Below are positions 1-64,000 of a stretch of 64,000 bases of DNA, piece after piece. Position 1 is the stretch's first letter; every line of letters begins with the position of its first letter. This DNA comes from Microtetraspora glauca (GTDB lineage Bacteria; Actinomycetota; Actinomycetes; Streptosporangiales; Streptosporangiaceae): NCBI GenBank assembly GCA_001570385.1, contig BBYL01000013.1, positions 124,001-188,000 of the forward strand, in the 5' to 3' direction. The notes under the pieces are model-generated. The model was not told the origin of the DNA. It did not search any database and saw only the letters and a list, made by a program, of their open reading frames with translations. The translations under genes were made by a program, and so were the position numbers.

Positions 1-2
1 TC

Positions 3-1088
3 ATCGTCGGGATCATCAAGCAGACGGGGCTGTTCGACTATCTCGCGATCTGGGCGGCCAAGAAGTCACGCGGCCGGCCGTACCGGCTCATGGTGATGCT
101 GATGGTCATCACCGCCATCGCCTCGCCGTTCCTGGACAACGTCACCACGATCATGCTGGTGGCCCCGGTCACCGTCCTGGTGTGCAACCGCCTGCAGATC
201 CCGGCGCAGCCGTACCTGATCGCGGAGGTCCTCGCCTCCAACATCGGCGGCGCCGCCACGCTCATCGGCGACCCACCCAACATCATCATCGGTAGCCGGG
301 CCGGGCTGACGTTCAACGACTTCCTGGTCCACATGACGCCGGTCGTCGTGATCATCTTCGTGGTGTTCGTGCTGTTCTCCGGGGTGCTGTTCCGGAAGTC
401 GTTCCAGTACAACCCGGACCACGTGGCGTCCGTGATGGCGCTCCAGGAGCGGCGTGCCATCACCGACCCGCGCCTTCTGGTGCGCTGCCTGATCGTGCTC
501 GGGCTCGTCATCACGGGATTCGGACTGCACGCCGTCGTGCACATCGAGCCCTCGATCGTCGCCCTGGTCGGCGCCGGGCTGATGATCATGGTCGCCCGCC
601 CCGACGTACCGGAGGTCCTCCGCGAGGTCGAGTGGCCGACCCTGGTGTTCTTCATGGGCCTGTTCGTCATGGTCGCCGGGCTGGTGCACACCGGGGTCAT
701 CTCCACCATCGGCACCTGGGCCGTCAACGCGGTGGGCGACAACTACTTCGGAGCGGCGACGTCCCTGCTGTTCGGCTCCGCCGTGCTCGGCGCCTTCTTC
801 GACAACATCCCGTACGTCGCGACCATGACCCCCGTCGTCGAGGGCCTGGTCGCCCAGGCGCCGGACGCGGCCGTGGGCCAGGCGCTGTGGTGGGCCTTCG
901 CCCTGGGCGCCGACTTCGGCGGCAACGGCACGGCGGTGGCCGCGAGCGCCAACGTCGTGGCCGTCGGCATCGCGGCCAGGACCGGCCACAAGATCTCGTT
1001 CTGGCAGTTCACGAAGTACGGCATCGTCGTCACGATCCTCAGCACCGTGATGGCCTGGGTCTACGTCTGGCTCCGCTACTTCATGTGA
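3..1088 (+). CDS. SLC13/ArsB-NhaD-type anion permease, 5' end outside window
   Basis: This is an integral membrane permease of the ArsB/NhaD-CitM superfamily. The reading frame is open from base 3, so the N-terminal part lies outside the window and about 361 residues are visible. Two similar re-entrant-loop motifs are present, 'SPFLDNVTTIMLVAP' in the first half and 'FFDNIPYVATMTP' in the second. This is the inverted-repeat architecture of the superfamily, in which paired Asp-Asn motifs line the substrate path. Long hydrophobic stretches separate them, and the protein ends with a membrane segment (VYVWLRYFM). The substrate (arsenite, citrate/dicarboxylate, Na+/H+) cannot be told from this part. 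No ars gene is visible nearby. A strong terminator follows the stop. Confidence 0.85.
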   Translation: MVGIIKQTGLFDYLAIWAAKKSRGRPYRLMVMLMVITAIASPFLDNVTTIMLVAPVTVLVCNRLQIPAQPYLIAEVLASNIGGAATLIGDPPNIIIGSRAGLTFNDFLVHMTPVVVIIFVVFVLFSGVLFRKSFQYNPDHVASVMALQERRAITDPRLLVRCLIVLGLVITGFGLHAVVHIEPSIVALVGAGLMIMVARPDVPEVLREVEWPTLVFFMGLFVMVAGLVHTGVISTIGTWAVNAVGDNYFGAATSLLFGSAVLGAFFDNIPYVATMTPVVEGLVAQAPDAAVGQALWWAFALGADFGGNGTAVAASANVVAVGIAARTGHKISFWQFTKYGIVVTILSTVMAWVYVWLRYFM

Positions 1089-1136
1089 GTCCACGGGTCT
1101 TCGGGTGAGCCCTCGAGGCCGCGCCTTCCACGAACC

Positions 1137-1169
1137 GGGGTCCCTGTCCCGTCCCGGGACAGGGACCCC
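1137..1169. terminator. Bidirectional intrinsic terminator
   Basis: There is a perfect 14-bp inverted repeat (1137-1150 and 1156-1169, arm GGGGTCCCTGTCCC) with a 5-base loop. It lies between the convergent ends of the permease gene and the TetR gene, so it can serve both. Confidence 0.85.
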
Positions 1170-1223
1170 GTCGGCGTGGTGGGACCGTGCCTCTGATCTC
1201 CGGTCGTATTTCCAGCCGCGTTT

Positions 1224-1832
1224 CTAGTGGAACGGCCGGGCGACCTGCTCGAGGACCTCGTCGGCGATGTCCATGAGTGACCGGGAAGGCGTGTCGTCGG
1301 ACCCCTCCTCGTCGATCCAGATGTTGGCGGCGACCCGGAGCCCCATCAGGAACGCGGCCGCGAGAACGCGCGGACGCGGTGACGCGCCCGGGTCCTCGCC
1401 CTCGCGTACGGCGATGGCCTGCGCGAGCTCCCGCTCGACGCGGACGTGGTTGGCCATCTGCCTGGCCAGCAGAGACGGATGCCGCTTGGCGAGGTGCGTC
1501 TGGACGGCCCGCTCGCGGTTGGGCTCTCCGAGCTCCGCGTAGAGCGCGCGCGCCGCGTTGCACAGCGCCTGCCACGACGTCTCCTCCGCCGGCCGCTCGC
1601 GGAACGTGTTCACCAGGGACCAGATGCGCCGCTCCTCGCCGTAGAGGAGGGCGTCCTCCTTGCCGGCGAAGTAGTTGGAGAAGGTCCGGCGCGAGATGTT
1701 CGCGGCGTCGGCGATGGCCTCGACGGTGACGTTGTCCAGGCCGAACTCCAACACCAGCCGCATCGCGGCCTCGTGAACGGCCTGCCGTGTCTCGGCCTTC
1801 TTGCGCTCGCGCAGCCCCACCGTGGTGTCCAT
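1224..1832 (-). CDS. TetR/AcrR-family repressor of the adjacent MFS exporter
   Basis: This is a one-component repressor of about 202 residues. The N-terminal TetR helix-turn-helix is clear (residues about 15-60, 'TVEAIADAANISRRTFSNYF'), and the C-terminal half is a helical ligand domain. I place the start at the ATG on 1832 (MDTTVGLRERKK) because an upstream extension would run into the operator region. It is divergent from the MFS gene, with 113 bp between the starts and a perfect palindrome at 1871-1886. This is the usual arrangement for a TetR that represses a drug exporter and itself. The ligand is unknown. Confidence 0.9.
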   Translation of the reverse strand: MDTTVGLRERKKAETRQAVHEAAMRLVLEFGLDNVTVEAIADAANISRRTFSNYFAGKEDALLYGEERRIWSLVNTFRERPAEETSWQALCNAARALYAELGEPNRERAVQTHLAKRHPSLLARQMANHVRVERELAQAIAVREGEDPGASPRPRVLAAAFLMGLRVAANIWIDEEGSDDTPSRSLMDIADEVLEQVARPFH

Positions 1833-1870
1833 GGTTCCGGCAATCCTAGCGTCCGGGAATATCTGCCCAC

Positions 1871-1886
1871 TGAGCAAAGTTGCTCA
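1871..1886. promoter_or_regulatory. Palindromic TetR operator between repressor and MFS gene
   Basis: TGAGCAA-AG-TTGCTCA is a perfect 7-bp inverted repeat with a 2-bp spacer. A second, smaller palindrome (GCATA-TAT-TATGC, 1891-1903) lies just downstream in an A/T-rich patch that could hold the promoter -10 region. The position in the divergent intergenic space makes this the likely TetR binding site. Confidence 0.75.
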
Positions 1887-1945
1887 CTGTGCATATATTA
1901 TGCGATACGCAATCGTCTCGAAATCCCCTGCTACGGAGGCACCTC

Positions 1946-3517
1946 TTGAGCGCGCAGTCCGCGTCGCCGCCCGGCCCCGCGCCGATGACCCATCGGCAGA
2001 TCATGGAAGCACTGAGCGGCCTGCTCCTCGTGCTGTTCGTGGCAATGATCAGTGGCACCGTCGTGTCGGTCGCCCTGCCCCAGATCATCGGCGCTCTCAA
2101 CGGCACGCAGTCGCAGTACACCTGGGTCGTCACCGCGTCACTGCTCGCGGCGACCGCGTCCACCCCCATCTGGGGCAAGCTGGCCGACCTGTTCAGCAAG
2201 AAGCTGCTGCTCCAGGCCTCCATCGTCATCTTCCTGATCGGCTCCCTGGCCTGCGGATTCGCCCAGAACACCGGACAGCTCATCGCCTTCCGCGCCTTCC
2301 AGGGGCTCGGCATGGGCGCGCTGCAGATCCTCGTCCAGGTCATCATCGCCGCGATGATCCCGCCCAAGGAGCGCGGCAAGTACAACGGCTACCTGGGCGG
2401 CGTCATGGCGGTCGCCACGGTCGGCGGACCCCTGCTCGGCGGCCTGATCGCCGACACCTCGTGGCTGGGCTGGCGGTGGTGTTTCTTCATCGCCGTGCCG
2501 TTCACCGTGATCGCGTTCGCCATGCTGCACAAGACGCTGAAGATCGCGACGGTGCGGCGGCCGGACACCAAGGTCGACTACGTCGGCGCCACCCTGATCG
2601 CGGCCGGCGTCAGCGTCCTGCTCATCTGGGTCACGTTCGTCGGCAACTCCTTCGACTGGATCTCCTGGCAGACGGCCGCCATGGTCGGCGGAGCCGTGAT
2701 CGTCCTGGCCGCCGCGACGTTCGTCGAGTCCCGGGTGAAGGAGCCGGTCGTACCGCTGCACATCGTGCGCATGCGCACCCCGGCCCTCGCCATCGTGGCC
2801 AGCCTCGCCGTGGGCATGGCGATGTTCGGCGGTTCGGTGTTCCTCGGGCAGTACTTCCAGATCGGCCGCGGCTACAGCCCCACCGAGGCGGGCCTGCTCA
2901 CCATCCCGATGATGTTCGGCGTGCTGGTGTCATCCACGATCTCGGGCCGGCTCATCTCCAGGAGCGGGAAGGTCAAGCCGTACATCGTGGTGGGCTCCGT
3001 CATGCTCACCCTCGGCTTCCTGTGCCTGTCCACGATCGACCACGAGACCTCGCTGGTCGTCATCGCCGCCGCCATGGTGCTGGTCGGCGCCGGCGTCGGC
3101 ATGTCGATGCAGAACCTGGTCCTCGCGATCCAGAACACCGTCCCGCTGCGCGAGCTCGGCGCGGCCAGCGGCGCCGTCACCTTCTTCCGCTCCCTCGGCG
3201 GCACCATGGGCGTCTCGGTCCTGGGCGCGGTCCTGGCCAACCAGGTCGCCACGAACATCGCCGAAGGGCTGGCCAAGCTCGGCATCAAGGCGTCCGGCTC
3301 CCAGGGCGGCAACCTGAACATCGCCGCCCTGCCCGAGCCGGTGAAGACCATCGTGCGCGCGGCGTACGGCGACGCCACCGGCCACATCTTCCTCGTCTCC
3401 GCGGGGATCTCGGTCATCGGCATCATCGCCGTCCTGTTCCTCCCCTCGATCAGACTGCGCGAGAGCGTGGACCTGGCCGCGCCCGCGAAAGTGGAGGAGC
3501 CGGCGCCCGCGCACTGA
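1946..3517 (+). CDS. DHA2/EmrB-QacA-type 14-TM MFS drug exporter
   Basis: This is a proton-coupled multidrug exporter of the major facilitator superfamily, DHA2 branch, of about 523 residues and 14 predicted membrane segments. Family motifs include 'GKLADLFSKK' (motif A, loop 2-3), 'RAFQGLGMGALQ' (motif B) and the TM5 stretch 'GGPLLGGLIAD' (motif C, antiporter). I choose the TTG at 1946 because a good Shine-Dalgarno GGAGG (1935-1939) sits 6 bases upstream. An in-frame ATG further upstream would place the operator inside the gene. It is divergently transcribed from the TetR gene and probably induced when that repressor binds its ligand. The substrate is unknown. Confidence 0.92.
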   Translation: MSAQSASPPGPAPMTHRQIMEALSGLLLVLFVAMISGTVVSVALPQIIGALNGTQSQYTWVVTASLLAATASTPIWGKLADLFSKKLLLQASIVIFLIGSLACGFAQNTGQLIAFRAFQGLGMGALQILVQVIIAAMIPPKERGKYNGYLGGVMAVATVGGPLLGGLIADTSWLGWRWCFFIAVPFTVIAFAMLHKTLKIATVRRPDTKVDYVGATLIAAGVSVLLIWVTFVGNSFDWISWQTAAMVGGAVIVLAAATFVESRVKEPVVPLHIVRMRTPALAIVASLAVGMAMFGGSVFLGQYFQIGRGYSPTEAGLLTIPMMFGVLVSSTISGRLISRSGKVKPYIVVGSVMLTLGFLCLSTIDHETSLVVIAAAMVLVGAGVGMSMQNLVLAIQNTVPLRELGAASGAVTFFRSLGGTMGVSVLGAVLANQVATNIAEGLAKLGIKASGSQGGNLNIAALPEPVKTIVRAAYGDATGHIFLVSAGISVIGIIAVLFLPSIRLRESVDLAAPAKVEEPAPAH

Positions 3518-3564
3518 CGTCACGCCCGCCTTCGCGTTCCACCTCCGCCGTCGCGCCCGGTCCG

Positions 3565-4596
3565 TCAGTACGGCACCGCGCGGCGGCGGCGCGTGAGGGC
3601 GATCCGGACGAGGATCAGCGCGCTGATGAGCGTCACCACCACGATCAGCCCGAGCACCATCGTCAGCGGGGAGTCCAGAGCGGCCGGCGCTCCCCGGCCA
3701 CCGGAATCCTCCGGGAAGGTGAGGGTGCCGGTCACCTCGTGCTCGACCCGGCCGCTGCGCACGGTGAGCCGGAACTTCCACGGCCCGTCCGGCAGCCGGT
3801 CGTCCAGCAGGACGGATATGGAGCCCTCGTCTCCGGGGGCCAGGGTCGTGCCGCTGACGATCCGGAACGGGCCGGCCCGCACCGAGCCGGGGCCGTCGGA
3901 CAGCGTGAGCTGCCCGCCCAGGTCGAGGGCACGCTTGCCGGTGTTGCGGACTCCCGCCGTGATCGCCGGCCTGCCGTCCTCGGTACGCCGCGGGATCACG
4001 TCGCTGATCCGGAACTCCGACGGCGGATCGCCTCCCGGACCGACATCGAGATAGGCCCGGATCCCGACCCGGTTGACGAGGGCGACGTTCCCTTTCTCCC
4101 CCGGCTCGCCGGAGGAGACCTGTGCCCAGATGACGGCGTACTGCTCCCCCTTGGTCGCCGAATCGGGCACGCCGATCGTGGCCTTCACCTCCGAACTGCC
4201 GTGCGGCGGCAGATCGACTTCGGAGCGGTTGAGTGTGATCCACCGGCTCAGCTCGTTCGGGGTGCGGCCCGGTGCGAACGTGAACCTGCCATGGTCGATG
4301 TCGGCCGCGGCGGTGTAGATCTCCACATGTTGCCGCCTGGACGAGCTGCTGTTGACCTCCAGCCGCCGGGTGAAGGTGGTGCCGGGATTGACGTGGTCGA
4401 CGATGAAGACGTGCGCGCGGGGGTCGTCCATCCGGTTCTTCGGCGCTTCCAGCAGCTTGATCCCGATGGCGCCCTTCGTGTCCGGACGTCGTGCGTCCGC
4501 GGCCGAGGCCGTGCCCGCCGGTCCGCTGAGCACTCCGTACAGGGGGAGCGCGAGCAGCGTCGCCAGCAGGCACGGCCGTACGAGGGGGTTACGCAA
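3565..4596 (-). CDS. Membrane-anchored DUF916/WxL-interacting-protein-like surface protein
   Basis: This 343-residue exported protein has a signal peptide (residues 1 to about 33, cleavage near GTASA-AD). A DUF916-like region (about 40-185) includes 'FIVDHVNPGTTFTRRLEV' and 'AVIWAQVSS'. A second Ig-like beta domain follows (about 190-295), then a C-terminal membrane helix (about 308-332) with a basic tail RRRRAVPY. In Firmicutes this architecture belongs to WxL-interacting proteins, which hold WxL proteins on peptidoglycan. The TTG start at 4596 overlaps the stop of the upstream gene by 8 bases, so the two are translationally coupled. The partner role for the two small secreted proteins upstream is an inference from this coupling and from family knowledge. 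Confidence 0.8.
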   Translation of the reverse strand: MRNPLVRPCLLATLLALPLYGVLSGPAGTASAADARRPDTKGAIGIKLLEAPKNRMDDPRAHVFIVDHVNPGTTFTRRLEVNSSSSRRQHVEIYTAAADIDHGRFTFAPGRTPNELSRWITLNRSEVDLPPHGSSEVKATIGVPDSATKGEQYAVIWAQVSSGEPGEKGNVALVNRVGIRAYLDVGPGGDPPSEFRISDVIPRRTEDGRPAITAGVRNTGKRALDLGGQLTLSDGPGSVRAGPFRIVSGTTLAPGDEGSISVLLDDRLPDGPWKFRLTVRSGRVEHEVTGTLTFPEDSGGRGAPAALDSPLTMVLGLIVVVTLISALILVRIALTRRRRAVPY

Positions 4597-5170
4597 CAGA
4601 GTGGTCCACCGTGCCGGTGTACGTGCCCGCGACGGCGCCGGCCGGGACGTTCACCACGATGGTCGGGTTCCAGGTCGCGCTGTTGACACCGGATCCGGTC
4701 GTCTTGCTGAACGCGGTGCGCGAGACGTCGATCGACTGCGCGGCGGCGGCGTTGGCCTGGCCGGGAACGAAGGTGCCGCTGCCGGTGGTGGCGGTCGCGG
4801 CGCCCGACCAGTACAGGACGTCGGTGTTGGGAATGGTCTCCGGGGCGGTGCCGCCTCCCGTCTTGAACCCGCCGGTGGCGGCGATCACGGACGCGACCCA
4901 GGTGGCCGCGAGCGCGGCACGCTCGTCCGACACCTGGACCGAGCCGAGCTGTCCACTGATCTGCCCCCCTGGCGCCCCGCTTCCGATGTTGACCGGGCCG
5001 TCGGGAACGTTGATCGTCAAGCCGTTGGGCGCGTTGACGGTGAAGTTCACAGTGGTGGGACATGTGGTGGACGCGGGGCAGGTGCCCGCCTGTGCCGGTA
5101 ACGCGGCCACCATGGCCGCAACCAGGCTCGCGACTCCCGAACACACCAGGCCGAGACGGCTTGCAGACAC
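4589..5170 (-). CDS. Small secreted WxL-like surface protein (copy 2)
   Basis: This is a 193-residue secreted protein with a signal peptide (cleavage near ALPAQA-GT) and an all-beta mature region rich in Thr, Gly and Ala. It starts at GTG 5170 behind an AAGAGGAG ribosome site. The core carries W residues at 'ATWVASV', 'YWSG' and 'ATWNPTIVV', and it ends 'GTYTGTVDHSVA'. That ending matches the final strands of WxL domains (usual form GTYTGTLTxS), but the literal W-x-L motif is not conserved. It is a paralogue of the protein encoded at 5315-5872 and is coupled to the DUF916 gene downstream. It is probably held at the cell wall; what it binds is unknown. Confidence 0.75.
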   Translation of the reverse strand: MSASRLGLVCSGVASLVAAMVAALPAQAGTCPASTTCPTTVNFTVNAPNGLTINVPDGPVNIGSGAPGGQISGQLGSVQVSDERAALAATWVASVIAATGGFKTGGGTAPETIPNTDVLYWSGAATATTGSGTFVPGQANAAAAQSIDVSRTAFSKTTGSGVNSATWNPTIVVNVPAGAVAGTYTGTVDHSVA

Positions 5171-5314
5171 GGCCGCTCCTCTTCATCGGATCCACGCCCA
5201 GGTAGGGCGTACTTACGCGGCTCATCCTGTGCGGCGAAGATCGACGCGAAGGCGCGCCGGCGTGATGTCTGCCAACTCTTCAGCGCGGCTTGTCGGACTC
5301 TTGGAGCGGGCGTC

Positions 5315-5872
5315 CTATGCCACCGAGTGGTTGACCGTACCCGTGTAGGTGCCGGGCAGGGCGGTGACCGGCACGTGCACGACGATGGTCGGGTTCCAGG
5401 AGGCGGTGTTGTTCCCCGCAGCGCCGGCGACGGTGTGGGTGAACGCCGTGCGCGAGACGTTCAGCGACTGCGCGGCCGCCGCGTTCAGCTGGCCGGGGGT
5501 GAAGGTGCCGGGTCCGGTGGTGGCGGTCGCCGGGCCCGACCAGTAGAAGATGTCGCTGCTGGGGATCGTCTCCGCGAGTGTCCCGCCGCCCGTGGTGAAG
5601 TTCGTCGCGGAGACGGTGGCGACCCAGTCGCCCCCGCCCCTGGTGTCGCTCACCTGCACCGTGGTGAGCGTCCGGCTGATCTGCCCGCCCGCGAACCCGC
5701 TGAGCAGGCTTCTCGTGCCGGGAACGGTGATCGTCAGGTCGTTCTGGCGTTTTCCCAGGGGCGCGACGGTGAGCACGTCGGAGCGGGTCGTCCCCATCGG
5801 GGGAGTCACCGCGGCCACCGTGGAGCCGAGGGCGAGCAATACCACCGCCGGCAATCCGACGCGGATCATCAT
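5315..5872 (-). CDS. Small secreted WxL-like surface protein (copy 1)
   Basis: First gene of the surface operon, about 185 residues. The start is one of two adjacent ATGs (5872 or 5869) behind a GAGGG site. A signal peptide is followed by the same beta-rich domain as its neighbour: 'GGDWVATVSATNFTTGGG', 'IFYWSG', 'SWNPTIVVHVP' and the ending 'GTYTGTVNHSVA'. The two paralogues share the last third almost word for word but differ at the N-terminus. A 144-bp gap separates it from the next gene, so a second promoter there is possible. It is likely a WxL-fold cell-wall protein; the function is unknown. Confidence 0.75.
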   Translation of the reverse strand: MMIRVGLPAVVLLALGSTVAAVTPPMGTTRSDVLTVAPLGKRQNDLTITVPGTRSLLSGFAGGQISRTLTTVQVSDTRGGGDWVATVSATNFTTGGGTLAETIPSSDIFYWSGPATATTGPGTFTPGQLNAAAAQSLNVSRTAFTHTVAGAAGNNTASWNPTIVVHVPVTALPGTYTGTVNHSVA

Positions 5873-6007
5873 CGCGACTCCCCTCCGGAAGGTTCCCGGC
5901 ACCGTGGCTCCATCTTTAGGCCACCGAGGGTAGCAGGGGAGTTACACCTTGCCATCGCATCGTCGTACCCGCGGGTTGCCGCCGCGAAACCCCGACGTAC
6001 GGTCAAC

Positions 6008-6046
6008 GGCCGGTCTCCGGTTCACTCGGGGAACCGGAGACCGGCC
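6008..6046. terminator. Strong intrinsic terminator after the ScyD-like gene
   Basis: There is a perfect 16-bp inverted repeat (6008-6023 / 6031-6046, arm GGCCGGTCTCCGGTTC) with a 7-base loop. It lies 41 bp beyond the stop of the gene at 6088-7254 and upstream of the surface operon. Confidence 0.85.
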
Positions 6047-6087
6047 GTGGACACGTGCGATCCGACGGAGAAGGGCGGCCGTGCGAT

Positions 6088-7254
6088 CTACTCGGCGACG
6101 GTGACCCGGACGACCTCGCCCTTGCCGGGCGCGTACGGGTTCTGCGAGACGTAGACCGAGCCGTCGTCGGCGAGGGCCATGCCGATCGGGGCCTTCAGCG
6201 TGCCCGGCTTGAGCAGCTCGGTGCGGCTGCCGTCCGCCTCGATCCGGTACAGCGTGGTCAGCGGCTGGCCGCTGGCCGGGACCTTGCCGACCGATCCCAG
6301 GATGACCATGCGGTCCTTGGCGTCGAAGGCGACGTCCACCACGGTGGTGAAGCCCTTGGCCGCCACCGTCGGCTTGCCCTTGCCGGACAGGCGGAACACC
6401 CGGGCCGCACCCTCGGGCTGCGGGAATCCGGCGTGCTCGGCGACGTAGTACGCGCCGTCGGGGCCACGGGTGATGCCCATCGGCACCGACTGCAGCGGCA
6501 GCTTGGACCCCTTGGGCATCTTCAGCGCCGGAGGAGCGTCCGCGCTGCGGGCGTGGAAGACCGCCCGCGTGCTGATCTTGCCCTTCGCGCTGACCTTCAG
6601 CACGTCGTTGCCGCCGACGTCGGTGACGAGCGCCCCGCCGTCCGGCGTGGCCACGACACCGAAGGGATAGGCGTCGACACTGCTTCCCTTGTCCTTGCCG
6701 TCGGGGTTGTGCTTGACCTCGTGCGCCACCAGGTCGGCGACCCGGACGACCTTGCCCTTGCCGTCGATGCTGAGCAGTGTCCCCAGGGTGCGCGCCTTCG
6801 GGCCCAGCTTGGCGCGCAGCTTGGCGTCACCGCCGAGGCCGATGGTGACCAGCATGCGGCCGTCGTCGGCGACCGCCACGTCGTGCGGTCCCAGGCCGAA
6901 GCCGCCGGACGCGGCGGAGGGCAGTTTGGAGAGGACGGTGGACGTGGCGCCGTCCTTGATCTTGATGATCTTCCCGGAGGTGCCGAAGCACATCTTCTCG
7001 GGCTTGGTGCCGGGCTCGGCGGGCATCGTGGCACATTTGATCTTCCCGCCGCTGCCGGCCAGGGCCACGTACAGCGCCCCGTCCGGCCCGAAGGACAGGC
7101 CGCGCGGGTTGTCGAGGCCCTTGGCGACCACGGTCACGGCGTCGTCCGCGGTCGCGGCGGTCGCGGCGGTCATGGACGCCTGGAAGGACAGTACGGCAAG
7201 GCCCCCGGTGGCAGCCGCGAGCAGACGGCGGCGCGGTGTGGTGATACGGCTCAT
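6088..7254 (-). CDS. Secreted ScyD/ScyE-family beta-propeller protein
   Basis: This is a 388-residue exported protein of the ScyD/ScyE family (six-bladed, SMP-30/NHL-like propeller). The start ATG at 7254 follows an AGGGGG ribosome site. The N-terminus reads MSRITTPRRRLLAAATGG, with a twin-Arg-like basic patch and a signal cleavage near TAATA-AD. Repeating propeller phrases are visible: 'NPRGLSFGPDGALYVA', 'GPHDVAVADDGRMLV', 'YPFGVVATPDGGALV', 'VPMGITRGPDGAYYV' and 'APIGMALADDGSVYVS'. ScyD/ScyE are named from cyanobacterial scytonemin clusters, but the family is common in actinomycetes with no known role. It appears monocistronic. Confidence 0.85.
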   Translation of the reverse strand: MSRITTPRRRLLAAATGGLAVLSFQASMTAATAATADDAVTVVAKGLDNPRGLSFGPDGALYVALAGSGGKIKCATMPAEPGTKPEKMCFGTSGKIIKIKDGATSTVLSKLPSAASGGFGLGPHDVAVADDGRMLVTIGLGGDAKLRAKLGPKARTLGTLLSIDGKGKVVRVADLVAHEVKHNPDGKDKGSSVDAYPFGVVATPDGGALVTDVGGNDVLKVSAKGKISTRAVFHARSADAPPALKMPKGSKLPLQSVPMGITRGPDGAYYVAEHAGFPQPEGAARVFRLSGKGKPTVAAKGFTTVVDVAFDAKDRMVILGSVGKVPASGQPLTTLYRIEADGSRTELLKPGTLKAPIGMALADDGSVYVSQNPYAPGKGEVVRVTVAE

Positions 7255-7635
7255 GTGACCCCCTGTGAAGGAACAGCCGGGCCAGAACCAACGGCGACCC
7301 AGCCGCAATAAACAGGGAGAAAGGTATGTTCGGCCGCGAATCCCGGTAATCCACCCCGCGAGGGATTCGTTGTCCATCATGATGATGACCCTGTTTTGCG
7401 GGTTGAGGGAGCTCGACCTGCGACCGGGCGGTCGACCGGGGACGGCACGGCCGCGCCGTACCGGGTGCGGAAAAGGAGCGACCCCCGGGAACCTGTCCTT
7501 GCCCCGGGGGGTCTGGAGGCCGTCATATCCGACGCCGTTTCGTTCAAGAGTGCAATTCACCGCGAAAGCCCGAGGCTAGAGTGACCGCATGTCCCCTGAT
7601 CTGTACGGTCTCCTCCGGCATCGGTACGGCACGCA
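7255..7635. other. Intergenic region, 381 bp, with one GC hairpin
   Basis: No gene is supported here. It holds the upstream region of the ScyD-like gene, and a GC-rich imperfect hairpin at 7480-7513 (arms GACCCCCGGG / CCCGGGGGGTC) of unknown role. It also contains the region just before the TTG start of the GNAT gene, where I see no convincing Shine-Dalgarno. Confidence 0.5.
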
Positions 7636-8154
7636 TTGAGCGCGATCGTCCCCGAGGGCATCCGTACCGACCGGTTGCTGCTCCTGCCGCTTCGCGTCGA
7701 GCACGCCGAGGAGATGGCCGCGGTGCTGTCGGATCCGGGTCTGCACACCTTCGTCGGCGGGGTGCCGGCCGAACCGGAGGCCCTGCGCTCCCGCTACCGG
7801 CGGATGATCGCCGGTTCACCCGATCCCGCCGTGTCATGGTGCAACTGGGTCATCCGGCTCGATGAGGAGGCATGTCTGACGGGTACCGTCCAGGCGACCG
7901 TCGGCCCCTCCGCGAACGGTCTCGTCGCCGAGATCGCCTGGGTGGTGGGGACGCCCTGGCAAGGCCGCGGAATCGCCACCGAAGCGGCCCGCGGTCTCGT
8001 CTCCTGGCTCGCCGGGAAACCGGTACAACGCGTCATCGCCCATATCCATCCGGACCATCAGGCGTCCGCGGCCGTCGCCACCGCCGCCGGTCTCACGCCC
8101 ACCGGCCGATGGCAGGACGGAGAGATCCGATGGAGCCTGTACCTCGGACGATGA
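7636..8154 (+). CDS. GNAT N-acetyltransferase, RimJ/RimL-like
   Basis: A 172-residue acetyl-CoA-dependent N-acyltransferase. It opens with the family phrase 'RTDRLLLLPLRVEHAEEMAAVL', and motif A is 'VVGTPWQGRGIATEAARGLV', the acetyl-CoA pyrophosphate loop (Q/R-x-x-G-x-G/A). The C-terminal 'VIAHIHPDHQASAAVATAAGL' is also typical. The proposed start is TTG at 7636; it lacks a clear ribosome site, so the exact N-terminus is uncertain. The last residues and the stop fall in the first copy of a 43-bp tandem repeat. The substrate cannot be told. Confidence 0.85.
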   Translation: MSAIVPEGIRTDRLLLLPLRVEHAEEMAAVLSDPGLHTFVGGVPAEPEALRSRYRRMIAGSPDPAVSWCNWVIRLDEEACLTGTVQATVGPSANGLVAEIAWVVGTPWQGRGIATEAARGLVSWLAGKPVQRVIAHIHPDHQASAAVATAAGLTPTGRWQDGEIRWSLYLGR

Positions 8155-8276
8155 CCGGCGGCCGCGGGCCCGGCCTCGCCTGGACCTCGGACGATGACCG
8201 GCGGCCGCGGGCCCGGCCTCGCCTGGACCTCGGGCGATGACGGGCAGCCGCGGGCCCGGCCTCGCCTGGACCTCGG
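8136..8276. repeat. 43-bp tandem repeat overlapping the GNAT stop codon
   Basis: Three full 43-bp units begin at 8136, 8179 and 8222, with a fourth partial one at 8265. The units differ at only a few positions. Each contains CCTG(G/T)ACCTCGG and GCCGCGGGCCCGG. Unit 1 encodes the last residues and stop of the GNAT protein, so the array looks like expansion of a gene 3' end. 43 is not a multiple of 3. Confidence 0.9.
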
Positions 8277-8649
8277 GCCGTCTCGTTTCTGGTCGAGGTT
8301 CATCCGGAAAGCCTGACATATCGGGCGTCAGCCGGTCATGTGCTCTGGGTTCTCCGCCGGAAGCGCCGCCCATACCTTCAGGCAGGCTGACCTCACGATC
8401 GGGCGGGTGAGCCCCCGATGGTCACACGACGCGGGGGACACGGTGGCCCGTCGGCGGCGCGGAGCGCCCGTACGGCAGGAGACGCGGGCCGGTCAGCGCA
8501 TCGCCGGACATGGAGATCACGCGCCTGCATATCCGAAGATCGCTACGGCGTGGGAGGCTTGCCTGACCGGTACGACATCCCTGCGTGTTCTTCACCCCTC
8601 GAAGAACCGTGAGGGGGTGTCCCGATCCTGACGAGATCCGGGAGAGCTG
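8277..8649. other. Intergenic region, no gene supported
   Basis: Reading frames here have no recognisable protein features. The last part contains GGGAGAGCTG, the ribosome site of the gene at 8650. Nothing else is seen. Confidence 0.4.
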
Positions 8650-9045
8650 ATGGAGCACAGGGGCGCCCTCCGGCCCTATCACGAACTGCCGGGCCTTGAG
8701 CATCTGTACCTGGAGGACTCCTACCTCCTTCAATTGATCGAGAGCGATGAAAGCCTGACCTTCGTCGTCGAAGCGGCGTTGAGGGAGGGCCACCCGCAGT
8801 GGCATCCGGCCAAGCCCGGCAAGCAGTACTGCTACCGGCAGGTGCGCATCGCCTTCCCCAACCCGTCACAGATCGACTGGGTCGAGCGCACGTTCCAGCC
8901 CTTCAAGGACCGGTACGGAGACATCGACTACGGGAACATCGATGATTTCAGGTGGGACGGCTCCTGGTTCAGGCTGCTGGGCTGGTGGGGCCACGTGGAG
9001 ATCACCTCCGCACCCCCGGTGGTCACGGATCACGTCCCGGCGTGA
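8650..9045 (+). CDS. Conserved-looking hypothetical protein, 131 aa
   Basis: I do not recognise the family. It is a soluble 131-residue protein with a good ribosome site (GGGAGAGCTG) directly before the ATG. It is rich in aromatic residues ('GLEHLYLEDSYLLQL', 'GKQYCYRQVRIAFPNP', 'DGSWFRLLGWWGHVEI'). There is no signal peptide or membrane segment. The regular spacing of Trp/Tyr/Phe and acidic loops suggests a compact alpha/beta fold like those of actinomycete immunity-type proteins, but that is only an impression. It converges with the DUF72 gene. Confidence 0.65.
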   Translation: MEHRGALRPYHELPGLEHLYLEDSYLLQLIESDESLTFVVEAALREGHPQWHPAKPGKQYCYRQVRIAFPNPSQIDWVERTFQPFKDRYGDIDYGNIDDFRWDGSWFRLLGWWGHVEITSAPPVVTDHVPA

Positions 9046-9074
9046 GGAGAGGCTCCCACCGAAAGCACCAGGAG

Positions 9075-9926
9075 TCAGAAGAGGGTCAGCGGCTCGGACG
9101 GCATGGGCTCGGGGAGCGGCTCGATCTCGGGCAGCCGGGCCCGCACATCGTCGTGAAAACGACGGGCGAGCGTCAGCGCGTCGGCGTTGTCGGGGGTGTG
9201 GATGAACACGGTCGGCGAACGGCCTTCGCGCAGCCATTCTGTGACCGTATCGACCCAATGCTGCCAGCCTTCGATCGTGCGCGCCGTGGCGTCCCTGCCG
9301 ATGTAGCGGACGATCGGACGGTCAGTGAGAGCGAGCGACCGGCGCGGGACCCGCGGCTTCTTCGTCCACGCGTCCCGCTCGGCGTCACTGGTCGGTGGGC
9401 TCTGGAAAAGAACGGTGGTGTCGAACGGGATCCACTCGGCGTCGGCGCCGGCGAGAACTCCTGTGAGAAGCCGTTCGGATCGCGCGTCATCGAAGAACGA
9501 GCGGTGGCGGACTTCGACGGCGTATCTGTGCGCGCGGGGCAGGCGACGGAGAAAGCCCGCCAGAGTACCGAGGTCGGTCGGAGCGAATGATCCCGGCAGT
9601 TGGATCCAGAGGGCGTCGACCCGCGGCCCGAGTGGCTCGATCGTGTCCAGGAACGATCGGAGTTCCTCGTCCACACCGTTGAGGCGGCGCTCGTGCGTGA
9701 TCGACTTGGGCAACTTCACCACGAAGCGGAAGTCGGGGTCGGTCTGCCGCGCCCACGACTCCACTGTGCTCTTCGCCGGTGTCGCATAGAACGTCGTGTT
9801 GCCCTCCACCGCGTTGCACCAGGTCGCATAGGACCGCAGGCGTTCCCCGGGAGGAAGCGGATGGGGCAGAAAGCGCCCCTGCCATGACGCATGAGTCCAC
9901 ATCGCACATCCCACATGGAGCCGCAT
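9075..9926 (-). CDS. DUF72 (YecE-like) TIM-barrel protein
   Basis: A 283-residue cytosolic protein of the DUF72 family. Diagnostic phrases are 'LHVGCAMWTHASWQGRFLP' at the N-terminus, 'NAVEGNTTFYATP', 'FRFVVKLPKSITHERRL', 'DALWIQLPGSFAP', 'YAVEVRHRSFF' and 'VFIHTPDNADAL' near the C-terminus. I prefer the ATG at 9926 (MRLHVGCAMW), which matches family N-termini, over one 9 codons upstream. The family is widespread, with a TIM-barrel structure and no established reaction. Confidence 0.88.
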   Translation of the reverse strand: MRLHVGCAMWTHASWQGRFLPHPLPPGERLRSYATWCNAVEGNTTFYATPAKSTVESWARQTDPDFRFVVKLPKSITHERRLNGVDEELRSFLDTIEPLGPRVDALWIQLPGSFAPTDLGTLAGFLRRLPRAHRYAVEVRHRSFFDDARSERLLTGVLAGADAEWIPFDTTVLFQSPPTSDAERDAWTKKPRVPRRSLALTDRPIVRYIGRDATARTIEGWQHWVDTVTEWLREGRSPTVFIHTPDNADALTLARRFHDDVRARLPEIEPLPEPMPSEPLTLF

Positions 9927-10328
9927 GACCTCGACGTTATCCAAGGTCGGCACGCGACAGGACCGAGGGCGTCCTGGTACTCAGCGGCCGGATGCTCGGT
10001 GAGCACCGCGAGACGGCATGAACGGTTCCATTGGCTGCCAGGGGAAATCCGTCCCGGTCACGATGAACGTGCTGCCGGAGGAGACGCATCAGGCGCCTTG
10101 GAAACCGGATTCGCACCCGTCGCCGTGTTTCCGTGCCGTACGGATCCCAAGCCGCCGGCATGGGAGATGAGCAGGTGGACTTTCATATGCATGGAGCACG
10201 CGCGAATCGGCATTGTCGATCATCGTTCATTTCTTGTGGATCGCAATCGTGAGACATGCCGAAAACGGCGACGGCGGCGACCGGAACCGCGCCCGCTGAA
10301 TGTCCGGTGGCCTACATCTGAACACGCC
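9927..10328. other. Intergenic region, no gene supported
   Basis: About 400 bp between the DUF72 start and the promoter of the flavoprotein gene. Frames are short or lack coding character. Composition is slightly less GC-rich than the flanks. I see no repeat or RNA gene. Confidence 0.4.
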
Positions 10329-10377
10329 GATATCGATATCGTCCACCGTTGACAGGCATACCAACCAAGCGCATGAT
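10329..10377 (+). promoter_or_regulatory. Sigma-70-type promoter with adjacent 12-bp palindrome
   Basis: A perfect TTGACA (-35, 10349-10354) is followed by 17 bp and CATGAT (-10, 10372-10377). Just upstream, GATATCGATATC (10329-10340) is a perfect 12-bp palindrome that could be an operator. The promoter points at the flavoprotein gene starting at 10465. Confidence 0.6.
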
Positions 10378-10464
10378 TGGTCCTCGACATAGATCATGTT
10401 TTGCGCAGCAGGTGCCGAACGCGAGGTGCCGGCAAGGCCGTTGTCCTATACGAAAGGTCGTCGA

Positions 10465-12234
10465 ATGCCTGGTCACAGCTCTCATCCGACCCGCCGGCAG
10501 GTTCTGCGCGGTGCCGCCGCCGGCGTCGGGATCGCGTTCGGCTCAACGATTCTCGGCAGTGTCGCCGCCCACGCGGATACCACCGACGCGCCGGAGTACG
10601 ACGTCGTGGTGGTCGGGGCCGGGGCGGCGGGAATGACCGCCGCGCTGGTCGCGGCGAAACGAGGGCTGAACACGCTCGTGGTCGAGAAAGCGGCCACATT
10701 CGGCGGCTCGGCGGCCCGTTCGGGTGCGGGGATCTGGATTCCGAACAACCAGGTCATTCTCTCCGCAGGCGTACCGGACACTCCGGCCAAGGCCGCCGCC
10801 TATCTGGCGGCGGTCGTCGGAAGCGAGGTGCCCGCGGACCGGCAGGCGGCGTTTCTCGAAAACGGACCCGCCATGATTTCTTTCGTCATGCAGAACAGCC
10901 CGCTGCGCTTCCGCTTCATGGAGGGCTATTCCGACTACTATCCCGAACGGCCCGGCGGCCTGCCGAACGGCCGATCCATCGAGCCGGACATGTTCGACGG
11001 GAACCTCCTCGGCCCGGAACTGGCCAACCTGAACCCTGCCTACATCCCCGTACCGAGCGGTCAGGTGGTCTTCAGCGCCGATTACAAATGGCTCAACCTC
11101 GCCCTGGTCAACGCCAAGGGCGCGGCCATCGCGCTCGGAACCTACGATCGCTGGATCAAGGCCGCGGCACAGGGCAAGAAGCCACTCACCATGGGCCAGT
11201 CACTGGCCGGGGCGCTGCGGGCCGGACTGCTGCAGGCGGGGGTGCCGGTCTGGCTGAACACCCCGCTCGTCGATCTGCGCGTCGACGCGGGCCGCGTCAC
11301 CGGTGTGCTCGTGACACGCGACGGCACGCAGACCCTGCTCAAGGCCACGTACGGAGTGGTGATCGCCTCGGGTGGCTTCGAGCACAACGCCGACATGCGC
11401 GACCACTATCAGCAACAGCCCATCGGCACCGATTGGACCGTCGGCGCCTCCTCCAACACCGGTGACGGCATCGCGGCCGGTCTCGCGGCCGGCGCCGAGG
11501 TCGCGCTGATGGACGACTCCTGGTGGGGGCCCGTGATCCCGCTGCCCGGCGAACCGTACTTCTGCCTGGCCGAGCGCACCCTTCCGGGCAGCATCATCGT
11601 CAACCAGCAAGGCGTGCGCTTCGTGAACGAAGCCGCGCCCTACAGCGACGTGGTCCATGTCATGTACGAGAAGAACGCCGCGGCGCCGGACATCCCCGCC
11701 TGGATGATCGTCGATCAGAACTACCGGAACCGCTACCTCTTCAAGGACCTCGCGCCGACGTTGCCGTTCCCGGACGCGTGGTACGGTAACGGCGCCCTCG
11801 TGAAGTCGTTCACGATCGCGGGTCTGGCGGCCAAGATGGGCGTCCCCGCCAGTGCCCTACAGGGCACGATCAGCCGCTTCAACGGCTTCGCCGCGACCGG
11901 CAGGGACCTTGATTTCAAGCGCGGCGACAGTGCCTACGATCACTACTACACCGATCCGGCGGTCGTTCCCAACTCCTGTCTCGCCCCGCTGTGGCTCCCG
12001 CCGTTCTATGCCTTCAAGATCGTCCCTGGTGATCTCGGCACGAAGGGCGGAATGGTCACCGACGGCAAGGCACGCGTGCTCTCACCTGCCGGTACGGTCA
12101 TCCCCGGCCTCTATGCGGCCGGCAACGCCAGCGCCGCCGTCATGGGCCACAGCTACGCCGGCGCCGGCTCCACCATCGGCCCCGCCATGACGTTCGGATA
12201 CGTCGCCGCCAACCACATCGCCGACAACCGCTGA
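10465..12234 (+). CDS. Tat-exported KstD-like FAD-dependent dehydrogenase
   Basis: A 589-residue flavoprotein of the FAD_binding_2 family (3-ketosteroid delta-1-dehydrogenase / fumarate reductase type). The N-terminus carries a twin-arginine signal (TRRQVLRGAAAG, hydrophobic run, cleavage near VAAHA-DT), so it is exported folded. The dinucleotide loop is 'DVVVVGAGAAGMTAAL' and the substrate-side motif 'GGSAARSGAGIW'. The C-terminal block 'GHSYAGAGSTIGPAMTFGY' corresponds to the KstD active-site Tyr/Gly region. The start at 10465 fits the signal peptide. KstD proteins are normally cytosolic, so a Tat signal suggests a different, periplasm-side substrate. It stands alone, without steroid-degradation genes nearby. 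Confidence 0.85.
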   Translation: MPGHSSHPTRRQVLRGAAAGVGIAFGSTILGSVAAHADTTDAPEYDVVVVGAGAAGMTAALVAAKRGLNTLVVEKAATFGGSAARSGAGIWIPNNQVILSAGVPDTPAKAAAYLAAVVGSEVPADRQAAFLENGPAMISFVMQNSPLRFRFMEGYSDYYPERPGGLPNGRSIEPDMFDGNLLGPELANLNPAYIPVPSGQVVFSADYKWLNLALVNAKGAAIALGTYDRWIKAAAQGKKPLTMGQSLAGALRAGLLQAGVPVWLNTPLVDLRVDAGRVTGVLVTRDGTQTLLKATYGVVIASGGFEHNADMRDHYQQQPIGTDWTVGASSNTGDGIAAGLAAGAEVALMDDSWWGPVIPLPGEPYFCLAERTLPGSIIVNQQGVRFVNEAAPYSDVVHVMYEKNAAAPDIPAWMIVDQNYRNRYLFKDLAPTLPFPDAWYGNGALVKSFTIAGLAAKMGVPASALQGTISRFNGFAATGRDLDFKRGDSAYDHYYTDPAVVPNSCLAPLWLPPFYAFKIVPGDLGTKGGMVTDGKARVLSPAGTVIPGLYAAGNASAAVMGHSYAGAGSTIGPAMTFGYVAANHIADNR

Positions 12235-12296
12235 GTAAGGGCGGTGTTCGCGTCATGAGCCGACCAGCCCGTTGAGCGGCGGCCGTCGTGCGCTCC

Positions 12297-12527
12297 TCAG
12301 CCGACGAGCGGGGCGTCCATTTGACCGACCGCCGGCCGCAGCCCCTCCGCCATACCCATGCTCACCGGCTGGCCCATCTGCTCCCGGGAGTCGAAGACCG
12401 AGCACGCCTCCATCCAGGTGCCGCCGTCGTGCTCGGTCAGCCGCATCCGTACCGTGGTGGTCGGCATATCGGCGGTGGGCCTCCCATCGTGGTCGGCGAA
12501 GCCGTCCACGAACTCCAGGGGATCTGA
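12297..12527 (-). pseudogene. C-terminal remnant of an AHSA1/SRPBCC-family protein
   Basis: About 77 codons match the last half of an activator-of-Hsp90-ATPase-like START domain: 'LEFVDGFADHDG', 'TTVRMRLTEHDGGTWMEA', 'VFDSREQMGQPVSMGMAEGL' and 'AVGQMDAPL'. The N-terminal half is missing because the frame runs directly into the stop of the membrane-protein gene at 12531. No start codon or ribosome site fits. It is a truncated relic. Confidence 0.7.
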
Positions 12528-12530
12528 TGG

Positions 12531-13136
12531 CTACTCCACCCACCACCACCCGTTCCCGAAGGAACGGGTCGGCCTGCCCATGTCCCCCGCCGCGGTCACA
12601 ATCCAGTCGTCGGCATCGAGTGGTAACGGCACGTAAGCGATCCCCACCCCCGTCTCGGCTCTCCAGTCCTCGTACACGGGGAGATATAGCGCGTGCTCCT
12701 GCGCTCCCACACGTCCGTCGATCGAGAGAAGGCTCATCCACCACGGCACCGGTAAGGGCTCGCCGTTCCTGTATGCGGTGGCGAGTGCGTCGAACCGGTC
12801 GCGCTGCAGAAGGAAGAGGCTGTCTATGAAGGCGTTCTCCCACTTCGGAACTGAAAGCAGTGCCCCTACGATCACTGCCACAAGCAGGGCACCTGTTGCG
12901 CGGGCGTAGGCCTTGCGGGAGAGGTACGTCATCACGGTCAGAAAAGTCCACAGGAAGACCCACGCCCACAACGCCACGATCAACAGCCAGTAGCCCAGCC
13001 AGATCGCGCGAAACAGTGGTAGTCGCAGATAGCAGGCGCCTGCCAGCGAGAGCCATCCAAGCGAAGCCACGATGGGCGGAACTCTGTAGCATCGGAAACT
13101 TCTCGTAGTAGGCACCGGCGCAGTCTCTGCGACCAA
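12531..13136 (-). CDS. Membrane protein of unknown function, 201 aa
   Basis: Three hydrophobic segments are visible (about residues 22-42, 45-70 and 80-97). A soluble C-terminal half follows, rich in Trp and Asp ('VPWWMSLLSIDGRVGAQ', 'YEDWRAETGVGIAYVP', 'NGWWWVE'). I recognise no family. The start is a TTG at 13136, so the N-terminus is uncertain. It abuts the truncated AHSA1 relic, which suggests a deletion or insertion boundary here. Confidence 0.6.
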   Translation of the reverse strand: MVAETAPVPTTRSFRCYRVPPIVASLGWLSLAGACYLRLPLFRAIWLGYWLLIVALWAWVFLWTFLTVMTYLSRKAYARATGALLVAVIVGALLSVPKWENAFIDSLFLLQRDRFDALATAYRNGEPLPVPWWMSLLSIDGRVGAQEHALYLPVYEDWRAETGVGIAYVPLPLDADDWIVTAAGDMGRPTRSFGNGWWWVE

Positions 13137-13295
13137 GAAAGCCCCTGCCCGGCCTTCCTGACTACTTTCACAGTATTTGCACCATTTCTCGACGAATGCC
13201 GAGATTGACGCACCTCAAAGGCGTTTACCCCTGGCGACCGTAGAGCGCATCACTCGGCGACCGATCCGAAGCCGGAGAAGCCGCCCCTATCCGGG
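13137..13295. other. Divergent intergenic region
   Basis: Upstream DNA of the membrane-protein gene and the serine hydrolase gene. No gene is supported. Confidence 0.3.
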
Positions 13296-13313
13296 ACCTG
13301 ACGAAAGTCAGGT
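13296..13313. promoter_or_regulatory. Palindrome ACCTGAC-GAAA-GTCAGGT upstream of serine hydrolase
   Basis: A perfect 7-bp inverted repeat around GAAA lies 88 bp before the ATG of the serine hydrolase. TGAC-N4-GTCA cores are typical of NarL/LuxR-type response-regulator sites. The same sequence could form an RNA hairpin with a GNRA loop, but no stop codon precedes it on this strand, so I favour an operator. Confidence 0.5.
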
Positions 13314-13400
13314 GAGGGTCCATACGATCGTACGCTGTGTGACCTTCCCGCCGATTTCTAACGTTCGTCCCATGCGAATAGAGACCTCGGAGGGCCCTCG

Positions 13401-14921
13401 ATGAAGACCCGGAAGGTCGCGGTGATCGCGGGTCTGACCGGTGTACTGCTCGCGATGGGGGGAACGGTGGCGAGCGCCTCGGCGGAAGCGCCGGAGACCG
13501 GCGGGCTGAGCGATACCGTGATCGACCACTACATGCGCGACTACATCGAGCGGACCCGACTGCCCGGTGCCCTGGTCGCGGTGACAAAGGGCGACCATGT
13601 CGTGCACACCGCGGGTTACGGCCACACGGCCGGCGGCGGGGCGATCACGAAGGAGACGCCGATGCCGCTTGCCTCGGTCTCCAAGTCCTTCACGGCCTTG
13701 GCGGTGCTGCACCTCGCCGACCAGGGAAAGATCGTCCTGGACGCCCCCGTCCAGACGTATCTGCCCGAGTTCACCATGGCCGATCCTCGCGCCGGGAAGA
13801 TCACCGTGCGGGAGTTGCTCCAGCAGACGTCCGGGATGAGCGACCAGACCTTCCCCGAGCTGACGCTCCCCCCGCCGGACACTCTCAAGGACGCCGTCGC
13901 GATGCTGCGGACCGCCCCACTCGCCACGGACCCGGGCACCACGATGATCTATCACAACCCCAACTACGCTGTCGCGGCGCGCCTGGTCGAGGTGGTGGCC
14001 GGAGTTCCGTTCGCCGACTACATGGGCGCCACCGTGTTCGGCCGGCTCGGCATGACGTCCACCAGGACGGTGAACACCACCATGGACCTCCCCGGCGCGG
14101 GCGAAGGGTACATCCGGGCCTACGGCCAGGTCGTCAGGCGCTCCCATCCGAAGTGGTTCGTCAACGGCTCCTACGGTGTCGTCAGTACCGCCGGCGACAT
14201 GGCCAAGTGGCTGATCACGCAGAACGGCGCCGGCCACGTCTTCCCCGAGGAGACTGTCAGGATCACCCAGACCGCGTCCGGCATGGACGGCAGCAAGTAC
14301 GGCATGGGCTGGGAGACTGGGAAGACCGCCGGGGGAGCGCCTCAGCTCCGGCACACCGGTTGGCTGCTCACCCACAACTCCGCGCAGACCCTCCTGCCGG
14401 CGAGCGGATACGGCATCGCGGTCGTCACCAACACCGGGATGATCTCCGGTGACGACGCGGTCATCATCACCGACGGCCTGATCAACATCATCGAGGGTCG
14501 CCCCGACGCGGACGCCGTCCCCTTCACCATGACCGCGGATCTCTGGCTGGGCGGCCTGACGCTGCTCAATCTCGGGCTCGGCTTCGTGGGGGTCCACCGC
14601 GCCCGCACCTGGGCCCGCCGCCGTACGGGCCGCGCCGTGTGGCGCCTGTTCGTACGGCTGGTTCCCTACGCGTTGCCGATCGCGTTCTTCGTCGGCCTCG
14701 CCGATCTGATCGGCTTCCTGATGCGTCGGGTGGGCACGCTGGACCAGATCACCTATGTCTGGCTCGCGCTGTACATCTGGGCCGGCACCGGCGCGCTGGC
14801 CGCCGCAGCCGTCGTCGCCTCCCGTCTCGTGCACACCGTCCTCTCCCACCGCTCGGGCACTCTCGCCCCCTTCATGGGTGGACCCGCGCCGACGTCAGCC
14901 AGTCCTTCTCCCTTGAGATAG
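13401..14921 (+). CDS. Secreted serine hydrolase (class C beta-lactamase fold) with C-terminal membrane helices
   Basis: A 506-residue protein with a signal peptide (cleavage near ASASA-EA) followed by a beta-lactamase/penicillin-binding-protein fold. The nucleophile motif is S-V-S-K in 'LASVSKSFTALAVLHLADQG'. The Tyr motif lies in 'IYHNPNYAVAARLVE', and 'RHTGWL' takes the place of KTG. After about residue 375 the protein has three to four hydrophobic segments ('LWLGGLTLLNLGLGFVG', 'YALPIAFFVGLADLIGF', 'YVWLALYIWAGTGAL'), so the catalytic domain is tethered outside the cell. The start ATG follows GGAGG. The likely role is peptidase or esterase acting on D-amino-acid peptides; the substrate is unknown. 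The gene's 3' end borders the XRE relic. Confidence 0.85.
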   Translation: MKTRKVAVIAGLTGVLLAMGGTVASASAEAPETGGLSDTVIDHYMRDYIERTRLPGALVAVTKGDHVVHTAGYGHTAGGGAITKETPMPLASVSKSFTALAVLHLADQGKIVLDAPVQTYLPEFTMADPRAGKITVRELLQQTSGMSDQTFPELTLPPPDTLKDAVAMLRTAPLATDPGTTMIYHNPNYAVAARLVEVVAGVPFADYMGATVFGRLGMTSTRTVNTTMDLPGAGEGYIRAYGQVVRRSHPKWFVNGSYGVVSTAGDMAKWLITQNGAGHVFPEETVRITQTASGMDGSKYGMGWETGKTAGGAPQLRHTGWLLTHNSAQTLLPASGYGIAVVTNTGMISGDDAVIITDGLINIIEGRPDADAVPFTMTADLWLGGLTLLNLGLGFVGVHRARTWARRRTGRAVWRLFVRLVPYALPIAFFVGLADLIGFLMRRVGTLDQITYVWLALYIWAGTGALAAAAVVASRLVHTVLSHRSGTLAPFMGGPAPTSASPSPLR

Positions 14922-14963
14922 CGCACCCGCAGGCGGTACGCGGCTTCAGGCGAGGCTCCGGCT

Positions 14964-15176
14964 GGATCTCCCGGATGGAGACCGGGCGACTGCTGCCGAC
15001 TCCGGAGACGGTTGAGCGGGTATCCGCGGCGCTTAACCTCGACGAGGACAGGCGGCGTGAGTTGGACGCGCTGCTGCCGCGGCTGCGTGATGAGGTGTCC
15101 CGGTTGAAGAGTGGGCTTGCCGGCCGAGAGGCGGCGAACGCCGCACGGGTTCGCTCGGATCGATGGCGTTCTTCGC
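14964..15176 (+). pseudogene. Fragment of an XRE regulator gene, near-identical to part of 22348-23181
   Basis: This segment encodes 'SRMETGRLLPTPETVERVS', then 'LDEDRRRELDALL' and 'GLAGREAANAARVRS', the end of the HTH and the linker of the XRE-DUF5753 protein at 22348. Over about 195 bp I count only seven or so base differences from that gene. Both ends are cut: there are no upstream HTH helices and no DUF5753 domain. It is a recent partial duplication 7.5 kb from its full-length relative. Confidence 0.85.
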
Positions 15177-15328
15177 TGTCGTGTGCCTTTGCTACACCCT
15201 GATCTTCCGGTCAACACCAGCCTCCATCCAGGACCCAGCTGGACTGGTCCAAGGCGGTGATCGACAGCTCCCCCATCCGCGATGGCGCGGGATTTCGCAA
15301 TGCCGCGTCTTTCGCCGATAATACAACG

Positions 15329-15880
15329 ATGAACTATGGAAGAATTCTCATCTTAATGGCGATGCTGATCGCTGGCCCCGTGGCGAGTTGCGGGCTCGTC
15401 GACAAGGCCTCCGGTCGCGAAACATATGTCGTTCAGAGCGCTTCCATGGAACCCACACTAAAGAAGGGCAGTCGTGGCACAGCCCGCCTCACTCGCGGCA
15501 ACTACGTGCCAAACGAAGGCGACATCGTCGTCTTTCGTGCCCCCGCCTCGTGGAGTCGTTCAGAATGGAAGCAGGCGGGCACCTACATCTCGCGGGTCAT
15601 CGGCATTCCCGGCGACTCAGTTAGCTGCTGCAACTCAAAGGGGCAGATGGTGGTCAACGGCCATCCATTAGTCGAGCCCTATGTGACGACCAATCCTGCC
15701 TCTGCCCTCTCGTTCGGTCCTGTCAACATCGGACGTGGACGTCTTTGGATTCAGGGTGACAACCGGAATATCTCCCTCGATTCCCGCGCTCATCGAGGCG
15801 ATTCCGAAGGTGGCACTATCGGCGTAACCGATGTCATTGGAGTGATCGGCACCAGTGTCGTATCGAACCAGACCGGCTAG
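15329..15880 (+). CDS. S26 signal-peptidase-I-like protein lacking the catalytic Lys
   Basis: A 183-residue protein with S26 layout. The N-terminal hydrophobic segment contains a lipobox (PVASC, Cys21), so it may be a lipoprotein. The nucleophile motif 'QSASMEPTL' puts the catalytic Ser at 39. Box D is 'ISRVIGIPGDSV', where type I signal peptidases have K-R and this protein has S88-R89. Box E is 'QGDNRNISLDSRAHR' (usual GDNRxxSxDSR). All other family boxes are present. The missing Lys general base suggests an altered mechanism or loss of activity. I chose the ATG at 15329 since it directly precedes the membrane segment. Confidence 0.78.
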   Translation: MNYGRILILMAMLIAGPVASCGLVDKASGRETYVVQSASMEPTLKKGSRGTARLTRGNYVPNEGDIVVFRAPASWSRSEWKQAGTYISRVIGIPGDSVSCCNSKGQMVVNGHPLVEPYVTTNPASALSFGPVNIGRGRLWIQGDNRNISLDSRAHRGDSEGGTIGVTDVIGVIGTSVVSNQTG

Positions 15881-16124
15881 AGAACTTCAAAGCTGAGCTC
15901 AGGGCGACTGGAAGTCCAGACCGGTCCTGGCGGTGAATGCGTTGGCCAGGCTGGGATATGGCGCGATGATCCCGCACAAGACCTGCGGCGGCGTGCTATG
16001 TGCGGCGCGTCCCCTGGTCCGCCTCCATTCTCCTCGATGCCGCCCGACGATTCGGGCTACACCAAGGCAGGCGGGCTCAGGGCGGTTCACGTACGGCTCA
16101 CTCGGGGGAGCTACGTTCTACCGC

Positions 16125-16778
16125 ATGGGTCTGGGCGTATCTGTGGGAATCGAGTCGTGGGCGAGCGATGAAGAAGGCCTCACGCACTACCGCGCGGAGA
16201 TGGACAGGCTGAGCACGGCCCTGATGCAGGAAGGGGTGACGTGGCGTCAGCCGGAGGAACCGGTCTGGCGCGGACCGGAGAGCACGCCGCCGTTCATGCG
16301 CAGCCATGCGGCTTCGTTCCCCTACGGGTACCTCCACTACCTGCGCAGAGTTTTCGCCCTCATGAGGAGGGAGGAGCCGGTGACGCCGGTCTTCAGCCAG
16401 GAAGAACTCTCCCGGGACGACTACAAGGTCGAAGACGAGACCTTAACGTTCTCCTCACACCTGCTCTGCCACTCCGACTGCGACGGCTACTACGTTCCGG
16501 TCGACTTCTACGACCCGCTCTTCCTGTCCGATGGCGCGGGGAGCATCGGAGGCGGGATGGTCGGGTCGAGTCACCGTCTTCTGGCGGAATTGCACGAGTG
16601 CGCTCCGATGATCGGCATCCAGATCGAGGAGGACGGGGCCCTGTCGGATGCCGAAGCCTCCCGGGTGTTCGCGCTTCCGGAGAGCGCACCGTTCGAGATC
16701 GAATCTGTGGTGTGGCTCGCTTTGCATGAGGTGTGCCGGGCCAGCATCGCGACTGGCTGCGCGGTCATTTTCCACTAG
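16125..16778 (+). CDS. Hypothetical protein, 217 aa
   Basis: I do not recognise the family. The protein is soluble and acidic ('MGLGVSVGIESWASDEEGL', 'YVPVDFYDPLFLSDGAGSIG', 'LLAELHECAPMIGIQIEEDG') and ends with a paired Cys stretch. The phrase 'SSHLLCHSDCDGYYVPVDF' looks like a conserved core, probably a standalone alpha/beta domain of the sort found as immunity or DUF proteins in actinomycetes. The start at ATG 16125 is chosen because upstream codons look non-coding. The nearest purine-rich run (CGGGGGAG) is 14 bases away, so initiation may be weak. Confidence 0.55.
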   Translation: MGLGVSVGIESWASDEEGLTHYRAEMDRLSTALMQEGVTWRQPEEPVWRGPESTPPFMRSHAASFPYGYLHYLRRVFALMRREEPVTPVFSQEELSRDDYKVEDETLTFSSHLLCHSDCDGYYVPVDFYDPLFLSDGAGSIGGGMVGSSHRLLAELHECAPMIGIQIEEDGALSDAEASRVFALPESAPFEIESVVWLALHEVCRASIATGCAVIFH

Positions 16779-17009
16779 GGACGGTACGCGGTCCGCCGCA
16801 GTGATGGCGTCCCCGCGACAGAGATCATCCGGAGCCTGATGGGGAGGAGAGAGGGGGAGCCGCAGAAGCGGCCAGGCCAGATCTTCGCACCTTCGTGGAC
16901 TGCTCCAGAGCGACTCCACGGAACACCCCGAGCCCGATCATGGCTGCGGCCGTTCTTCTAGCCTTTGGCGGCAAGCTTGACTGGCAACGTCCTCGAACGT
17001 TCGCAACAC

Positions 17010-17184
17010 TCAGGGCATGCCGACGTCGCGAGTGGTTCTGTCGGCGATGGCCTGGAGTTTGTCGGGGTTGGCGACGTTTGTGGATGGCGGTGATGCGGCC
17101 GTCAGCGTCGAAGTCGAAGAACCGCCCGGTGACGTCGCGCTGCCGCGACCGGTCCACGGTAAAGCGTGGCCGCTGGGCCCGCAC
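17010..17184 (-). pseudogene. ECF41-type sigma factor relic, C-terminal SnoaL end
   Basis: The minus strand reads 'FFDFDADGRITAIH' and, after a one-base shift, 'NVANPDKLQAIADRTTRD', ending in a stop at 17010. This is the final block of ECF41 (SigJ-like) sigma factors, which carry a C-terminal SnoaL-like domain. Only this tail survives. A preceding block of the same domain lies next door on the opposite strand. Confidence 0.75.
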
Positions 17185-17189
17185 GTGCT

Positions 17190-17385
17190 CGCGAGCTGTC
17201 CCCGGACGTCACACTGTGGACCGACGGCGGCGGCAAGGTCCGCCAGGCCCTGCGTCCAGTCGTGGGCGCACAAACGGTGGCCGCCTGGTTCGCAGCCATC
17301 GGCAAGGTCACTTACCAGGGGCGTCGAGCCTGCCGACATGAATGCCGAACTGGTCGAGATCAACGGCGGCCCGGGCCGTGAATCA
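17190..17385 (+). pseudogene. ECF41-type sigma factor relic, inverted central SnoaL block
   Basis: The plus strand reads 'ELSPDVTLWTDGGGKVRQAL', 'RPVVGAQTVAAWFAAIG', then after a frameshift 'GVEPADMNAELVEINGGPG'. This is the part of the ECF41 C-terminal domain that normally comes just before the block found on the minus strand at 17010-17184. The two therefore face away from each other, which implies an inversion inside a dead gene. The sigma-2 and sigma-4 regions are absent. Confidence 0.75.
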
Positions 17386-17420
17386 CACGTCGCCGTGCCC
17401 GGCCGCAAATCCTGGTGGAC

Positions 17421-17551
17421 CGCTTCCTTATCAGGCAACGGCAACAGGTGTTCGAACTGGCCTTGCGTGGCCTCTACCTGCGGAGGCAGTCCACTGCCGT
17501 CCGCCAGCGTCCAGTGTCGTTCGTCGGCGTTGTCACGCAGTTGGTCACTCA
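17421..17551. repeat. Degenerate tRNA-Ile-type attachment site with possible arm motif
   Basis: CTTCCTTATCAGG (17423-17435) equals the anticodon-arm part of the tRNA-Ile core found at 58.1, 60.1 and 63.9 kb. The following 120 bp resemble the DNA right of the 60.1-kb core (both read CAACG-CAACAGG at the junction). They include GTCACGCAGTTGGTCACTCA (17533-17552), close to motifs at 60211 and 63810. I read this as a decayed integration site. Confidence 0.55.
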
Positions 17552-17949
17552 GTAGACCGCCTTTTCACGCTGACTCTTGCGTCAATGCTTCGCATACGCT
17601 GCGGCCAGCGCTGATCAATAAGGTCTGCGGCCTCTCGGCAGGCACGACAGGCGTTGGCTCGTTCTGGGAACCACAAGTAGTCAGACGGAGACATGCCTGC
17701 CAACTCGATGCCGCACAGTGTGCGACCGAACGAACCGAAGGCATGGGCGATGTCAGCCGGCAGGTCATCCGAGACGGCCCTCTCCCACCGCATGTTCACG
17801 GGCATGTACGGCGGTCGCGCGATTTCGAACCACTCGCCACCCAGATGCGTTACCGCATAGCACCAGGCGCAGGACCAGATTTGTTCTTCGAATTGATTCG
17901 GTTGCATCGGCCACTGCCGCATCGCGTGTTCACACACGTCACACTTCAC
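17545..17949 (-). CDS. Small zinc-ribbon-like protein of unknown function
   Basis: A 134-residue protein with four Cys pairs or singles. 'MKCDVCEHAMRQWP' and 'WSCAWCYAV' together make a CxxC...CxxC zinc ribbon at the N-terminus, and 'RTLCGIELAGMSP' and 'ACRACREAADLIDQRWP' form a second Cys set. The middle ('RPPYMPVNMRWERAVSDDLP') is Pro/Trp-rich and looks conserved. Such small actinomycete proteins have no known function. It lies directly beside the decayed attachment site at 17.4 kb, so it may be cargo or a survivor of an element. Confidence 0.65.
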   Translation of the reverse strand: MKCDVCEHAMRQWPMQPNQFEEQIWSCAWCYAVTHLGGEWFEIARPPYMPVNMRWERAVSDDLPADIAHAFGSFGRTLCGIELAGMSPSDYLWFPERANACRACREAADLIDQRWPQRMRSIDARVSVKRRSTE

Positions 17950-18104
17950 AACCTGATCCTCACATGTGCGATCAACCAGACCAAAAGGAAATAGCCCCTG
18001 ACCAGCAGAAATGCCAGTCTGGGGTTCCTTCGTTTCGAGTCACCGCCCACCATGTGCGCGTGTCTACGGAACGCCCTACCCATCGTGGTTGTGTCGGACA
18101 TAAT

Positions 18105-18356
18105 ATGGGCATGAGGAAGTTGCGCTTCTACCGGTCGGCACGCAAGCACCGCATCGGGCAGGCGCGTGTTCTTCACGTGGTTTGATCCGGACCGCCGGCC
18201 ATGGTTCCGGCTGCCGACCCCAACTTGGAGGACCGATGGGTGTGGATCGGCCCAGATGATAGGGGCGTGGAACTGGAAGTGATCGGCATCCTCACCGATA
18301 AGTACCTGGTGATCATTCACGTGATGCCGACCGCGTTGAGGAGGAGGAAGCCATGA
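18105..18356 (+). pseudogene. Toxin-like gene with an in-frame TGA, coupled to RHH antitoxin
   Basis: From ATG 18105 the frame reads 'MGMRKLRFYRSARKHRIG' then 'QARVLHVV', a TGA at 18183, and continues in the same frame: 'PAADPNLEDRWVWIGPDD', 'RGVELEVIGILTDKYLVII', 'HVMPTALRRRKP'. Taken together the 83 sense codons resemble a BrnT/RelE-like small toxin ('RSARKH.IG' start, 'W.G.DDRG.ELEVI' core, 'IHVMP.ALR' end). It overlaps the antitoxin start by ATGA, which is normal TA coupling. Only one stop interrupts the frame, so the gene is recently dead or read through. A TAATAT box (18101-18106) overlaps the start region. Confidence 0.65.
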
Positions 18357-18712
18357 CCGAGCACCGAGAAGCGTGGCCGCCTGACGACATCGAGTTGGTC
18401 CTGGATCACGACTCCGAGATCGATAGTGACGTCGAAGAGATCTACGACAGCAAGGGCAATCGGATCACCGACAATTATGTGGATGATGCGATCGCCGATG
18501 TTCACCGTGCGATCGACAAGGGCCACGTACCCGTCCCGACCAGCCGCGGCGGGCGTCCCTCACTGACACGCGAAGGGACGCACTCACCAAGAGTCTCCTT
18601 CCGGGTACCCGAAGAATTACGCGAACGTGCGAAGGCTCGGGCCGAGCAAGAGGGAAAGACGGTGTCCGCACTGGCCCGAGAAGCATTCGAGCAGTTCCTC
18701 AAGGCAGGGTGA
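18353..18712 (+). CDS. Ribbon-helix-helix (CopG-like) antitoxin
   Basis: A 119-residue protein. The acidic N-terminal half ('DIELVLDHDSEIDSDVEEIY') would contact the toxin. The C-terminal ribbon-helix-helix is 'PRVSFRVPEELRERAKARAE' followed by 'GKTVSALAREAFEQFL', the MetJ/Arc/CopG DNA-binding pattern. It overlaps the broken toxin-like gene by 4 bases and probably autorepresses the pair. With the toxin interrupted it may act alone. The gene ends about 90 bp before the hairpin and tRNA-Ala core at 18.8 kb, a position usual for element-borne TA modules. Confidence 0.82.
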   Translation: MTEHREAWPPDDIELVLDHDSEIDSDVEEIYDSKGNRITDNYVDDAIADVHRAIDKGHVPVPTSRGGRPSLTREGTHSPRVSFRVPEELRERAKARAEQEGKTVSALAREAFEQFLKAG

Positions 18713-18803
18713 CTTTCAGAACCGGCCTGTTGATAGCGGAAACGCAATCCGCCGGACGCCGATTGCCCGCGCCGGTTCCGTACCTCGCCGCCCCACAAGA
18801 TCG

Positions 18804-18837
18804 AAAGGCCACTTCCTGATCATGGGAAGTGGCCTTT
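18804..18837 (+). terminator. GGCC-type hairpin before tRNA-Ala core
   Basis: A perfect 13-bp inverted repeat (18804-18816 / 18825-18837, arm AAAGGCCACTTCC) with an 8-base loop lies 10 bp before the tRNA-Ala half-copy. Similar AAGGCC hairpins precede the sites at 30.99, 60.07 and 63.88 kb. Confidence 0.85.
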
Positions 18838-18846
18838 GACGTGCGT

Positions 18847-18889
18847 TGGAGCCTAGAAGATTCGAACTCCTGACATCCTGCTTGCAAAG
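18847..18889 (-). repeat. tRNA-Ala 3'-half copy (attachment-site repeat)
   Basis: 43 bp equal to the 3' half of tRNA-Ala(TGC) at 27164-27206, with one mismatch. Identity ends exactly after CTTGCAAAG, the anticodon loop region. This is the hallmark of a tyrosine-recombinase attachment core; sequence to the right is unrelated. Confidence 0.88.
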
Positions 18890-19290
18890 ACGCATACCGA
18901 TCTTGCTTTACCAGCGAAACCCAGTTCAGCGCACTGATCGCCTTCGCTGTGACTCCCCGCTGTTCTCCCTTGTTTCCCGTCCCATCGGGCACGCGACGGG
19001 CACGGCGATATCCTCGCTGGGACGTTCTTCGGCATTGCACCGCACCTCCCCGCATGGGTACAGCTTGGTGAGCCAAGCCGTAGGCGATCGGGCACGACGC
19101 CGGGTTCTTGGATAGCACCGGACCCCGTCGCTCTGCACGCTGGGGAGCGAGTTGACGCAGGAACCCGCGGATTGCGATTCGATCAAGGTCCAGAGCTCCG
19201 ACCTGAGAGCGCAGTTGCTCATAGCCGAAATCTGCAACAAGTTTGAGCGTGCCATCGAGCGCGGCGCGCCACTTGCCGTCGACGCGGCAG
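18890..19290. other. Region without a supported gene, right of the tRNA-Ala half-copy
   Basis: 400 bp directly inside the putative element. Frames are scrambled and I recognise no protein family. It borders the SMP-30-like relic. Confidence 0.4.
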
Positions 19291-19537
19291 GGTGGCCTTT
19301 GGGTCGCGGTATGGGGCGGCGACCGCTTGGCACGGATCTCTCCGGACGGACACTTGCTCGGCGAGGTCCCGCTCTCCCGTGCACCAGCCGTCCTCCTGCA
19401 CGTTCGGCGGATCCCGCCTCGACGTTCTGTACATCACGTCGGCCCGCGAAGGGCTCGATCTTTCCGACGGCGACCCCGTGCTCGCCATCGATCAGTTGGG
19501 CGCCGTGGGCATGCCGTCGACGGCGTTCGCCGGATGA
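19291..19537 (+). pseudogene. SMP-30/gluconolactonase-like C-terminal relic, frameshifted
   Basis: The first frame reads 'GGLWVAVWGGDRLARISPDG' then 'HLLGEVPL'. One base later another frame continues 'PVHQPSSCTFGGSRLDVLYI', 'TSAREGLDLSDGDPVLAIDQ', ending 'GMPSTAFAG' and a stop at 19537. These are the last two propeller blades of an SMP-30/senescence-marker lactonase. The front two thirds of the gene are missing and the remainder carries a frameshift. Confidence 0.8.
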
Positions 19538-19781
19538 GTGGGGCCGCGATGATTCGCCCCAACGTGGCAGCCGGTACTCCACAGTGAGGAACTCGCGCAT
19601 CAAGAGGCGTACCGAGTCGTCGGATAAGTTGGGAGTCCGGGGCGTATTTCGATGCGGCAGTGCTTCCGAATAGCGACTATTTGTCAGACCCGTTCGGTAC
19701 GGTCGCGACCATGACCAACGTCACCTATGCCGCTGCCTGGGTGCCCGATGACGACCCCCAAACAGTGAGTGCAGGACATTC

Positions 19782-20270
19782 ATGAGCTATCCGGAACCCC
19801 GCTACCTCGGCGACACGGGCGAGATCAACGCCACCTACCGCACCGCGGATCACGAGCCCGAGTTGCGGTCCCCCGGTGGCACCGTGACGCACTACCTCGC
19901 CACCGGCGCCTCGACGAACGGGCAGTTCGGGATGTACCGGTGGGAGATGGGCCCGGTGCCGAGCGGCCCGAGCCCGCACTTCCACCGCTCGATCTCCGAG
20001 TCGTTCTACGTCCTCACCGGCACAATCCGCATCTACGACGGCACCCGGTGGATCGACACCGTCCCTGGCGACTTCGTGCACGTCCCTGAGGGCGGCATCC
20101 ATGGCTTCCGGAACGAGTCCGGTGAACCGGCCAGCATGCTGCTGCACTTCTCGCCCGGCGCGCCCCGCGAGGGCTACTTCGAAGGGCTGGTCGAGTTCGC
20201 CGTGTCCGGGCGCCCCAGCGAGGAGGAACTCGCCGAGTTCTACCTCCGCCACGACACGTTCTGGGTATAA
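19782..20270 (+). CDS. Cupin-domain protein
   Basis: A 162-residue single-domain cupin. Motif 1 is 'GPSPHFHRSISESFYVLTG' (H-x-H...E), followed by 'DFVHVPEGGIHGFRN' for motif 2 with its His, so a divalent-metal site is expected. The N-terminus (MSYPEPRYLGDTGEINATYR) and the C-terminal 'GRPSEEELAEFYLRHDTFWV' match actinomycete cupins of unknown substrate. The gene is intact inside the degenerate zone and is followed 30 bp later by the DUF1801 gene, so the two may be cotranscribed. Confidence 0.88.
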   Translation: MSYPEPRYLGDTGEINATYRTADHEPELRSPGGTVTHYLATGASTNGQFGMYRWEMGPVPSGPSPHFHRSISESFYVLTGTIRIYDGTRWIDTVPGDFVHVPEGGIHGFRNESGEPASMLLHFSPGAPREGYFEGLVEFAVSGRPSEEELAEFYLRHDTFWV

Positions 20271-20300
20271 GCCCGTCCTTTCCAGCGACAGTAAATCAAG

Positions 20301-20654
20301 GTGAAGAGCGTGAACGACGACGTCACCCAGTACATCAACAAGACGCAGCCGTGGCAGATCGACGTGTGCGAGAAACTACGTGCGATGATCGGCGAGACCA
20401 TTCCAGGTGTCGAGGAACGGCTCCAGTACGGCAAGCCGCACTACCTCAAGAACGGGCACTACGCGGCCGTCATCGCGGTAGCCAAGGCCAAGGTCTCGTT
20501 CATGGTGTTCAACGCGACGGACATCCCTGAGGTCAAGGGATTCCTCCGGGCAATGGGCACCGGTGAACGCAAGACCGTCGACATCAAGGAAGGAGATAAC
20601 GTCGACTACGACGCACTTGCCGGCATCCTGGAAAAGACCACGGCCAACTTGTAG
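20301..20654 (+). CDS. DUF1801 (YdhG-like) protein
   Basis: A 117-residue DUF1801 protein. Family phrases are 'DVTQYINKTQPWQIDVCEKL', 'IPGVEERLQYGKPHYLKNG' (the usual E.....YGxP.f) and 'FMVFNATDIPEVKGFLRA'. The proposed start is GTG 20301; a second GTG at 20310 is possible. The function of the family is unknown. It lies directly after the cupin gene on the same strand. Confidence 0.85.
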   Translation: MKSVNDDVTQYINKTQPWQIDVCEKLRAMIGETIPGVEERLQYGKPHYLKNGHYAAVIAVAKAKVSFMVFNATDIPEVKGFLRAMGTGERKTVDIKEGDNVDYDALAGILEKTTANL

Positions 20655-20739
20655 TTGCGAGGGTGTCTGCCGCGGCAGGGCCACGGCCCCGGCATCAGGG
20701 CTGACGGAGTTCTCGAATGTTGAGACGACCACCCCCGGC

Positions 20740-21451
20740 ACACCCGCCCGACATCGACTCGGCGCACAGTTGGCCGACGACGCCCTCATGGTCGCGACGA
20801 TCGACGTCGGCTCCAAATCCAACGAGATCACTGCCTTCTCTCCGCTGCTGGACCAAATCGGCTGCCTGAAGAACGTCGTGATCAGCCGACAGGCTCCATA
20901 CGCAGCGGGAGCACGCCCGCTACCTGCACCGGCGTGAGGCCTTCTACGTCTTCCCGGTCGGCGGCAACCAGCCGGCCCTGTTCGACCAGCTCGACACTCT
21001 GGCCTGGAAGGACGTGCCGATCGGATGGACCACCTACGACCGCGGCCACGGCCGCACCGAGATCCGCACCATCCAGGTCATGCCCGCCCCGGCCACAACC
21101 CGCTTCCTGCACGTCAAGCAAGTCTTCCTCCTCGAACGCCACGTCTACGACCTGCGCTGGAAGCCGTTGTCGAGCGTCGCGGTGCTGGGCGTCACCAACC
21201 TGCCCGCGACGCTGGCCGGCCCACGACGCCTGGCCGAGCTGGTCAGGGGCGAATGGTCGATCGAAAACAAAGATCATTACCTGAGGGATGTCACCCTCGG
21301 AGAGGACCGATGCAGGGTCCGTACCGCCTCGGCCCGGTCGATCCTGGCCACCATGCGCAGCTACGCGATGGGTTGCTCCCTCGTTGCCCTGCTCAATAGC
21401 CCGCTAGTGGCCCAGCGGCGATCAAGCCCCTACCCCTGCCCCATCAGCTAG
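20740..21451 (+). pseudogene. ISAs1-family transposase relic
   Basis: This is the C-terminal half of an ISAs1-type DDE transposase. 'RLGAQLADDALMVATIDVG', 'SKSNEITAFSPLLDQIG' and 'LKNVVISRQ' are followed, after a frameshift near 20925, by 'ARYLHRREAFYVFPVGGNQP', 'YDRGHGRTEIRTIQVMPAP', 'ELVRGEWSIENKDHYLRDVT' and 'ARSILATMRSYAMG'. The metal-binding region around 'VVITADALHTQ' of the family is garbled and the N-terminal third is missing, so it cannot be active. I found no convincing terminal repeats. Confidence 0.85.
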
Positions 21452-21536
21452 GGAAGTTGCTCGCGGAGAGCAAGCCACTGATCAAGCGCTCTTGCTGTCG
21501 GCGTCGTCGACACATAGCTACGGATGGCCTGGGCCC

Positions 21537-21623
21537 GGCCTGATCACCCTGTCCGCCGTCGACCCGCCCGAAGGGGAAGTGGGCCAAGGCTGCCGGGTTG
21601 ATGGCGGGCGGGGTGATCAGGCC
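21537..21623. repeat. 13-bp inverted repeat pair around 61 bp
   Basis: GGCCTGATCACCC (21537-21549) is mirrored exactly by GGGTGATCAGGCC (21611-21623). The arms enclose 61 bp that code for nothing I can see. It could be the ends of a tiny non-autonomous element or a cruciform. Confidence 0.65.
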
Positions 21624-21713
21624 CCTACCTCAGCCAGCTACGGCCGAGCACGATGAGCAGGGCCTTGGCGATCACCCTGGAGCCGGAGCGCCCCGCTGGA
21701 GGCTGGGTTTGAA

Positions 21714-22154
21714 TTGATCCCTCTATGGCGAAAGCCTAGGTTCGGAGCCGTGGCAGATGATCTGGTCAGATCGGCAACGTCGCCTACAAGGTTCCCGTTG
21801 CGAGTGACATTCGTCGGGTGGGCTCTGCTTGCCGCGGTGCTGTCGTGGGTTGCTGCGTTCATCGCTTGGTTCTTGGTCAGCTTCTCCCTAGAGCTTGACG
21901 AGTGCGGCCTTGACCCACTCACGGAATATGAGACAGAGAAATGCGCTCCCGTCAGCCAATGGGCAAGCGTCACGGCCTATGCCCTGTTTGCCAGTCCACT
22001 TGCCTGGCTGCTGGCGGGACTCTTTCTGTGGTTGGCGCCCAGGCGCCTCGTTCGCATCCGACAGCTGGCGGCATGGGCCATGCCTGCGCTGCCGGTCTTC
22101 GTCATCGCGGCTCAGGTGCTTGTGTCTTTGCTATACGGACCGCTCCCTGCTTGA
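21714..22154 (+). CDS. Small membrane protein of unknown function
   Basis: A protein of up to 146 residues with three hydrophobic segments ('TFVGWALLAAVLSWVAAFIA', 'TAYALFASPLAWLLAGLFLW' and 'MPALPVFVIAAQVLVSLLY'). A short acidic extracytoplasmic loop contains two Cys ('ELDECGLDPL', 'EKCAPVS') that could pair. The start is uncertain: TTG 21714 opens the frame, while GTG 21750 is a reasonable alternative. No family is recognised. Confidence 0.5.
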   Translation: MIPLWRKPRFGAVADDLVRSATSPTRFPLRVTFVGWALLAAVLSWVAAFIAWFLVSFSLELDECGLDPLTEYETEKCAPVSQWASVTAYALFASPLAWLLAGLFLWLAPRRLVRIRQLAAWAMPALPVFVIAAQVLVSLLYGPLPA

Positions 22155-22347
22155 GCGATCAGACGACCGTCGTGCGGCGGACCGGCCCGAGCTGCCGGCG
22201 GCCGGGACCGGCCCCCAGGCCGCATGCCCGGCCGCCGAGCGGGCGCAGGGCCGCGAGGCGGCGCGCAGCGCCGCCGCTTGATCCTTAAAAGCTCAATTCG
22301 GCAATGATCCGGTCGGGCTGTCTACGTCCGGTGGTAGACCGTTGGTC

Positions 22348-23181
22348 ATGGAGGATCGGCAGGATCGGTTGCGGGAGCTGGGCGAGCTGCTGCGGCGGCT
22401 GCGTAAGGATGCGGGGCTGACCGGTAAGGATCTCGCGCAGCGGGCCGGAGTGGCTCAGCCGACGATCTCTCGGATGGAGACCGGGCGACTGCTGCCGACT
22501 CCCGAGACGGTTGAGCGGGTATCCGCAGCGCTTAACCTCGACGAGGACAAGCGGCGTGAGTTGGACGCGCTGCTACTGCGGCTGCGCGATGAGGTGTCCC
22601 GGTTGAAGAGTGGGCTTGCCGGCCGAGAAGCGGCGAACGCCGCACGGGTTCGCTCGGCTCAATGGATGGCCGTGTTCTCCTCGGCGATGATTCCGCCGCT
22701 GTTGCAGACGGCCGAGTACGCCCGGCTCGCTCTCGCGATCGGCCAGGATGTGGACCAGGACGACGTGGCCAAGGCGGCGGCCGTACGGGTCGAGTCTCAA
22801 TCCGTCGTGTTCGAGCCTGGTCGGAAGTTCGCGTTCGTTCTGACTGAGGGCGCGGTGCGGACGTGGCCGGGATCGCCGTCGTTGATGCCAGCGCAACTCG
22901 ATCGGCTCGCCCAGGTGTCCACGCTTCCCCATGTGCGCCTCGGGGTCGTTCCCTGGAGCGTGGAAGCGCCGGCCTTCCCTCTTCACGGGTTCACGATCTA
23001 CGACGGCTCGGTGAGCGTGGTCGAGAGCCTGACCGGTGATCTCACCCTGACGGAGACCGGCGAGATCGACACGCACATGGACGTGTTCGAGGCGTTCGCG
23101 GCTGCCGCTGTCTACGACGATGCCCTACGGGATCTTCTAGGGCAGATCGGGGCGGACTACCGCGCTCTCGCCAGCAAGTAG
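22348..23181 (+). CDS. XRE-family regulator with DUF5753 domain
   Basis: A 277-residue actinomycete regulator. The N-terminal helix-turn-helix is 'LGELLRRLRKDAGLTGKDLA' then 'QRAGVAQPTISRMETGRLLP'. The rest is a DUF5753 domain ('VRSAQWMAVFSSAMIPPLLQ', 'AEYARLAL', 'LTEGAVRTWPGSP', 'LPHVRLGVVPWSVEAPAFP', 'HGFTIYDGSVSVVESLTGDL'). Members of this class usually sit next to a DUF397 gene and an RsbW-like ATPase gene. Here a chimeric ATPase fragment follows 67 bp downstream, and no DUF397 is nearby. ATG 22348 is preferred over TTG 22342. A partial copy is at 14964-15176. Confidence 0.92.
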   Translation: MEDRQDRLRELGELLRRLRKDAGLTGKDLAQRAGVAQPTISRMETGRLLPTPETVERVSAALNLDEDKRRELDALLLRLRDEVSRLKSGLAGREAANAARVRSAQWMAVFSSAMIPPLLQTAEYARLALAIGQDVDQDDVAKAAAVRVESQSVVFEPGRKFAFVLTEGAVRTWPGSPSLMPAQLDRLAQVSTLPHVRLGVVPWSVEAPAFPLHGFTIYDGSVSVVESLTGDLTLTETGEIDTHMDVFEAFAAAAVYDDALRDLLGQIGADYRALASK

Positions 23182-23248
23182 CCAGTCCTAGCGCATTTAT
23201 GCGTCGAATGCCTTGAGTAGCTTCTAGCGTTGGTCATACGCTGCCGAC

Positions 23249-24019
23249 ATGGATGTATGGCGAATGTCCCGCCACTTCCTCGGCTCCCCCGCCTCGATCA
23301 CCGAAGCCCGCCGCTTCGTCACCACCTTCTTGAAGTGCTGGCCGTCCCTGCAATCGGCCGAACTCATCGTGAGACTGGCCACCAACGCCGTACGGCATTC
23401 GGCAAGCGGTCGATTCGGCGGGCTGTTCACCGTCACAGCGTCGCTGCATGACTTCACCTGCGACGTGAACCATCCCGGCTCGCCCTCAGCCACTGTCGTC
23501 ATGCTCCGCCGTACCGGTGACGCGTTGGACTTCCTCGTTCTGGCCGACTCCGTCCTCGTACTTGACGTGATCGGCGCGGATGCGCCGATGGTCATCACCG
23601 ATGATCGAGAAGGACAAGTCGGTAAGCGCTACCGGACGGCCATGGATGCGCTGGGCTCCGGCACTCCCGATCACACTGCCGCTCTGCATGAGTACGTGGA
23701 GGCCATGCGGGCGCACCGCAACCGCGACGGCGGATTCTGGGTCGCGGCCTCTGATCCACTCGCTGCAGAACAGGCGCTCACAGGAACACTGCCCACTGAC
23801 CAGATTCGCGCGGCGGCACTCCTCAGCGATGGAGCATCCCGCCTCGTCGACCGCTTCGGCCTCGCCACCTGGCGGCAAGCCCTCGACATCCTCGCCCAGG
23901 GCGGCCCCGCCGAACTCATCCGCCAAGTCCGCCAGGCGGAACACTCAGACATACACGGCAAGCGCTGGCCCCGTGGGAAGTCTTTGGACGACGCCACTGC
24001 GGCCTACAGCATGCCATAG
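23249..24019 (+). CDS. Chimeric protein: HATPase-fragment fused to PP2C-like domain
   Basis: A 256-residue open frame made of two unrelated parts. Residues 1 to about 72 ('GSPASITEARRFVTTFLKCW', 'ELIVRLATNAVRHSASG', 'FTVTASLHDFTCDV') match the start of RsbW-like anti-sigma ATPases, including the N-box N-A-x-x-H, but the ATP-lid G-boxes that should follow are gone. From about residue 74 ('SATVVMLRRTGDALDFLVLA', 'APMVITDD', 'DGGFWVAASDPLAAEQALTG', 'ALLSDGASRLVDRFG', 'RWPRGKSLDDATAAYSMP') it matches the C-terminal half of actinomycete PP2C-like phosphatases. It follows the XRE gene, where an intact ATPase is expected. It may be a deletion fusion; activity is doubtful. Confidence 0.7.
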   Translation: MDVWRMSRHFLGSPASITEARRFVTTFLKCWPSLQSAELIVRLATNAVRHSASGRFGGLFTVTASLHDFTCDVNHPGSPSATVVMLRRTGDALDFLVLADSVLVLDVIGADAPMVITDDREGQVGKRYRTAMDALGSGTPDHTAALHEYVEAMRAHRNRDGGFWVAASDPLAAEQALTGTLPTDQIRAAALLSDGASRLVDRFGLATWRQALDILAQGGPAELIRQVRQAEHSDIHGKRWPRGKSLDDATAAYSMP

Positions 24020-24720
24020 CTATCCGCACGGTTATCCGGCACGGTTATCGTCAAGGCCTTCGTATCGAAGCCTCTTGTGATCAGCCACACGGCCAGAACC
24101 AAGCTTTGTAGGGCTAGTGGTGCGTTCATGGCCAGGTAGAGCGGCGTGACGACGCCAGTCACACGAAACAGCACCAAGAAACTCGCCGACATGGCCAATC
24201 CAGCCCCAAGGATTCCCCATACAGACAGCCAGCGAGGGACAAATCTCCACCGATATAGAATGGCGAACAGCAGGAGATCTCCGAGGCTCAGCGAGATGAT
24301 CAAGGCGACATGATTGACCAGGTCGCGCGCCGTCCGCAACAACTCGCCCAAGGCTCCGAGGTGGGATGCACCCACAGCGCCGGCTTGGGTGAATTCCTGA
24401 CCCAGCACCAGGAACAGCGGTAAGAGAATCACACCTGTGAAATGGAACGTCGCTGCGATCATCCTGAATCCAAGGAAGCCCAGACTGAGCGCTTCATTCG
24501 CCATTCTCAATGTTGGATACAGGTACAGCGCAAACCCGACATAGGCGGGGATCATGATGAACTGAGAAGCTGCGCCGATGATGATCTGGCTCTCATGCGC
24601 AGAAATGAGATCGAGATAGTGCGGCTCCTCTATGGCGGGAACAACACTGAACACGCCGACGACCATGCCCACGATGACTAGTGCGCCGGCAATTGCAGTT
24701 GCTCGCCTGGCTGTATTCAT
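24004..24720 (-). CDS. DUF4386 six-TM membrane protein
   Basis: A 238-residue integral membrane protein with six to seven hydrophobic segments. DUF4386 features are 'RRATAIAGALVIVGMVVGVF' at the N-terminus, a conserved 'SLGFLGFRMIAATFHFTGVI' and 'YRWRFVPRWLSVWGILGAG' near the C-terminus. The gene overlaps the end of the chimeric gene by 16 bases (convergent). Two palindromic CTTACANNNGTAAG-like sites stand 45-91 bp upstream of its start, so it is probably under control of a TetR-type repressor that is not present in the adjacent DNA. The function of the family is unknown. Confidence 0.88.
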   Translation of the reverse strand: MNTARRATAIAGALVIVGMVVGVFSVVPAIEEPHYLDLISAHESQIIIGAASQFIMIPAYVGFALYLYPTLRMANEALSLGFLGFRMIAATFHFTGVILLPLFLVLGQEFTQAGAVGASHLGALGELLRTARDLVNHVALIISLSLGDLLLFAILYRWRFVPRWLSVWGILGAGLAMSASFLVLFRVTGVVTPLYLAMNAPLALQSLVLAVWLITRGFDTKALTITVPDNRADSYGML

Positions 24721-24764
24721 GACACTTCTCCCCGTATATGTCGCCGCGGCCGGCCGCTCCGCCT

Positions 24765-24811
24765 CTTACACCTGTAAGGCTGCTGCAGACGCTATCCTTA
24801 CATCCGTAAGG
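24765..24811. promoter_or_regulatory. Pair of palindromic operators upstream of DUF4386 gene
   Basis: CTTACACCTGTAAG (24765-24778) and CCTTACATCCGTAAGG (24796-24811) are two related palindromes with centres 32 bp apart. Sites of this form (TTACAnnTGTAA) are typical of TetR/AcrR regulators. The expected divergent regulator gene is missing; a replication-initiator relic occupies that side. Confidence 0.7.
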
Positions 24812-24937
24812 CCGCAAGCGCTCCTGCGCATCACGCCGCCCCGCCCAAGCCTGGCGAGACGACGCCGAAAAGGCCGGCGACGACACCACCGACCTGGACG
24901 CGGCGATAGCCGACCTCGACGACGAGACATCCAGCCC

Positions 24938-25201
24938 AAGGGCGCCAAGCGGGGCATGATCCCCGGCCGGTGCCGGGGCAAGGCGCACAAGCCCGAACAC
25001 CTCGGCTACGCCGGACGCCGCGTACTCGTCTCCCGGAAGTGGTCGAACAAGACCCTGACCGAGCACAAGCACGACCGCCGTACCTGGGTCCTGGAAGCCC
25101 TCGGCCTGCCAGACGAATCGATCGACCCGCACCGCTATGTCTGGCGGCCGGTCAAGCCGATCGATGAGGTAGAGAATGAGCAAGCGCATAGCCTCGAATG
25201 A
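24938..25201 (+). pseudogene. C-terminal relic of an AICE/plasmid replication initiator
   Basis: The frame reads 'GYAGRRVLVSRKWSNKTLTE', 'HKHDRRTWVLEALGLPDES' and 'DPHRYVWRPVKPIDE'. This matches the C-terminal end of the rolling-circle replication initiators (RepSA-like) carried by actinomycete integrative elements. There is no catalytic part and no start codon in frame. Its presence inside the region bounded by tRNA-Ala copies supports that region being a dead integrative element. Confidence 0.65.
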
Positions 25202-25522
25202 CACCTGATCCGCGTTTGTTCGAGTGACGGCCATAACCTCATCCACGACATCGGGATCGGACTCGATTCGAGAAGCTGCGGCGTTGGCTCCGCAAGGCCG
25301 AAGGGCGTGACTGGATGGGCGCCCCCAGCGCGGCCTGAGGATGGCGAGATTCAAAGGCTGGGTGGCCAAAAGGCCAACCCAGGCATCCTTCCCAAGTCGG
25401 AGATCGTCGGCCTGGGATCAGGGTTTCCGTCAGGGATAGCTCCGATGCCGCACTGCCCTCTCGTGGGCGATCGTGATGCGGCGGAGGCCGAGAGCCGGAC
25501 TCCGTAAATCGGAGGAACAAAC
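25202..25522. other. Region without a supported gene upstream of serine hydrolase
   Basis: 321 bp between the replication-initiator relic and the serine hydrolase. I find no coding frame with family features. The last 15 bases hold the GGAGG ribosome site of the next gene. Confidence 0.4.
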
Positions 25523-26632
25523 GTGAAGGGAAAACGCACCAGCGCGGCCGTCGTGGCCTGCGTGACCGTGTCACTGCTGGCAACACCTGCCGTGACCACC
25601 GCCGCGGCGGCCGACACGAGCCCGAGCAGTCGGCCGAATTTGCAGGCGATACTGGACAAGGCCGTCGCCGACGGCTCGGTTGCCGCCATCGCCGAAGTTC
25701 GCGACGGAGACAAGACCTGGCGAGCCGCGAGCGGCAAGGCGAAGCTGAACAACGCCCAGCCGGCTCCGGTGAACGGGCGGTTCCGGGCCGGGAGCGTCAC
25801 CAAGTCATTCACGGCGACCGTGGTGCTTCAACTCGTGGGAGAGGGAAAGCTGCGACTGTCCGACAGCGTGGAACAGTGGCTGCCGGGGCTCGTGGACAAG
25901 GGCGCCGACATCACGATCAGGCACCTCCTCCAGCACACCAGCGGCCTTCCCGAGTACTCGACGGGCATGATGGACGAGGCGGGCATCCCCAAGGAGCGCT
26001 ATCGCACCTGGTCGGCACGCGAACTGGTGGAAAGGGCGGACAAGCTTCCGCGCGATTTCCCGCCCGGGACCGACTACAGGTACTCCAACACGAACTACAT
26101 CGTGCTCGGCATGCTGATCGAGAAGGTCACCGGCAGGCCGTACGCGACAGAGGTCAGGGAGCGGATCCTGCGGCCGCTCGGCTTGCGGCACACCCGCGTT
26201 CCTGGGGCCTCTCCGGAGGTGTACGGCCCGCACGCCCACGCTTATGTGCCGGTCACCAGGGGCGGCACGGTCGTCCCTGTTGACGTCACGCGGTTCAATC
26301 CCACGATGGCCGGTGCGGCGGGCGAGATCATTTCCACGAACGAGGACATCAACCGGTTCTACCGCGCCCTGTTGCAGGGCAAGCTGCTCCGTCCTGGTCT
26401 GCTGAAGGAGATGAAGGACCCCGGCACGGCGAAGGGGTACGGGCTGGGGCTGGAGGTGGCACCCCTGCCCTGCGGCACTGCGTTCGGTCACGGCGGCGGT
26501 GGCCCAGGCTTCCTCGTGGTGGCGTTCAGTTCGGCCGACGGTTCGCGACAGGTCACATTGTCGATCACCACGTTCTCCGGCGACCCCCATAAGGCGGCCA
26601 TGACCCTGATGACCTCTGCGCTGTGCCCTTAG
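25523..26632 (+). CDS. Secreted serine hydrolase, D-Ala-D-Ala carboxypeptidase-like
   Basis: A 369-residue secreted protein. It starts at GTG 25523 with a strong GGAGG site and has a signal peptide with cleavage near AAAAA-DT. The beta-lactamase/PBP fold shows S-V-T-K in 'RAGSVTKSFTATVVLQLVGE', Y-S-N in 'DYRYSNTNYIVLGMLIE' and H-G-G in 'FGHGGGGPGFLVV', the full catalytic triad of class C/R61-type DD-peptidases. Its length is normal for the family. It is distinct from the 13401 protein, which has C-terminal membrane helices. It probably acts on peptidoglycan peptides or esters outside the cell. It is intact although surrounded by relics, and so may be cargo. Confidence 0.9.
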   Translation: MKGKRTSAAVVACVTVSLLATPAVTTAAAADTSPSSRPNLQAILDKAVADGSVAAIAEVRDGDKTWRAASGKAKLNNAQPAPVNGRFRAGSVTKSFTATVVLQLVGEGKLRLSDSVEQWLPGLVDKGADITIRHLLQHTSGLPEYSTGMMDEAGIPKERYRTWSARELVERADKLPRDFPPGTDYRYSNTNYIVLGMLIEKVTGRPYATEVRERILRPLGLRHTRVPGASPEVYGPHAHAYVPVTRGGTVVPVDVTRFNPTMAGAAGEIISTNEDINRFYRALLQGKLLRPGLLKEMKDPGTAKGYGLGLEVAPLPCGTAFGHGGGGPGFLVVAFSSADGSRQVTLSITTFSGDPHKAAMTLMTSALCP

Positions 26633-26774
26633 AGGGCGTCAAAGGCCGAGGTTAGGGCGGTTGGAAGTTCAAGCTCGTCTTGGTGGTGAAGGCGGCCGGC
26701 CGTGATGCGCTTGGCCACCGTCGCGTAGACCCGGGTCATCCGGCAGACCCAGGGCATCCGGGGCTACGGTGGCC

Positions 26775-26952
26775 AAGGAGTTATTCACCGCGACACGCGA
26801 CGCAAGCGGGCTCAAGGCGGGCTTCTACTACTGGCTGTAGGGGTGGCACAACACACCGGGGCGCCACGGGTCCGCGGCTACGTCAAGAACTACATGCTCC
26901 CGCAGATGCGGGAGCTCATCGAGGGCTACGCCCCCGACATCATCTGGCCCGG
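26775..26952 (+). pseudogene. Alpha-L-fucosidase (GH29) relic
   Basis: The frames read 'KELFTATRDASGLKAGFYYW' with a stop, then 'YVKNYMLPQMRELIEGYAPD' and 'IIWP'. This reproduces a GH29 core block (family phrase: AVR..GLKFGxYYS.. then Y...Q..EL...Y.PDxLW). Only about 60 codons remain, with an in-frame TAG and a frame change between the parts. The region runs straight into the integrase relic. Confidence 0.7.
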
Positions 26953-27104
26953 ATGGAGCACGACAGCGACCGGCGGCGCTGATCTACCAGCATGCCACCC
27001 GCGACGCTGACCAGAAGATCGCCCATGCGCTGAGCGCTTGCGTTGAGGCCGAGCGGAAGAACGACGAAGAGAGCTCGACCGATGTGCCGGTCTCGAAGGG
27101 TTAA
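26953..27104 (+). pseudogene. C-terminal relic of a tyrosine-recombinase integrase
   Basis: After a small frame error the frame reads 'ALIYQHATRDADQKIAHALS' and 'ACVEAERKNDEESS', ending at TAA 27102. It is preceded by 'MEHDSD', the counterpart of the family's M-G-H-S-S. This is the tail of actinomycete phage-type integrases, including the active-site Tyr in 'IYQH'. It lies 59 bp from the intact tRNA-Ala, where an int gene sits in a live element. Confidence 0.82.
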
Positions 27105-27121
27105 TGGCACGTTAATGGCCC

Positions 27122-27156
27122 GAACGCCGCTCCTCTTGATCGAGGAAGCGGCGTTC
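27122..27156 (+). terminator. Hairpin terminator after the integrase relic
   Basis: Arms GAACGCCGCT(CCTC) and (GAGG)AAGCGGCGTTC form a 14-bp stem with one bulged A. It stands between the integrase tail and tRNA-Ala, 7 bp before the tRNA 3' end. Confidence 0.75.
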
Positions 27157-27163
27157 TCGCAGG

Positions 27164-27236
27164 TGGAGCCTAGGAGATTCGAACTCCTGACATCCTGCTT
27201 GCAAAGCAGGCGCTCTGCCAACTGAGCTAAGGCCCC
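27164..27236 (-). tRNA. tRNA-Ala (anticodon TGC)
   Basis: A complete 73-nt cloverleaf. The acceptor stem GGGGCCT pairs with AGGCTCC (one G-U), the D-arm holds GCTCAGTTGGCAGAGC, and the anticodon arm is CCTGC-TTTGCAA-GCAGG with anticodon TGC. The T-arm is AGGAG-TTCGAAT-CTCCT and the discriminator is A. No CCA is encoded. It is the only intact tRNA-Ala in the window and seems to be the restored insertion target. Confidence 0.95.
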
Positions 27237-27309
27237 CTTAGAACAAGCCCGCTACCTGTGGAAACGCAGATGATCGCGAAATTGTTCGGCATGGACACCG
27301 TAGCAACAG

Positions 27310-27535
27310 CGTAGGCTTCCGCGCCACTCGACCTATCCACACCAACCCGGGCCGAACCCGCTACATCCAGTCCGGGCACTTCGAGGTCAAGGTCACGCTC
27401 GCCGGCGAGCCGCCCCGGGAGCGGTCGACGACGTACGCCACGCCGAAGGGCGAGGCACTCATCTGGCGGCGCCTGTACGAGGCTGGGATCACGATTTCTC
27501 GACCCGCTCCGCGCCACGGGGCCGAAGCAGCCTAG
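27310..27535 (+). pseudogene. Phage antirepressor (KilAC-like) C-terminal relic
   Basis: The plus strand reads 'PGRTRYIQSGHFEVKVTLAG' then 'EPPRERSTTYATPKGEALIW' and 'RRLYEAG', with a stop at 27535. The end (T-P-K-G-x-x-x-I/L-x-R-R-L) matches KilAC-type antirepressor C-termini. There is no start codon, and the upstream DNA is out of frame. It lies just beyond the 5' end of tRNA-Ala, suggesting a second, phage-derived element on that side. Confidence 0.5.
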
Positions 27536-27816
27536 GCACGCAGCGCGTCCGTGATCCATTGGCGGCCCCACCGACCTTAGGGTCGGCGGGGCCGCGTATC
27601 GTCAGCCGTTCACGGAGCGGCGTTCCGACACTCCGACCTCGAGATCCCTTCCGGCCTGCCCGCGCTCCTCGTGAACGTCAGGTCGGGAACAACCACGTCC
27701 CCATGGAACGCGGAAGCCGTTGAAACGGTCTTCCAGGTGCTGCGACAGCACACCTGCCGGTTTCACCAGGGCGAGACCGACCGGCCCGGCGGTCTACGGC
27801 CGGAGAGGGTGCTTAC
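27536..27816. other. Intergenic region, no gene supported
   Basis: About 280 bp. A short palindromic stretch CCCCACCGACCTTAGGGTCGGCGGGG (27567-27592) could be a terminator-like hairpin. Nothing else is recognised. Confidence 0.4.
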
Positions 27817-28311
27817 CTAATCCCGGGTGGGAAAGGTGATCAGGAAGCCATTGCCTGCGGCGTTGCCGTTGCCACCGTTGCCGCCGTTGGCATTGTTGTT
27901 GCCGCCGCCGGCGATCGAGCCACCGTTGCCGCCATTGCCGCCGCGGGCCGCGACGAGCTGGGCGAGAAAGGCGGCGGCCGGGATGTCGAAGTCCCGTTCC
28001 TCCCTGACCTCACGCTCTTGCCGCACCTCCGGCTGGCGGACCCGGATGTTATTGATCAGGTTCTGGCGCTGCCGCTGGTGCTGACGCTGGTCCTCTCGCT
28101 GGTGCTGGCGGTTGCGGTTGTGGTTGCGGTTCCAGTTACGGTTCCGCTGGCCGCGACCCCAGCCGCCCCCGCCCCAGCTGGCGAAGCCTCCCGCCTGAAC
28201 GACGGACGCGCTCGCCGCGGTGGCCGTGGTGGCGGCGGACAGCGCGACCGCCCCGCCGGTCAACGCGGCGCCGACGGCCAGCAGCCCGACGAGACTCTTA
28301 AACTTGGACAT
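27817..28311 (-). CDS. Secreted low-complexity Arg/Asn/Gln and Gly/Asn-rich protein
   Basis: About 164 residues, starting at ATG 28311 behind GGGGGAG. A signal peptide ('SKFKSLVGLLAVGAALTGG', cleavage near TATAA-SA) is followed by 'FASWGGGGWGRGQ', a repeat zone of alternating N-R, N-H and Q-H ('NRNWNRNHNRNRQHQRED'), a short charged helix ('RQPEVRQEREVREERDFD') and a Gly-Asn C-terminus ('GGNGGNGGSIAGGGNNNANG'). The ending is 'FLITFPTRD'. I recognise no family. The composition suggests an unstructured, basic, possibly wall- or nucleic-acid-binding exported protein. Confidence 0.75.
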   Translation of the reverse strand: MSKFKSLVGLLAVGAALTGGAVALSAATTATAASASVVQAGGFASWGGGGWGRGQRNRNWNRNHNRNRQHQREDQRQHQRQRQNLINNIRVRQPEVRQEREVREERDFDIPAAAFLAQLVAARGGNGGNGGSIAGGGNNNANGGNGGNGNAAGNGFLITFPTRD

Positions 28312-28953
28312 AGCGATTCTCCCCCGAAAAGGAATCGATTCCTCTAGACGCTCGAACATCTCCGCCATTCATGCCGAAGAATGCCCCGGATCACCCCCGA
28401 TAGGGCTATTTCCGCATCGTCTGGATCTCCAGAACCACGCAATGACAAACACCGCCATACCGTTCTTAGGCAGCTCTTGTCGTGTCATTGATCAACAAAA
28501 GCTCGAGATCGCGGTCTGACCATGATCTGACTGGAAGGCGCACAGCGAGATTCCGCGTGACGCCGGAGGTCGATAGCGCCGTCCGAGGACGCTCCGCACG
28601 CTGGCCGCGCCGAGTAGCTGCCTGTGGTCGACGTGCGGTCAGTGACGATCGGCGAGAGCGCCTGATCGGCTGATCCTGCGATTTCAGACCGCGTCAGACG
28701 ACACCGAAATACAGCGCCTAATTGGGGTCGCACACCGTAAATTCGGCTGTGGGCGCCGGACGCGCCTGTGGGAGGTCGCCGAGGCCACCCTGGCGACGAA
28801 TCCGGACACCGAGGATCGACGTTCACCTCACGACTCGCCGGATCGATCGGCCCTCTCGTAGTGAAGCCCCGCCCGCCAAATCATCCTTCCCGAGAGCCCG
28901 CAAGGAACGTGGGCTGATCCGGCATGCGCACGCACCATCGGCACGCTCGTCGC
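28312..28953. other. Long intergenic region with one repeat copy and a coding-like relic
   Basis: 640 bp between two minus-strand genes. It carries the first copy of a 77-bp direct repeat (28671-28747). On the plus strand a relic frame reads 'QTASDDTEIQRLIGVAHRKF', 'GCGRRTRLWEVAEATLATNP', stopping near 28860. This looks like coding DNA from an element gene that I cannot name. Confidence 0.5.
28671..28747. repeat. 77-bp direct repeat, copy 1
   Basis: It matches 30837-30912 with about a dozen substitutions and one indel. Both encode 'LQTASDDAELQRLIG'-like residues. The copies bracket the TetR/oxidoreductase pair. Confidence 0.8.
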
Positions 28954-29547
28954 CTATGGACGGCGAGTGAGTCCATCCATGACCAGGGAGAAGAGGTGCT
29001 CACGCCGGGCAGCGACGGAAGGCGCCTGCTCGGCGATCCAGCTCACGGCGTTGACCAGCGCGAACAGGTCCGTGCCGTCGACGTCGGCGCGGATTCGGCC
29101 GGCGTCCTGAGCGCGCTTCAACAGACGGGCCCCGGCCTCACGCATCGCCAGGCACGACGCGTGCAGAGGCGAGCTCTCGTCGCTGAGCGTCGTCATCATC
29201 GACGCGGCCAGGCCGCGATAGGCGGTGGAGCCCGCGGTGAAGTCGCGGAGCCACTCCATCAACGCCTCCTCCGGCGCGGCGGCGGCCGCGAGCGAATCAG
29301 CCTTCACCGAGAGGCGGTCGAACCCCTGACAGAGCAGCGTCTGGAGCAACGCGTCGCGAGTCGGGAAGTGCCGGTAGAACGTGCCCATCCCGACACCGGC
29401 CCGACGGGCGATGTCGCGGAGCGAGGCCTGGGTGCCCTGCTCATCGACGACGGTTCTGGCCGCGTCGAGGATGCGGGCGCGGTTGCGCTGTGCGTCGGCG
29501 CGCTGCGCGCGTTGCGGATCCGGATCGGACGCCGTCTTCCCGGTCAT
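28954..29547 (-). CDS. TetR-family repressor of the divergent oxidoreductase gene
   Basis: A 197-residue TetR protein starting at ATG 29547. The HTH is 'RARILDAARTVVDEQGTQAS' followed by 'LRDIARRAGVGMGTFYRHFP'. The C-terminal helical domain has the usual length for the SACE_7040/TetR_C type and ends 'LVMDGLTRRP'. The gene is divergent from the quinone oxidoreductase with 120 bp between starts. That space holds two copies of the palindrome GGAGC-N3-GCTCC around a promoter, which makes autoregulation and control of the oxidoreductase very likely. Confidence 0.9.
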   Translation of the reverse strand: MTGKTASDPDPQRAQRADAQRNRARILDAARTVVDEQGTQASLRDIARRAGVGMGTFYRHFPTRDALLQTLLCQGFDRLSVKADSLAAAAAPEEALMEWLRDFTAGSTAYRGLAASMMTTLSDESSPLHASCLAMREAGARLLKRAQDAGRIRADVDGTDLFALVNAVSWIAEQAPSVAARREHLFSLVMDGLTRRP

Positions 29548-29563
29548 GCGCGACTCCTCGGCA

Positions 29564-29610
29564 TTGACAATCGGAGCGGCGCTCCGGTTAGTATCTGGAG
29601 CACCGCTCCG
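29564..29610 (+). promoter_or_regulatory. Promoter with two TetR operators
   Basis: A perfect TTGACA (29564-29569) and TAGTAT (29589-29594) are 19 bp apart and point at the oxidoreductase gene. CGGAGC-GGC-GCTCCG (29572-29586) lies between the boxes, and TGGAGC-ACC-GCTCCG (29596-29610) lies just after the -10. The two palindromes are centred 24 bp apart, a good layout for repression by two TetR dimers. Confidence 0.85.
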
Positions 29611-29667
29611 GATCGTACCGGGAACACGTCCCGTCGACCAAAGCCACCTGCGAGTCAGGAGAAGACG

Positions 29668-30645
29668 ATGCCGAGAACAACGATGAAGGCGGTGCGGGTG
29701 CATGCCTTCGGCGGCCCCGAGGCCCTGGTGTACGAGGAGGTCCCGCGCCCTGAGCCCGGGCCCGGCGAGGTGCTCGTCCGCGTACACGCCGCCTGCCTGA
29801 ACCCGCCCGACTGGTACGGGCGCACAGGGTTCGCGAACATCCCGGAGGAGATACGGCCGCGGCTCTCCCTGCCATGGACTCCGGGCTCGGACATCTCGGG
29901 CGTCGTCGCCGCCGTCGGCCCGGAGGTGACCGATCTGACCGAGGGAGACGCCGTGTTCGGACTGGTGCGCTTTCCCGATATCCACAACGGCGGCAAGGGC
30001 TACGCCGAGTACACGACCTCGCCCGTGTCCCACCTCGCCCGTAAGCCGGAGAGCATCGACCACGTGCGGGCAGCCGGCGTGCCGATGGCGGGACTCACCG
30101 CGTACCAGTTCCTCTTCGACCATGTACGGCTCGAACCCGGCAGAACCGTGCTCGTCAACGGCGCGGCCGGTGGGGTCGGCCACTTCCTCGTGCAACTCGC
30201 CAAAACCAGGGACGCACACGTGATCGCCGTAGCCTCGGGACGCCACAAGGAGTTCCTCCGCGGCCTGGGCGTCGACGAGTTCATCGACTACACCATCACC
30301 GACGTGGCGAAGGCGGTACGCGGCGTCGACCACCTCCTGGACACCGTGGGCGGTCCCCGAGGCCACCGGTTCCTCCCAGTCGTCAGGGCGGGAGGCACGA
30401 TCAGTCCGGTCTTCTTCGGCGAGTACCACCACGACCGCGCGACCGAGTTGGGCATCACCTTCGCACCAGGCCAGGTCCACTCCGACGGGGCGCAGATGGC
30501 CGAGCTGGCACGATTGATCGACACCGGTGCCGTACGCGTCGGCATCGACAGCGTCTTCCCGCTTGCTGACGCGGCCAGGGCTCATGACCGCGCTGAACAA
30601 GGGCACATCCAAGGAAAGATCGTCCTGCAAGTTGTCGAGGAGTAG
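29668..30645 (+). CDS. NADP-dependent quinone oxidoreductase-like protein (MDR superfamily)
   Basis: A 325-residue zinc-free medium-chain reductase. The start ATG 29668 follows AGGAG. The N-terminal GroES-like part has 'MKAVRVHAFGGPEALVYEEV' and 'LNPPDWYGRTGF'. The nucleotide loop is 'VLVNGAAGGVGHFLVQLAK' (GxxGxxG), and the C-terminus is 'ARAHDRAEQGHIQGKIVLQV' (family H-x-x-x-x-x-G-x-x-G-K-x-V-L). No structural zinc Cys set is visible. The likely reaction is NADPH-dependent reduction of quinones or enones, induced when the TetR ligand is present. Confidence 0.92.
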   Translation: MPRTTMKAVRVHAFGGPEALVYEEVPRPEPGPGEVLVRVHAACLNPPDWYGRTGFANIPEEIRPRLSLPWTPGSDISGVVAAVGPEVTDLTEGDAVFGLVRFPDIHNGGKGYAEYTTSPVSHLARKPESIDHVRAAGVPMAGLTAYQFLFDHVRLEPGRTVLVNGAAGGVGHFLVQLAKTRDAHVIAVASGRHKEFLRGLGVDEFIDYTITDVAKAVRGVDHLLDTVGGPRGHRFLPVVRAGGTISPVFFGEYHHDRATELGITFAPGQVHSDGAQMAELARLIDTGAVRVGIDSVFPLADAARAHDRAEQGHIQGKIVLQVVEE

Positions 30646-30836
30646 GACCAGGCTCCCGCCCTGCCGCCGGGCCCCGCCGTCAGGGAGGGGCGAGGGCCGA
30701 CAGGGTGGTCGGCCCAACAGCGGAGGGCCCGAACACGCTGGTGGCCCGGCCCGCGCACCGGAGCGCCTCCTGGGCGTACAAGCGGCCCCCAACTGAGCTG
30801 AACGACCACACGGTCGGTGAGGGGTACCTGATCATT

Positions 30837-30912
30837 CGATCCGGCGATTGCAGACCGCGTCGGACGATGCCGAATTACAGCGCCTGATCGGGTCGCACAC
30901 CGTAGGTTCAGC
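30837..30912. repeat. 77-bp direct repeat, copy 2
   Basis: Copy of 28671-28747 (same orientation, one indel). It lies 22 bp before a GGCC hairpin and 76 bp before the tRNA-Ala 5'-half copy. Confidence 0.8.
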
Positions 30913-30933
30913 GATTGTCGTTGACACACGAAA

Positions 30934-30957
30934 GGCCAGGACAATAAGGCCCTGGCC
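30934..30957 (+). terminator. GGCC-type hairpin before the tRNA-Ala 5'-half copy
   Basis: GGCCAGG (30934-30940) and CCTGGCC (30951-30957) enclose a 10-base loop. It has the same AAAGGCC lead as the hairpins at 18.8, 60.0 and 63.8 kb. Confidence 0.7.
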
Positions 30958-30987
30958 ATAAGTTACACACCGTATGAGGTGCAGGGA

Positions 30988-31026
30988 CTTGCAAAGCAGG
31001 CGCCCTGCCAACTGAGCCGAGGCCCC
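30988..31026 (-). repeat. tRNA-Ala 5'-half copy (attachment-site repeat)
   Basis: 39 bp equal, with three mismatches, to the 5' half of tRNA-Ala (27198-27236). It begins exactly at CTTGCAAAG, where the 3'-half copy at 18.85 kb ends. Joining the two halves at that 9-mer would rebuild a full 73-nt tRNA gene. Confidence 0.88.
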
Positions 31027-31042
31027 AGGGGCCAGGGAAGGT

Positions 31043-31762
31043 CTACCGGGCGGAAGTGGCAGCGTGGTGCGCGCCGACCCCGCTGCCGGTGAGCAGACCC
31101 GGGAACTCCGCGATCGATTCGACGATGTGCGTGGCACCGCCCTCGATGAGACGGTCGCGGCTGTGGCCGGCGGACAGCATGCCGGCGACGATCGAGGCGC
31201 CCGCGCGCCTGCCGGAGAGCATGTCGTTCTCCGAGTCGCCGAGAACGGCCACCTCTCGTACGTCCTTGATGCCGGCTCGCAGAACGGCGGTGAGGACCAT
31301 GTCCGGGAAGGGACGTCCCCGTCCGGCGCAGTCCTCGGGGCAGAGAGCGAAGTCGAGCTCACCGGCCCATCCGAGCGTGCCGAGGACACGTCCGAGCGTG
31401 GACCTGCTGAACCCCGTGATCAGGGCGATCTTGATGTCGGCCTCGCGGAGCTTTTCCAGCGCCTCGACGGCTTCCGGGAGCGGGAACAGCCCCGTCCTCT
31501 CGATGGCTCCCTCGTAGGAGCGCTCGAAGGTCAGGTTGGCCGCCTGCGCCTGGGCCTCGTTGCCGGGGAAGATGCCCCTGAAGACCTCGATCGTCGGGCA
31601 TCCCCGGGACCTGTGCACGTGCACCATGGCGCGTGCGTACGCACTGGTCCCGGGGACGATGCCCTGAGTGGCGATCGCCTCAGCGAACGCCCGCTCCACC
31701 ATGGCGATGTCGCCGATCGTGGTGCCGGCCAGATCAAGACAGGCCAGCCTCACGGGTGTCAT
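31043..31762 (-). CDS. Phosphonatase-like HAD hydrolase
   Basis: A 239-residue HAD-superfamily hydrolase starting at ATG 31762. Motif I is 'ACLDLAGTTIGD', the D-x-A-G-T form that marks the phosphonatase-like branch. The helical cap (about 20-95) is followed by motif II in 'IALITGFSRSTLG', Lys/Arg in 'GRGRPFPDMV' and motif IV 'VAVLGDSENDMLSGRRAGAS'. It lacks a clear cap-domain lysine like that used by phosphonoacetaldehyde hydrolase for its Schiff base, so it is more likely a phosphatase on a small organophosphate. It lies in the same orientation as and 39 bp downstream of the DLW-39 gene. Confidence 0.88.
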   Translation of the reverse strand: MTPVRLACLDLAGTTIGDIAMVERAFAEAIATQGIVPGTSAYARAMVHVHRSRGCPTIEVFRGIFPGNEAQAQAANLTFERSYEGAIERTGLFPLPEAVEALEKLREADIKIALITGFSRSTLGRVLGTLGWAGELDFALCPEDCAGRGRPFPDMVLTAVLRAGIKDVREVAVLGDSENDMLSGRRAGASIVAGMLSAGHSRDRLIEGGATHIVESIAEFPGLLTGSGVGAHHAATSAR

Positions 31763-31801
31763 GCCCGTTCCTTCCCCACGATCAAGGTCCATCCCCGGTG
31801 G

Positions 31802-31921
31802 TCAGTTCTCGCTGCCGGTGGCCTCAGTCCACAGGTCCAGCTCGGCGCGGTCCGCCTGCACCTTGCGCCAGACGAGCAGTCCCCCAAGAGCGACCAGCGC
31901 GAGAACGAGCAGCTTCTTCAC
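31802..31921 (-). CDS. DLW-39 family micro-protein, exactly 39 aa
   Basis: The gene starts at GTG 31921 behind a GGGG site and encodes 39 residues: a hydrophobic N-terminal segment ('KKLLVLALVALGGLLVW'), then a short polar tail 'RKVQADRAELDLWTEATG' ending SEN. The tail carries the D-L-W triplet for which this actinobacterial family is named, and the length is exactly canonical. It is probably a single-pass membrane peptide of unknown role. In several actinomycetes I recall it near gyrA and the tRNA-Ile/tRNA-Ala pair, which fits the tRNAs in this window. Confidence 0.85.
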   Translation of the reverse strand: MKKLLVLALVALGGLLVWRKVQADRAELDLWTEATGSEN

Positions 31922-32208
31922 GGTGTGACCCCACTTCTATGACGGTCTCACCTGCCGGGTGAGACAACGCCCGGTTCTACGGTTCCCTGCAGCCTAGCAA
32001 GGGATCGGCGTTCAGCCCTGCTCACGATAGAACCGGTTGGACCCAATCAAAGGACCGACCGGCCCGTATAGCAGGCCGCACGACTGGCGACGCGCGGTGT
32101 ACTACCTCAGATTTCCCAGGTCACAGGCTCGCTAATCCCGGGAGGGCGAGCGGAACACCTGGACTTTCGGACAACCATCACCTACTCCGCTCTGAGCAAA
32201 AACGATTC
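31922..32208. other. Intergenic region, no gene supported
   Basis: 287 bp upstream of DLW-39 and downstream of the ATPase gene. No feature is recognised beyond DLW-39's ribosome site. Confidence 0.4.
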
Positions 32209-32592
32209 TCAGGGGATGGCGGCCGAGAGGAGGACGGTCGTACCATCTGGTCCGGTCCGGATGGTGACGTCCGCGAGGCGGTGCATCAGCCAGATCCCGC
32301 GGCCACCGAAATCGAACCGGGCCATGCGCTTGCGATGCAGCGTCCTGTCCGGGATCCCGGGGCCGCTGTCGGTGACCTCACAGCGGAGCAGGCCGGGTTC
32401 TCGCCACATGGCGATCCCCCTGGGCGCGATGCCGTACCGGACCGCGTTGGTGACCGCCTCGTGGACGGCGAGAACGAAGTCCTCCAGCGCCATACCCACC
32501 AGACCGGCGTTGCGCGCCGACTCGGTGACCATGTGCCGGACCAGGGTGATCGCGCTGCGGTCGAACTCCAGGCTCAGCAGGGTGCCCGACAC
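32209..32592 (-). CDS. RsbW/SpoIIAB-like ATP-binding regulator
   Basis: A 127-residue single HATPase_c domain. The N-box is 'FVLAVHEAVTNAVRYG', the G1 box 'CEVTDSGPGIPD' and the G2 box 'FGGRGIWLMHRLAD'. The length is typical of actinomycete anti-sigma or regulator kinases. It is followed upstream on the same strand by a DUF397 gene (120 bp away). Proteins of this pair usually accompany an XRE-DUF5753 regulator. A SigB-type sigma factor is encoded 9 kb away, but no direct link is shown by the sequence. Confidence 0.9.
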   Translation of the reverse strand: MSGTLLSLEFDRSAITLVRHMVTESARNAGLVGMALEDFVLAVHEAVTNAVRYGIAPRGIAMWREPGLLRCEVTDSGPGIPDRTLHRKRMARFDFGGRGIWLMHRLADVTIRTGPDGTTVLLSAAIP

Positions 32593-32711
32593 ATCATCAC
32601 CGCCTCTTGCGTCTGCCGCGCTCGTCTCCCTCGCTCCTCACTTCTACTTACCGCCGATGCGGGGCTGACACGTCTTCCGGCCAATTCGCGGAGGAAAGCA
32701 CGCGGGAAGGC

Positions 32712-32951
32712 TCAGCCGCCGACGAGATCGTCGAACTCCCCCGCCTTGACCGCGCGGGCGAACAGGAGCAGGTCAGAGGCGGAGTAGATCAGCGCGGGCC
32801 CCTCGGGATGCCTCGAGTTCCGCATCGCCACGCTCCCGTCGGGGAGTGGTGCGAGCTCGACGCAGTTGCCGTTCGGGTTGCTGTGCCGGCTCTTGCGCCA
32901 CGGAACGTCGCCCAGCTCGGCGGACGGCATCCCGTTGTATACCTCGGTCAT
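32712..32951 (-). CDS. DUF397 protein
   Basis: A 79-residue DUF397 protein. 'VPWRKSRHSNPNGNCVELAP' and 'DGSVAMRNSRHPEGPALIYS', then 'DLLLFARAVKAGEFDDLV', are the complete family pattern. DUF397 proteins act with a neighbouring XRE-DUF5753 regulator in developmental and antibiotic control, and can behave like antitoxin-like partners. Here no XRE gene precedes it; the nearest is 9.5 kb away at 22348. An inverted repeat lies in its upstream region. Confidence 0.93.
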   Translation of the reverse strand: MTEVYNGMPSAELGDVPWRKSRHSNPNGNCVELAPLPDGSVAMRNSRHPEGPALIYSASDLLLFARAVKAGEFDDLVGG

Positions 32952-32995
32952 CCATGCCTCACTCTCTCTTGATCATGGGCAAGAATATGACTCTT

Positions 32996-33029
32996 TACGT
33001 TTGCACGTGCATCCGTACATGCATACGTA
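32996..33029. promoter_or_regulatory. Inverted repeat upstream of DUF397 gene
   Basis: TACGTTTGCA (32996-33005) and TGCATACGTA (33020-33029) form a 10-bp inverted repeat with one mismatch. A perfect 10-bp palindrome TGCACGTGCA (33002-33011) overlaps it. It is 45-78 bp upstream of the DUF397 start, so it is probably an operator or part of the promoter. Confidence 0.55.
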
Positions 33030-33229
33030 AATTCCCGACCTATACCGAATGGGCAGGGCAGAGAGGTCTCGCCGTACGGTCAGCGTGAAGTGCGCGCGGA
33101 TCACGACAAGAACGGCCGTCGGCAGCACTCCGATGCCGACGGCCAGGGGAGAACTCGGGAAGATCGTCATCGCCCGACCGATCATCGCGTGACGATCTGG
33201 ACAGTGAAGCAGGCCAGCTAGAACACGAC

Positions 33230-33799
33230 CTAGGTGAGGTCGCTCGTACGGAGGACGGTGGCGAAGCGCCCGTGATGGAGGCTCGCCGCGGTGGCCCGGG
33301 TGAGCTCCTCGGCGGTGACCACCTCGCCGTCCGGCCCGACGGCGTCGAAGGTGTGCATCGCGTCGATGGGATAGAGCACGTCGAAGCCGAGGTTTCCGCC
33401 CATCCGGGCGGTGGTCTCGTTGCACATGTTGGTCTGGATCCCGGCGATGACGATCTGGCCGACGCCGTGTCCGCGCAGCCAGCCGGCGAGGTCCGGAGTG
33501 CCGTAGAACGCCGAGTTGACCGTCTTGCTGACGAACAGGTCCGCCTCGGCGCCGCCCATCGCCTCGGCGACGACGTCCTTGAACTCGTTGCCCGGCGTTC
33601 CCGGCAGCAGGGGCGAACCCGGCTGCGCCGAGTCGTGCCGCACGAGCACGATCGGCCGCCCGGCGGCCCGCCAGGCGCGGATCAGCGCGCCGATGTTCTC
33701 CTCGGCGGCGGGGTTGCCCCTGCGCCCCCAATACGGATGCTCGAAGCCCTTCTGCACGTCGATGACGATCAGGGCGGCGTTGTGGTCGATCTCTCGCAT
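33230..33799 (-). CDS. Isochorismatase-family cysteine hydrolase
   Basis: A 189-residue hydrolase with the Asp-Lys-Cys catalytic set: D14 in 'ALIVIDVQKGF', Lys in 'LFVSKTVNSAFYGT' and Cys in 'IAGIQTNMCNETTARMGG'. The cis-peptide motif precedes the Cys in the normal way. The family cleaves amides or ethers of small metabolites (nicotinamidase, isochorismatase, N-carbamoyl hydrolases); the substrate is not clear. It is divergent from the GlxA-type regulator with 71 bp between starts, a common pairing in which GlxA controls the hydrolase. Confidence 0.92.
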   Translation of the reverse strand: MREIDHNAALIVIDVQKGFEHPYWGRRGNPAAEENIGALIRAWRAAGRPIVLVRHDSAQPGSPLLPGTPGNEFKDVVAEAMGGAEADLFVSKTVNSAFYGTPDLAGWLRGHGVGQIVIAGIQTNMCNETTARMGGNLGFDVLYPIDAMHTFDAVGPDGEVVTAEELTRATAASLHHGRFATVLRTSDLT

Positions 33800-33837
33800 G
33801 CCCCAAGCCTGATCCCTGCCCCGCCGCGACCGTGAGT

Positions 33838-33870
33838 GGCAGGAATGTCATCCTGCGATAGTTTCCTGCC
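33838..33870. promoter_or_regulatory. Operator-like repeats between hydrolase and GlxA gene
   Basis: GGCAGGAA (33838-33845) and TTCCTGCC (33863-33870) form an 8-bp perfect inverted repeat ending directly at the GlxA ATG. Inside it, GCAGGA-N6-TCCTGC (33839-33856) is a second perfect pair. Three related half sites are therefore available to a dimeric AraC-type protein. Confidence 0.7.
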
Positions 33871-34824
33871 ATGTTCACCGTGGCGACGCTTCTGTACGAC
33901 GATGTCCGGGCCTTCGACTTCGGGGTGATCAGCGAGGTCTGGGGGATGGACCGCGTGAGCGGCGGCCTACCCGGCTTCGAGCTGCGCCGGTGCTCGGCGG
34001 GCGCGCGGCCGGTCCGGATGTTCCCCGGTGCGACGGTGTCGGCCACCCACGACCTGGACGGGCTCGACGGCGCCGACCTGGTCGTGGTCCCCGGCCGGGA
34101 CACCCCTTTCGCCCCGGTCGAGCCCGCGGTGCTCGACGCCCTGCGCGGGGCGCACGCGCGCGGAGTCCCGATCGGATCGCTCTGCGCGGGCGCGTTCGTC
34201 CTCGCCGCGGCCGGGCTGCTGGACGGGCGCAGAGCGGTGACGCACTGGGCGCTCGCCGACCGGCTCGCCGCCGGCCATCCGGAGGTACGCGTCGAACCGG
34301 ACGTGCTGTTCACCGAGGACCGGGGCATCTGGACCGGCGCGGGCACCGTGGGCGGCGTGGACCTCTGTCTCGAGCTCGTACGGCGGTCGCACGGCGCGGG
34401 GGTGGCCAACGCCATCGCCCGCCGCATGGTCACCGCGGCACACCGGACCGGAGGGCAGGCGCAGTTCATCGAGCGCCCGATCCCACCGGTCACCACGACG
34501 AGGTCGGCGCTCGCCGAGACCATGGACTGGGCGAGGAGCCACCTCGACCGGCCGCTGACCGTCGCGGAACTGGCCAGGCGGGCCCGGTCGGCGCCGCGCA
34601 CGTTCGCCCGGCACTTCACCGAGGCGACCGGGACGACCCCGGCACGCTGGCTCGTCGCGCAGCGGATCGCCGAGGCGCAACGCCTACTGGAGACCGAAGA
34701 CCTGTCCGTGGAGCAGATCGCCGCCAGGTGCGGCTTCGGGACCACCACGATGCTGCGCCGCCACTTCCTCCGCGCGGTCGGGACCACTCCCACGGCGTAC
34801 CGGCGAACCTTCGCACGGGTATGA
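33871..34824 (+). CDS. GlxA-family AraC-type regulator with DJ-1/PfpI domain
   Basis: A 317-residue regulator. Residues about 1-165 are a DJ-1/PfpI amidase-like sensor domain ('VATLLYDDVRAFDFGVISEV', 'DLVVVPGRD', nucleophile-elbow Cys in 'GSLCAGAFVLAAAG'). Residues about 215-317 contain two AraC helix-turn-helix motifs ('RPLTVAELARRARSAPRTFA', 'EQIAARCGFGTTTMLRRHF'). It is divergent from the isochorismatase-like hydrolase and 29 bp upstream of the TPP-enzyme operon on the same strand, so it may control both and be cotranscribed with the latter. Confidence 0.92.
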   Translation: MFTVATLLYDDVRAFDFGVISEVWGMDRVSGGLPGFELRRCSAGARPVRMFPGATVSATHDLDGLDGADLVVVPGRDTPFAPVEPAVLDALRGAHARGVPIGSLCAGAFVLAAAGLLDGRRAVTHWALADRLAAGHPEVRVEPDVLFTEDRGIWTGAGTVGGVDLCLELVRRSHGAGVANAIARRMVTAAHRTGGQAQFIERPIPPVTTTRSALAETMDWARSHLDRPLTVAELARRARSAPRTFARHFTEATGTTPARWLVAQRIAEAQRLLETEDLSVEQIAARCGFGTTTMLRRHFLRAVGTTPTAYRRTFARV

Positions 34825-34853
34825 CCTGACCGACCCGGGGTAATTGCGGGCTC

Positions 34854-36617
34854 ATGGCTCGCATAGCGTCGGAATCCCTGATCGAACGGCTGGCCGCCTG
34901 GGGCGTTGACACGGTGTTCGGCCTGCCCGGTGACGGCATCAACGGGATCATGGAAGGACTGAGACGCCACCAGGACAAGGTGCGGTTCCTCCTCGTCCAC
35001 CACGAGGAGGCAGCGGCCTTCATGGCCACCGGCCACGCGAAGGCCACCGGCCGGATCGGCGTCTGTCTGGCGACCTCTGGCCCCGGAGGCGTCCACCTGC
35101 TCAACGGCCTGTACGACGCGAAGCTCGACCACGTGCCCGTGCTGGCCATCACCGGGATGCAGGAGACCTCCGTACTCGGCACCGGCTATCAGCAGGAGGT
35201 GCACCTGGAGCGCCTGTACGAGGACGTCACGGTCTACAACGAGATGATCTACAACCCGGTGCAGCTCCCCGCGCTGGTGGACATCGCGATCAGGACGGCA
35301 TACGCGCGGCGCGGAGTGGCCCACCTCACCGTGCCGAACGACATCCAGGTCGCGCCCGCGGACGCGGATCCCTGGGAGCATGTGGCGCCGGCCCGGCCGC
35401 CAGAGACCGCGCCCGTCTATCTCAAACCGCCGGCCCGGCCGCGCGAGGCCGATCTGGAGCAGGCCGCGGCCGTGCTGAACTCCGCCGAACGGCCCGCGAT
35501 GCTGGTCGGCGCGGGCGCGCTGCACGCGCGCGAGGAGGTCATCGCCACCGCGGAACGGCTCGGGGCGCCGGTGATCAAGACGCTCCCGGGCAAGGCGGTG
35601 ATCCCGGACGACTCGCCGTACACGACGGGCGGGATCGGGCTGCTCGGCACGCGGCCGAGCGAGGAGCTGGTCGACGACGTGGACGTGCTGTTCATGGTCG
35701 GCACGAACTTCCCCTACACCAAGCACCTGCCGCCGCCGGGAAAAGTCAAGGTGGTGCAGCTCGAGGTGGACCCGTCGCGGGCGGGCGTCCGCATTCCCAC
35801 CGACGTGCCGGTCATCGGTGACGCGAAGGAGGGGCTCCGGGCACTGTTGCCGCTGCTCACCCCGCACGATCACGTTCATCTCCAGAAATATCAGGAGAAG
35901 ATGAGGTCCTGGCGGTCAAACATGGAGGCGCTGGAGAACCCGAAGCGGGACCCGATCGCCCCGCAGTACCTCATGTCGGTCATCGACGACCTCGCGACCG
36001 ACGACGCCATCCTCACCTGCGACAGCGGCACCATCGCCACCTGGGCGGCCCGGCACTGGACGATCAGGGGGAACCGGGGCTTCTACCTGTCCGGCAACCT
36101 CGCCACGATGGCACCCGGCCTGCCGTACGCGGTGGCGATGCAGCACGCGTTCCCGGGACGGCAGGTGATCGCCTTCGTCGGGGACGGCGGGTTCGCCATG
36201 CTGATGGCCGAGTTCCTCACCGCCGCGCAGCACAACCTGCCGATCAAGGTCGTGATCAACGACAACAACTCGCTCGGCCAGATCCTCTGGGAGCAGATGG
36301 TGCTCGGCTATCCCGAGCACGGCGTGCGTTTCAACGAGCCGTGGCCCGACTTCTCGGTGTGGGCCCGCGCCTGCCACGGCTTCGGGGCGAAGGTCACCCG
36401 CGCCGCCGACCTCACCGCGGCGGTCAGCGAGGCGCTGGCGCACGACGGGCCCGCGCTCGTGGACGTGAACGTCGACCCGAACGAGCCGCCCATGCCGGGC
36501 AAGGTGACGTACCAGCAGGCCAAGAAGTTCACCGAGGCGTTCCTGCGCGGCCAGCCGCACAAGGCGTCGATCGCCACCACCCTGTTCAAGGACCGCATCC
36601 AGCAGATGGGCGACTAG
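34854..36617 (+). CDS. Thiamine-pyrophosphate enzyme, pyruvate oxidase/acetolactate synthase-like
   Basis: A 587-residue three-domain TPP enzyme. The N-terminal Pyr domain has 'VDTVFGLPGDGINGIMEGL' and the cofactor-activating Glu in 'LVHHEEAAAFMATGHAK'. The central FAD/CoA-like domain (about 190-330) contains 'AVLNSAERPAMLVGAGAL'. The C-terminal PP domain has the Mg/TPP motif 'FVGDGGFAMLMAEFLTA...' through 'VINDNNSLGQ'. The overall pattern is closest to PoxB-like pyruvate:quinone oxidases rather than to biosynthetic IlvB, since no IlvN is adjacent. It is followed after 3 bp by a large FAD/Fe-S dehydrogenase, so a 2-oxo-acid or 2-hydroxy-acid pathway is likely. Confidence 0.88.
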   Translation: MARIASESLIERLAAWGVDTVFGLPGDGINGIMEGLRRHQDKVRFLLVHHEEAAAFMATGHAKATGRIGVCLATSGPGGVHLLNGLYDAKLDHVPVLAITGMQETSVLGTGYQQEVHLERLYEDVTVYNEMIYNPVQLPALVDIAIRTAYARRGVAHLTVPNDIQVAPADADPWEHVAPARPPETAPVYLKPPARPREADLEQAAAVLNSAERPAMLVGAGALHAREEVIATAERLGAPVIKTLPGKAVIPDDSPYTTGGIGLLGTRPSEELVDDVDVLFMVGTNFPYTKHLPPPGKVKVVQLEVDPSRAGVRIPTDVPVIGDAKEGLRALLPLLTPHDHVHLQKYQEKMRSWRSNMEALENPKRDPIAPQYLMSVIDDLATDDAILTCDSGTIATWAARHWTIRGNRGFYLSGNLATMAPGLPYAVAMQHAFPGRQVIAFVGDGGFAMLMAEFLTAAQHNLPIKVVINDNNSLGQILWEQMVLGYPEHGVRFNEPWPDFSVWARACHGFGAKVTRAADLTAAVSEALAHDGPALVDVNVDPNEPPMPGKVTYQQAKKFTEAFLRGQPHKASIATTLFKDRIQQMGD

Positions 36618-36620
36618 ATC

Positions 36621-39539
36621 ATGGCTTCCCGCAACCTTCTGCTCGAACGCGAGCTGCGCCGCCGCGTGGACGGCGAGGTCAGGTTCGACGACGGCAGCCG
36701 CGCGATCTACTCCACGGACGCGAGCAACTACCGCCAGGTGCCGACCGGCGTCGTCGTCCCGCGTACGGTCGACGCCGCCGTGGAGGCGGTGGCGGTGTGC
36801 CGTGAACAGGACATTCCCGTACTGTCCCGCGGCGGGGGCACGAGCCTCGCCGGGCAGTGCTGCAACGCCGCCGTCGTGATCGACTGGTCCAAGTACTGCC
36901 GCCGCGTCGTCCAGATCGACCCGGAGAGCAGGACGGCGATCGTGGAGCCGGGCATCGTGCTGGACGTGCTCAACGCGCGGACCCACGAGTACGGACTCAT
37001 GGTCGGGCCGAAGCCCGCGACGCACGACCACTGCACGATCGGCGGGATGCTGGGCAACAACTCCTGCGGTTCGACCGCCCAGGCGTACGGCAAGATGTCC
37101 GACAACGTGCTCGGCCTCGACGTGCTGACGTACGGTGGCGCCCGGTTCTGGGCCGGTCCCGGGGGCGGGGACGGCCTGCCGTACGAGATGAAGGCGCGGC
37201 TGCGCGATCTGGGGGAGCGATACGGCGAGGAGATCCGGCGGCGGTTCCCCGACATCCCGCGCCGGGTCTCCGGCTACAACCTGGACGCGCTCCTGCCCGA
37301 GAACGGGTTCGACCTGGCGAACGCCCTGGTCGGCTCCGAGTCGACCCTGGTCACGATCCTGCGCGCGCGGTTGCGGCTGGTGGAGGAGCCCAAGGCCCGC
37401 GCGCTCGTCGTCTTCGGCTATCCCTCGATCTTCGAGGCGGCCGACGCCGTGCCGACCATCCTGCCGCACCGCCCGCTCGCGCTCGAAGGGGTGGACGACA
37501 AGCTGATCAGCTTCGAGAAGCGCAAGCACCTCAACGCCGAGGCGCTGCGGCTGCTGCCCGAGGGCGCGGGCTGGCTGATCGTGCAGTTCGGCGGGGACAC
37601 CGAGGAGGAGGCGCACGGCAAGGCGCAGGCGCTCGCGGACGAGCTCGGGCACGCGGTGCGGTACTTCGACGACCCGGCGCACGAGGACGAGCTCTGGCAG
37701 GTGCGCGAGGCCGGGCTGGGCGCCACGGCCTGGGTGCCGCTGGAGCACGACACCTGGCCCGGCTGGGAGGACTCCGCGGTCGCCCCGGAGAGCCTCGGCT
37801 CCTACCTGCGCGACCTGCACCGGCTCCAGGAGGAGTACGGCTACGCCGAGGCGTCGGCGCTCTACGGCCACTTCGGGCACGGATGCCTGCACACGCGGAT
37901 CTCCTTCGACCTGGTCACCGCGGATGGGATCAGGAAATATCGGGAGTTCATGGAACGGGCGGCCGACCTCGTCGTCTCCTACAACGGGTCGCTGTCGGGG
38001 GAACACGGCGACGGCCAGGCCCGTGGCGAGCTGTGGCCGACGATGTTCGGACCCGACCTGATGCCGGCCTTCGCCGAGTTCAAGGCCGTCTTCGACCCGC
38101 GCGAGCGGATGAACCCCGGCAAGCTGATCCGCCTCTCGGGTGCGCCGCCGTACCGGCTGGACGAGAACCTGCGCCTGGGCGCGGACTACGCCCCGGCCGA
38201 CCCGGAGACGCACTTCGCCTACCCCCAGGATCGCGGCTCCTTCGCCCGCGCGGCGCTGCGGTGCGTGGGCGTCGGCAAGTGCCGCCACGAGGCGGGCGGG
38301 GTCATGTGCCCGAGCTACCGGGCCACCCGCGAGGAGAAGCACTCCACCCGGGGCCGGGCGCGGCTGCTGTTCGAGATGCTCGACGGCGGTCTGATCACCG
38401 ACGGATGGCGGTCCGACGCGGTCGCGGACGCCCTCGACCTGTGCCTCGCGTGCAAGGGCTGCAAGAGCGACTGCCCGGTCAACGTGGACATGGCGACCTA
38501 CAAGGCCGAGTTCCTGTCCCACCACTACGCCGGCCGGCTGCGCCCGCGCGCCCATTACTCGATGGGGTGGCTGCCCGCGTGGGCGCGGCTCGCCGCTCTC
38601 GCCCCCGGCCTGGTCAACCTCGCCGCCCGGACACCGTCCCTCGACGCCCTGATCAAGCGGCTCGGCGGCATCGCGCCGGAGCGGGCGCTCCCGGCCTTCG
38701 CCCCCGCCCGGTTCAGCCGCGCGTTCCGCCGCCACGTGCCGCTCGGCGACGGTCACAGGGGTGAGGTGCTGCTGTGGCCGGACACCTTCACCGACAACTT
38801 CCATCCCGGTGTCGCCGTCGCCGCGGTCCGGGTCCTCGAACGGGCCGGATTCTCCGTACGGCTGCCGCGGGCGGCAGCGTGCTGCGGCCTGACCTGGATC
38901 TCCACCGGGCAGCTCGGCGTCGCCCGCAGGGTGATCGAGCGGACGTCGCGGGTGCTGCGCGAGGAGATCAGGGCAGGCATCCCGGTGGTGGGGCTGGAAC
39001 CCTCGTGCACCGCCGTGTTCCGGTCGGACGCGCCCGACCTGATGCCCCACGACCTGGACGTATGGCGGCTGCGCGACCAGACGCGCACTCTCGCCGAGCT
39101 GCTGGACGAGCACGGCGTCGAGCCGCCTCCGCTGGACCGCGAGATCGTCGCCCAGCCCCACTGCCACCAGCACGCGATCATGCGGTTCGACGCCGACCGG
39201 AGGCTGCTGGAGGCGGCCGGGGCACGGCTGACCGTGCTCGACGCCGGATGTTGCGGCCTGGCCGGGAACTTCGGCTTCGAGGACAACCACTTCGCCGTCT
39301 CGATGGCCTGCGCGGAGGACGCCCTGCTGCCCGCGCTCCGCGCCGCCCCGGAGGACGCGCTCGTCCTCGCCGACGGGTTCAGCTGCCGGACCCAGATCGA
39401 GCAGGCGGGCATCGGGCGGCGGCCGGTCCATCTGGCCGAGGCCCTGGACGAGGCGTGGCGTGCCGCCGTGTCCGGCGCGCTCCCGCGCCAGGCGCGGCGG
39501 GCCCCCGCGCCCGTCGATCGGACCACCGGAACGCGATGA
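36621..39539 (+). CDS. Fused FAD/Fe-S dehydrogenase (GlcD-GlcF/D-lactate dehydrogenase type), 972 aa
   Basis: A 972-residue fusion of three modules. The FAD_binding_4 domain (about 40-215) includes 'SRGGGTSLAGQCCNAAVVID' and 'CTIGGMLGNNSCGSTAQAYG'. The FAD-oxidase C domain runs to about 520 ('GHFGHGCLHTRISFDL', 'SGEHGDGQARGELW'). A ferredoxin-like 4Fe-4S module follows (about 545-620; Cys sets in 'RCVGVGKCRHEAGGVMCPSY' and 'CLACKGCKSDCPV'). The C-terminal half has two CCG domains ('AAACCGLTW', 'LDAGCCGLAGNFGFE') like GlcF/HdrB. The reaction is oxidation of a D-2-hydroxy acid with electrons passed to quinone. It starts 3 bp after the TPP gene and overlaps the next start by 4 bases. Confidence 0.92.
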   Translation: MASRNLLLERELRRRVDGEVRFDDGSRAIYSTDASNYRQVPTGVVVPRTVDAAVEAVAVCREQDIPVLSRGGGTSLAGQCCNAAVVIDWSKYCRRVVQIDPESRTAIVEPGIVLDVLNARTHEYGLMVGPKPATHDHCTIGGMLGNNSCGSTAQAYGKMSDNVLGLDVLTYGGARFWAGPGGGDGLPYEMKARLRDLGERYGEEIRRRFPDIPRRVSGYNLDALLPENGFDLANALVGSESTLVTILRARLRLVEEPKARALVVFGYPSIFEAADAVPTILPHRPLALEGVDDKLISFEKRKHLNAEALRLLPEGAGWLIVQFGGDTEEEAHGKAQALADELGHAVRYFDDPAHEDELWQVREAGLGATAWVPLEHDTWPGWEDSAVAPESLGSYLRDLHRLQEEYGYAEASALYGHFGHGCLHTRISFDLVTADGIRKYREFMERAADLVVSYNGSLSGEHGDGQARGELWPTMFGPDLMPAFAEFKAVFDPRERMNPGKLIRLSGAPPYRLDENLRLGADYAPADPETHFAYPQDRGSFARAALRCVGVGKCRHEAGGVMCPSYRATREEKHSTRGRARLLFEMLDGGLITDGWRSDAVADALDLCLACKGCKSDCPVNVDMATYKAEFLSHHYAGRLRPRAHYSMGWLPAWARLAALAPGLVNLAARTPSLDALIKRLGGIAPERALPAFAPARFSRAFRRHVPLGDGHRGEVLLWPDTFTDNFHPGVAVAAVRVLERAGFSVRLPRAAACCGLTWISTGQLGVARRVIERTSRVLREEIRAGIPVVGLEPSCTAVFRSDAPDLMPHDLDVWRLRDQTRTLAELLDEHGVEPPPLDREIVAQPHCHQHAIMRFDADRRLLEAAGARLTVLDAGCCGLAGNFGFEDNHFAVSMACAEDALLPALRAAPEDALVLADGFSCRTQIEQAGIGRRPVHLAEALDEAWRAAVSGALPRQARRAPAPVDRTTGTR

Positions 39540-40642
39540 CGCCGATCCGCGGCCTCACCGCCACCGCCTACACCGTGCCGACGGACCGGCCGGAGGCCGA
39601 CGGGACGCTGGCCTGGGACCGTACGACACTGGTACTGGTCCGGGCCACCGGCGGCGGGCAGACCGGCCTCGGCTGGACGTACGGCTCCGCCGCCTGCGCG
39701 GCGATCGTCCGCGACGACCTCGCGCCCGTGGTGCGCGGGCGCAGCGCGCTCGACGTTCCCGCGGCGTTCGAGGCGATGGCGCGCCAGGTGCGCAACATCG
39801 GCCGGGCGGGCGCGGCCGGGTACGCCATGTCGGCGATCGAGACGGCGCTGTGGGACCTGAAGGCGCGGCTGCTCGGCGTGCCGCTCTGCGCGCTGTTCGG
39901 CCAGGCGTCGGACGGGGTGCGCGTCTACGGCAGCGGCGGCTTCACCACCTATCCACACGCGCTGCTGGCCGAGCAGCTCGGCGGGTGGGTACACGACCGG
40001 GGGATCCCGCGCGTGAAGATCAAGATCGGGGAGAGCCGGGGCACGCGGGAGGAACGGGACCTGCACCGGGTACGGCAGGCCCGCGACGCCATCGGCTCGT
40101 ACGCCGAGCTGTACGTGGACGCCAACGGCGCCTACACGGCCAAGCAGGCGATCCGGATGGCCCATGCCATGGACGAGTGGGATGTCCGCTGGTTCGAGGA
40201 GCCCGTCTCCTCCGACGACATCCGGGGGATGCGCCGGGTCCGTGACGCCGTGCGGGCCGATGTCGCGGCGGGGGAGTACGGGTGCGACCTGTACTACTTC
40301 CGGCGGCTGGTCCGGGTGGTCGACTGCCTGCAGATCGACGTCACCCGCTGCGGCGGCATCCTGGAGTGGCGAAGGGCCGCCGCCGTCGCCGCGGCGCGCG
40401 GCCTGGAGGTGTCCGGCCACTGCGCCCCGCAGCTGCACCTGCACGCCGCGCTGGCCACGCCGAACGTGCGCCATCTGGAGTGGTTCCACGACCACGTCAG
40501 GATCGAGTCGATGTTCTTCGACGGCTTCCGCGAGCCGGTCGAGGGTGTGCTGCGACCCGATCTGTCCCGTCCCGGCCTCGGTCTCGATCTGCGTGAGGCG
40601 GACGTGGAGAAATTCCGTACGTACGGCGGCGTGGGCGACTGA
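39536..40642 (+). CDS. Enolase-superfamily enzyme, mandelate racemase subgroup
   Basis: A 368-residue enolase-superfamily protein starting with ATGA overlap. Features are 'GAAGYAMSAIETALWDLKAR' at the capping-to-barrel boundary, the K-x-K base 'RVKIKIGES', metal ligands in 'LYVDANGAYT' (Asp), 'WFEEPV' (Glu) and 'VAAGEYGCD' (Glu), and the conserved 'LQIDVTRCGGILEWRR' and 'VSGHCAPQLHLH' (His). This pattern fits acid-sugar dehydratases. With the FAD/Fe-S and TPP enzymes it could form a route for an aldonate or related hydroxy acid, ending at a 2-oxo acid; this is inferred from the operon only. Confidence 0.9.
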   Translation: MTPIRGLTATAYTVPTDRPEADGTLAWDRTTLVLVRATGGGQTGLGWTYGSAACAAIVRDDLAPVVRGRSALDVPAAFEAMARQVRNIGRAGAAGYAMSAIETALWDLKARLLGVPLCALFGQASDGVRVYGSGGFTTYPHALLAEQLGGWVHDRGIPRVKIKIGESRGTREERDLHRVRQARDAIGSYAELYVDANGAYTAKQAIRMAHAMDEWDVRWFEEPVSSDDIRGMRRVRDAVRADVAAGEYGCDLYYFRRLVRVVDCLQIDVTRCGGILEWRRAAAVAAARGLEVSGHCAPQLHLHAALATPNVRHLEWFHDHVRIESMFFDGFREPVEGVLRPDLSRPGLGLDLREADVEKFRTYGGVGD

Positions 40643-40665
40643 GCCGCTCCGGGTGGAACCGTGGA

Positions 40666-41706
40666 TCACCCTGTGACGCGGCCTCCGGCCCGGGTTCTGA
40701 CCAGCGCGGTGAGAGCCCCGGCGACCAGCCCGGCGCCGAGGGCCGCGACGGTCACCGCTTCGCGGTGCCGCGACAGCCACGCCTCCGCGCTGGTCGCGCG
40801 GGCGCGGGAGTCGAAGCGGCCGTGCGCGCCGAAGTCGTGCCCGTCCTTGCCGTCCGCGGCCTCCCACAGGTTGACCGGGCCGCCCGGATCGTACGGCTCG
40901 TCGGTCTGCTGGGAGGAGAAGCCGGTCCTGCCCAGATAGCGGTCGATCAGCGCGGGGGCGACCTTGTTGGCCAGCAGCGTGACGGCGGTCGAGGCGCCCA
41001 CCCAGAACTCCTTGCGCCGGGGATGTCCGGCGGCGAAGACCACGGTCCTGGCCGCCACCTCCGGCTGGTAGATGGGCGGCACCGGCTGCGGCCGGTGCGG
41101 CAGCCTGGAGAGCACCCAGTCGAACTGCGGCGTGTTCATGGCGGGCAGCTGCACCATCGTCACGTGTACGGCGCTGCGCCGATGCAGCAACTCGCACCGC
41201 AGCGACTCGGTGAATCCCTTGATCGCGTGCTTCGCGCCGCAGTAGCCCGACTGCAACGGGATGGCCCGGTAGGCGAGGGCCGAGCCGACCTGCACGATCG
41301 TGCCGTGGTTCCGCGGCAACATCCGGTCCAGGGCCGCCCGGGTGCCGAAGACGTAACCGAGGTAGGTCACCTCGGTCACCCGGCGGAACTCGTCGGGCGA
41401 TATCTGGTTGAAGGGCGCGAAAACCCCGACGAACGCGACATTCACCCACACGTCGATGGGACCGAGCTCCTCCTCCACCCGGCGCGCGGCGTCCTCCACC
41501 TCACGGTGGTCGGCCACGTCGACGGGGATCACCATGGCCCGGCCGCCGGCCGCCTCGACCTCATCGGCGGCGGCGGCGAGACCCGCCTCACCGCGCGCGA
41601 GCAGCGCCACCGAGTCGCCGCGCGCGCCGAACGCGCGGGCCGTCGCGCGGCCCACACCGGCGCTCGCCCCCGTGACCACGACCACCCGAGACCTTCTGCG
41701 CGCCAT
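40666..41706 (-). CDS. SDR-family oxidoreductase with C-terminal membrane anchor
   Basis: A 346-residue short-chain dehydrogenase starting at ATG 41706, which has AGGAGG 8 bases upstream. The nucleotide loop is 'VVVTGASAGVGRATARAFGA'. 'VWVNVAFVGVF' stands where N-N-A-G is usual. The active Ser is in 'VQVGSALAYRAIP', and Tyr-x-x-x-Lys is 'GYCGAKHAIKGFTES'. The C-terminal extension (after about 255) includes 'VTVAALGAGLVAGALTALV', a membrane segment. The family is large and substrate assignment is not possible. It converges with the enolase-superfamily gene and is divergent from the sigma factor gene. Confidence 0.88.
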   Translation of the reverse strand: MARRRSRVVVVTGASAGVGRATARAFGARGDSVALLARGEAGLAAAADEVEAAGGRAMVIPVDVADHREVEDAARRVEEELGPIDVWVNVAFVGVFAPFNQISPDEFRRVTEVTYLGYVFGTRAALDRMLPRNHGTIVQVGSALAYRAIPLQSGYCGAKHAIKGFTESLRCELLHRRSAVHVTMVQLPAMNTPQFDWVLSRLPHRPQPVPPIYQPEVAARTVVFAAGHPRRKEFWVGASTAVTLLANKVAPALIDRYLGRTGFSSQQTDEPYDPGGPVNLWEAADGKDGHDFGAHGRFDSRARATSAEAWLSRHREAVTVAALGAGLVAGALTALVRTRAGGRVTG

Positions 41707-41797
41707 GTCCCTCACCTCCTGGTCCGGCCGCTACCCGGGGAAGGCGGCCCCATACGGGCGAGATGGATAATGCAAGGACAGCGCGACGGGGGGCGTG

Positions 41798-42595
41798 ATG
41801 CCCGATTCATTCAGCTCTGCCGCACGAGACTCTGCCGCACCCGAGTGGAACGATCCCGCAGAAAAACGGATGTTCGAGCGCCTCGCGGAGCTACCGCCAG
41901 GCCACTCACGCCGGGAGACCCTCCGCCAGGAGCTCGCCCGCCGCCATCAGGGACTCGTCGAGGCGCTCGCTCGGCGGTTCACCTACCGCGGAGAGCCGGT
42001 GGAGGACCTGGTCCAGTCGGGGAACGTCGGCCTGGTCAAGGCCATCGACAGGTTCGACCTGAGCCGGGGGAACGTCTTCACCGCGTACGCCGTACCGATG
42101 ATCCTGGGGGAGATCCGCCGGCACTTCCGGGACGCGGGCTGGGCGGTCCACGTGCCCAGGCGGGCGCAGAACCTGAAGATCCTCGTGCACGAGGCGGTGG
42201 ACTCCCTGACCCAGCGGCTCGGCCGCCGCCCCACGTCCGCCGAGCTGGCCGCCGCTCTCGGCGTGAGCGTCGAGGAGGCCGACGAGGGCATGGCGGCCGA
42301 CAGCGTGTACAGCTGCCTGTCCCTCGACCTGATGATCAGCGAGGACGCCGAACGGCCAGATACCTCCCATATCGCCACGGAAGACGGCGAACTGGATCTG
42401 ATCGTGGACCGGGAGTCGTTGCGGCCGCTGCTCGCGGACCTGCCCGACCGGGAGCGCACCGTCCTGCTGATGCGCTTCTACGGAAACCACACCCAGTCGG
42501 AGATCGCCTGCGAGCTGGGTGTGTCCCAGGTGCACGTGTCCCGGCTGGAGTCGCGGGCCTGCTCCCGGCTGCGCGAACGGCTCGGCCCCGGCTGA
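41798..42595 (+). CDS. SigB/SigF-type stress or sporulation sigma factor
   Basis: A 265-residue sigma-70 family protein of the B/F/G group. Region 2 is 'EDLVQSGNVGLVKAIDRFDL' and 'FTAYAVPMILGEIRRHFRDA', followed by the region 3 phrase 'VHVPRRAQNLKILVHEAVDS'. Region 4 is 'LPDRERTVLLMRFYGNHTQS' then 'EIACELGVSQVHVSRLE'. The start is ATG 41798, just after GGGGGGC. It has no adjacent anti-sigma gene; the RsbW-like ATPase lies 9 kb away. It is likely involved in osmotic/stress response or development, as for related actinomycete sigma factors. Confidence 0.92.
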   Translation: MPDSFSSAARDSAAPEWNDPAEKRMFERLAELPPGHSRRETLRQELARRHQGLVEALARRFTYRGEPVEDLVQSGNVGLVKAIDRFDLSRGNVFTAYAVPMILGEIRRHFRDAGWAVHVPRRAQNLKILVHEAVDSLTQRLGRRPTSAELAAALGVSVEEADEGMAADSVYSCLSLDLMISEDAERPDTSHIATEDGELDLIVDRESLRPLLADLPDRERTVLLMRFYGNHTQSEIACELGVSQVHVSRLESRACSRLRERLGPG

Positions 42596-42650
42596 CCGAA
42601 CGGCACGGCCCACGCCCGCGTGCCACCGGATCTCGTCCGGATGAGACCGA

Positions 42651-42683
42651 ATCGGGGCCCGGCGTTCGCCGCCGGACCCCGAT
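42651..42683. terminator. Bidirectional terminator between sigma factor and protease genes
   Basis: Arms ATCGGGG-C-CCGGCG (42651-42664) and CGCCGG-A-CCCCGAT (42670-42683-region) form a stem of about 13 bp with one mismatch. It lies between two convergent stops. Confidence 0.8.
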
Positions 42684-42710
42684 CGGCATCCCTTTTCCGC
42701 AGGAGCGGTC

Positions 42711-44264
42711 TTAGATGATCGAGCCGGACCAGACGTTCGCGGCCTTCTTGTAGACGCCGTACGTCTCACCGTCGAAGTACGGGGACATGCTGGTGTCGAT
42801 GCGCTTGTTGCCGTCACGGTCCGCGACGGCGATGGTCACGCCGTTCAGGTAGCCGAGGCGGCGGCTGTTCTTGTAGTTGAGCAGCCACGCGGAGCCCAGC
42901 GAGCCCTCGCCGGTGAAGGACGACTTGACGCCGAGGAGCTCCTCGCCCTTGATGGCCGGGGCCTTGGCGGCGAAGGTCTTGCCGTACGACCACTTGAGCG
43001 TCTGACCCGTGTAGGCGTGGTTGCCGTCCGGGTGGGAGCCGCTCGGGTAGCCGAAGACGTAGACGTTCTTGCCGACCTTCTGGTTGTAGGCCAGGCCCTG
43101 GCCGCCCACGTTGTCACCCAGGCGACCGGCGTCGGAGACGCTACGGACGTAGTAGTGGTCCTTGTAGTACTTCTCCTGGCTGGAGGTCTTGATCCACTTC
43201 TTGACGAAGTACTGCTTCTTGTACGCCTCGGCGAAGCGCTTGCCGCGCGTCACCTTGAGGTCGCCCAGGAAGTTCTTGTCCTTCTTGAGCTTGTGGTACT
43301 CGATCCAGGAGATGCGGGTCCACTGGTCGCTGCTGTTACCGCACCAGGAGGGGCACTTCTCGCCGTTCTTCATGGCGTCGGAGCCGTTGGGGGCGGCCTT
43401 GTAGTCGGCGGCCTTGACCTCGACGGCGGTCAGCTTGATGCCGTCGATGCCCTTGGTGTAGTACTCCTCGTGCTTGGCGTGACCGTCGGCCGGCGGGTCG
43501 ACCTGCACGCTCTCGGGGTCGAGGACCTTCTTCCAGTACGGCCCGCCCTCGGTGTACTTCGCGGCGAACTCGGAGGCGCTGACCTCCTCGGAGATGGTCT
43601 GCTTGTCACCGGTGTAGGCGTCGTAGGTCTTCTTGTCGACTTCCTTGTCGCCCGCGAGCTTGATGCCGTTGTAGACGGTGACGAACGCGTAGTCGCGGTC
43701 GCCGTCCTCGTAGACGTCGAAGTCGTAGTGCGTGAAGGCCTGCTTGCCGACGTAGATGCCCCACGGGGTCTTGCCCTGGTAGTAGCCGGGCACGAAGACC
43801 CACTTGTCCAGGGTGGCCTTGTTGCTCACGGTGTCGTACACGCAGTGCCCGGCCGTGGCGACCAGGTTGCGGTAGTTCGACTGCACGGAGGTGGCGGTGC
43901 ACCAGTGCGCCTTGCCGTCAGCACCGAGGAAGAACACCTTGCCGGTGGTCTTCGGGAGGTTGACGTTCTTGGACGTCGAGGACGACTTCTTCTCGTCCCC
44001 GATGGCGGGGACCGTACCGGCCTTGCTGCTCGCGGACGGTCCGCCGGTGGAGATGTGCTTGGCCGAGACCGTGGTCTCGACGTTGTACGGCGTGGCCTGC
44101 TTCAGCATCTGCGCCGACCAGAAGAAGGCGACCTGCTGTGCGGCCTGTGAGGTGCCGGCCAGCGTCTCCTTGACGCTGTAGCTGCCTGCCTGGGCCGGGG
44201 TGGCCACCAGGCCGGCGGCCAGGAGGCCGGTGAGGGTTCCGCCGATGGCGAGGGTGCGCTTCAA
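42711..44264 (-). CDS. Large secreted trypsin-like serine protease
   Basis: A 517-residue exported protein with a signal peptide (cleavage near TPAQA-GS) followed by a Ser/Lys-rich pro-region. It has a chymotrypsin-fold protease. The catalytic His lies in 'LVATAGHCVYDT', the Asp in 'DGDRDYAFVTVY' and the nucleophile in 'FTGEGSLGSAWLLNY', which is G-S-L-G-S rather than G-D-S-G-S. Between the Asp and Ser there is a long Lys/Tyr-rich insert ('KKWIKTSSQEKYYKDHYYVR'), making it about twice the usual domain length. A Crp-like palindrome lies 250 bp upstream. It is probably a secreted nutrient protease. Confidence 0.85.
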   Translation of the reverse strand: MKRTLAIGGTLTGLLAAGLVATPAQAGSYSVKETLAGTSQAAQQVAFFWSAQMLKQATPYNVETTVSAKHISTGGPSASSKAGTVPAIGDEKKSSSTSKNVNLPKTTGKVFFLGADGKAHWCTATSVQSNYRNLVATAGHCVYDTVSNKATLDKWVFVPGYYQGKTPWGIYVGKQAFTHYDFDVYEDGDRDYAFVTVYNGIKLAGDKEVDKKTYDAYTGDKQTISEEVSASEFAAKYTEGGPYWKKVLDPESVQVDPPADGHAKHEEYYTKGIDGIKLTAVEVKAADYKAAPNGSDAMKNGEKCPSWCGNSSDQWTRISWIEYHKLKKDKNFLGDLKVTRGKRFAEAYKKQYFVKKWIKTSSQEKYYKDHYYVRSVSDAGRLGDNVGGQGLAYNQKVGKNVYVFGYPSGSHPDGNHAYTGQTLKWSYGKTFAAKAPAIKGEELLGVKSSFTGEGSLGSAWLLNYKNSRRLGYLNGVTIAVADRDGNKRIDTSMSPYFDGETYGVYKKAANVWSGSII

Positions 44265-44667
44265 GGGAAAAGCTCCTTGCGCTGTCGTGGGACGTCATCT
44301 GCGTCCCATCCGTCAGTTAAGGACAGGTCAAGAACCTACAAGCCACACCAACTGTCCGTAAGGCCGTTTGAGGGCATCGTTTTCCCAGGTCGGACGAGTG
44401 ACCGTTTCGTTACCTAAAAGACGATCAGATCGAGATAACGGCGTTTACGCAGGTCAAACGCGATATCTGGCCACGCGGCCTGACCAGTCCGAATCGCCCA
44501 AGTCAAGGGGAAATATGTGACGTGAATCACATCAAGAAGATGGCACGGATTTGGGATTGGAACCGTCTAAGTTCGCTCGTACCGTCGATCCAGACCCCGC
44601 AACCCCCTCCGGACCCAGTCCTCCAAGGGGTTGGCCTCCCCGCCCCAGGGTGTGGGAGGGGCACTAG
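44265..44667. other. Intergenic region with a Crp-like site and two stem-loops
   Basis: 403 bp upstream of the protease gene and downstream of the MFS gene. It contains the Crp-like site at 44516-44531. Near the MFS stop it has CAACCCC...GGGGTTG (44600-44634) and CCTCCC...GGGAGG hairpins that may terminate MFS transcription. No gene is supported. Confidence 0.5.
44516..44531. promoter_or_regulatory. Perfect Crp/FNR-like palindrome
   Basis: TGTGA-CGTGAA-TCACA is an exact TGTGA-N6-TCACA site, the consensus of CRP-type regulators (actinomycete Crp sites follow the same GTG-N8-CAC form). It lies about 250 bp upstream of the secreted protease start. Confidence 0.7.
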
Positions 44668-45957
44668 CTAGGCGCCGGCCTCCGCCGGGGCTCCGTCCGG
44701 AGCCGCGGCGACCGGCTCCTCCACCGTCTCCTCGACCGGAGCGCGCAGGCCGCGTACGCCCGGGGACAGGAGCGCGAGCAGGGAGACTCCGGCGACGATC
44801 ACCGCGCAGGCGAGCAGCGCGGGGCGCGGCCCGATCGCGATGGCGACCGGCCCGGCCACCAGCAGGCCGATCGGGCCGAACATCAGCGAGCCGAGCGCGT
44901 CATAGGAGCTGACCCGCGACAGGGCCTCCGGCGGGACCTCCCGCTGCATGGTGGTGTTCCACAGCACGCCGAAGACGTCGAAGCAGATCCCCATCACGAC
45001 CGCCGCCGCCACCACCGCCCACAGCGGAGCCGACGACCCGAGCAGCAGGTACGGCAGGGCCGTCGGCAGGGTGAGCAGGGTCGCGACCAGGATGGGGCGA
45101 CGCGGCCGCAGCCGCAGGGTCACCAGGATGCCGGCGATCATGCCGACGGCCTCGCCCGCGAGTACGGCCGACCAGGCGGGGGCACCGCCCAGGCTCTCCT
45201 TGGCCACCAGCGGGCCGAGGACGCCGTGCGCCGCCTGCACCGCCATCACGAGGATGGAGAACTGCGCGACCACCACCCACAGCCACTGCCGGGAGGCGAA
45301 CTCGCGCCACCCCTCGCGCAGGTCGGCGAGCACCGAGTGCCGCTCGGCCGCCGCGCGCTCCGCCGGGGTGAGGCGCAGCGCCGTCACCATCGTGGCCGCC
45401 ACGGCGAACATGGCGCCGCTGACCGCGAGCGACCAGCCGGCGCCGAGCAGGACCACCGCGCCCCCGCTCAGGACGAGGCCCGCGACACGGGAGATGTTGG
45501 TACCGAGCCCCAGCAGGGCGTTCGCCGTCTGCAACCGCTCGGTGGGGACGACGTCGGGAACGATCCCGGTCAGCGCGGGAAAGAAGATCGCGGTCGCGAC
45601 GCCGCTGACGGCCGCCGCGGTCGCCAGGGCGGGAACCGGGGCCCAGCCGGTGAGCATCATCGCGGCGAGCGACAGGTACGCCGCCGCGTTGAGCCCCTCA
45701 CCCGCCATCATCACGCGATGCCTGGGCAACCGGTCCGCGATGACGCCGCCGACGAGCATGAACGCGACCATCGGCAGCGCCTCGGCGGTGAGGACCACGG
45801 ACAGCGTCGTGGCGGTCGACCCCGGGAGCGCGAGCACGCCGAAAGCGAGGGCGACGGGCGCGAACCCGCTGCCGAGCACCGAGATGGTCCGGACGGCGAG
45901 GAGCAGGGCGAAGCGCCGATCCCGGAGCATACCGAGATCGCGACGGACACTGTGCAC
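44668..45957 (-). CDS. MFS transporter, 12-TM drug-exporter type
   Basis: A roughly 429-residue MFS protein with 12 hydrophobic segments. Typical phrases are 'RFALLLAVRTISVLGSGFAP', motif A 'GGVIADRLPRHRVMMAG', 'ALTGIVPDVVPTERLQTANA' and 'TTMQREVPPEALSRVSSYD' (the last two mark the MFS_3/enterobactin-exporter-like branch). I choose GTG 45957 because GAGGAG lies 6 bases upstream; longer frames from ATG 45996 or 46029 lack a ribosome site. The C-terminal tail is Ala/Glu/Pro-rich. The substrate is unknown. No neighbouring biosynthetic or regulator gene suggests one. Confidence 0.88.
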   Translation of the reverse strand: MHSVRRDLGMLRDRRFALLLAVRTISVLGSGFAPVALAFGVLALPGSTATTLSVVLTAEALPMVAFMLVGGVIADRLPRHRVMMAGEGLNAAAYLSLAAMMLTGWAPVPALATAAAVSGVATAIFFPALTGIVPDVVPTERLQTANALLGLGTNISRVAGLVLSGGAVVLLGAGWSLAVSGAMFAVAATMVTALRLTPAERAAAERHSVLADLREGWREFASRQWLWVVVAQFSILVMAVQAAHGVLGPLVAKESLGGAPAWSAVLAGEAVGMIAGILVTLRLRPRRPILVATLLTLPTALPYLLLGSSAPLWAVVAAAVVMGICFDVFGVLWNTTMQREVPPEALSRVSSYDALGSLMFGPIGLLVAGPVAIAIGPRPALLACAVIVAGVSLLALLSPGVRGLRAPVEETVEEPVAAAPDGAPAEAGA

Positions 45958-46073
45958 CTGCGACTCCTCGCTGGAAGACCCCCGAAACGGATCCATAGTG
46001 CCGTTCACGGCATGGAGCTGTCGCTTCATTTAACGCGGCCGGGACGTCGGCGTTCACGGGTCCGGAGGCCCAG

Positions 46074-46168
46074 AAGGACACGGGACGAACGGCGGAGAAG
46101 GCACAGGACGAACGGCCGAGAAGGACACCGGGACCAACGGCGGAGACCGCACGGGGCGAACAGCGGAC
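46074..46168. repeat. Degenerate ~24-bp tandem repeat (4 units)
   Basis: Units begin at about 46074, 46098, 46121 and 46146, each of the form AAGGnAC-GGGACGAACGGCGGAG with substitutions and 1-base length changes. The array occupies the leader region between the divergent MFS and M4 protease genes. Confidence 0.7.
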
Positions 46169-46286
46169 GAACCCGCGCGGACGGTTCCATATCGCGGCGC
46201 TATGGATTTTTGGAGGGTACCCGGCCCTCCCGCTCTCGGTGTCAGCTTTACGCAGCCCGCCCGCGGGCTCCCCCTCACCCCCCTGA

Positions 46287-49574
<3,288 letters not shown>

Positions 49575-49637
49575 TCCTGCCGTGATCAGGTGGGCGGCAG
49601 CGGGGAGCCGCCCACCACTTCACTCTCCGAATCCGAA

Positions 49638-49678
49638 ATGTCACGCTCCAAATGAAATACGTCTTAATTTCGTGACAT
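49638..49678. promoter_or_regulatory. 8-bp inverted repeat upstream of LysR gene
   Basis: ATGTCACG (49638-49645) and CGTGACAT (49671-49678) are exact complements, 25 bp apart, in an A/T-richer stretch 44-84 bp before the LysR ATG. It could be a looped operator bound by the LysR protein itself. Confidence 0.55.
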
Positions 49679-49721
49679 AGCTTGATTGCACGGACAAGGA
49701 CAAGCGCCGTACTTTCCGGCT

Positions 49722-50681
49722 ATGGATCTCGAGCTGCGTCACCTCAAGATCGTGACCGCGGTCGCGGAGGCGGGAAGCATCACCAAGGCCGCCACACTGC
49801 TCGGCCTGGCCCAGCCCGCGCTGACCGCGCAGCTCAAGCGGATCGAGCGCACGCTCGGCGGCGCCCTGTTCGAGCGCGACCGCTACGGCGCCCGCCCCAC
49901 GCCCCTCGGAGAGCTGGTGCTGAGCCGGGCCCGCGTGGTGCTGCCCGCGGTACGGGAGCTCCAGGAAGAGGCGGTGCGGTTCGCCAACACCTACGACGGC
50001 ATCACCTCCTTCCGCATGGGCGCCACCAACGGGCCGATCCTCGGCGGGCTGGTCGCGCGGCTGACCACCAGCTGCCCCGAGACGCCGGTGAGCACCTACA
50101 CCTCGTGGTCCGCGCGGGAGCTCACGAACATGCTGGTCACGGGGCGGCTGGACTTCGCACTCGTCGGCACCTGCGGCGAGAGCCCGCCGCCCGCGGGCGA
50201 CCCGGTGCTGTGGAGCACCGTGGGCACCGTGCCGGTGTTCGTCCTGCTCAGCGAGGACCATCCGCTCGCCGGCGCCGAGGAGGTCGAGCTGGCGGAGCTC
50301 GCCGACGAGAGCTGGGCGGTCACCCCCGGAGACGGCTGCTTCGGCGACTGCTTCGCCGCCGCCTGCGCCCGGGCCGGCTTCACTCCGGCCACGATGTACG
50401 AGACCGATCTGGCCACCTGCGTCCACCTCGCCCAGCTCGGCCGCGCCGCCGTACTGTGCCAGGCGACCTTCCAGCTCGTGCCCGGGATCGTCATGGTCCC
50501 GCTCGCCGGGGCGCCGCTGCACTGGCGGCAGCGGATCGGCTGGCACGCCGACGCCCCCGTCGCCCGAGCGGCCGCCATGATGATCGACCACGCCATGGCG
50601 GCGCACGCCGACGCCGTACAACGCAGCCCCCGATGCGCCGAATGGCTCGCCGCGAATCCGCAGTTCCACGCCATTCCATAA
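49722..50681 (+). CDS. LysR-family regulator in the protease district
   Basis: A 319-residue LysR protein starting at ATG 49722. The winged HTH is 'LELRHLKIVTAVAEAGSITK' then 'AATLLGLAQPALTAQLKRIE'. The substrate-binding domain begins near 'FRMGATNGPILGGLVARL'. Several Cys are visible in the effector domain ('PGDGCFGDCFAAACARAG', 'TDLATCVHLAQ', 'AVLCQATF'), more than usual, so redox or metal sensing is conceivable. It lies between the M4-M28 protease and the S1 protease genes on the same strand and is the best local candidate to regulate them. Confidence 0.92.
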   Translation: MDLELRHLKIVTAVAEAGSITKAATLLGLAQPALTAQLKRIERTLGGALFERDRYGARPTPLGELVLSRARVVLPAVRELQEEAVRFANTYDGITSFRMGATNGPILGGLVARLTTSCPETPVSTYTSWSARELTNMLVTGRLDFALVGTCGESPPPAGDPVLWSTVGTVPVFVLLSEDHPLAGAEEVELAELADESWAVTPGDGCFGDCFAAACARAGFTPATMYETDLATCVHLAQLGRAAVLCQATFQLVPGIVMVPLAGAPLHWRQRIGWHADAPVARAAAMMIDHAMAAHADAVQRSPRCAEWLAANPQFHAIP

Positions 50682-50769
50682 CACCTGGACAGGGGAAAAG
50701 CGGTAGATACACGGCCGATGTGATGGCCGTTACCTTGAGGGCGTTCCCCACCCCCCAAGGAGAAACGGC

Positions 50770-52119
50770 ATGCTCCGCAGACCCTCCGTCATCGCGGGAT
50801 GCGTCCTGACCCTCGCCGCCCTGGCGTTCCCCGCCACCGCGGCGCTCGCGCAACCCGGCTCCCCCTCCCTCGAACCCTCCGCCGCGCAGTCCGCCCCGCA
50901 GCCGCCCCCCGGCGTGGCCGAGGCGATGCAGCGCGACCTCGGACTCAGCGCGGAACAGGCCAGAACCCGTCTGGCCAACGAGCAGCAGGCCGGCCGTACC
51001 GAGGCGGCGCTGCGCGCGGGCCTCGCCGACCACTTCGCCGGCTCCTGGCTGAACGGCCCCACCGCCACGCTCGTGGTCGCCACCACCGACGCCGCCGCGG
51101 TGCCCTCCATCGTCGCCGCGGGCGCCGAGGCCACGGTCGTCGAGCACACCCTGGCCTCGCTGACCACCGCCAAGGAGGCCCTCGACCGGGCCGCCGCCAA
51201 GGCGCCCGGCACGACACCCGTCTGGTACGTGGACGTACGGAGCAACAGCGTCGTCGTGCTGTCCTCCCAGCCGGCCGGGGCCGAGGCGTTCGTCGCCGCC
51301 AGCGGCGCGGACCGCGCCCTGGTCCGGATCGAGAAGTCGGCCGAGCGGCCCCGCCCCTTCTACGACCTGCGCGGCGGCGACGCCTACTACATCGGCAGCG
51401 GCACCCGCTGCTCGATCGGCTTCCCGGTGACCCGCGGCACCACGAACGGGTTCGTCACCGCCGGTCACTGCGCCGTGGCGAGCTCCACCAGCGGCTCCAA
51501 CCGGGTCGCCCAGGGCACCTTCCAGGGCTCGTCCTTCCCGGGCAACGACTACGCGTGGGTAGCGGCCAACAGCAACTGGACCTCCCGCCCGTGGGTGTAC
51601 AGCAACGGGAGCAACCTGCCCGTACGCGGCTCCACCGTGGCGATCGAGGGCGCCTCCGTCTGCCGATCCGGATCGACCACCGGCTGGCACTGCGGCACCG
51701 TCCAGCAGCGCAACAGCAGCGTCACGTACCAGGAGGGCACCGTCTACGAGGTGACCCGCACCAACGTCTGCGCCGAGCCCGGCGACTCCGGCGGCTCCTT
51801 CATCTCGGGCGACCAGGCCCAGGGCGTCACCTCCGGCGGAACCGGCAACTGCGGCAGCGGCGGCATCACCTACTTCCAGCCGGTCGGCGAGATCCTCTCG
51901 GCCTACGGGCTCACCCTGACGGTCGAGGGCGGCGGCGGCAACCCCAGCCCCAGCCCGAGCCCCACCGGAGGCTCCACCTCCTGGCAGGCCGGCACGGCGT
52001 ACGCGGCGGGCGCCCAGGTGACCTACGCCGGCGTCTCCTACCGGTGCCTCCAGGGACACACGGCGCAGACGGGCTGGGAGCCGCCGAACGTTCCCGCCCT
52101 CTGGCAGCGGCTCGGCTGA
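50770..52119 (+). CDS. Streptogrisin-type S1 protease with CBM5/12 domain
   Basis: A 449-residue secreted protease with a signal peptide (cleavage near AALAQ-PG). A pro-domain of the alpha-lytic/streptogrisin type follows ('VAEAMQRDLGLSAEQARTRL', 'ALDRAAAKAPGTTPVWYVD'). The mature chymotrypsin-fold domain has His233 in 'FVTAGHCA', Asp260 in 'GNDYAWV' and Ser340 in 'CAEPGDSGGSF'. A Pro/Ser linker (PSPSPSPTGG) leads to a C-terminal 45-residue binding module 'YAAGAQVTYAGVSYRCLQGH', nearly the same as that of the M4-M28 enzyme. It follows the LysR gene by 88 bp. Confidence 0.94.
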   Translation: MLRRPSVIAGCVLTLAALAFPATAALAQPGSPSLEPSAAQSAPQPPPGVAEAMQRDLGLSAEQARTRLANEQQAGRTEAALRAGLADHFAGSWLNGPTATLVVATTDAAAVPSIVAAGAEATVVEHTLASLTTAKEALDRAAAKAPGTTPVWYVDVRSNSVVVLSSQPAGAEAFVAASGADRALVRIEKSAERPRPFYDLRGGDAYYIGSGTRCSIGFPVTRGTTNGFVTAGHCAVASSTSGSNRVAQGTFQGSSFPGNDYAWVAANSNWTSRPWVYSNGSNLPVRGSTVAIEGASVCRSGSTTGWHCGTVQQRNSSVTYQEGTVYEVTRTNVCAEPGDSGGSFISGDQAQGVTSGGTGNCGSGGITYFQPVGEILSAYGLTLTVEGGGGNPSPSPSPTGGSTSWQAGTAYAAGAQVTYAGVSYRCLQGHTAQTGWEPPNVPALWQRLG

Positions 52120-52214
52120 CCCCGCGCAAGCGGCGCGCACCGGCCGTCGCGGCCCCCGTGGCGGCCGGTGCCACCCACCTTGTTCCACCAACGGTTCGAA
52201 CAGCGAGGACCAAC

Positions 52215-52559
52215 ATGAGCATCGACGCCATCGGCCATCTGGAGAAGCTCGGCTCGGAACTGGAACAGCGGCGCTTCGCCGTACGCGTGCGGGCCCGTGA
52301 GGGCCATGCCACGCTGAACGTGACCAACGTCGCGGCCCCCGCGCTGGCGGAGAGCGTGTTCACCGCCCCCGACGAGGAGGGCGACCTCTGGTTCTGGTTC
52401 CCCTGGCAGACCCCCATCGGCCCGGTGGCCGACATCACGGCCGCGGCCGACCGCATCGAGCGGGTCCTGGCCGAGGTCGGGCGTCCGCGTCCCCTGGCCG
52501 CGGCGTCGGGCGGCCAACCGGTCGGCGAGGTCACGGAGGCGGCCGTCGAGCACGCCTGA
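52215..52559 (+). CDS. Small hypothetical protein, 114 aa
   Basis: A soluble 114-residue protein starting at ATG 52215 (GAGG upstream). 'MSIDAIGHLEKLGSELEQRR' is followed by 'FAVRVRAREGHATLNVTNVA' and an aromatic stretch 'DEEGDLWFWFPWQTPIGPVA'. An amphipathic C-terminal helix then leads to an Ala-rich tail. The pattern (beta hairpin after an N-terminal helix, 'WFWFPW') recurs in small actinomycete proteins of unknown function. It follows the S1 protease gene by 95 bp and overlaps the convergent DUF6343 gene by 29 bases. Confidence 0.75.
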   Translation: MSIDAIGHLEKLGSELEQRRFAVRVRAREGHATLNVTNVAAPALAESVFTAPDEEGDLWFWFPWQTPIGPVADITAAADRIERVLAEVGRPRPLAAASGGQPVGEVTEAAVEHA

Positions 52560-52782
52560 TCCGATACCAGACGACGAGCAGGTCGATCGCCGCGACAAGG
52601 GCGATGAAGGCGGCGATGCCGGCCTCCACGGCCCAGACCGTCAGCCCTGTCGCGGCGGCCGCGTACGCGAAGAAGATCGTGGCCGCGAGCGCGATGGGCA
52701 GCGCCACACCGGACAGCACCGCCCGGATGCGGAGCGCGCTGCGCGCCTCCGTCGGTTCGGTCCCTCGCCGGTTTCCCCACAT
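52531..52782 (-). CDS. DUF6343-like small membrane protein
   Basis: An 83-residue protein. The polar N-terminus 'RRGTEPTEARSALRIRAVLS' (family R-x-G-x-E-P-x-x-A-R-S-A-L-R) is followed by two membrane helices ('ALPIALAATIFFAYAAAATG' and 'AGIAAFIALVAAIDLLVVWY') and a basic end. Function unknown. It converges with the preceding gene with 29 bases of overlap and is 4 bp downstream of the DUF3140 gene, forming a pair with it. Confidence 0.75.
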   Translation of the reverse strand: MWGNRRGTEPTEARSALRIRAVLSGVALPIALAATIFFAYAAAATGLTVWAVEAGIAAFIALVAAIDLLVVWYRIRRARRPPP

Positions 52783-52786
52783 GAGC

Positions 52787-53143
52787 TCAGCCTCCGGTCG
52801 GGGCGGGCCCGAGCGGATCGTGCCCCACGGACATCAGGGAGTGCCGCCAGCGTTCGTCCCTGGCCGCCGTCGCGGGGGCGCCGGCCACCTTCCCTCGCAC
52901 GAAGTCGACGACGTGGCGCATCACCTCGAGATCCTCGCCCGTCAGATCACCCTTGCGCTTCCCGAGCACGTGCAGGACGCCACGCCCCAGTTCCTGGACG
53001 CCCAGGTCGGGATCAGCGGGGAAAGCGCTCTCACCGGACGCGGAGGTGAGCAGCCATGAGCGCAGCTCCGCCGACGTCATGTTGACCACCTCGTGGAACT
53101 CCTCCCAGAGGAGATCCACCTCGGGGTCGGAACTCTCGGTCAT
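52787..53143 (-). CDS. DUF3140 protein
   Basis: A 118-residue acidic, helical protein. Family pattern: 'LWEEFHEVVNMTSAELRSWL', 'GRGVLHVLGKRKGDLTGEDL', 'EVMRHVVDFVRGKVAGAP' and 'ERWRHSLMSVGHDPL' are all present, including the R-x-x-L-x-x-x-G-H-D end. The function of DUF3140 is unknown. It is cotranscribed with the DUF6343-like gene. A strong hairpin stands upstream of its start. Confidence 0.88.
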   Translation of the reverse strand: MTESSDPEVDLLWEEFHEVVNMTSAELRSWLLTSASGESAFPADPDLGVQELGRGVLHVLGKRKGDLTGEDLEVMRHVVDFVRGKVAGAPATAARDERWRHSLMSVGHDPLGPAPTGG

Positions 53144-53228
53144 GTGTCCCCCTTCGACGAGGATCGCCTACCCGCGAGCGCCGCCCCGATGCGGGCGACG
53201 GCCCGCGTCCGGAGGAGGCCGGACAAGA

Positions 53229-53264
53229 CGAGACCCCGCCAGGATCGCTCCTGACGGGGTCTCG
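53229..53264. terminator. Strong hairpin between two divergent genes
   Basis: CGAGACCCCG (53229-53238) pairs with CGGGGTCTCG (53255-53264), and an inner CAGGA/TCCTG extends the stem to 15 bp. It lies 85 bp upstream of the DUF3140 start, where no gene ends on either strand, so its role is unclear. Confidence 0.7.
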
Positions 53265-53498
53265 ACGTGTGTGTAACCGGTGCCGGGTCGCCTCTCGGCG
53301 AAAGGCACAACGCGGCTCCAGCCGAACGGTAGTCCGCGAAGGCTAAATTAGGTGAGGCCCGGGGACACCTGCACACCGGCCACGTGTCATGTAACCACCG
53401 GCCGCCGGGCATTGTTCCCGCCCCGAGAACGTCATTTTCCGAACCGCCCGACGTCCCCTCAGGAGTGCCGTTTCCCGGCCGGAGGGTAGGGCTGACTC

Positions 53499-54191
53499 AT
53501 GGCGCACACGATCGACCGCGACACCGTACAGGACCTGCTGGCGAACCACCGAGCCCAGCTCGTCGAGGTGCTGCCCCTGGAGGAATACGAATGGGCGCAC
53601 CTCCCGGGCGCGGCGCACCTGCCGCTGAAGGGACTCGACGAGGAGTCGGCCACCTGGCTGGACGCATCGCGACCGGTGATCGTCTACTGCCATGACCGGA
53701 TGTGCGACATGAGCCCGCGCGCCGCCCGCCGCCTCGAACGGATCGGCTTCGACCGGGTCCTCGACTACGCCGAGGGCAAGATGGACTGGATCTCCGCCGG
53801 GCTGCCCTTCGAGGGGCACGCCGTCCTGGTCGCGCAGGCCGTCCGCCGCGACCCGGTGATCGCCTACCTCGACGACCGGGCCGACGAGGTCGCCGAACGG
53901 ATCATCGACGACCCGGCCGGACTCGCCGTGGTGGTCGACCGAGACCGCGTCGTCCAGGGCGTCATCGGCCCCGACGAGCTGAAGGGCGTGCCCCCTGGCG
54001 CGACCGCGGAGCACGCCATGCGCTTCGGCGTCACCACCGTACGGCTCAGCGAGGACATGGAACCCCTGGTCAGGCGGATGGACCGGGCCAAGATCCATCA
54101 GATGGTCGTGACCCTGCCCGACGGCAGGCTGGTCGGCCTGTTCGTCCTGGACGCCGTGAGATCCCCCGAATCCGAACCCGACCAGGGATAG
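53499..54191 (+). CDS. Rhodanese domain fused to CBS-like domain
   Basis: A 230-residue two-domain protein. Residues 1 to about 108 form a rhodanese ('LVEVLPLEEYEWAHLPGAAH', active loop 'VIVYCHDRMCDMSPRAARRL' with the catalytic Cys). The C-terminal half ('DPVIAYLDDRADEVAERIID', 'LAVVVDRDRVVQGVIGPDEL', 'IHQMVVTLPDGRLVGLFVLD') is a CBS pair that could bind an adenine nucleotide. Sulfur transfer under control of energy state is a plausible role. No sulfur-metabolism gene is adjacent. It converges with the serine hydrolase gene with 7 bp between. Confidence 0.88.
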   Translation: MAHTIDRDTVQDLLANHRAQLVEVLPLEEYEWAHLPGAAHLPLKGLDEESATWLDASRPVIVYCHDRMCDMSPRAARRLERIGFDRVLDYAEGKMDWISAGLPFEGHAVLVAQAVRRDPVIAYLDDRADEVAERIIDDPAGLAVVVDRDRVVQGVIGPDELKGVPPGATAEHAMRFGVTTVRLSEDMEPLVRRMDRAKIHQMVVTLPDGRLVGLFVLDAVRSPESEPDQG

Positions 54192-54198
54192 CCGATGA

Positions 54199-55305
54199 TC
54201 AGCTCGCCTGGAGCACCATCCGGGCGATCCGTTCGACGGTGGTGAAGTCGCCCGCCGAGACGCGGTTCTTCATCACGCCGACGCTGGTCCCTGTGGCGGT
54301 GTCCGCGAAGGCCGCGGTTCCGCCGCTGCCGCCCATCCCGAACAGGGTGGGCGCGTCGAGCGTCTCGGTCAGCCCGATCGAGAACCCCAGCCCCCAGGTG
54401 GCCGGGGCACCGGTGACCTCGTCCATGCCCGTCACCGCCGCCGAGGACAGCTCGCGCAGCCGGTCAGGGGAGACCAGCGTCCCGCCCAGCAGCGCGTCGT
54501 ACATGCGGGCCACCGCGCGGGCGGTCATCGTCGCGCCCGCCGGGATGTCGGAGCTCAGCACGTCGGCGCGGTTACTGAACGCGGCATCGGGAAGCGCCGC
54601 CATCGGAGCCGCCGTGTACCCGTCGACCACCCGGAAGAACGGGATCTCGGCCAGCATCTCGGCGGGGAGCTCCATGGCGGGCCCGGCGTCCTCGATCCTG
54701 GCCAACCGGCCGAGCTCGTCCCGCGGCACGCCGAAGAACAGCTCACCGGCCACACCGAGCGGGCCCGCCACGTCCTCGCGGAGCACCTGCGAGATCGTCC
54801 TGCCGGTCACCCGGCGTACGACCTCGCCGAGGACGTAGCCGTACGTCTGGGGGTGGTACCCGAACCGGGTGCCCGGCTCCCACCACGGCACGGCGGCGGC
54901 GATCGCGGCGCACATCGCGTCCCAGTCGCACAGGTCCTCCGGAGTGGTGCCGACGGGCACTCCCGGCACGCCGGTCGCGTGCGTCAGCGCGTGCCGTACG
55001 GTCGCCTTCTCCTTGCCGTGGGCGCCGAACTCCGGCCACACGTCCGCGATGGGCGTGTCGTAGTCGAGGACCCCACGCTCGGCGAGCACGTGGACGACGG
55101 TCGCGGTCACCCCCTTCCCCGTCGAGGTGGCGTAGACCGGGGTGCCGGACGTGAAGGCGCGGCCCGTCTCCGGGTCGGCGACGCCCGCCACGGCGTCGAC
55201 CAGGAGCAGGCCGCGCCGGTAGACGGCGACCTGCACCCCACGCTCGGCTCCTGACTCGACGAGCTCGTCGATGACGGCCTGCACGTCCCGCTGAAGATCG
55301 GTCAT
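54199..55305 (-). CDS. Cytosolic serine hydrolase (EstB-like beta-lactamase-fold esterase)
   Basis: A 368-residue beta-lactamase-fold protein without signal peptide, starting at ATG 55305 behind GAGAGAGGA. The nucleophile motif is S-T-G-K in 'YATSTGKGVTATVVHVLAER'. The Tyr motif is Y-H-P in 'FGYHPQTYGYVLGEVV'. The third motif region is 'FGMGGSGGTAAFADT'. Lack of export and these residues point to an EstB-type carboxylesterase rather than a beta-lactamase. The third member of this fold in the window. It is followed upstream by an ECF sigma gene. Confidence 0.9.
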   Translation of the reverse strand: MTDLQRDVQAVIDELVESGAERGVQVAVYRRGLLLVDAVAGVADPETGRAFTSGTPVYATSTGKGVTATVVHVLAERGVLDYDTPIADVWPEFGAHGKEKATVRHALTHATGVPGVPVGTTPEDLCDWDAMCAAIAAAVPWWEPGTRFGYHPQTYGYVLGEVVRRVTGRTISQVLREDVAGPLGVAGELFFGVPRDELGRLARIEDAGPAMELPAEMLAEIPFFRVVDGYTAAPMAALPDAAFSNRADVLSSDIPAGATMTARAVARMYDALLGGTLVSPDRLRELSSAAVTGMDEVTGAPATWGLGFSIGLTETLDAPTLFGMGGSGGTAAFADTATGTSVGVMKNRVSAGDFTTVERIARMVLQAS

Positions 55306-55372
55306 GGTGGTTTCCTCTCTCGATGACTCCCTCATGAGACGAGGGGAGCGCGAAAAAGGAATCGGTCGCGCC

Positions 55373-56329
55373 TCAGAGCGAGGCCGGAAGGCCGAACCGT
55401 GCGGCCATCTCGCCCCCGTACGTCGTGATCTGGGTCACCAGACCGCCCTCGACCCGCAGGACACCCAGCCAGGAAGGCGAAAAGACGGATTCGCCGGGCT
55501 TGCGGAGATACGCGGCGGCGGCGGGCTGCCGGTTCGCCCAGGCAGGGAGAAGCCGCCAGTCGCCCCACGCCTCCGGGCCCACCATCGCGGGTGTCCACGA
55601 CGCCAGGAACGCCTCCCGTCCCAGGATCCAGATCGGCTCGGGCGGCATCGTCTGCCACACGTCGGCCCGGAGCACCGTCGCGAGCACGGACGGATCGGCC
55701 TGCTCGACCGCCTCGATGTAACGCTGCAGGACGGCGCGCTCCTCGCTGGTGGGCTCGGTGGAGGCGCCCCACTCCAGCCGCCGCTCCGGCAGGTGCTCCT
55801 TGACCGTCGGCCTGGCCCGCTGCAGCGCGCTCTTCACCGCCGCGACGGTCAGGTCCAGCGACTCGGCGGTCTCCTGCGCCGACCAGCCGAGCACATCGCG
55901 CAGGATCAGTACGGCGCGCTGCCGGGGCGGCAGATGCTGGATCGCGACCAGGAAGGCGAGCTCGATCGTCTCGCGGTCGATCACCACGTCGGCCGTGTCC
56001 AGCAGCACATCAGGGTACGGCTGGAGCCACGGCACCGCGTCCGAGGCCGGCACGTCGAGCCCGGGATCGGACACGACCGGCGCCGAGCGCGGCTGCGGCT
56101 GCCGGGGATGCGCCCTGAGGTGGTCCAGGCAGGTGTTGGTGGCGATCCGGTACAGCCAGGCGCGCAGGCCGGATTCGTCCCGCAGGGTGTCCCGTCCGCG
56201 CCAGGCCCGCAGGAACGTCTCCTGCACCAGATCCTCGGCCTCGTCGAAGGAGCCGAGCATCCGATAGCAGTGCACGTGCAGCTCACGCCGATGCTCGTCG
56301 ATCCGCGTGCCGAACCCGTCCACGGCCAT
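55373..56329 (-). CDS. ECF sigma factor with SnoaL-like C-terminal domain
   Basis: A 318-residue extracytoplasmic-function sigma factor starting at ATG 56329. Region 2 is 'HCYRMLGSFDEAEDLVQETF' with 'LRAWLYRIATNTCLDHLR'. Region 4 is 'LPPRQRAVLILRDVLGWSAQ' and 'ETAESLDLTVAAVKSALQRA'. A SnoaL-like regulatory domain (about 215-318; 'ILGREAFLASWTPAMVGPEA', 'VFSPSWLGVLRVEGGLVTQI') follows. Long C-terminal extensions of this kind replace an anti-sigma factor. It is intact, unlike the ECF41 relic at 17 kb. It is in the same orientation as the esterase and 67 bp upstream of it, so it may drive it. Confidence 0.92.
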   Translation of the reverse strand: MAVDGFGTRIDEHRRELHVHCYRMLGSFDEAEDLVQETFLRAWRGRDTLRDESGLRAWLYRIATNTCLDHLRAHPRQPQPRSAPVVSDPGLDVPASDAVPWLQPYPDVLLDTADVVIDRETIELAFLVAIQHLPPRQRAVLILRDVLGWSAQETAESLDLTVAAVKSALQRARPTVKEHLPERRLEWGASTEPTSEERAVLQRYIEAVEQADPSVLATVLRADVWQTMPPEPIWILGREAFLASWTPAMVGPEAWGDWRLLPAWANRQPAAAAYLRKPGESVFSPSWLGVLRVEGGLVTQITTYGGEMAARFGLPASL

Positions 56330-56489
56330 CCCTCGATCCGTTCCCACCCGCACAACGATCCCCCGAGTCAACCAGGTTCGTACGGTTCGCGCGGGATGTG
56401 ACGGAGATCGGGCGGTGGCCGGCGCCGCGCGGCGGGCCTCCGGCACGATCATCGGGGCCGGCGACTCGCCGGCCCCGCCGCGCGGCTGA

Positions 56490-56927
56490 TCAGTCGAGGC
56501 AGAACTCGTTGCCCTCGGGGTCGGCCATGATGATGTGACCGGCGCCGAGTGGGGGAGCGGGCTCATAGCGCCGGAGCCGGGTGGCGCCGTGGGAGACGAG
56601 CCGCTCGGCCTCCGCCTCCATGGCCGCCATCCGCGCGTCGCCCACGAGGCCGGGGGCGGCCCGCACGTCGAGGTGCACGCGGTTCTTGGCCTGCTTGCCC
56701 TCCGGCACCCGCTGGAAGAACAGCCGCGGCCCGGAGCCCTCGGGGTCGACCACCGCCGAGGCGTCGTTGCGGCTCTCGGGCGGCACGCCCATCGCCTCCA
56801 GGGCCTGCTCCCACGACTCGAACCCCTCGGGCGGGTCCTGCAGCCGATAGCCGAGGGCCTCGGCCCAGAACGCCGCCAACCCGGCCGGGTCGGCGCAGTC
56901 AAAGGTGATCTGCACGTCGCGGGCCAT
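56490..56927 (-). CDS. VOC-family (glyoxalase/bleomycin-resistance fold) protein
   Basis: A 145-residue VOC protein. 'VQITFDCADPAGLAAFWAEA' opens the fold. 'GPRLFFQRVPEGKQAKNRVH' and 'LDVRAAPG' supply one metal side, and 'MADPEGNEFCLD' the other (Glu ligand). The pattern resembles actinomycete VOC proteins that often neighbour WYL regulators. The substrate is unknown. It is divergent from the WYL regulator, with a 26-residue reading frame just upstream. Confidence 0.9.
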   Translation of the reverse strand: MARDVQITFDCADPAGLAAFWAEALGYRLQDPPEGFESWEQALEAMGVPPESRNDASAVVDPEGSGPRLFFQRVPEGKQAKNRVHLDVRAAPGLVGDARMAAMEAEAERLVSHGATRLRRYEPAPPLGAGHIIMADPEGNEFCLD

Positions 56928-56928
56928 C

Positions 56929-57009
56929 TCAGCTCGCCTCCCGCCGGGTCTGCTGGTGGGTGTGCGGGTGGAGGTCGCGGAGCACGGGGCTCCAGGTCTG
57001 GTCGGTCAT
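56929..57009 (-). CDS. Possible 26-aa leader peptide before VOC gene
   Basis: ATG 57009 opens a 26-residue frame ('MTDQTWSPVLRDLHPHTHQQ' then 'TRREAS') that stops 2 bases before the VOC start. It is His/Arg-rich, with no homologue I recognise. It may be a coupled leader peptide or the residue of a deleted gene. Support is the tight spacing only. Confidence 0.35.
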   Translation of the reverse strand: MTDQTWSPVLRDLHPHTHQQTRREAS

Positions 57010-57040
57010 GGTGTCCACCCTGCCGCATATAGCGGACAGG

Positions 57041-57065
57041 ATCGTTCCGCGATCTGTGGAACGAT
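57041..57065. promoter_or_regulatory. Inverted repeat between VOC and WYL genes
   Basis: ATCGTTCC (57041-57048) and GGAACGAT (57058-57065) are perfect complements 9 bp apart, ending 6 bp before the GTG of the WYL gene. It is the likely binding site of that regulator, serving both divergent promoters. Confidence 0.75.
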
Positions 57066-57071
57066 GAGCGC

Positions 57072-58031
57072 GTGACAGTCGAGGCGACGACCGAGCGGGT
57101 GCTGCGGTTACTGGCGCTGCTGCAGCACCGGCCGTCCTGGACCGCCGCCGAGCTCGCCGCCGAACTGGGGGTCACCGACCGCTCGGTGCGCCGCGACGTG
57201 GAGCGGCTGCGCGCGCTCGGCTACCCCGTGCACGCGACGGCGGGCGTCGGCGGCGGCTACCAGCTCGGCGCGGGCACCCGGCTGCCGCCGCTGCTCCTCG
57301 ACGACGAGGAGGCGATCGCGACGGCGGTGTCCCTGCGGCTGGCGTCGGGGGGCACGGTCGCCGGGGCGGGCGAGGCGGCATTGCGGGCGCTCGCGAAGCT
57401 CGACCAGGTGATGCCGCCCCGGCTGCGCGCCGAGGTGCGGGCGGTGTACGGCGCCACCGAGACCCTGCTCGGCCCCGGAGTCGAGATCGACGCGGAGCTG
57501 CTGGTGACACTCGCGCGGGCCTGTCGCGACGCCGTACGGGTGCGGTTCCGGTACGCCGGCCGCGACGGCGGGGAGCGCGAGCGCACGGTCGAGCCGGTAC
57601 GGATGGTCGCCACCGGCCGCCGCTGGTACCTGATGGCCTGGGACGTCGACCGCGACGACTGGCGCACCTTCCGGCTGGACCGGATGCGCGAGGTGGCGGC
57701 GACGACCTGGCGCTTCCGGGCGAGGGAGCATCCGGACCCGGTCGCCTACGTGCAGCGGTCCGTGACCGAGGCGCCGTACCGGTATCTCGCCCGGGTGCGG
57801 GTGCACGCCCGGCCCGATCGGGTTCGGGGGCTGGTGCCGCCCCAGGTGGGGCGCGTCGAGGATGATCGCGACGGGTGGTGCGTGCTCGTCGTCGGCGGGG
57901 AGGACCTGGACCGGATCGCCGTGCACGTGGCCCGGCTGGGCTTCGAGGCTGAGGTGCTGGAGCCTCCGGAGCTGCGGGAGGCCGCCGCCCTGCTCGCCCG
58001 CCGCCTCGCGGCGATGGCCGGGACCGGCTGA
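57072..58031 (+). CDS. YafY-type WYL-domain transcriptional regulator
   Basis: A 319-residue regulator starting at GTG 57072. The winged HTH_11 domain is 'ERVLRLLALLQHRPSWTAAE' and 'LAAELGVTDRSVRRDVERLR'. The WYL ligand domain (about 135-220) has 'EPVRMVATGRRWYLMAWDVD' with W-Y-L, and the C-terminal WCX region ends 'REAAALLARRLAAMAGTG'. WYL proteins sense nucleotides, ssDNA or small molecules and regulate the gene they face. Here that is the VOC gene. Confidence 0.93.
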   Translation: MTVEATTERVLRLLALLQHRPSWTAAELAAELGVTDRSVRRDVERLRALGYPVHATAGVGGGYQLGAGTRLPPLLLDDEEAIATAVSLRLASGGTVAGAGEAALRALAKLDQVMPPRLRAEVRAVYGATETLLGPGVEIDAELLVTLARACRDAVRVRFRYAGRDGGERERTVEPVRMVATGRRWYLMAWDVDRDDWRTFRLDRMREVAATTWRFRAREHPDPVAYVQRSVTEAPYRYLARVRVHARPDRVRGLVPPQVGRVEDDRDGWCVLVVGGEDLDRIAVHVARLGFEAEVLEPPELREAAALLARRLAAMAGTG

Positions 58032-58081
58032 CGGACCCGGTCAGCCCGTGCTCGACACCGTGCCTTCTGAATGATCAACGA

Positions 58082-58128
58082 TGGTGGGGCTACCAGGACT
58101 TGAACCTGGGACCTCTTCCTTATCAGGG
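58082..58128 (-). repeat. tRNA-Ile 3'-part copy (attachment-site repeat A)
   Basis: 47 bp identical to 63879-63925, covering CCA, acceptor and T arms and the anticodon arm of tRNA-Ile(GAT) up to CTTATCAGGG in the anticodon loop. The sequence then diverges into the alpha/beta hydrolase 3' end. It is the left boundary of a tRNA-Ile island. Confidence 0.92.
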
Positions 58129-58165
58129 GCTGCCGGAAGCGGCCCACGCGGCTCGAGTGGGCGGG

Positions 58166-58891
58166 TCAGCCGAGCTTGAGCAGCAGTTCGGTGAGCTCGG
58201 CCGGCATGGTGATCATGCAGTCGTGGCCCGTCTCCAGTTCCCACACCTGTGCCGGGCTGCCGTTGGGCTGTATCTCTGGGACGGGCCGCCGCTTGATGCC
58301 CTCCGGTACGCCGGCGACGCAGTGAATGTGCGTCCGCGGAATCGTGCGCACGGCCGGGTTGTCCAGCCGGACCGGTTGCCGGAGGCAGAGCACCGGCTGA
58401 TCCGACAACATCGTCCGCAACCACGCCACGTCCGCCGGGTCGGTGACCCCGAACAGGCCCAGGGGCGGCGGCAACTCGGGCATCGGCGGGATCCGCCAGC
58501 CGACCTCGGACTCCGCGGCGCGGTCGATGAGGGCCTGGGTCACGGGATGCACCTCGACCGCGCTCTCGCCGTCCTCCGGGACCATCGCGTCGAGATAGAC
58601 CAGATGGGCGATCCGATCCGGGATCCGGTTGGCGGCGGACGAGATGACCAGCCCGGCGTAGCTGTGGCCCACCAGGATCACGTCGGTGAGGTCCTCCTCG
58701 TTGATCAGCCTGACGATGTCGTCGACGTGCGTGTCCAGCCCTACCTCGGGGCCGAGCAGATGCGCCTTGTCGCCGTAGCCGGTCAGCGACGGCGCGACCA
58801 CCCGATGCCCGGCCGATGCCAGCAACGGGACCACCCGCTCCCAGCATTGCCCGCTGTGCCAGGCCCCGTGTACGAGCAAAAATGTTGACAT
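58166..58891 (-). CDS. Alpha/beta hydrolase (esterase, salicylate-esterase-like)
   Basis: A 241-residue alpha/beta hydrolase starting at ATG 58891. The oxyanion region is 'FLLVHGAWHSGQCWERVVPL'. The nucleophile elbow is 'ILVGHSYAGLVISSAANR' (G-H-S-Y-A-G). The acid is probably the Asp in 'HLVYLDAMVPEDGES' and the base the His in 'WELETGHDCMITMPAELTEL'. The overall pattern matches AB hydrolase 6 / methylesterase-like proteins. It is divergent from the MmyB-type XRE regulator (160 bp), which may control it. The gene begins the island cargo next to the tRNA-Ile copy at 58.1 kb. Confidence 0.92.
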   Translation of the reverse strand: MSTFLLVHGAWHSGQCWERVVPLLASAGHRVVAPSLTGYGDKAHLLGPEVGLDTHVDDIVRLINEEDLTDVILVGHSYAGLVISSAANRIPDRIAHLVYLDAMVPEDGESAVEVHPVTQALIDRAAESEVGWRIPPMPELPPPLGLFGVTDPADVAWLRTMLSDQPVLCLRQPVRLDNPAVRTIPRTHIHCVAGVPEGIKRRPVPEIQPNGSPAQVWELETGHDCMITMPAELTELLLKLG

Positions 58892-59051
58892 GGTGTAGCT
58901 CCTTGTTTGCGGAAGGGACCACCAGCCGATTTCCCCAGCGTTCGTCCCGGAAGCGAGGTTTCCGCTCACCCGCTGACAGAGCCAGAGCCCCCGCGATCCT
59001 GGGGGTGACAGGACCAGGCACGCACGAAAGTGCGCGAATTACAGTGGGGAC

Positions 59052-59915
59052 ATGAGGGACGAATCCAACCTTCTGGGCGATTACGTACGCGCCCGCCGGG
59101 AGCTCGTCACTCCTGAACAGGCCGGCATCCCCTCCGTGGGCGTACGGCGCGTGCCGGGCCTGCGCCGGGAGGAGGTCGCGATGCTCGCCGGCATCAGCGC
59201 CGACTACTACCTGCGCCTGGAACAGGGCCGCGACCGCAACCCCTCCGCGCAGGTCCTCGAGTCCCTCGCCCGCGTGCTGCTGCTCGACGATGACGCGACG
59301 GCCTACCTGCTACGCCTCGGGGCGGGAAAACCCCGGCGGCGACGGCGACCCCGGAAGGAAACCGTCCCCCCCGGCGTCGCCAAGCTCGTCGTCACGCTCC
59401 CGCTCCCCGCGTACGTGGAGGGCCGCTACTTCGATGTCCTCGCCGCCAACGCGCTGGCGACCGCTCTGTCGCCGCGACTCGTGGCGGGGGGCAACCGCCT
59501 GCGGGACGTGTTCCTAGACCCCGCCGAGCAGGCCCTCTACCCGGACTGGGAGGACGCCGCGCAGGGCATGGTCGCCGGCTTCCGCGAGTCCGTCGGCACC
59601 GACACGGACGACCCCCGATTCATCGAACTCGTCGGCGAACTCTCCCTCGCCAGCCCTCGCTTCAGCAGGCTCTGGGCCCGCCACGACGTGAACACGTGCG
59701 AAGGCACACCCAAGCACATCGACCACCCCCAGGTCGGTGGCCTCTGGCTGAACCGGGAGAGATTGGGCGTCAGCGGCGCGACAGGTCAGACGCTCGTCGT
59801 CCTCCACCCGGACCCCGGCACCGACAGTGCCGACAAGCTGGCGCTCCTCGCGTACGTCGGCCGGCCCCGCCTGCCCCGCACCGGCGGGATGCCGTCGAGC
59901 AGCGGCATGGGCTGA
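59052..59915 (+). CDS. XRE regulator with MmyB-like ligand domain
   Basis: A 287-residue regulator. The HTH is 'LGDYVRARRELVTPEQAG' followed by the family phrase 'RRVPGLRREEVAMLAGISAD' and 'YYLRLEQGRDRNPSAQVLES'. The C-terminal MmyB-like PAS-type domain shows 'EGRYFDVLAANALATALSPR' and 'HPQVGGLWLNRERLGVSG' and 'HPDPGTDSADKLALLA'. MmyB-like proteins bind fatty-acid-like ligands. Such regulators are usually divergent from a small oxidoreductase or hydrolase, as here. It is the last intact gene before the tRNA-Ile copy at 60.1 kb. Confidence 0.93.
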   Translation: MRDESNLLGDYVRARRELVTPEQAGIPSVGVRRVPGLRREEVAMLAGISADYYLRLEQGRDRNPSAQVLESLARVLLLDDDATAYLLRLGAGKPRRRRRPRKETVPPGVAKLVVTLPLPAYVEGRYFDVLAANALATALSPRLVAGGNRLRDVFLDPAEQALYPDWEDAAQGMVAGFRESVGTDTDDPRFIELVGELSLASPRFSRLWARHDVNTCEGTPKHIDHPQVGGLWLNRERLGVSGATGQTLVVLHPDPGTDSADKLALLAYVGRPRLPRTGGMPSSSGMG

Positions 59916-60021
59916 GTGACATCGCCGCGGTTGCCGCCGGCGAGACCGACCGTCGATGCGAATTGATCTCTGTCACCTGGTCGGGGCCGACCCGCTGACG
60001 AATGGCCAACAAACGATCAAA

Positions 60022-60052
60022 AGGCCAGATCCCTGATCGTGGGACCTGGCCT
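60022..60052 (+). terminator. GGCC-type hairpin before tRNA-Ile copy B
   Basis: AGGCCAG-A-TCCC (60022-60033) and GGGA-C-CTGGCCT (60041-60052) form a 12-bp stem with one mismatch. It is the same class of hairpin as at 18.8, 30.9 and 63.8 kb, located 16 bp before the core. Confidence 0.75.
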
Positions 60053-60068
60053 CTGAGCTGATGCTTCG

Positions 60069-60230
60069 TGGTGGGGCTACCAGGACTTGAACCTGGGACC
60101 TCTTCCTCATCAGGCAACGACGACAGGCGACCGAACTGGCCTTCCTGACTTTTCACCTGCGGTGACTGTCCATCGCCGTCCATACGTGTCCAAGGTTGTC
60201 CGTCACCGTTGTCACGCAGTCCGTCACGCA
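60069..60230 (-). repeat. tRNA-Ile 3'-part copy B with possible arm motif
   Basis: 46 bp (60069-60114) equal to the tRNA-Ile core with one change (CTT to CTC before ATCAGG). The right side then reads CAACGACGACAGG, related to the 17.4-kb site. GTCACGCAGT-CCGTCACGCA (60211-60230) has two direct GTCACGCA units and resembles motifs near two other sites. I read it as core plus possible arm-type integrase sites. Confidence 0.7.
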
Positions 60231-60644
60231 CCAGACCTTTGTTCAGCTGGCTGCGGCCTCGCTGTGCATGTCAGATCATCGAGATCTGCTCCGTCATGGC
60301 GGGTGACCTTCGGTGACTGCCTGCCTTGTACGTTGAGCTGGGCTTTTAGCGTTCGCTGGTTCTCTTCGTTTCGCGCTGCTTTTCGCGCTTATGTGCCCTG
60401 ACTGTGCCCTGCCCTCGCTTCTTGTCAGTCAACGGCGATGGGTGTAGGAGCTGGTCTTATAGCGTCTCCACCTGCCGGGATCGTCTCCTTTCGTCCACAA
60501 GCGTCCATGGTTGTCCATCAATGCGCCGAGCGCATCCAACCGTCAGTCGCCGCACGCTGTCTAAACAGCCGGTTCGGGCGTGTGTGAGGTGTCGCTTTAA
60601 GTCGGTACAAGACGGACACAAGGGGTCATGATGATGATGGCGGC
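60231..60644. other. Region without a supported gene right of copy B
   Basis: About 400 bp of lower GC and no coding signal. It leads to the secreted-protein gene at 60645. No other feature is seen. Confidence 0.4.
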
Positions 60645-61217
60645 ATGAACCTCTCAAAGAGCCTGTTCCGGGTCCTCGTCGGGGCGGCCCTCCTGGGGCC
60701 GATCGTCGTCCCCGCCACCGCTGCCGCCGCCTCCGCCGAGACCGCCCCCTCGGTCCAGATCGTCCTTAACACGGTCACCTCCTGGCAGCCGTCGGAGAGC
60801 GTAGGTGACGACTTGTACGTGCGGATGGTCGGCCCCACTGCGTTCCCGATAATGCCCCGGGACGTCATTGTCTTCCCCAAGCAAGGGTCCCCAGGCGCGG
60901 ACGGCTGGTTTACGATGACGGCCAAGGCCAAGGACTGCTTCAGCACCGAGGGGGCTCCATGCCCGTCGGGCACTAACGCTATCGGGAATACAGCCGCAAG
61001 CGAGCTGAATACAAAGCCGGTGTTCTTGGCCATCGGCGGCTGGGCCTACATCGAAATCTGGGACTACGACATCTTCAGCGATCACGACCGCCTCGTCCGG
61101 GTGCCCATCAAGCTCGACCCCTTGACCAGCCCCGTGCAGACAAGGATACGCCTGGCCCAGGGCGCTGACTACGAGGTCGACTTCACACTGTTCCCCAGTT
61201 GGAAAGTGCCGTTTTGA
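60645..61217 (+). CDS. Secreted hypothetical protein, 190 aa
   Basis: A 190-residue exported protein with a clear signal peptide ('KSLFRVLVGAALLGPIVVPA', cleavage near AAAAS-AE). The mature part has two Cys in 'KDCFSTEGAPCPSG', probably a disulfide, and beta-rich text such as 'VFLAIGGWAYIEIWDYDIFS' and 'QTRIRLAQGADYEVDFTLF'. I recognise no family. The start is ATG 60645; no strong Shine-Dalgarno is seen. It may be element cargo. Confidence 0.7.
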   Translation: MNLSKSLFRVLVGAALLGPIVVPATAAAASAETAPSVQIVLNTVTSWQPSESVGDDLYVRMVGPTAFPIMPRDVIVFPKQGSPGADGWFTMTAKAKDCFSTEGAPCPSGTNAIGNTAASELNTKPVFLAIGGWAYIEIWDYDIFSDHDRLVRVPIKLDPLTSPVQTRIRLAQGADYEVDFTLFPSWKVPF

Positions 61218-61315
61218 CCATATTCACCGCCACTGTCAGAGCGTGTTTGAGAAGGGTCGATAGCGGTCTGCGCATCTCGCCGCCGTGACCACCGTCAGAT
61301 CGCGATCATGACTGG

Positions 61316-62154
61316 GTGCCCCGCGAACGTCGCTACCCCTCCGACCTGACCGACGCCCAATGGGCGCTGGTCGAGCCGCTGCTACCCGCGCCGAACACGG
61401 GAGGGAGGCCGGACAAGCACCCGCGCCTGGACATCGTGGACGCCATCTTGTATGTGGTGCGGACGGGTTGCGCCTGGCGGCAGTTGCCGGTCGACTTCCC
61501 GCCCTGGCAGACCGTGTACTGGTACTTCGTCCGCTGGGAAGAAGCCAAGGTCACCGAGCAGATGCTCACCGTGCTGCGGCGTCGGGTCCGGGCGGCGCAA
61601 GGGCGAGCCGAGGAACCAACGGCGGGCATCATCGACTCCCAGAGCGTCAAGGGCGCCGACACCGTCGGCCGCGGGTCCCGCGGCTACGACGCGGGAAAGA
61701 AGGTCAACGGCGTAAGCGGTTCATCGTCACCGACACCCTCGGATTGCTGCTGGTCGTCTGCGTGATGGCCGCCTCCGTCCAGGACCGCGATGGAGCCAAG
61801 ACCACTCTGCTCAGCATGTACCTGGTCACGCCGGTCCGGTACGTGTTCGCCGACGCCGGCTTCGCCGGGATGCTGGTGGACTGGACCCAGCGCGTGCTGC
61901 GGACCGTGCCGCATATCGTCCGCAAGGCCCCCGGGCAGATCGGGTTCGCGGTGATCGAGCGGCGGTGGGTCGTCGAACGGTCGCTGGCCTGGGTGACCAC
62001 CCACCGCCGCCTGGCCCGGGACTATGAGCGCCAGCCAGCCACAGCCGAGGCCATGATCCGATGGGCCGCGATCAGCGGTATGGCACGCCGTCTCGCGCGG
62101 GGAAGCGCCGCAACTCGTCAGCAGCGCATCACCCTCGCTCATCCAGCGGAGTAG
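61316..62154 (+). mobile_element. IS5-family transposase gene, broken by a frameshift
   Basis: The first frame (61316-61765) reads 'RRYPSDLTDAQWALVEPLLP', 'GCAWRQLPVDFPPWQTVYWY', 'AGIIDSQSVKGADT' (DDE Asp) and 'GYDAGKKVNG'. A one-base loss near 61715 then shifts the frame. The second continues to 62154: 'KRFIVTDTLGLLLVVCVMAA', 'YVFADAGFAGMLVDWTQRVL', 'IERRWVVERSLAWVTTHRRL' (DDE Glu). All catalytic parts survive at DNA level but in two frames. AGAGCGTGTTTGAGAAGGG at about 61237 resembles an IS5 left end. I found no matching right end, so the 3' end is probably lost. Programmed frameshifting is possible but unproven. Confidence 0.88.
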
Positions 62155-62516
62155 CTCTCACCAGACCCGCACCATCTGCCGGTACCGGCACGTCCCGGCT
62201 TTGTCAGGGCTGCTCCCGCCCTTCCCGGCACCACCCGGATCAGGCTGCCCCCCGGCTCCACCTCCCTGACACGATAGGACAGAGGCGGCGAAGGTCTTCA
62301 CTCCACAATCACAGCGCCTTGCTACGCCTGCAACCAGGCCAAGGCTGACCAGCTCCCGCAGACCTTCCTCCGTCCGAACGGCCTGGCTCCAGGTCTTCGC
62401 CCCCGTCCGCAGTCGCGGCCCGGCTTCCTCGCCCGCGTCCGCTCGGCTGTCGCGGCGGTCGTCGCCCGGCGTCCCCGTCTGATCGCGCGTCACCGCTCGT
62501 CGGTGGAGGTGGCCGC

Positions 62517-62937
62517 TTGACCACTCTGGATCCCGCTCCGCAGCGGGCCGAGTACTTCCATCACCTTCCGGGCGGGCTTCGTCGCCGATACCGCGACCTG
62601 GCCCGCCTGGGCGGCTGCGTCCAGCCGATCCGCGTCCGTGGGGAGATGTCCCACGTCGGTGCCGACGGCATCCAACGCAAGGTCTACAGCACCCGCGGTG
62701 AGATCGGCGGCGTTCTCCTGGTCGCCTGCGGCAACCGCCGTGCATCGCGTTGTCCTGCCTGCGCTGAGGTGTACCGGGCCGACACCTTCCACCTGATCCG
62801 CGCCGGTCTGCTCGGGGGAGACAAGGGAGTCCCGGATTCGGTGCGCGAGCATCCCCGCGCCCTGGTCACGCTGACCGCGCCGTCGTTCGGGCCGGTCCAC
62901 GCCCACCGCACCGGTAAGGACGGGGCGTCTCGTCGGG
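62517..62937 (+). pseudogene. N-terminal part of an AICE replication initiator (RepSA-like)
   Basis: The frame from TTG 62517 reads 'GCVQPIRVRGEMSHVGADG', 'YSTRGEIGGVLLVACGNRRA' and 'SRCPACAEVYRADTFHLIRA', then 'HPRALVTLTAPSFGPVH', the zinc-ribbon and motif 1-2 region of RepSA-type rolling-circle initiators. It breaks off at about 62937 and joins an integrase tail. A short Cys-containing frame ending at 62520 overlaps its start (TTGA), typical of an upstream spd- or helper-gene remnant. Confidence 0.85.
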
Positions 62938-63053
62938 CACAGCAGTACGGCCGTGACGGAACTCGTTTACCGCAAGCAGATCCGGCCCGTTCTCCAAGGT
63001 GGCGCGGTGGTGATGGACCAGATCTTCAAGCGGTCCGTCTTAGGGGCTATCTA
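62938..63053 (+). pseudogene. C-terminal relic of a tyrosine-recombinase integrase, fused to Rep fragment
   Basis: The frame reads 'HSSTAVTELVYRKQIRPVLQ' then 'GGAVVMDQIFKRSV', stop at 63051. It holds the active-site Tyr in 'ELVYRKQ', the family's last conserved block. It is out of frame with the Rep part, so a deletion has joined rep to int. Its sequence differs from the integrase relic beside tRNA-Ala, so two integrases existed. Confidence 0.85.
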
Positions 63054-63777
63054 GACGATGGACAAGGTCAACTGTGGGACCAACAACCCAGATCTGCTGG
63101 AATCCGATGCCGACCGCCCACTCGCCATACTGCTCGCGGAAGGCGTTGACTACCGGTTGCAGTGCGCCTCCCACGCTGTCGGTGGCGTCCAGGACAAGGA
63201 TCACGCTTCGATCAGCGCGAGTTCTCTTGGCTCCGATAGCGTCTCGGATCTCCTCGACGGCCTCTGCTTGAGTGCGGATCCGCTCCAAAGAGGGCTGGCG
63301 TGCCAGCACAGCCCACGCCACTCTCTCTACCGTGGTGACTTGGATCATCAAACTCTGCCCAGCGTCGTTATGGGCAATGCAGTCCACGCCCCGCTCATCC
63401 CGAGCACCCGCGCTCAGCACCTCGGGATCGCGCCAGTTCTGTCCGAACTGGTTGAGCCGACGCAGGAGACCTTGAGCCGCGCGCAGTTCCCTATATTCCT
63501 TTTGAGAGGCCCTGCCCCCGATACGATCAAGAAGCAGCCCGTTCGTATCGACGTCCGCGCTCGCGGTTCGTCCATCGACGCCGCTGCGGAACACGCGGAT
63601 GGTTGCGCTGCCATCGATACCTCGACCGTCGATGACCATGGATTCCTCGCCAGTAGCGCTGTCTTCAAGGAACACATGTCGTGTCACGTGCTGGGGCTGA
63701 GGCCCGTTTGTCTCGGTGATCTCGCTCCCGGTTGGGGAGCCATCAAGCTCAGGTCGGTCCTTCGGAAGGCCGACCAT
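63040..63777 (-). CDS. Hypothetical protein with possible degenerate PD-(D/E)XK core
   Basis: A 245-residue soluble protein starting at ATG 63777 with GAGGAG upstream. A region after about residue 130 reads 'DERGVDCIAHNDAGQSLMIQ' then 'VTTVERVAW'. A D-x(n)-Q-x-T pattern of this type recalls the nuclease core D...(D/E/Q)-x-K, but Lys is replaced by Thr. The remainder ('RTQAEAVEEIRDAIGAKRTR', 'VILVLDATDSVGGALQPVV') suggests a beta-alpha fold. I do not recognise a family. It lies between the integrase relic and tRNA-Ile, the usual place of element cargo, and its end overlaps the relic. Confidence 0.6.
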   Translation of the reverse strand: MVGLPKDRPELDGSPTGSEITETNGPQPQHVTRHVFLEDSATGEESMVIDGRGIDGSATIRVFRSGVDGRTASADVDTNGLLLDRIGGRASQKEYRELRAAQGLLRRLNQFGQNWRDPEVLSAGARDERGVDCIAHNDAGQSLMIQVTTVERVAWAVLARQPSLERIRTQAEAVEEIRDAIGAKRTRADRSVILVLDATDSVGGALQPVVNAFREQYGEWAVGIGFQQIWVVGPTVDLVHRLDSP

Positions 63778-63809
63778 GTCTCTCCTCACCGCTGCTATTG
63801 AGAGCATTA

Positions 63810-63829
63810 GTCACGCAGTTAGGCACGCA
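63810..63829. promoter_or_regulatory. Possible integrase arm-type site next to tRNA-Ile
   Basis: GTCACGCAGTTAGGCACGCA has the same 20-bp form as 60211-60230 and 17533-17552 and lies 50 bp before the tRNA 3' end. Confidence 0.5.
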
Positions 63830-63839
63830 GAGATCAAAA

Positions 63840-63870
63840 AGGCCGTTCTCCGACGATCGGAAAACGGCCT
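63840..63870 (+). terminator. GGCC-type hairpin before tRNA-Ile
   Basis: AGGCCGTTCTCC (63840-63851) and GGAAAACGGCCT (63859-63870) form a 12-bp stem with one mismatch and a 7-base loop, led by a run of A. Confidence 0.8.
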
Positions 63871-63878
63871 GTGAACTG

Positions 63879-63955
63879 TGGTGGGGCTACCAGGACTTGA
63901 ACCTGGGACCTCTTCCTTATCAGGGAAGCGCTCTAACCGACTGAGCTATAGCCCC
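63879..63955 (-). tRNA. tRNA-Ile (anticodon GAT), CCA encoded
   Basis: A complete tRNA. The acceptor GGGGCTA pairs with TAGCCCC, the D-arm region is GCTCAGTCGGTTAGAGC, and the anticodon arm CTTCC-CTGATAA-GGAAG gives anticodon GAT. The T-arm is CCAGG-TTCAAGT-CCTGG and the discriminator A is followed by an encoded CCA (63879-63881). Its 3' 47 bp recur exactly at 58082-58128 and nearly at 60069-60114. Confidence 0.96.
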
Positions 63956-64000
63956 TTGCACGCGCCACGAACGTTACCGCATCCGCTGGACGGAGGCGAA

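What the first reader, a model, noticed from the sequence alone, without database searches (positions are those of the whole stretch)
58082..63955. tRNA-Ile island with three nested attachment cores
A 47-bp block of tRNA-Ile(GAT) recurs exactly at 58082 and 63879 and with one change at 60069. Each copy ends in the anticodon loop. The first interval holds a hydrolase and an MmyB-type regulator. The second holds a secreted protein, an IS5 relic, Rep and Int remnants and a possible nuclease-like protein. This indicates tandem integration of two elements at the same tRNA.
Basis: partly seen in the sequence, partly recalled or inferred. Interest (0 to 1): 0.72.

Follow-up and report, generated by a model that had tools for sequence, protein, structure and literature searches.

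The report
Decayed tandem element array at tRNA-Ile
The DNA next to this bacterium's isoleucine tRNA gene is best read as the wreckage of two mobile elements that landed there one after the other, a known kind of event at a tRNA that relatives also use as a landing site.

Summary
The three tRNA-Ile cores are real: 47/47 at 58082, 45/47 at 60069; only the 63879 copy belongs to a whole tRNA. Interval 2 (60069-63879) is a decayed RepSA/Xis/Int (AICE-type) element. A sister in another genus (G085) has full-length RepSA, an Xis-like HTH gene and Int between matching ends; here 2,284 bp of the sister are missing, so that the RepSA N-terminus meets the last 36 Int residues, and an unclassified 255-aa ORF lies between int and the arm repeats. 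Interval 1 (58082-60069) has no detected mobility gene. It holds a hydrolase-MmyB pair, whole in 24 other genomes of 297, flush against the left core; its right end is of another arm/terminator type, which supports a separate, earlier entry. The units are tandem, not nested. Neither interval was found at the tRNA in three congeners; one has 572 bp where this genome has 7.5 kb. Tandem accretion of AICEs at tRNA genes is published for Frankia and Streptomyces. Less expected: recurrent core ends without a nearby integrase, and tRNA-Ile standing 11-77 kb from tRNA-Ala in 9 family genomes. New member of a known kind.

The parts
63879..63955 (-). intact tRNA-Ile(GAT); its 3' part 63879-63925 is the core
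   Evidence: ARAGORN
60069..60115 (-). second core, 45/47, left end of interval 2
58082..58128 (-). third core, 47/47, left end of interval 1
63840..63870 (-). hairpin terminator behind the tRNA (type-1 end)
   Evidence: folding z -5.8; comparison of ends
63810..63829 (+). putative integrase arm repeats GTCACGCA/GGCACGCA, tRNA-side end of interval 2
   Evidence: function inferred
60211..60230 (+). putative integrase arm repeats GTCACGCA x2, distal end of interval 2
   Evidence: function inferred
59948..60068 (-). type-4 end left of the 60069 core, with hairpin at about 60022-60053
   Evidence: folding z -5.3; matches in 40 of 297 family genomes
58062..58081 (-). short terminator-like remnant left of the 58082 core; no stable hairpin remains
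   Evidence: 58062-58127 86% to L081; folding z 0.55 over 58020-58088
58166..58969 (-). alpha/beta hydrolase
   Evidence: PF12697 E 4e-23
59052..59915 (+). MmyB-type HTH regulator; last codons differ from its relatives after about 59858
   Evidence: PF17765 E 1.5e-47
60645..61217 (+). 190-aa ORF, possible secreted protein, no family match
   Evidence: besides own, 1 of 60 genomes has a weak relative
61316..62154 (+). IS5-family transposase split over two frames
   Evidence: NF033580 on both ORFs, frames shown
62517..62924 (+). RepSA N-terminal fragment
   Evidence: PF20199 profile positions 7-140 of 438, E 2.7e-41
62926..63054 (+). integrase C-terminal fragment, in another frame than RepSA
   Evidence: residues 345-380 of 380 of the G085 integrase, 97%; 87.5% DNA identity over 62926-63029
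63040..63807 (-). 255-aa ORF of unclassified family between int and the arm repeats
   Evidence: no Pfam/NCBIfam/PADLOC match; one relative, G167, 44%
56473..58042 (.). WYL regulator (57072-58031) and a neighbouring VOC-like ORF (56490-56927, label recalled, not scanned), left of the array; absent next to the tRNA in G002, 94% identical elsewhere in G003

Best explanation
A decayed tandem array (accretion) of two elements that entered the anticodon-loop-to-3'-end segment of tRNA-Ile. First an element with a type-4 end entered and left the 58082 core as its distal copy. Later a RepSA/Xis/Int (AICE-type) element with a type-1 end entered the same tRNA and left the 60069 core. Each entry replaces the tRNA's 3' half and the terminator behind it by the element's own, so the tRNA stays whole and the used core is pushed left. 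The AICE then lost most of rep, xis and int, and holds an IS5-family copy and a 255-aa ORF; the older unit is now a hydrolase-regulator pair between cores. Shown: cores, remnants, sister element, absence from congeners' tRNA loci, different ends. Inferred: order of events, mechanism of each loss, present immobility, arm-site function, and how the gene pair came in.
For: Cores. Sister element in G085 aligns in four blocks in the same order, with 2,284 bp of the sister missing between RepSA and the Int end; its RepSA, HTH_17 and Phage_integrase confirmed. Arm-like repeats at both ends of interval 2. Type-1 end at the tRNA, type-4 end at 60069. G001-G003 show neither interval at the tRNA. G031 has a tandem series with integrase genes beside two of three cores and an int relic at the third. 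Of 25 core-bounded intervals in 22 selected genomes, 8 have a near-full Int and 8 only its C-terminal part.
Against: Interval 1 has no detected integrase, no left arm, and its cargo abuts the core directly, so it may never have been a complete element. Type-4 ends stand at the tRNA itself in 14 of 22 loci, so type 4 could be a native tRNA flank rather than an element end. G003 has a type-1-like end at its tRNA, aligning from window 63808 on, and G001 aligns from 63831, without interval 2: the type-1 end may be older in the genus than interval 2. G002 is not a virgin site. No excision data.
Confidence: 0.8

Rival explanations
1. One composite island: 58082-63879 came in as a single unit that already held an internal core.
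For: Neither interval is seen alone at the tRNA in the three congeners; joint excision of tandem AICEs is published (PMC3218068 section 11).
Against: The G085 sister of interval 2 sits at its tRNA-Ile with a type-4 end and core beyond it but other genes further left, so interval 2 can enter without interval 1; its hydrolase-MmyB pair is on another contig.
Confidence: 0.12
2. Only interval 2 was an integrated element; interval 1 with the 58082 core arose by illegitimate recombination or a chance capture next to a native type-4 tRNA flank.
For: Cargo flush with core 58082; no mobility gene; type-4 end at the tRNA itself in 14 of 22 loci.
Against: A 47-bp tRNA fragment ending at the anticodon loop is what integrase-made copies in other genomes look like; G216 has three type-4 cores besides its tRNA end and G095 has two type-4 ends, odd for a native flank.
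Confidence: 0.2
3. The short copies are leftovers of ordinary tRNA gene duplication.
For: They are tRNA sequence.
Against: Copies stop at the same point by the anticodon loop, also in other genomes, and near-full integrase genes lie in 8 of 25 intervals between such copies.
Confidence: 0.02

Closest known systems
Fean6303 and tandem Fean5518/Fean5534, AICEs of Frankia sp. EAN1pec (PMC3218068; passages and section 11 read)
   Same: Three direct repeats (attL, attL2, attR) at one tRNA, or two AICEs in tandem at one tRNA; rep-int-att order.
   Different: Those are functional (excision shown); here both units are decayed, the tRNA is tRNA-Ile(GAT), and interval 1 has no mobility gene.
Accretion of AICEs and defective AICEs at tRNA-Arg in Streptomyces (PMC9513070; passages read)
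   Same: Elements with different integrases share one tRNA, beside a conserved remnant.
   Different: Different tRNA and family; here no functional element remains in the array.
Cis-mobilizable elements (CIME) of the ICESt1 type (recalled; search listing only)
   Same: Interval 1: bounded by core repeats, no mobility gene found, next to an ICE-like element.
   Different: No evidence of mobilisation; no recognisable left arm.

Membership tests
AICE (interval 2) | RepSA-type replication initiator | tested here: met
   N-terminal fragment only, PF20199 E 2.7e-41; full length in the G085 sister
AICE (interval 2) | tyrosine integrase with Xis next to att | tested here: inconclusive
   Int C-terminal 36 residues present; Xis and the rest of Int missing; full set in the G085 sister
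AICE (interval 2) | direct repeats at a tRNA 3' end | tested here: met
AICE (interval 2) | FtsK-type transfer protein (Tra) | tested here: inconclusive
   A Walker-motif scan of all 25 intervals printed no ORF, including those with full Rep and Int, so it says little; the ORFs of interval 2 scanned by Pfam show none
AICE (interval 2) | excision and transfer | not testable with these tools
   no reads or assays
CIME (interval 1) | flanking att cores without own recombination and transfer genes | tested here: met
   cores; no match to five Int and three Rep queries; no PF00589 match among those listed (capped list)
CIME (interval 1) | complete att sites usable by a resident integrase | tested here: inconclusive
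   type-4 right end present; left arm not recognisable
CIME (interval 1) | mobilisation in cis with an ICE | not testable with these tools
   no assay
PD-(D/E)xK nuclease (ORF 63040-63807) | restriction-endonuclease-like fold | tested here: inconclusive
   Two-sequence model, pLDDT 59.5, residues 1-100 below 50; no Foldseek match at E<=0.001; VIA Z at most 7.1, with XisH (6.7, 5.9), PaqCI 6.1, MspJI 6.0, EndoMS 4.3, FokI 4.1 mixed with acetyl-CoA carboxylase rows

The most novel reading that the evidence does not exclude
The type-4 ends mark a family of integrase-free, core-bounded cassettes: cargo units whose conserved end of about 120 bp (arm repeats and terminator) plus tRNA core let integrases of resident AICEs move them in trans, so that the tRNA-Ile locus works as a tRNA-based cassette array.
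Probability: 0.15. Interest if true: 0.65.

Novelty: new member of a known kind. Interest (0 to 1): 0.33.

Why it matters
If read rightly, the locus is a fossil series: each entry swaps the tRNA's terminator and pushes the former core outward, so core ends can be read as strata of past integrases. In the family the same tRNA shows intact, decaying and nearly emptied intervals. If the integrase-free ends prove mobile in trans, that would be a new way for such bacteria to collect single genes.

Tried and rejected
Relatives of the 255-aa ORF: 2 of 297 family genomes counting its own; no relative among 88 pattern stretches in genome contigs; no match in phages or plasmids; no PADLOC family; two PDB sequence hits, best E 0.089. 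A nuclease role is not claimed; rows of nuclease folds stayed below Z 8.

G002 as a virgin site: rejected, because its tRNA is followed by a type-2 repeat pair (GTTGCAG) after what looks like the last codons of a type-2 int.

Type 4 as the native tRNA flank: unresolved. For: it stands at the tRNA itself in 14 of 22 loci with a core. Against: G216 has it at three cores besides its tRNA end, G095 at both ends.

Hairpin test: 61 of 80 core or tRNA ends have a stem score of 8 or more, against 3.7% of mononucleotide shuffles. The 80 include loci picked for type-4 similarity, so the set is biased; the simple score fails on some type-2 ends, whose GC-rich inverted repeats are visible by eye; the 58082 core itself scores 5.

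Print. One search (terminator supplied by an integrated element) found 0 papers; 58, 74 and 75 were seen as listings only, with no title on point. This is a small search of an open-access library, not proof of novelty.

Full report
1. Observation. The only whole tRNA-Ile(GAT) of the window is 63879-63955, minus strand. Its 3' 47 bp recur at 58082 (47/47) and 60069 (45/47); the next best match in the window is 26/47. A 46-bp pattern with up to 3 mismatches finds these three places and no other in the own genome. The repeat runs from the anticodon loop to the encoded CCA; partial copies in other genomes depart right after the loop too, as expected if a tyrosine recombinase crosses over there (recalled knowledge).

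2. Place. Right of the tRNA lie DUF3566, gyrA, gyrB and a RecF-like gene; this flank is 90-93% identical in the three congeners. In six genomes of other families tRNA-Ala(TGC) stands behind tRNA-Ile at 129, 222, 259, 260, 381 and 1,277 bp (coordinates); 9 of the 13 loci showed no tRNA-Ala within their short flanks. In this family the 9 genomes with both genes on one contig have them 11.5 to 77 kb apart, 36.6 kb here (in the other family genomes searched they lie on different contigs or one gave no match). The space behind tRNA-Ile thus looks like a long-used insertion region, of which the reported block is the tRNA-side part; that the rest of it is also inserted is inference.

3. Relatives. 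In G002 the shared sequence left of the island ends at window 56384 and resumes at the tRNA, with 572 bp between instead of 7.5 kb. G001 has about 6.2 kb of other DNA there, including an ABC-transporter ATPase; G003 has other genes. In these three, the array region gives only the core and the tRNA-side end as hits: G003 aligns from 63808 and G001 from 63831, so a similar end occurs there without interval 2. The WYL gene and its neighbour (56473-58042) are also absent next to these tRNAs; a 94% copy stands elsewhere in G003.

4. Interval 2. G085, another genus, holds a sister of 6.4 kb between a core and tRNA-Ile, with RepSA (508 bits), a 69-aa HTH_17 protein (Xis-like) and a 380-aa Phage_integrase protein. 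Window blocks align in the same order: 59948-60239 (79%), 62583-62912 (82%), 62926-63029 (87.5%), 63808-64000 (86%). Between blocks two and three, 2,284 bp of the sister are missing (13 bp in the window). Between blocks three and four the window has 778 bp, with the 255-aa ORF, where the sister has 18. GTCACGCA occurs at 60211, 60223 and 63810, with GGCACGCA after the last. Relatives of this Int exist elsewhere in the own genome: C7 69% and C30 63% without stops, C8 74% with one stop; the C7 copy sits at tRNA-Ala(CGC) with the same int-repeats-hairpin-tRNA layout. The genome has 13 RepSA matches, 12 over the cut-off, fragments and the window's own included.

5. Interval 1. No match to five Int and three Rep queries, and no PF00589 match among those listed (capped list). 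The gene pair, or part of it, matches in 60 of 297 family genomes at E<=1e-100, the own one included; it is whole (1.6 kb or more, 82-96%) in 24 others. For the three genomes compared it is closer to ours than the longest aligned gyrase-region pieces: 96.0 against 89.2% (G085), 94.0 against 86.5% (G031), 88.2 against 81-83% (G028). This suggests lateral spread. Of 15 copies aligned, 5 begin to match at 58126, within the last bases of the core, and 14 stop at 59851-59865, in the last codons of MmyB; beyond the pair, long shared flanks are the exception. So here the pair abuts the core, with no arm between.

6. Ends. Hairpins lie behind most cores and tRNAs, and the ends fall into types: type 1 (int stop, then GTCACnCAG-like repeats), type 2 (GTTGCAG pair after an int ending in LFE), type 4 (window 59948-60068), among others; the typing is mine. 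The window has type 1 at the tRNA, type 4 at 60069, and at 58082 a terminator-like remnant without a stable hairpin. Read as strata, the type-1 element came after the type-4 one. Type-4 matches: 40 of 297 genomes at E<=1e-6. Of the 30 loci returned, 22 have a core beside the match, the window's own included: 14 the tRNA itself, 8 a partial core. In 21 of these 22 no ORF with a simple integrase motif lies in the adjoining 1.6 kb or so (motif and composition filter only).

7. Recurrence. I took 25 core-bounded intervals from 22 genomes, chosen because two or more cores lie close together. Eight have a near-full Int (at least 90% of a query), eight only a C-terminal part of it (36 residues here, 270 in G179; in the tRNA-side half except in G179, where it spans the middle), two another partial or remote match, and seven none. 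Integrase-free intervals carry varied cargo: a carboxylesterase (G216), a NUDIX protein (G184), an RHS/Hint protein of 2,233 aa (G095), a protein with an alpha-lytic-protease prodomain (G317), unclassified ORFs in G018 (10 ORFs scanned; the small ORF of G309 was not), and the hydrolase-MmyB pair here. For six of these seven plus the window the PF00589 listing, cut at about E 4e-9, shows no integrase inside the interval (one search covers all seven genomes).

8. Known or new. Tandem AICEs, three direct repeats at one tRNA, and excision of single and joint units are published for Frankia (PMC3218068: passages and section 11 read); accretion of AICEs beside remnants is published for Streptomyces (PMC9513070: passages read). 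The window is a decayed new member of that kind. The integrase-free ends and terminator swapping are the less expected part and remain hypotheses.

Noticed in passing
window 18845-27236: A second tRNA array: tRNA-Ala(TGC) 27162-27236 has a partial core copy at 18845 (43/46) with a hairpin-like end beside it, and a RepSA fragment lies between at about 24761-25150. G002 has three such tRNA-Ala copies near its gene.
   Followed up: partly
window 58126-59858: The hydrolase-MmyB pair is 94-96% identical across several genera at places with mostly different flanks, as if it spreads as a two-gene unit.
   Followed up: partly
window 27236-63879: tRNA-Ile and tRNA-Ala, near neighbours in six genomes of other families, are 36.6 kb apart here and 11.5-77 kb apart in 9 of 9 family genomes with both on one contig.
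   Followed up: partly
window 60108; G216:C73:4976-5021: The internal change in the 60069 core (TCATCAG for TTATCAG, in the anticodon loop) recurs in a type-1 core of G216; it might mark an attP variant.
   Followed up: no
L079 (G095:C52) 2525-14581: A 12-kb core-bounded interval with no integrase found, type-4 ends at both the tRNA and the distal core, holding a 2,233-aa RHS/Hint protein.
   Followed up: partly
L036/L037 (G031:C1:240749-259390): A tandem series of three tRNA-Ile cores with two integrase genes, each beside its core, and an int relic at the third.
   Followed up: partly
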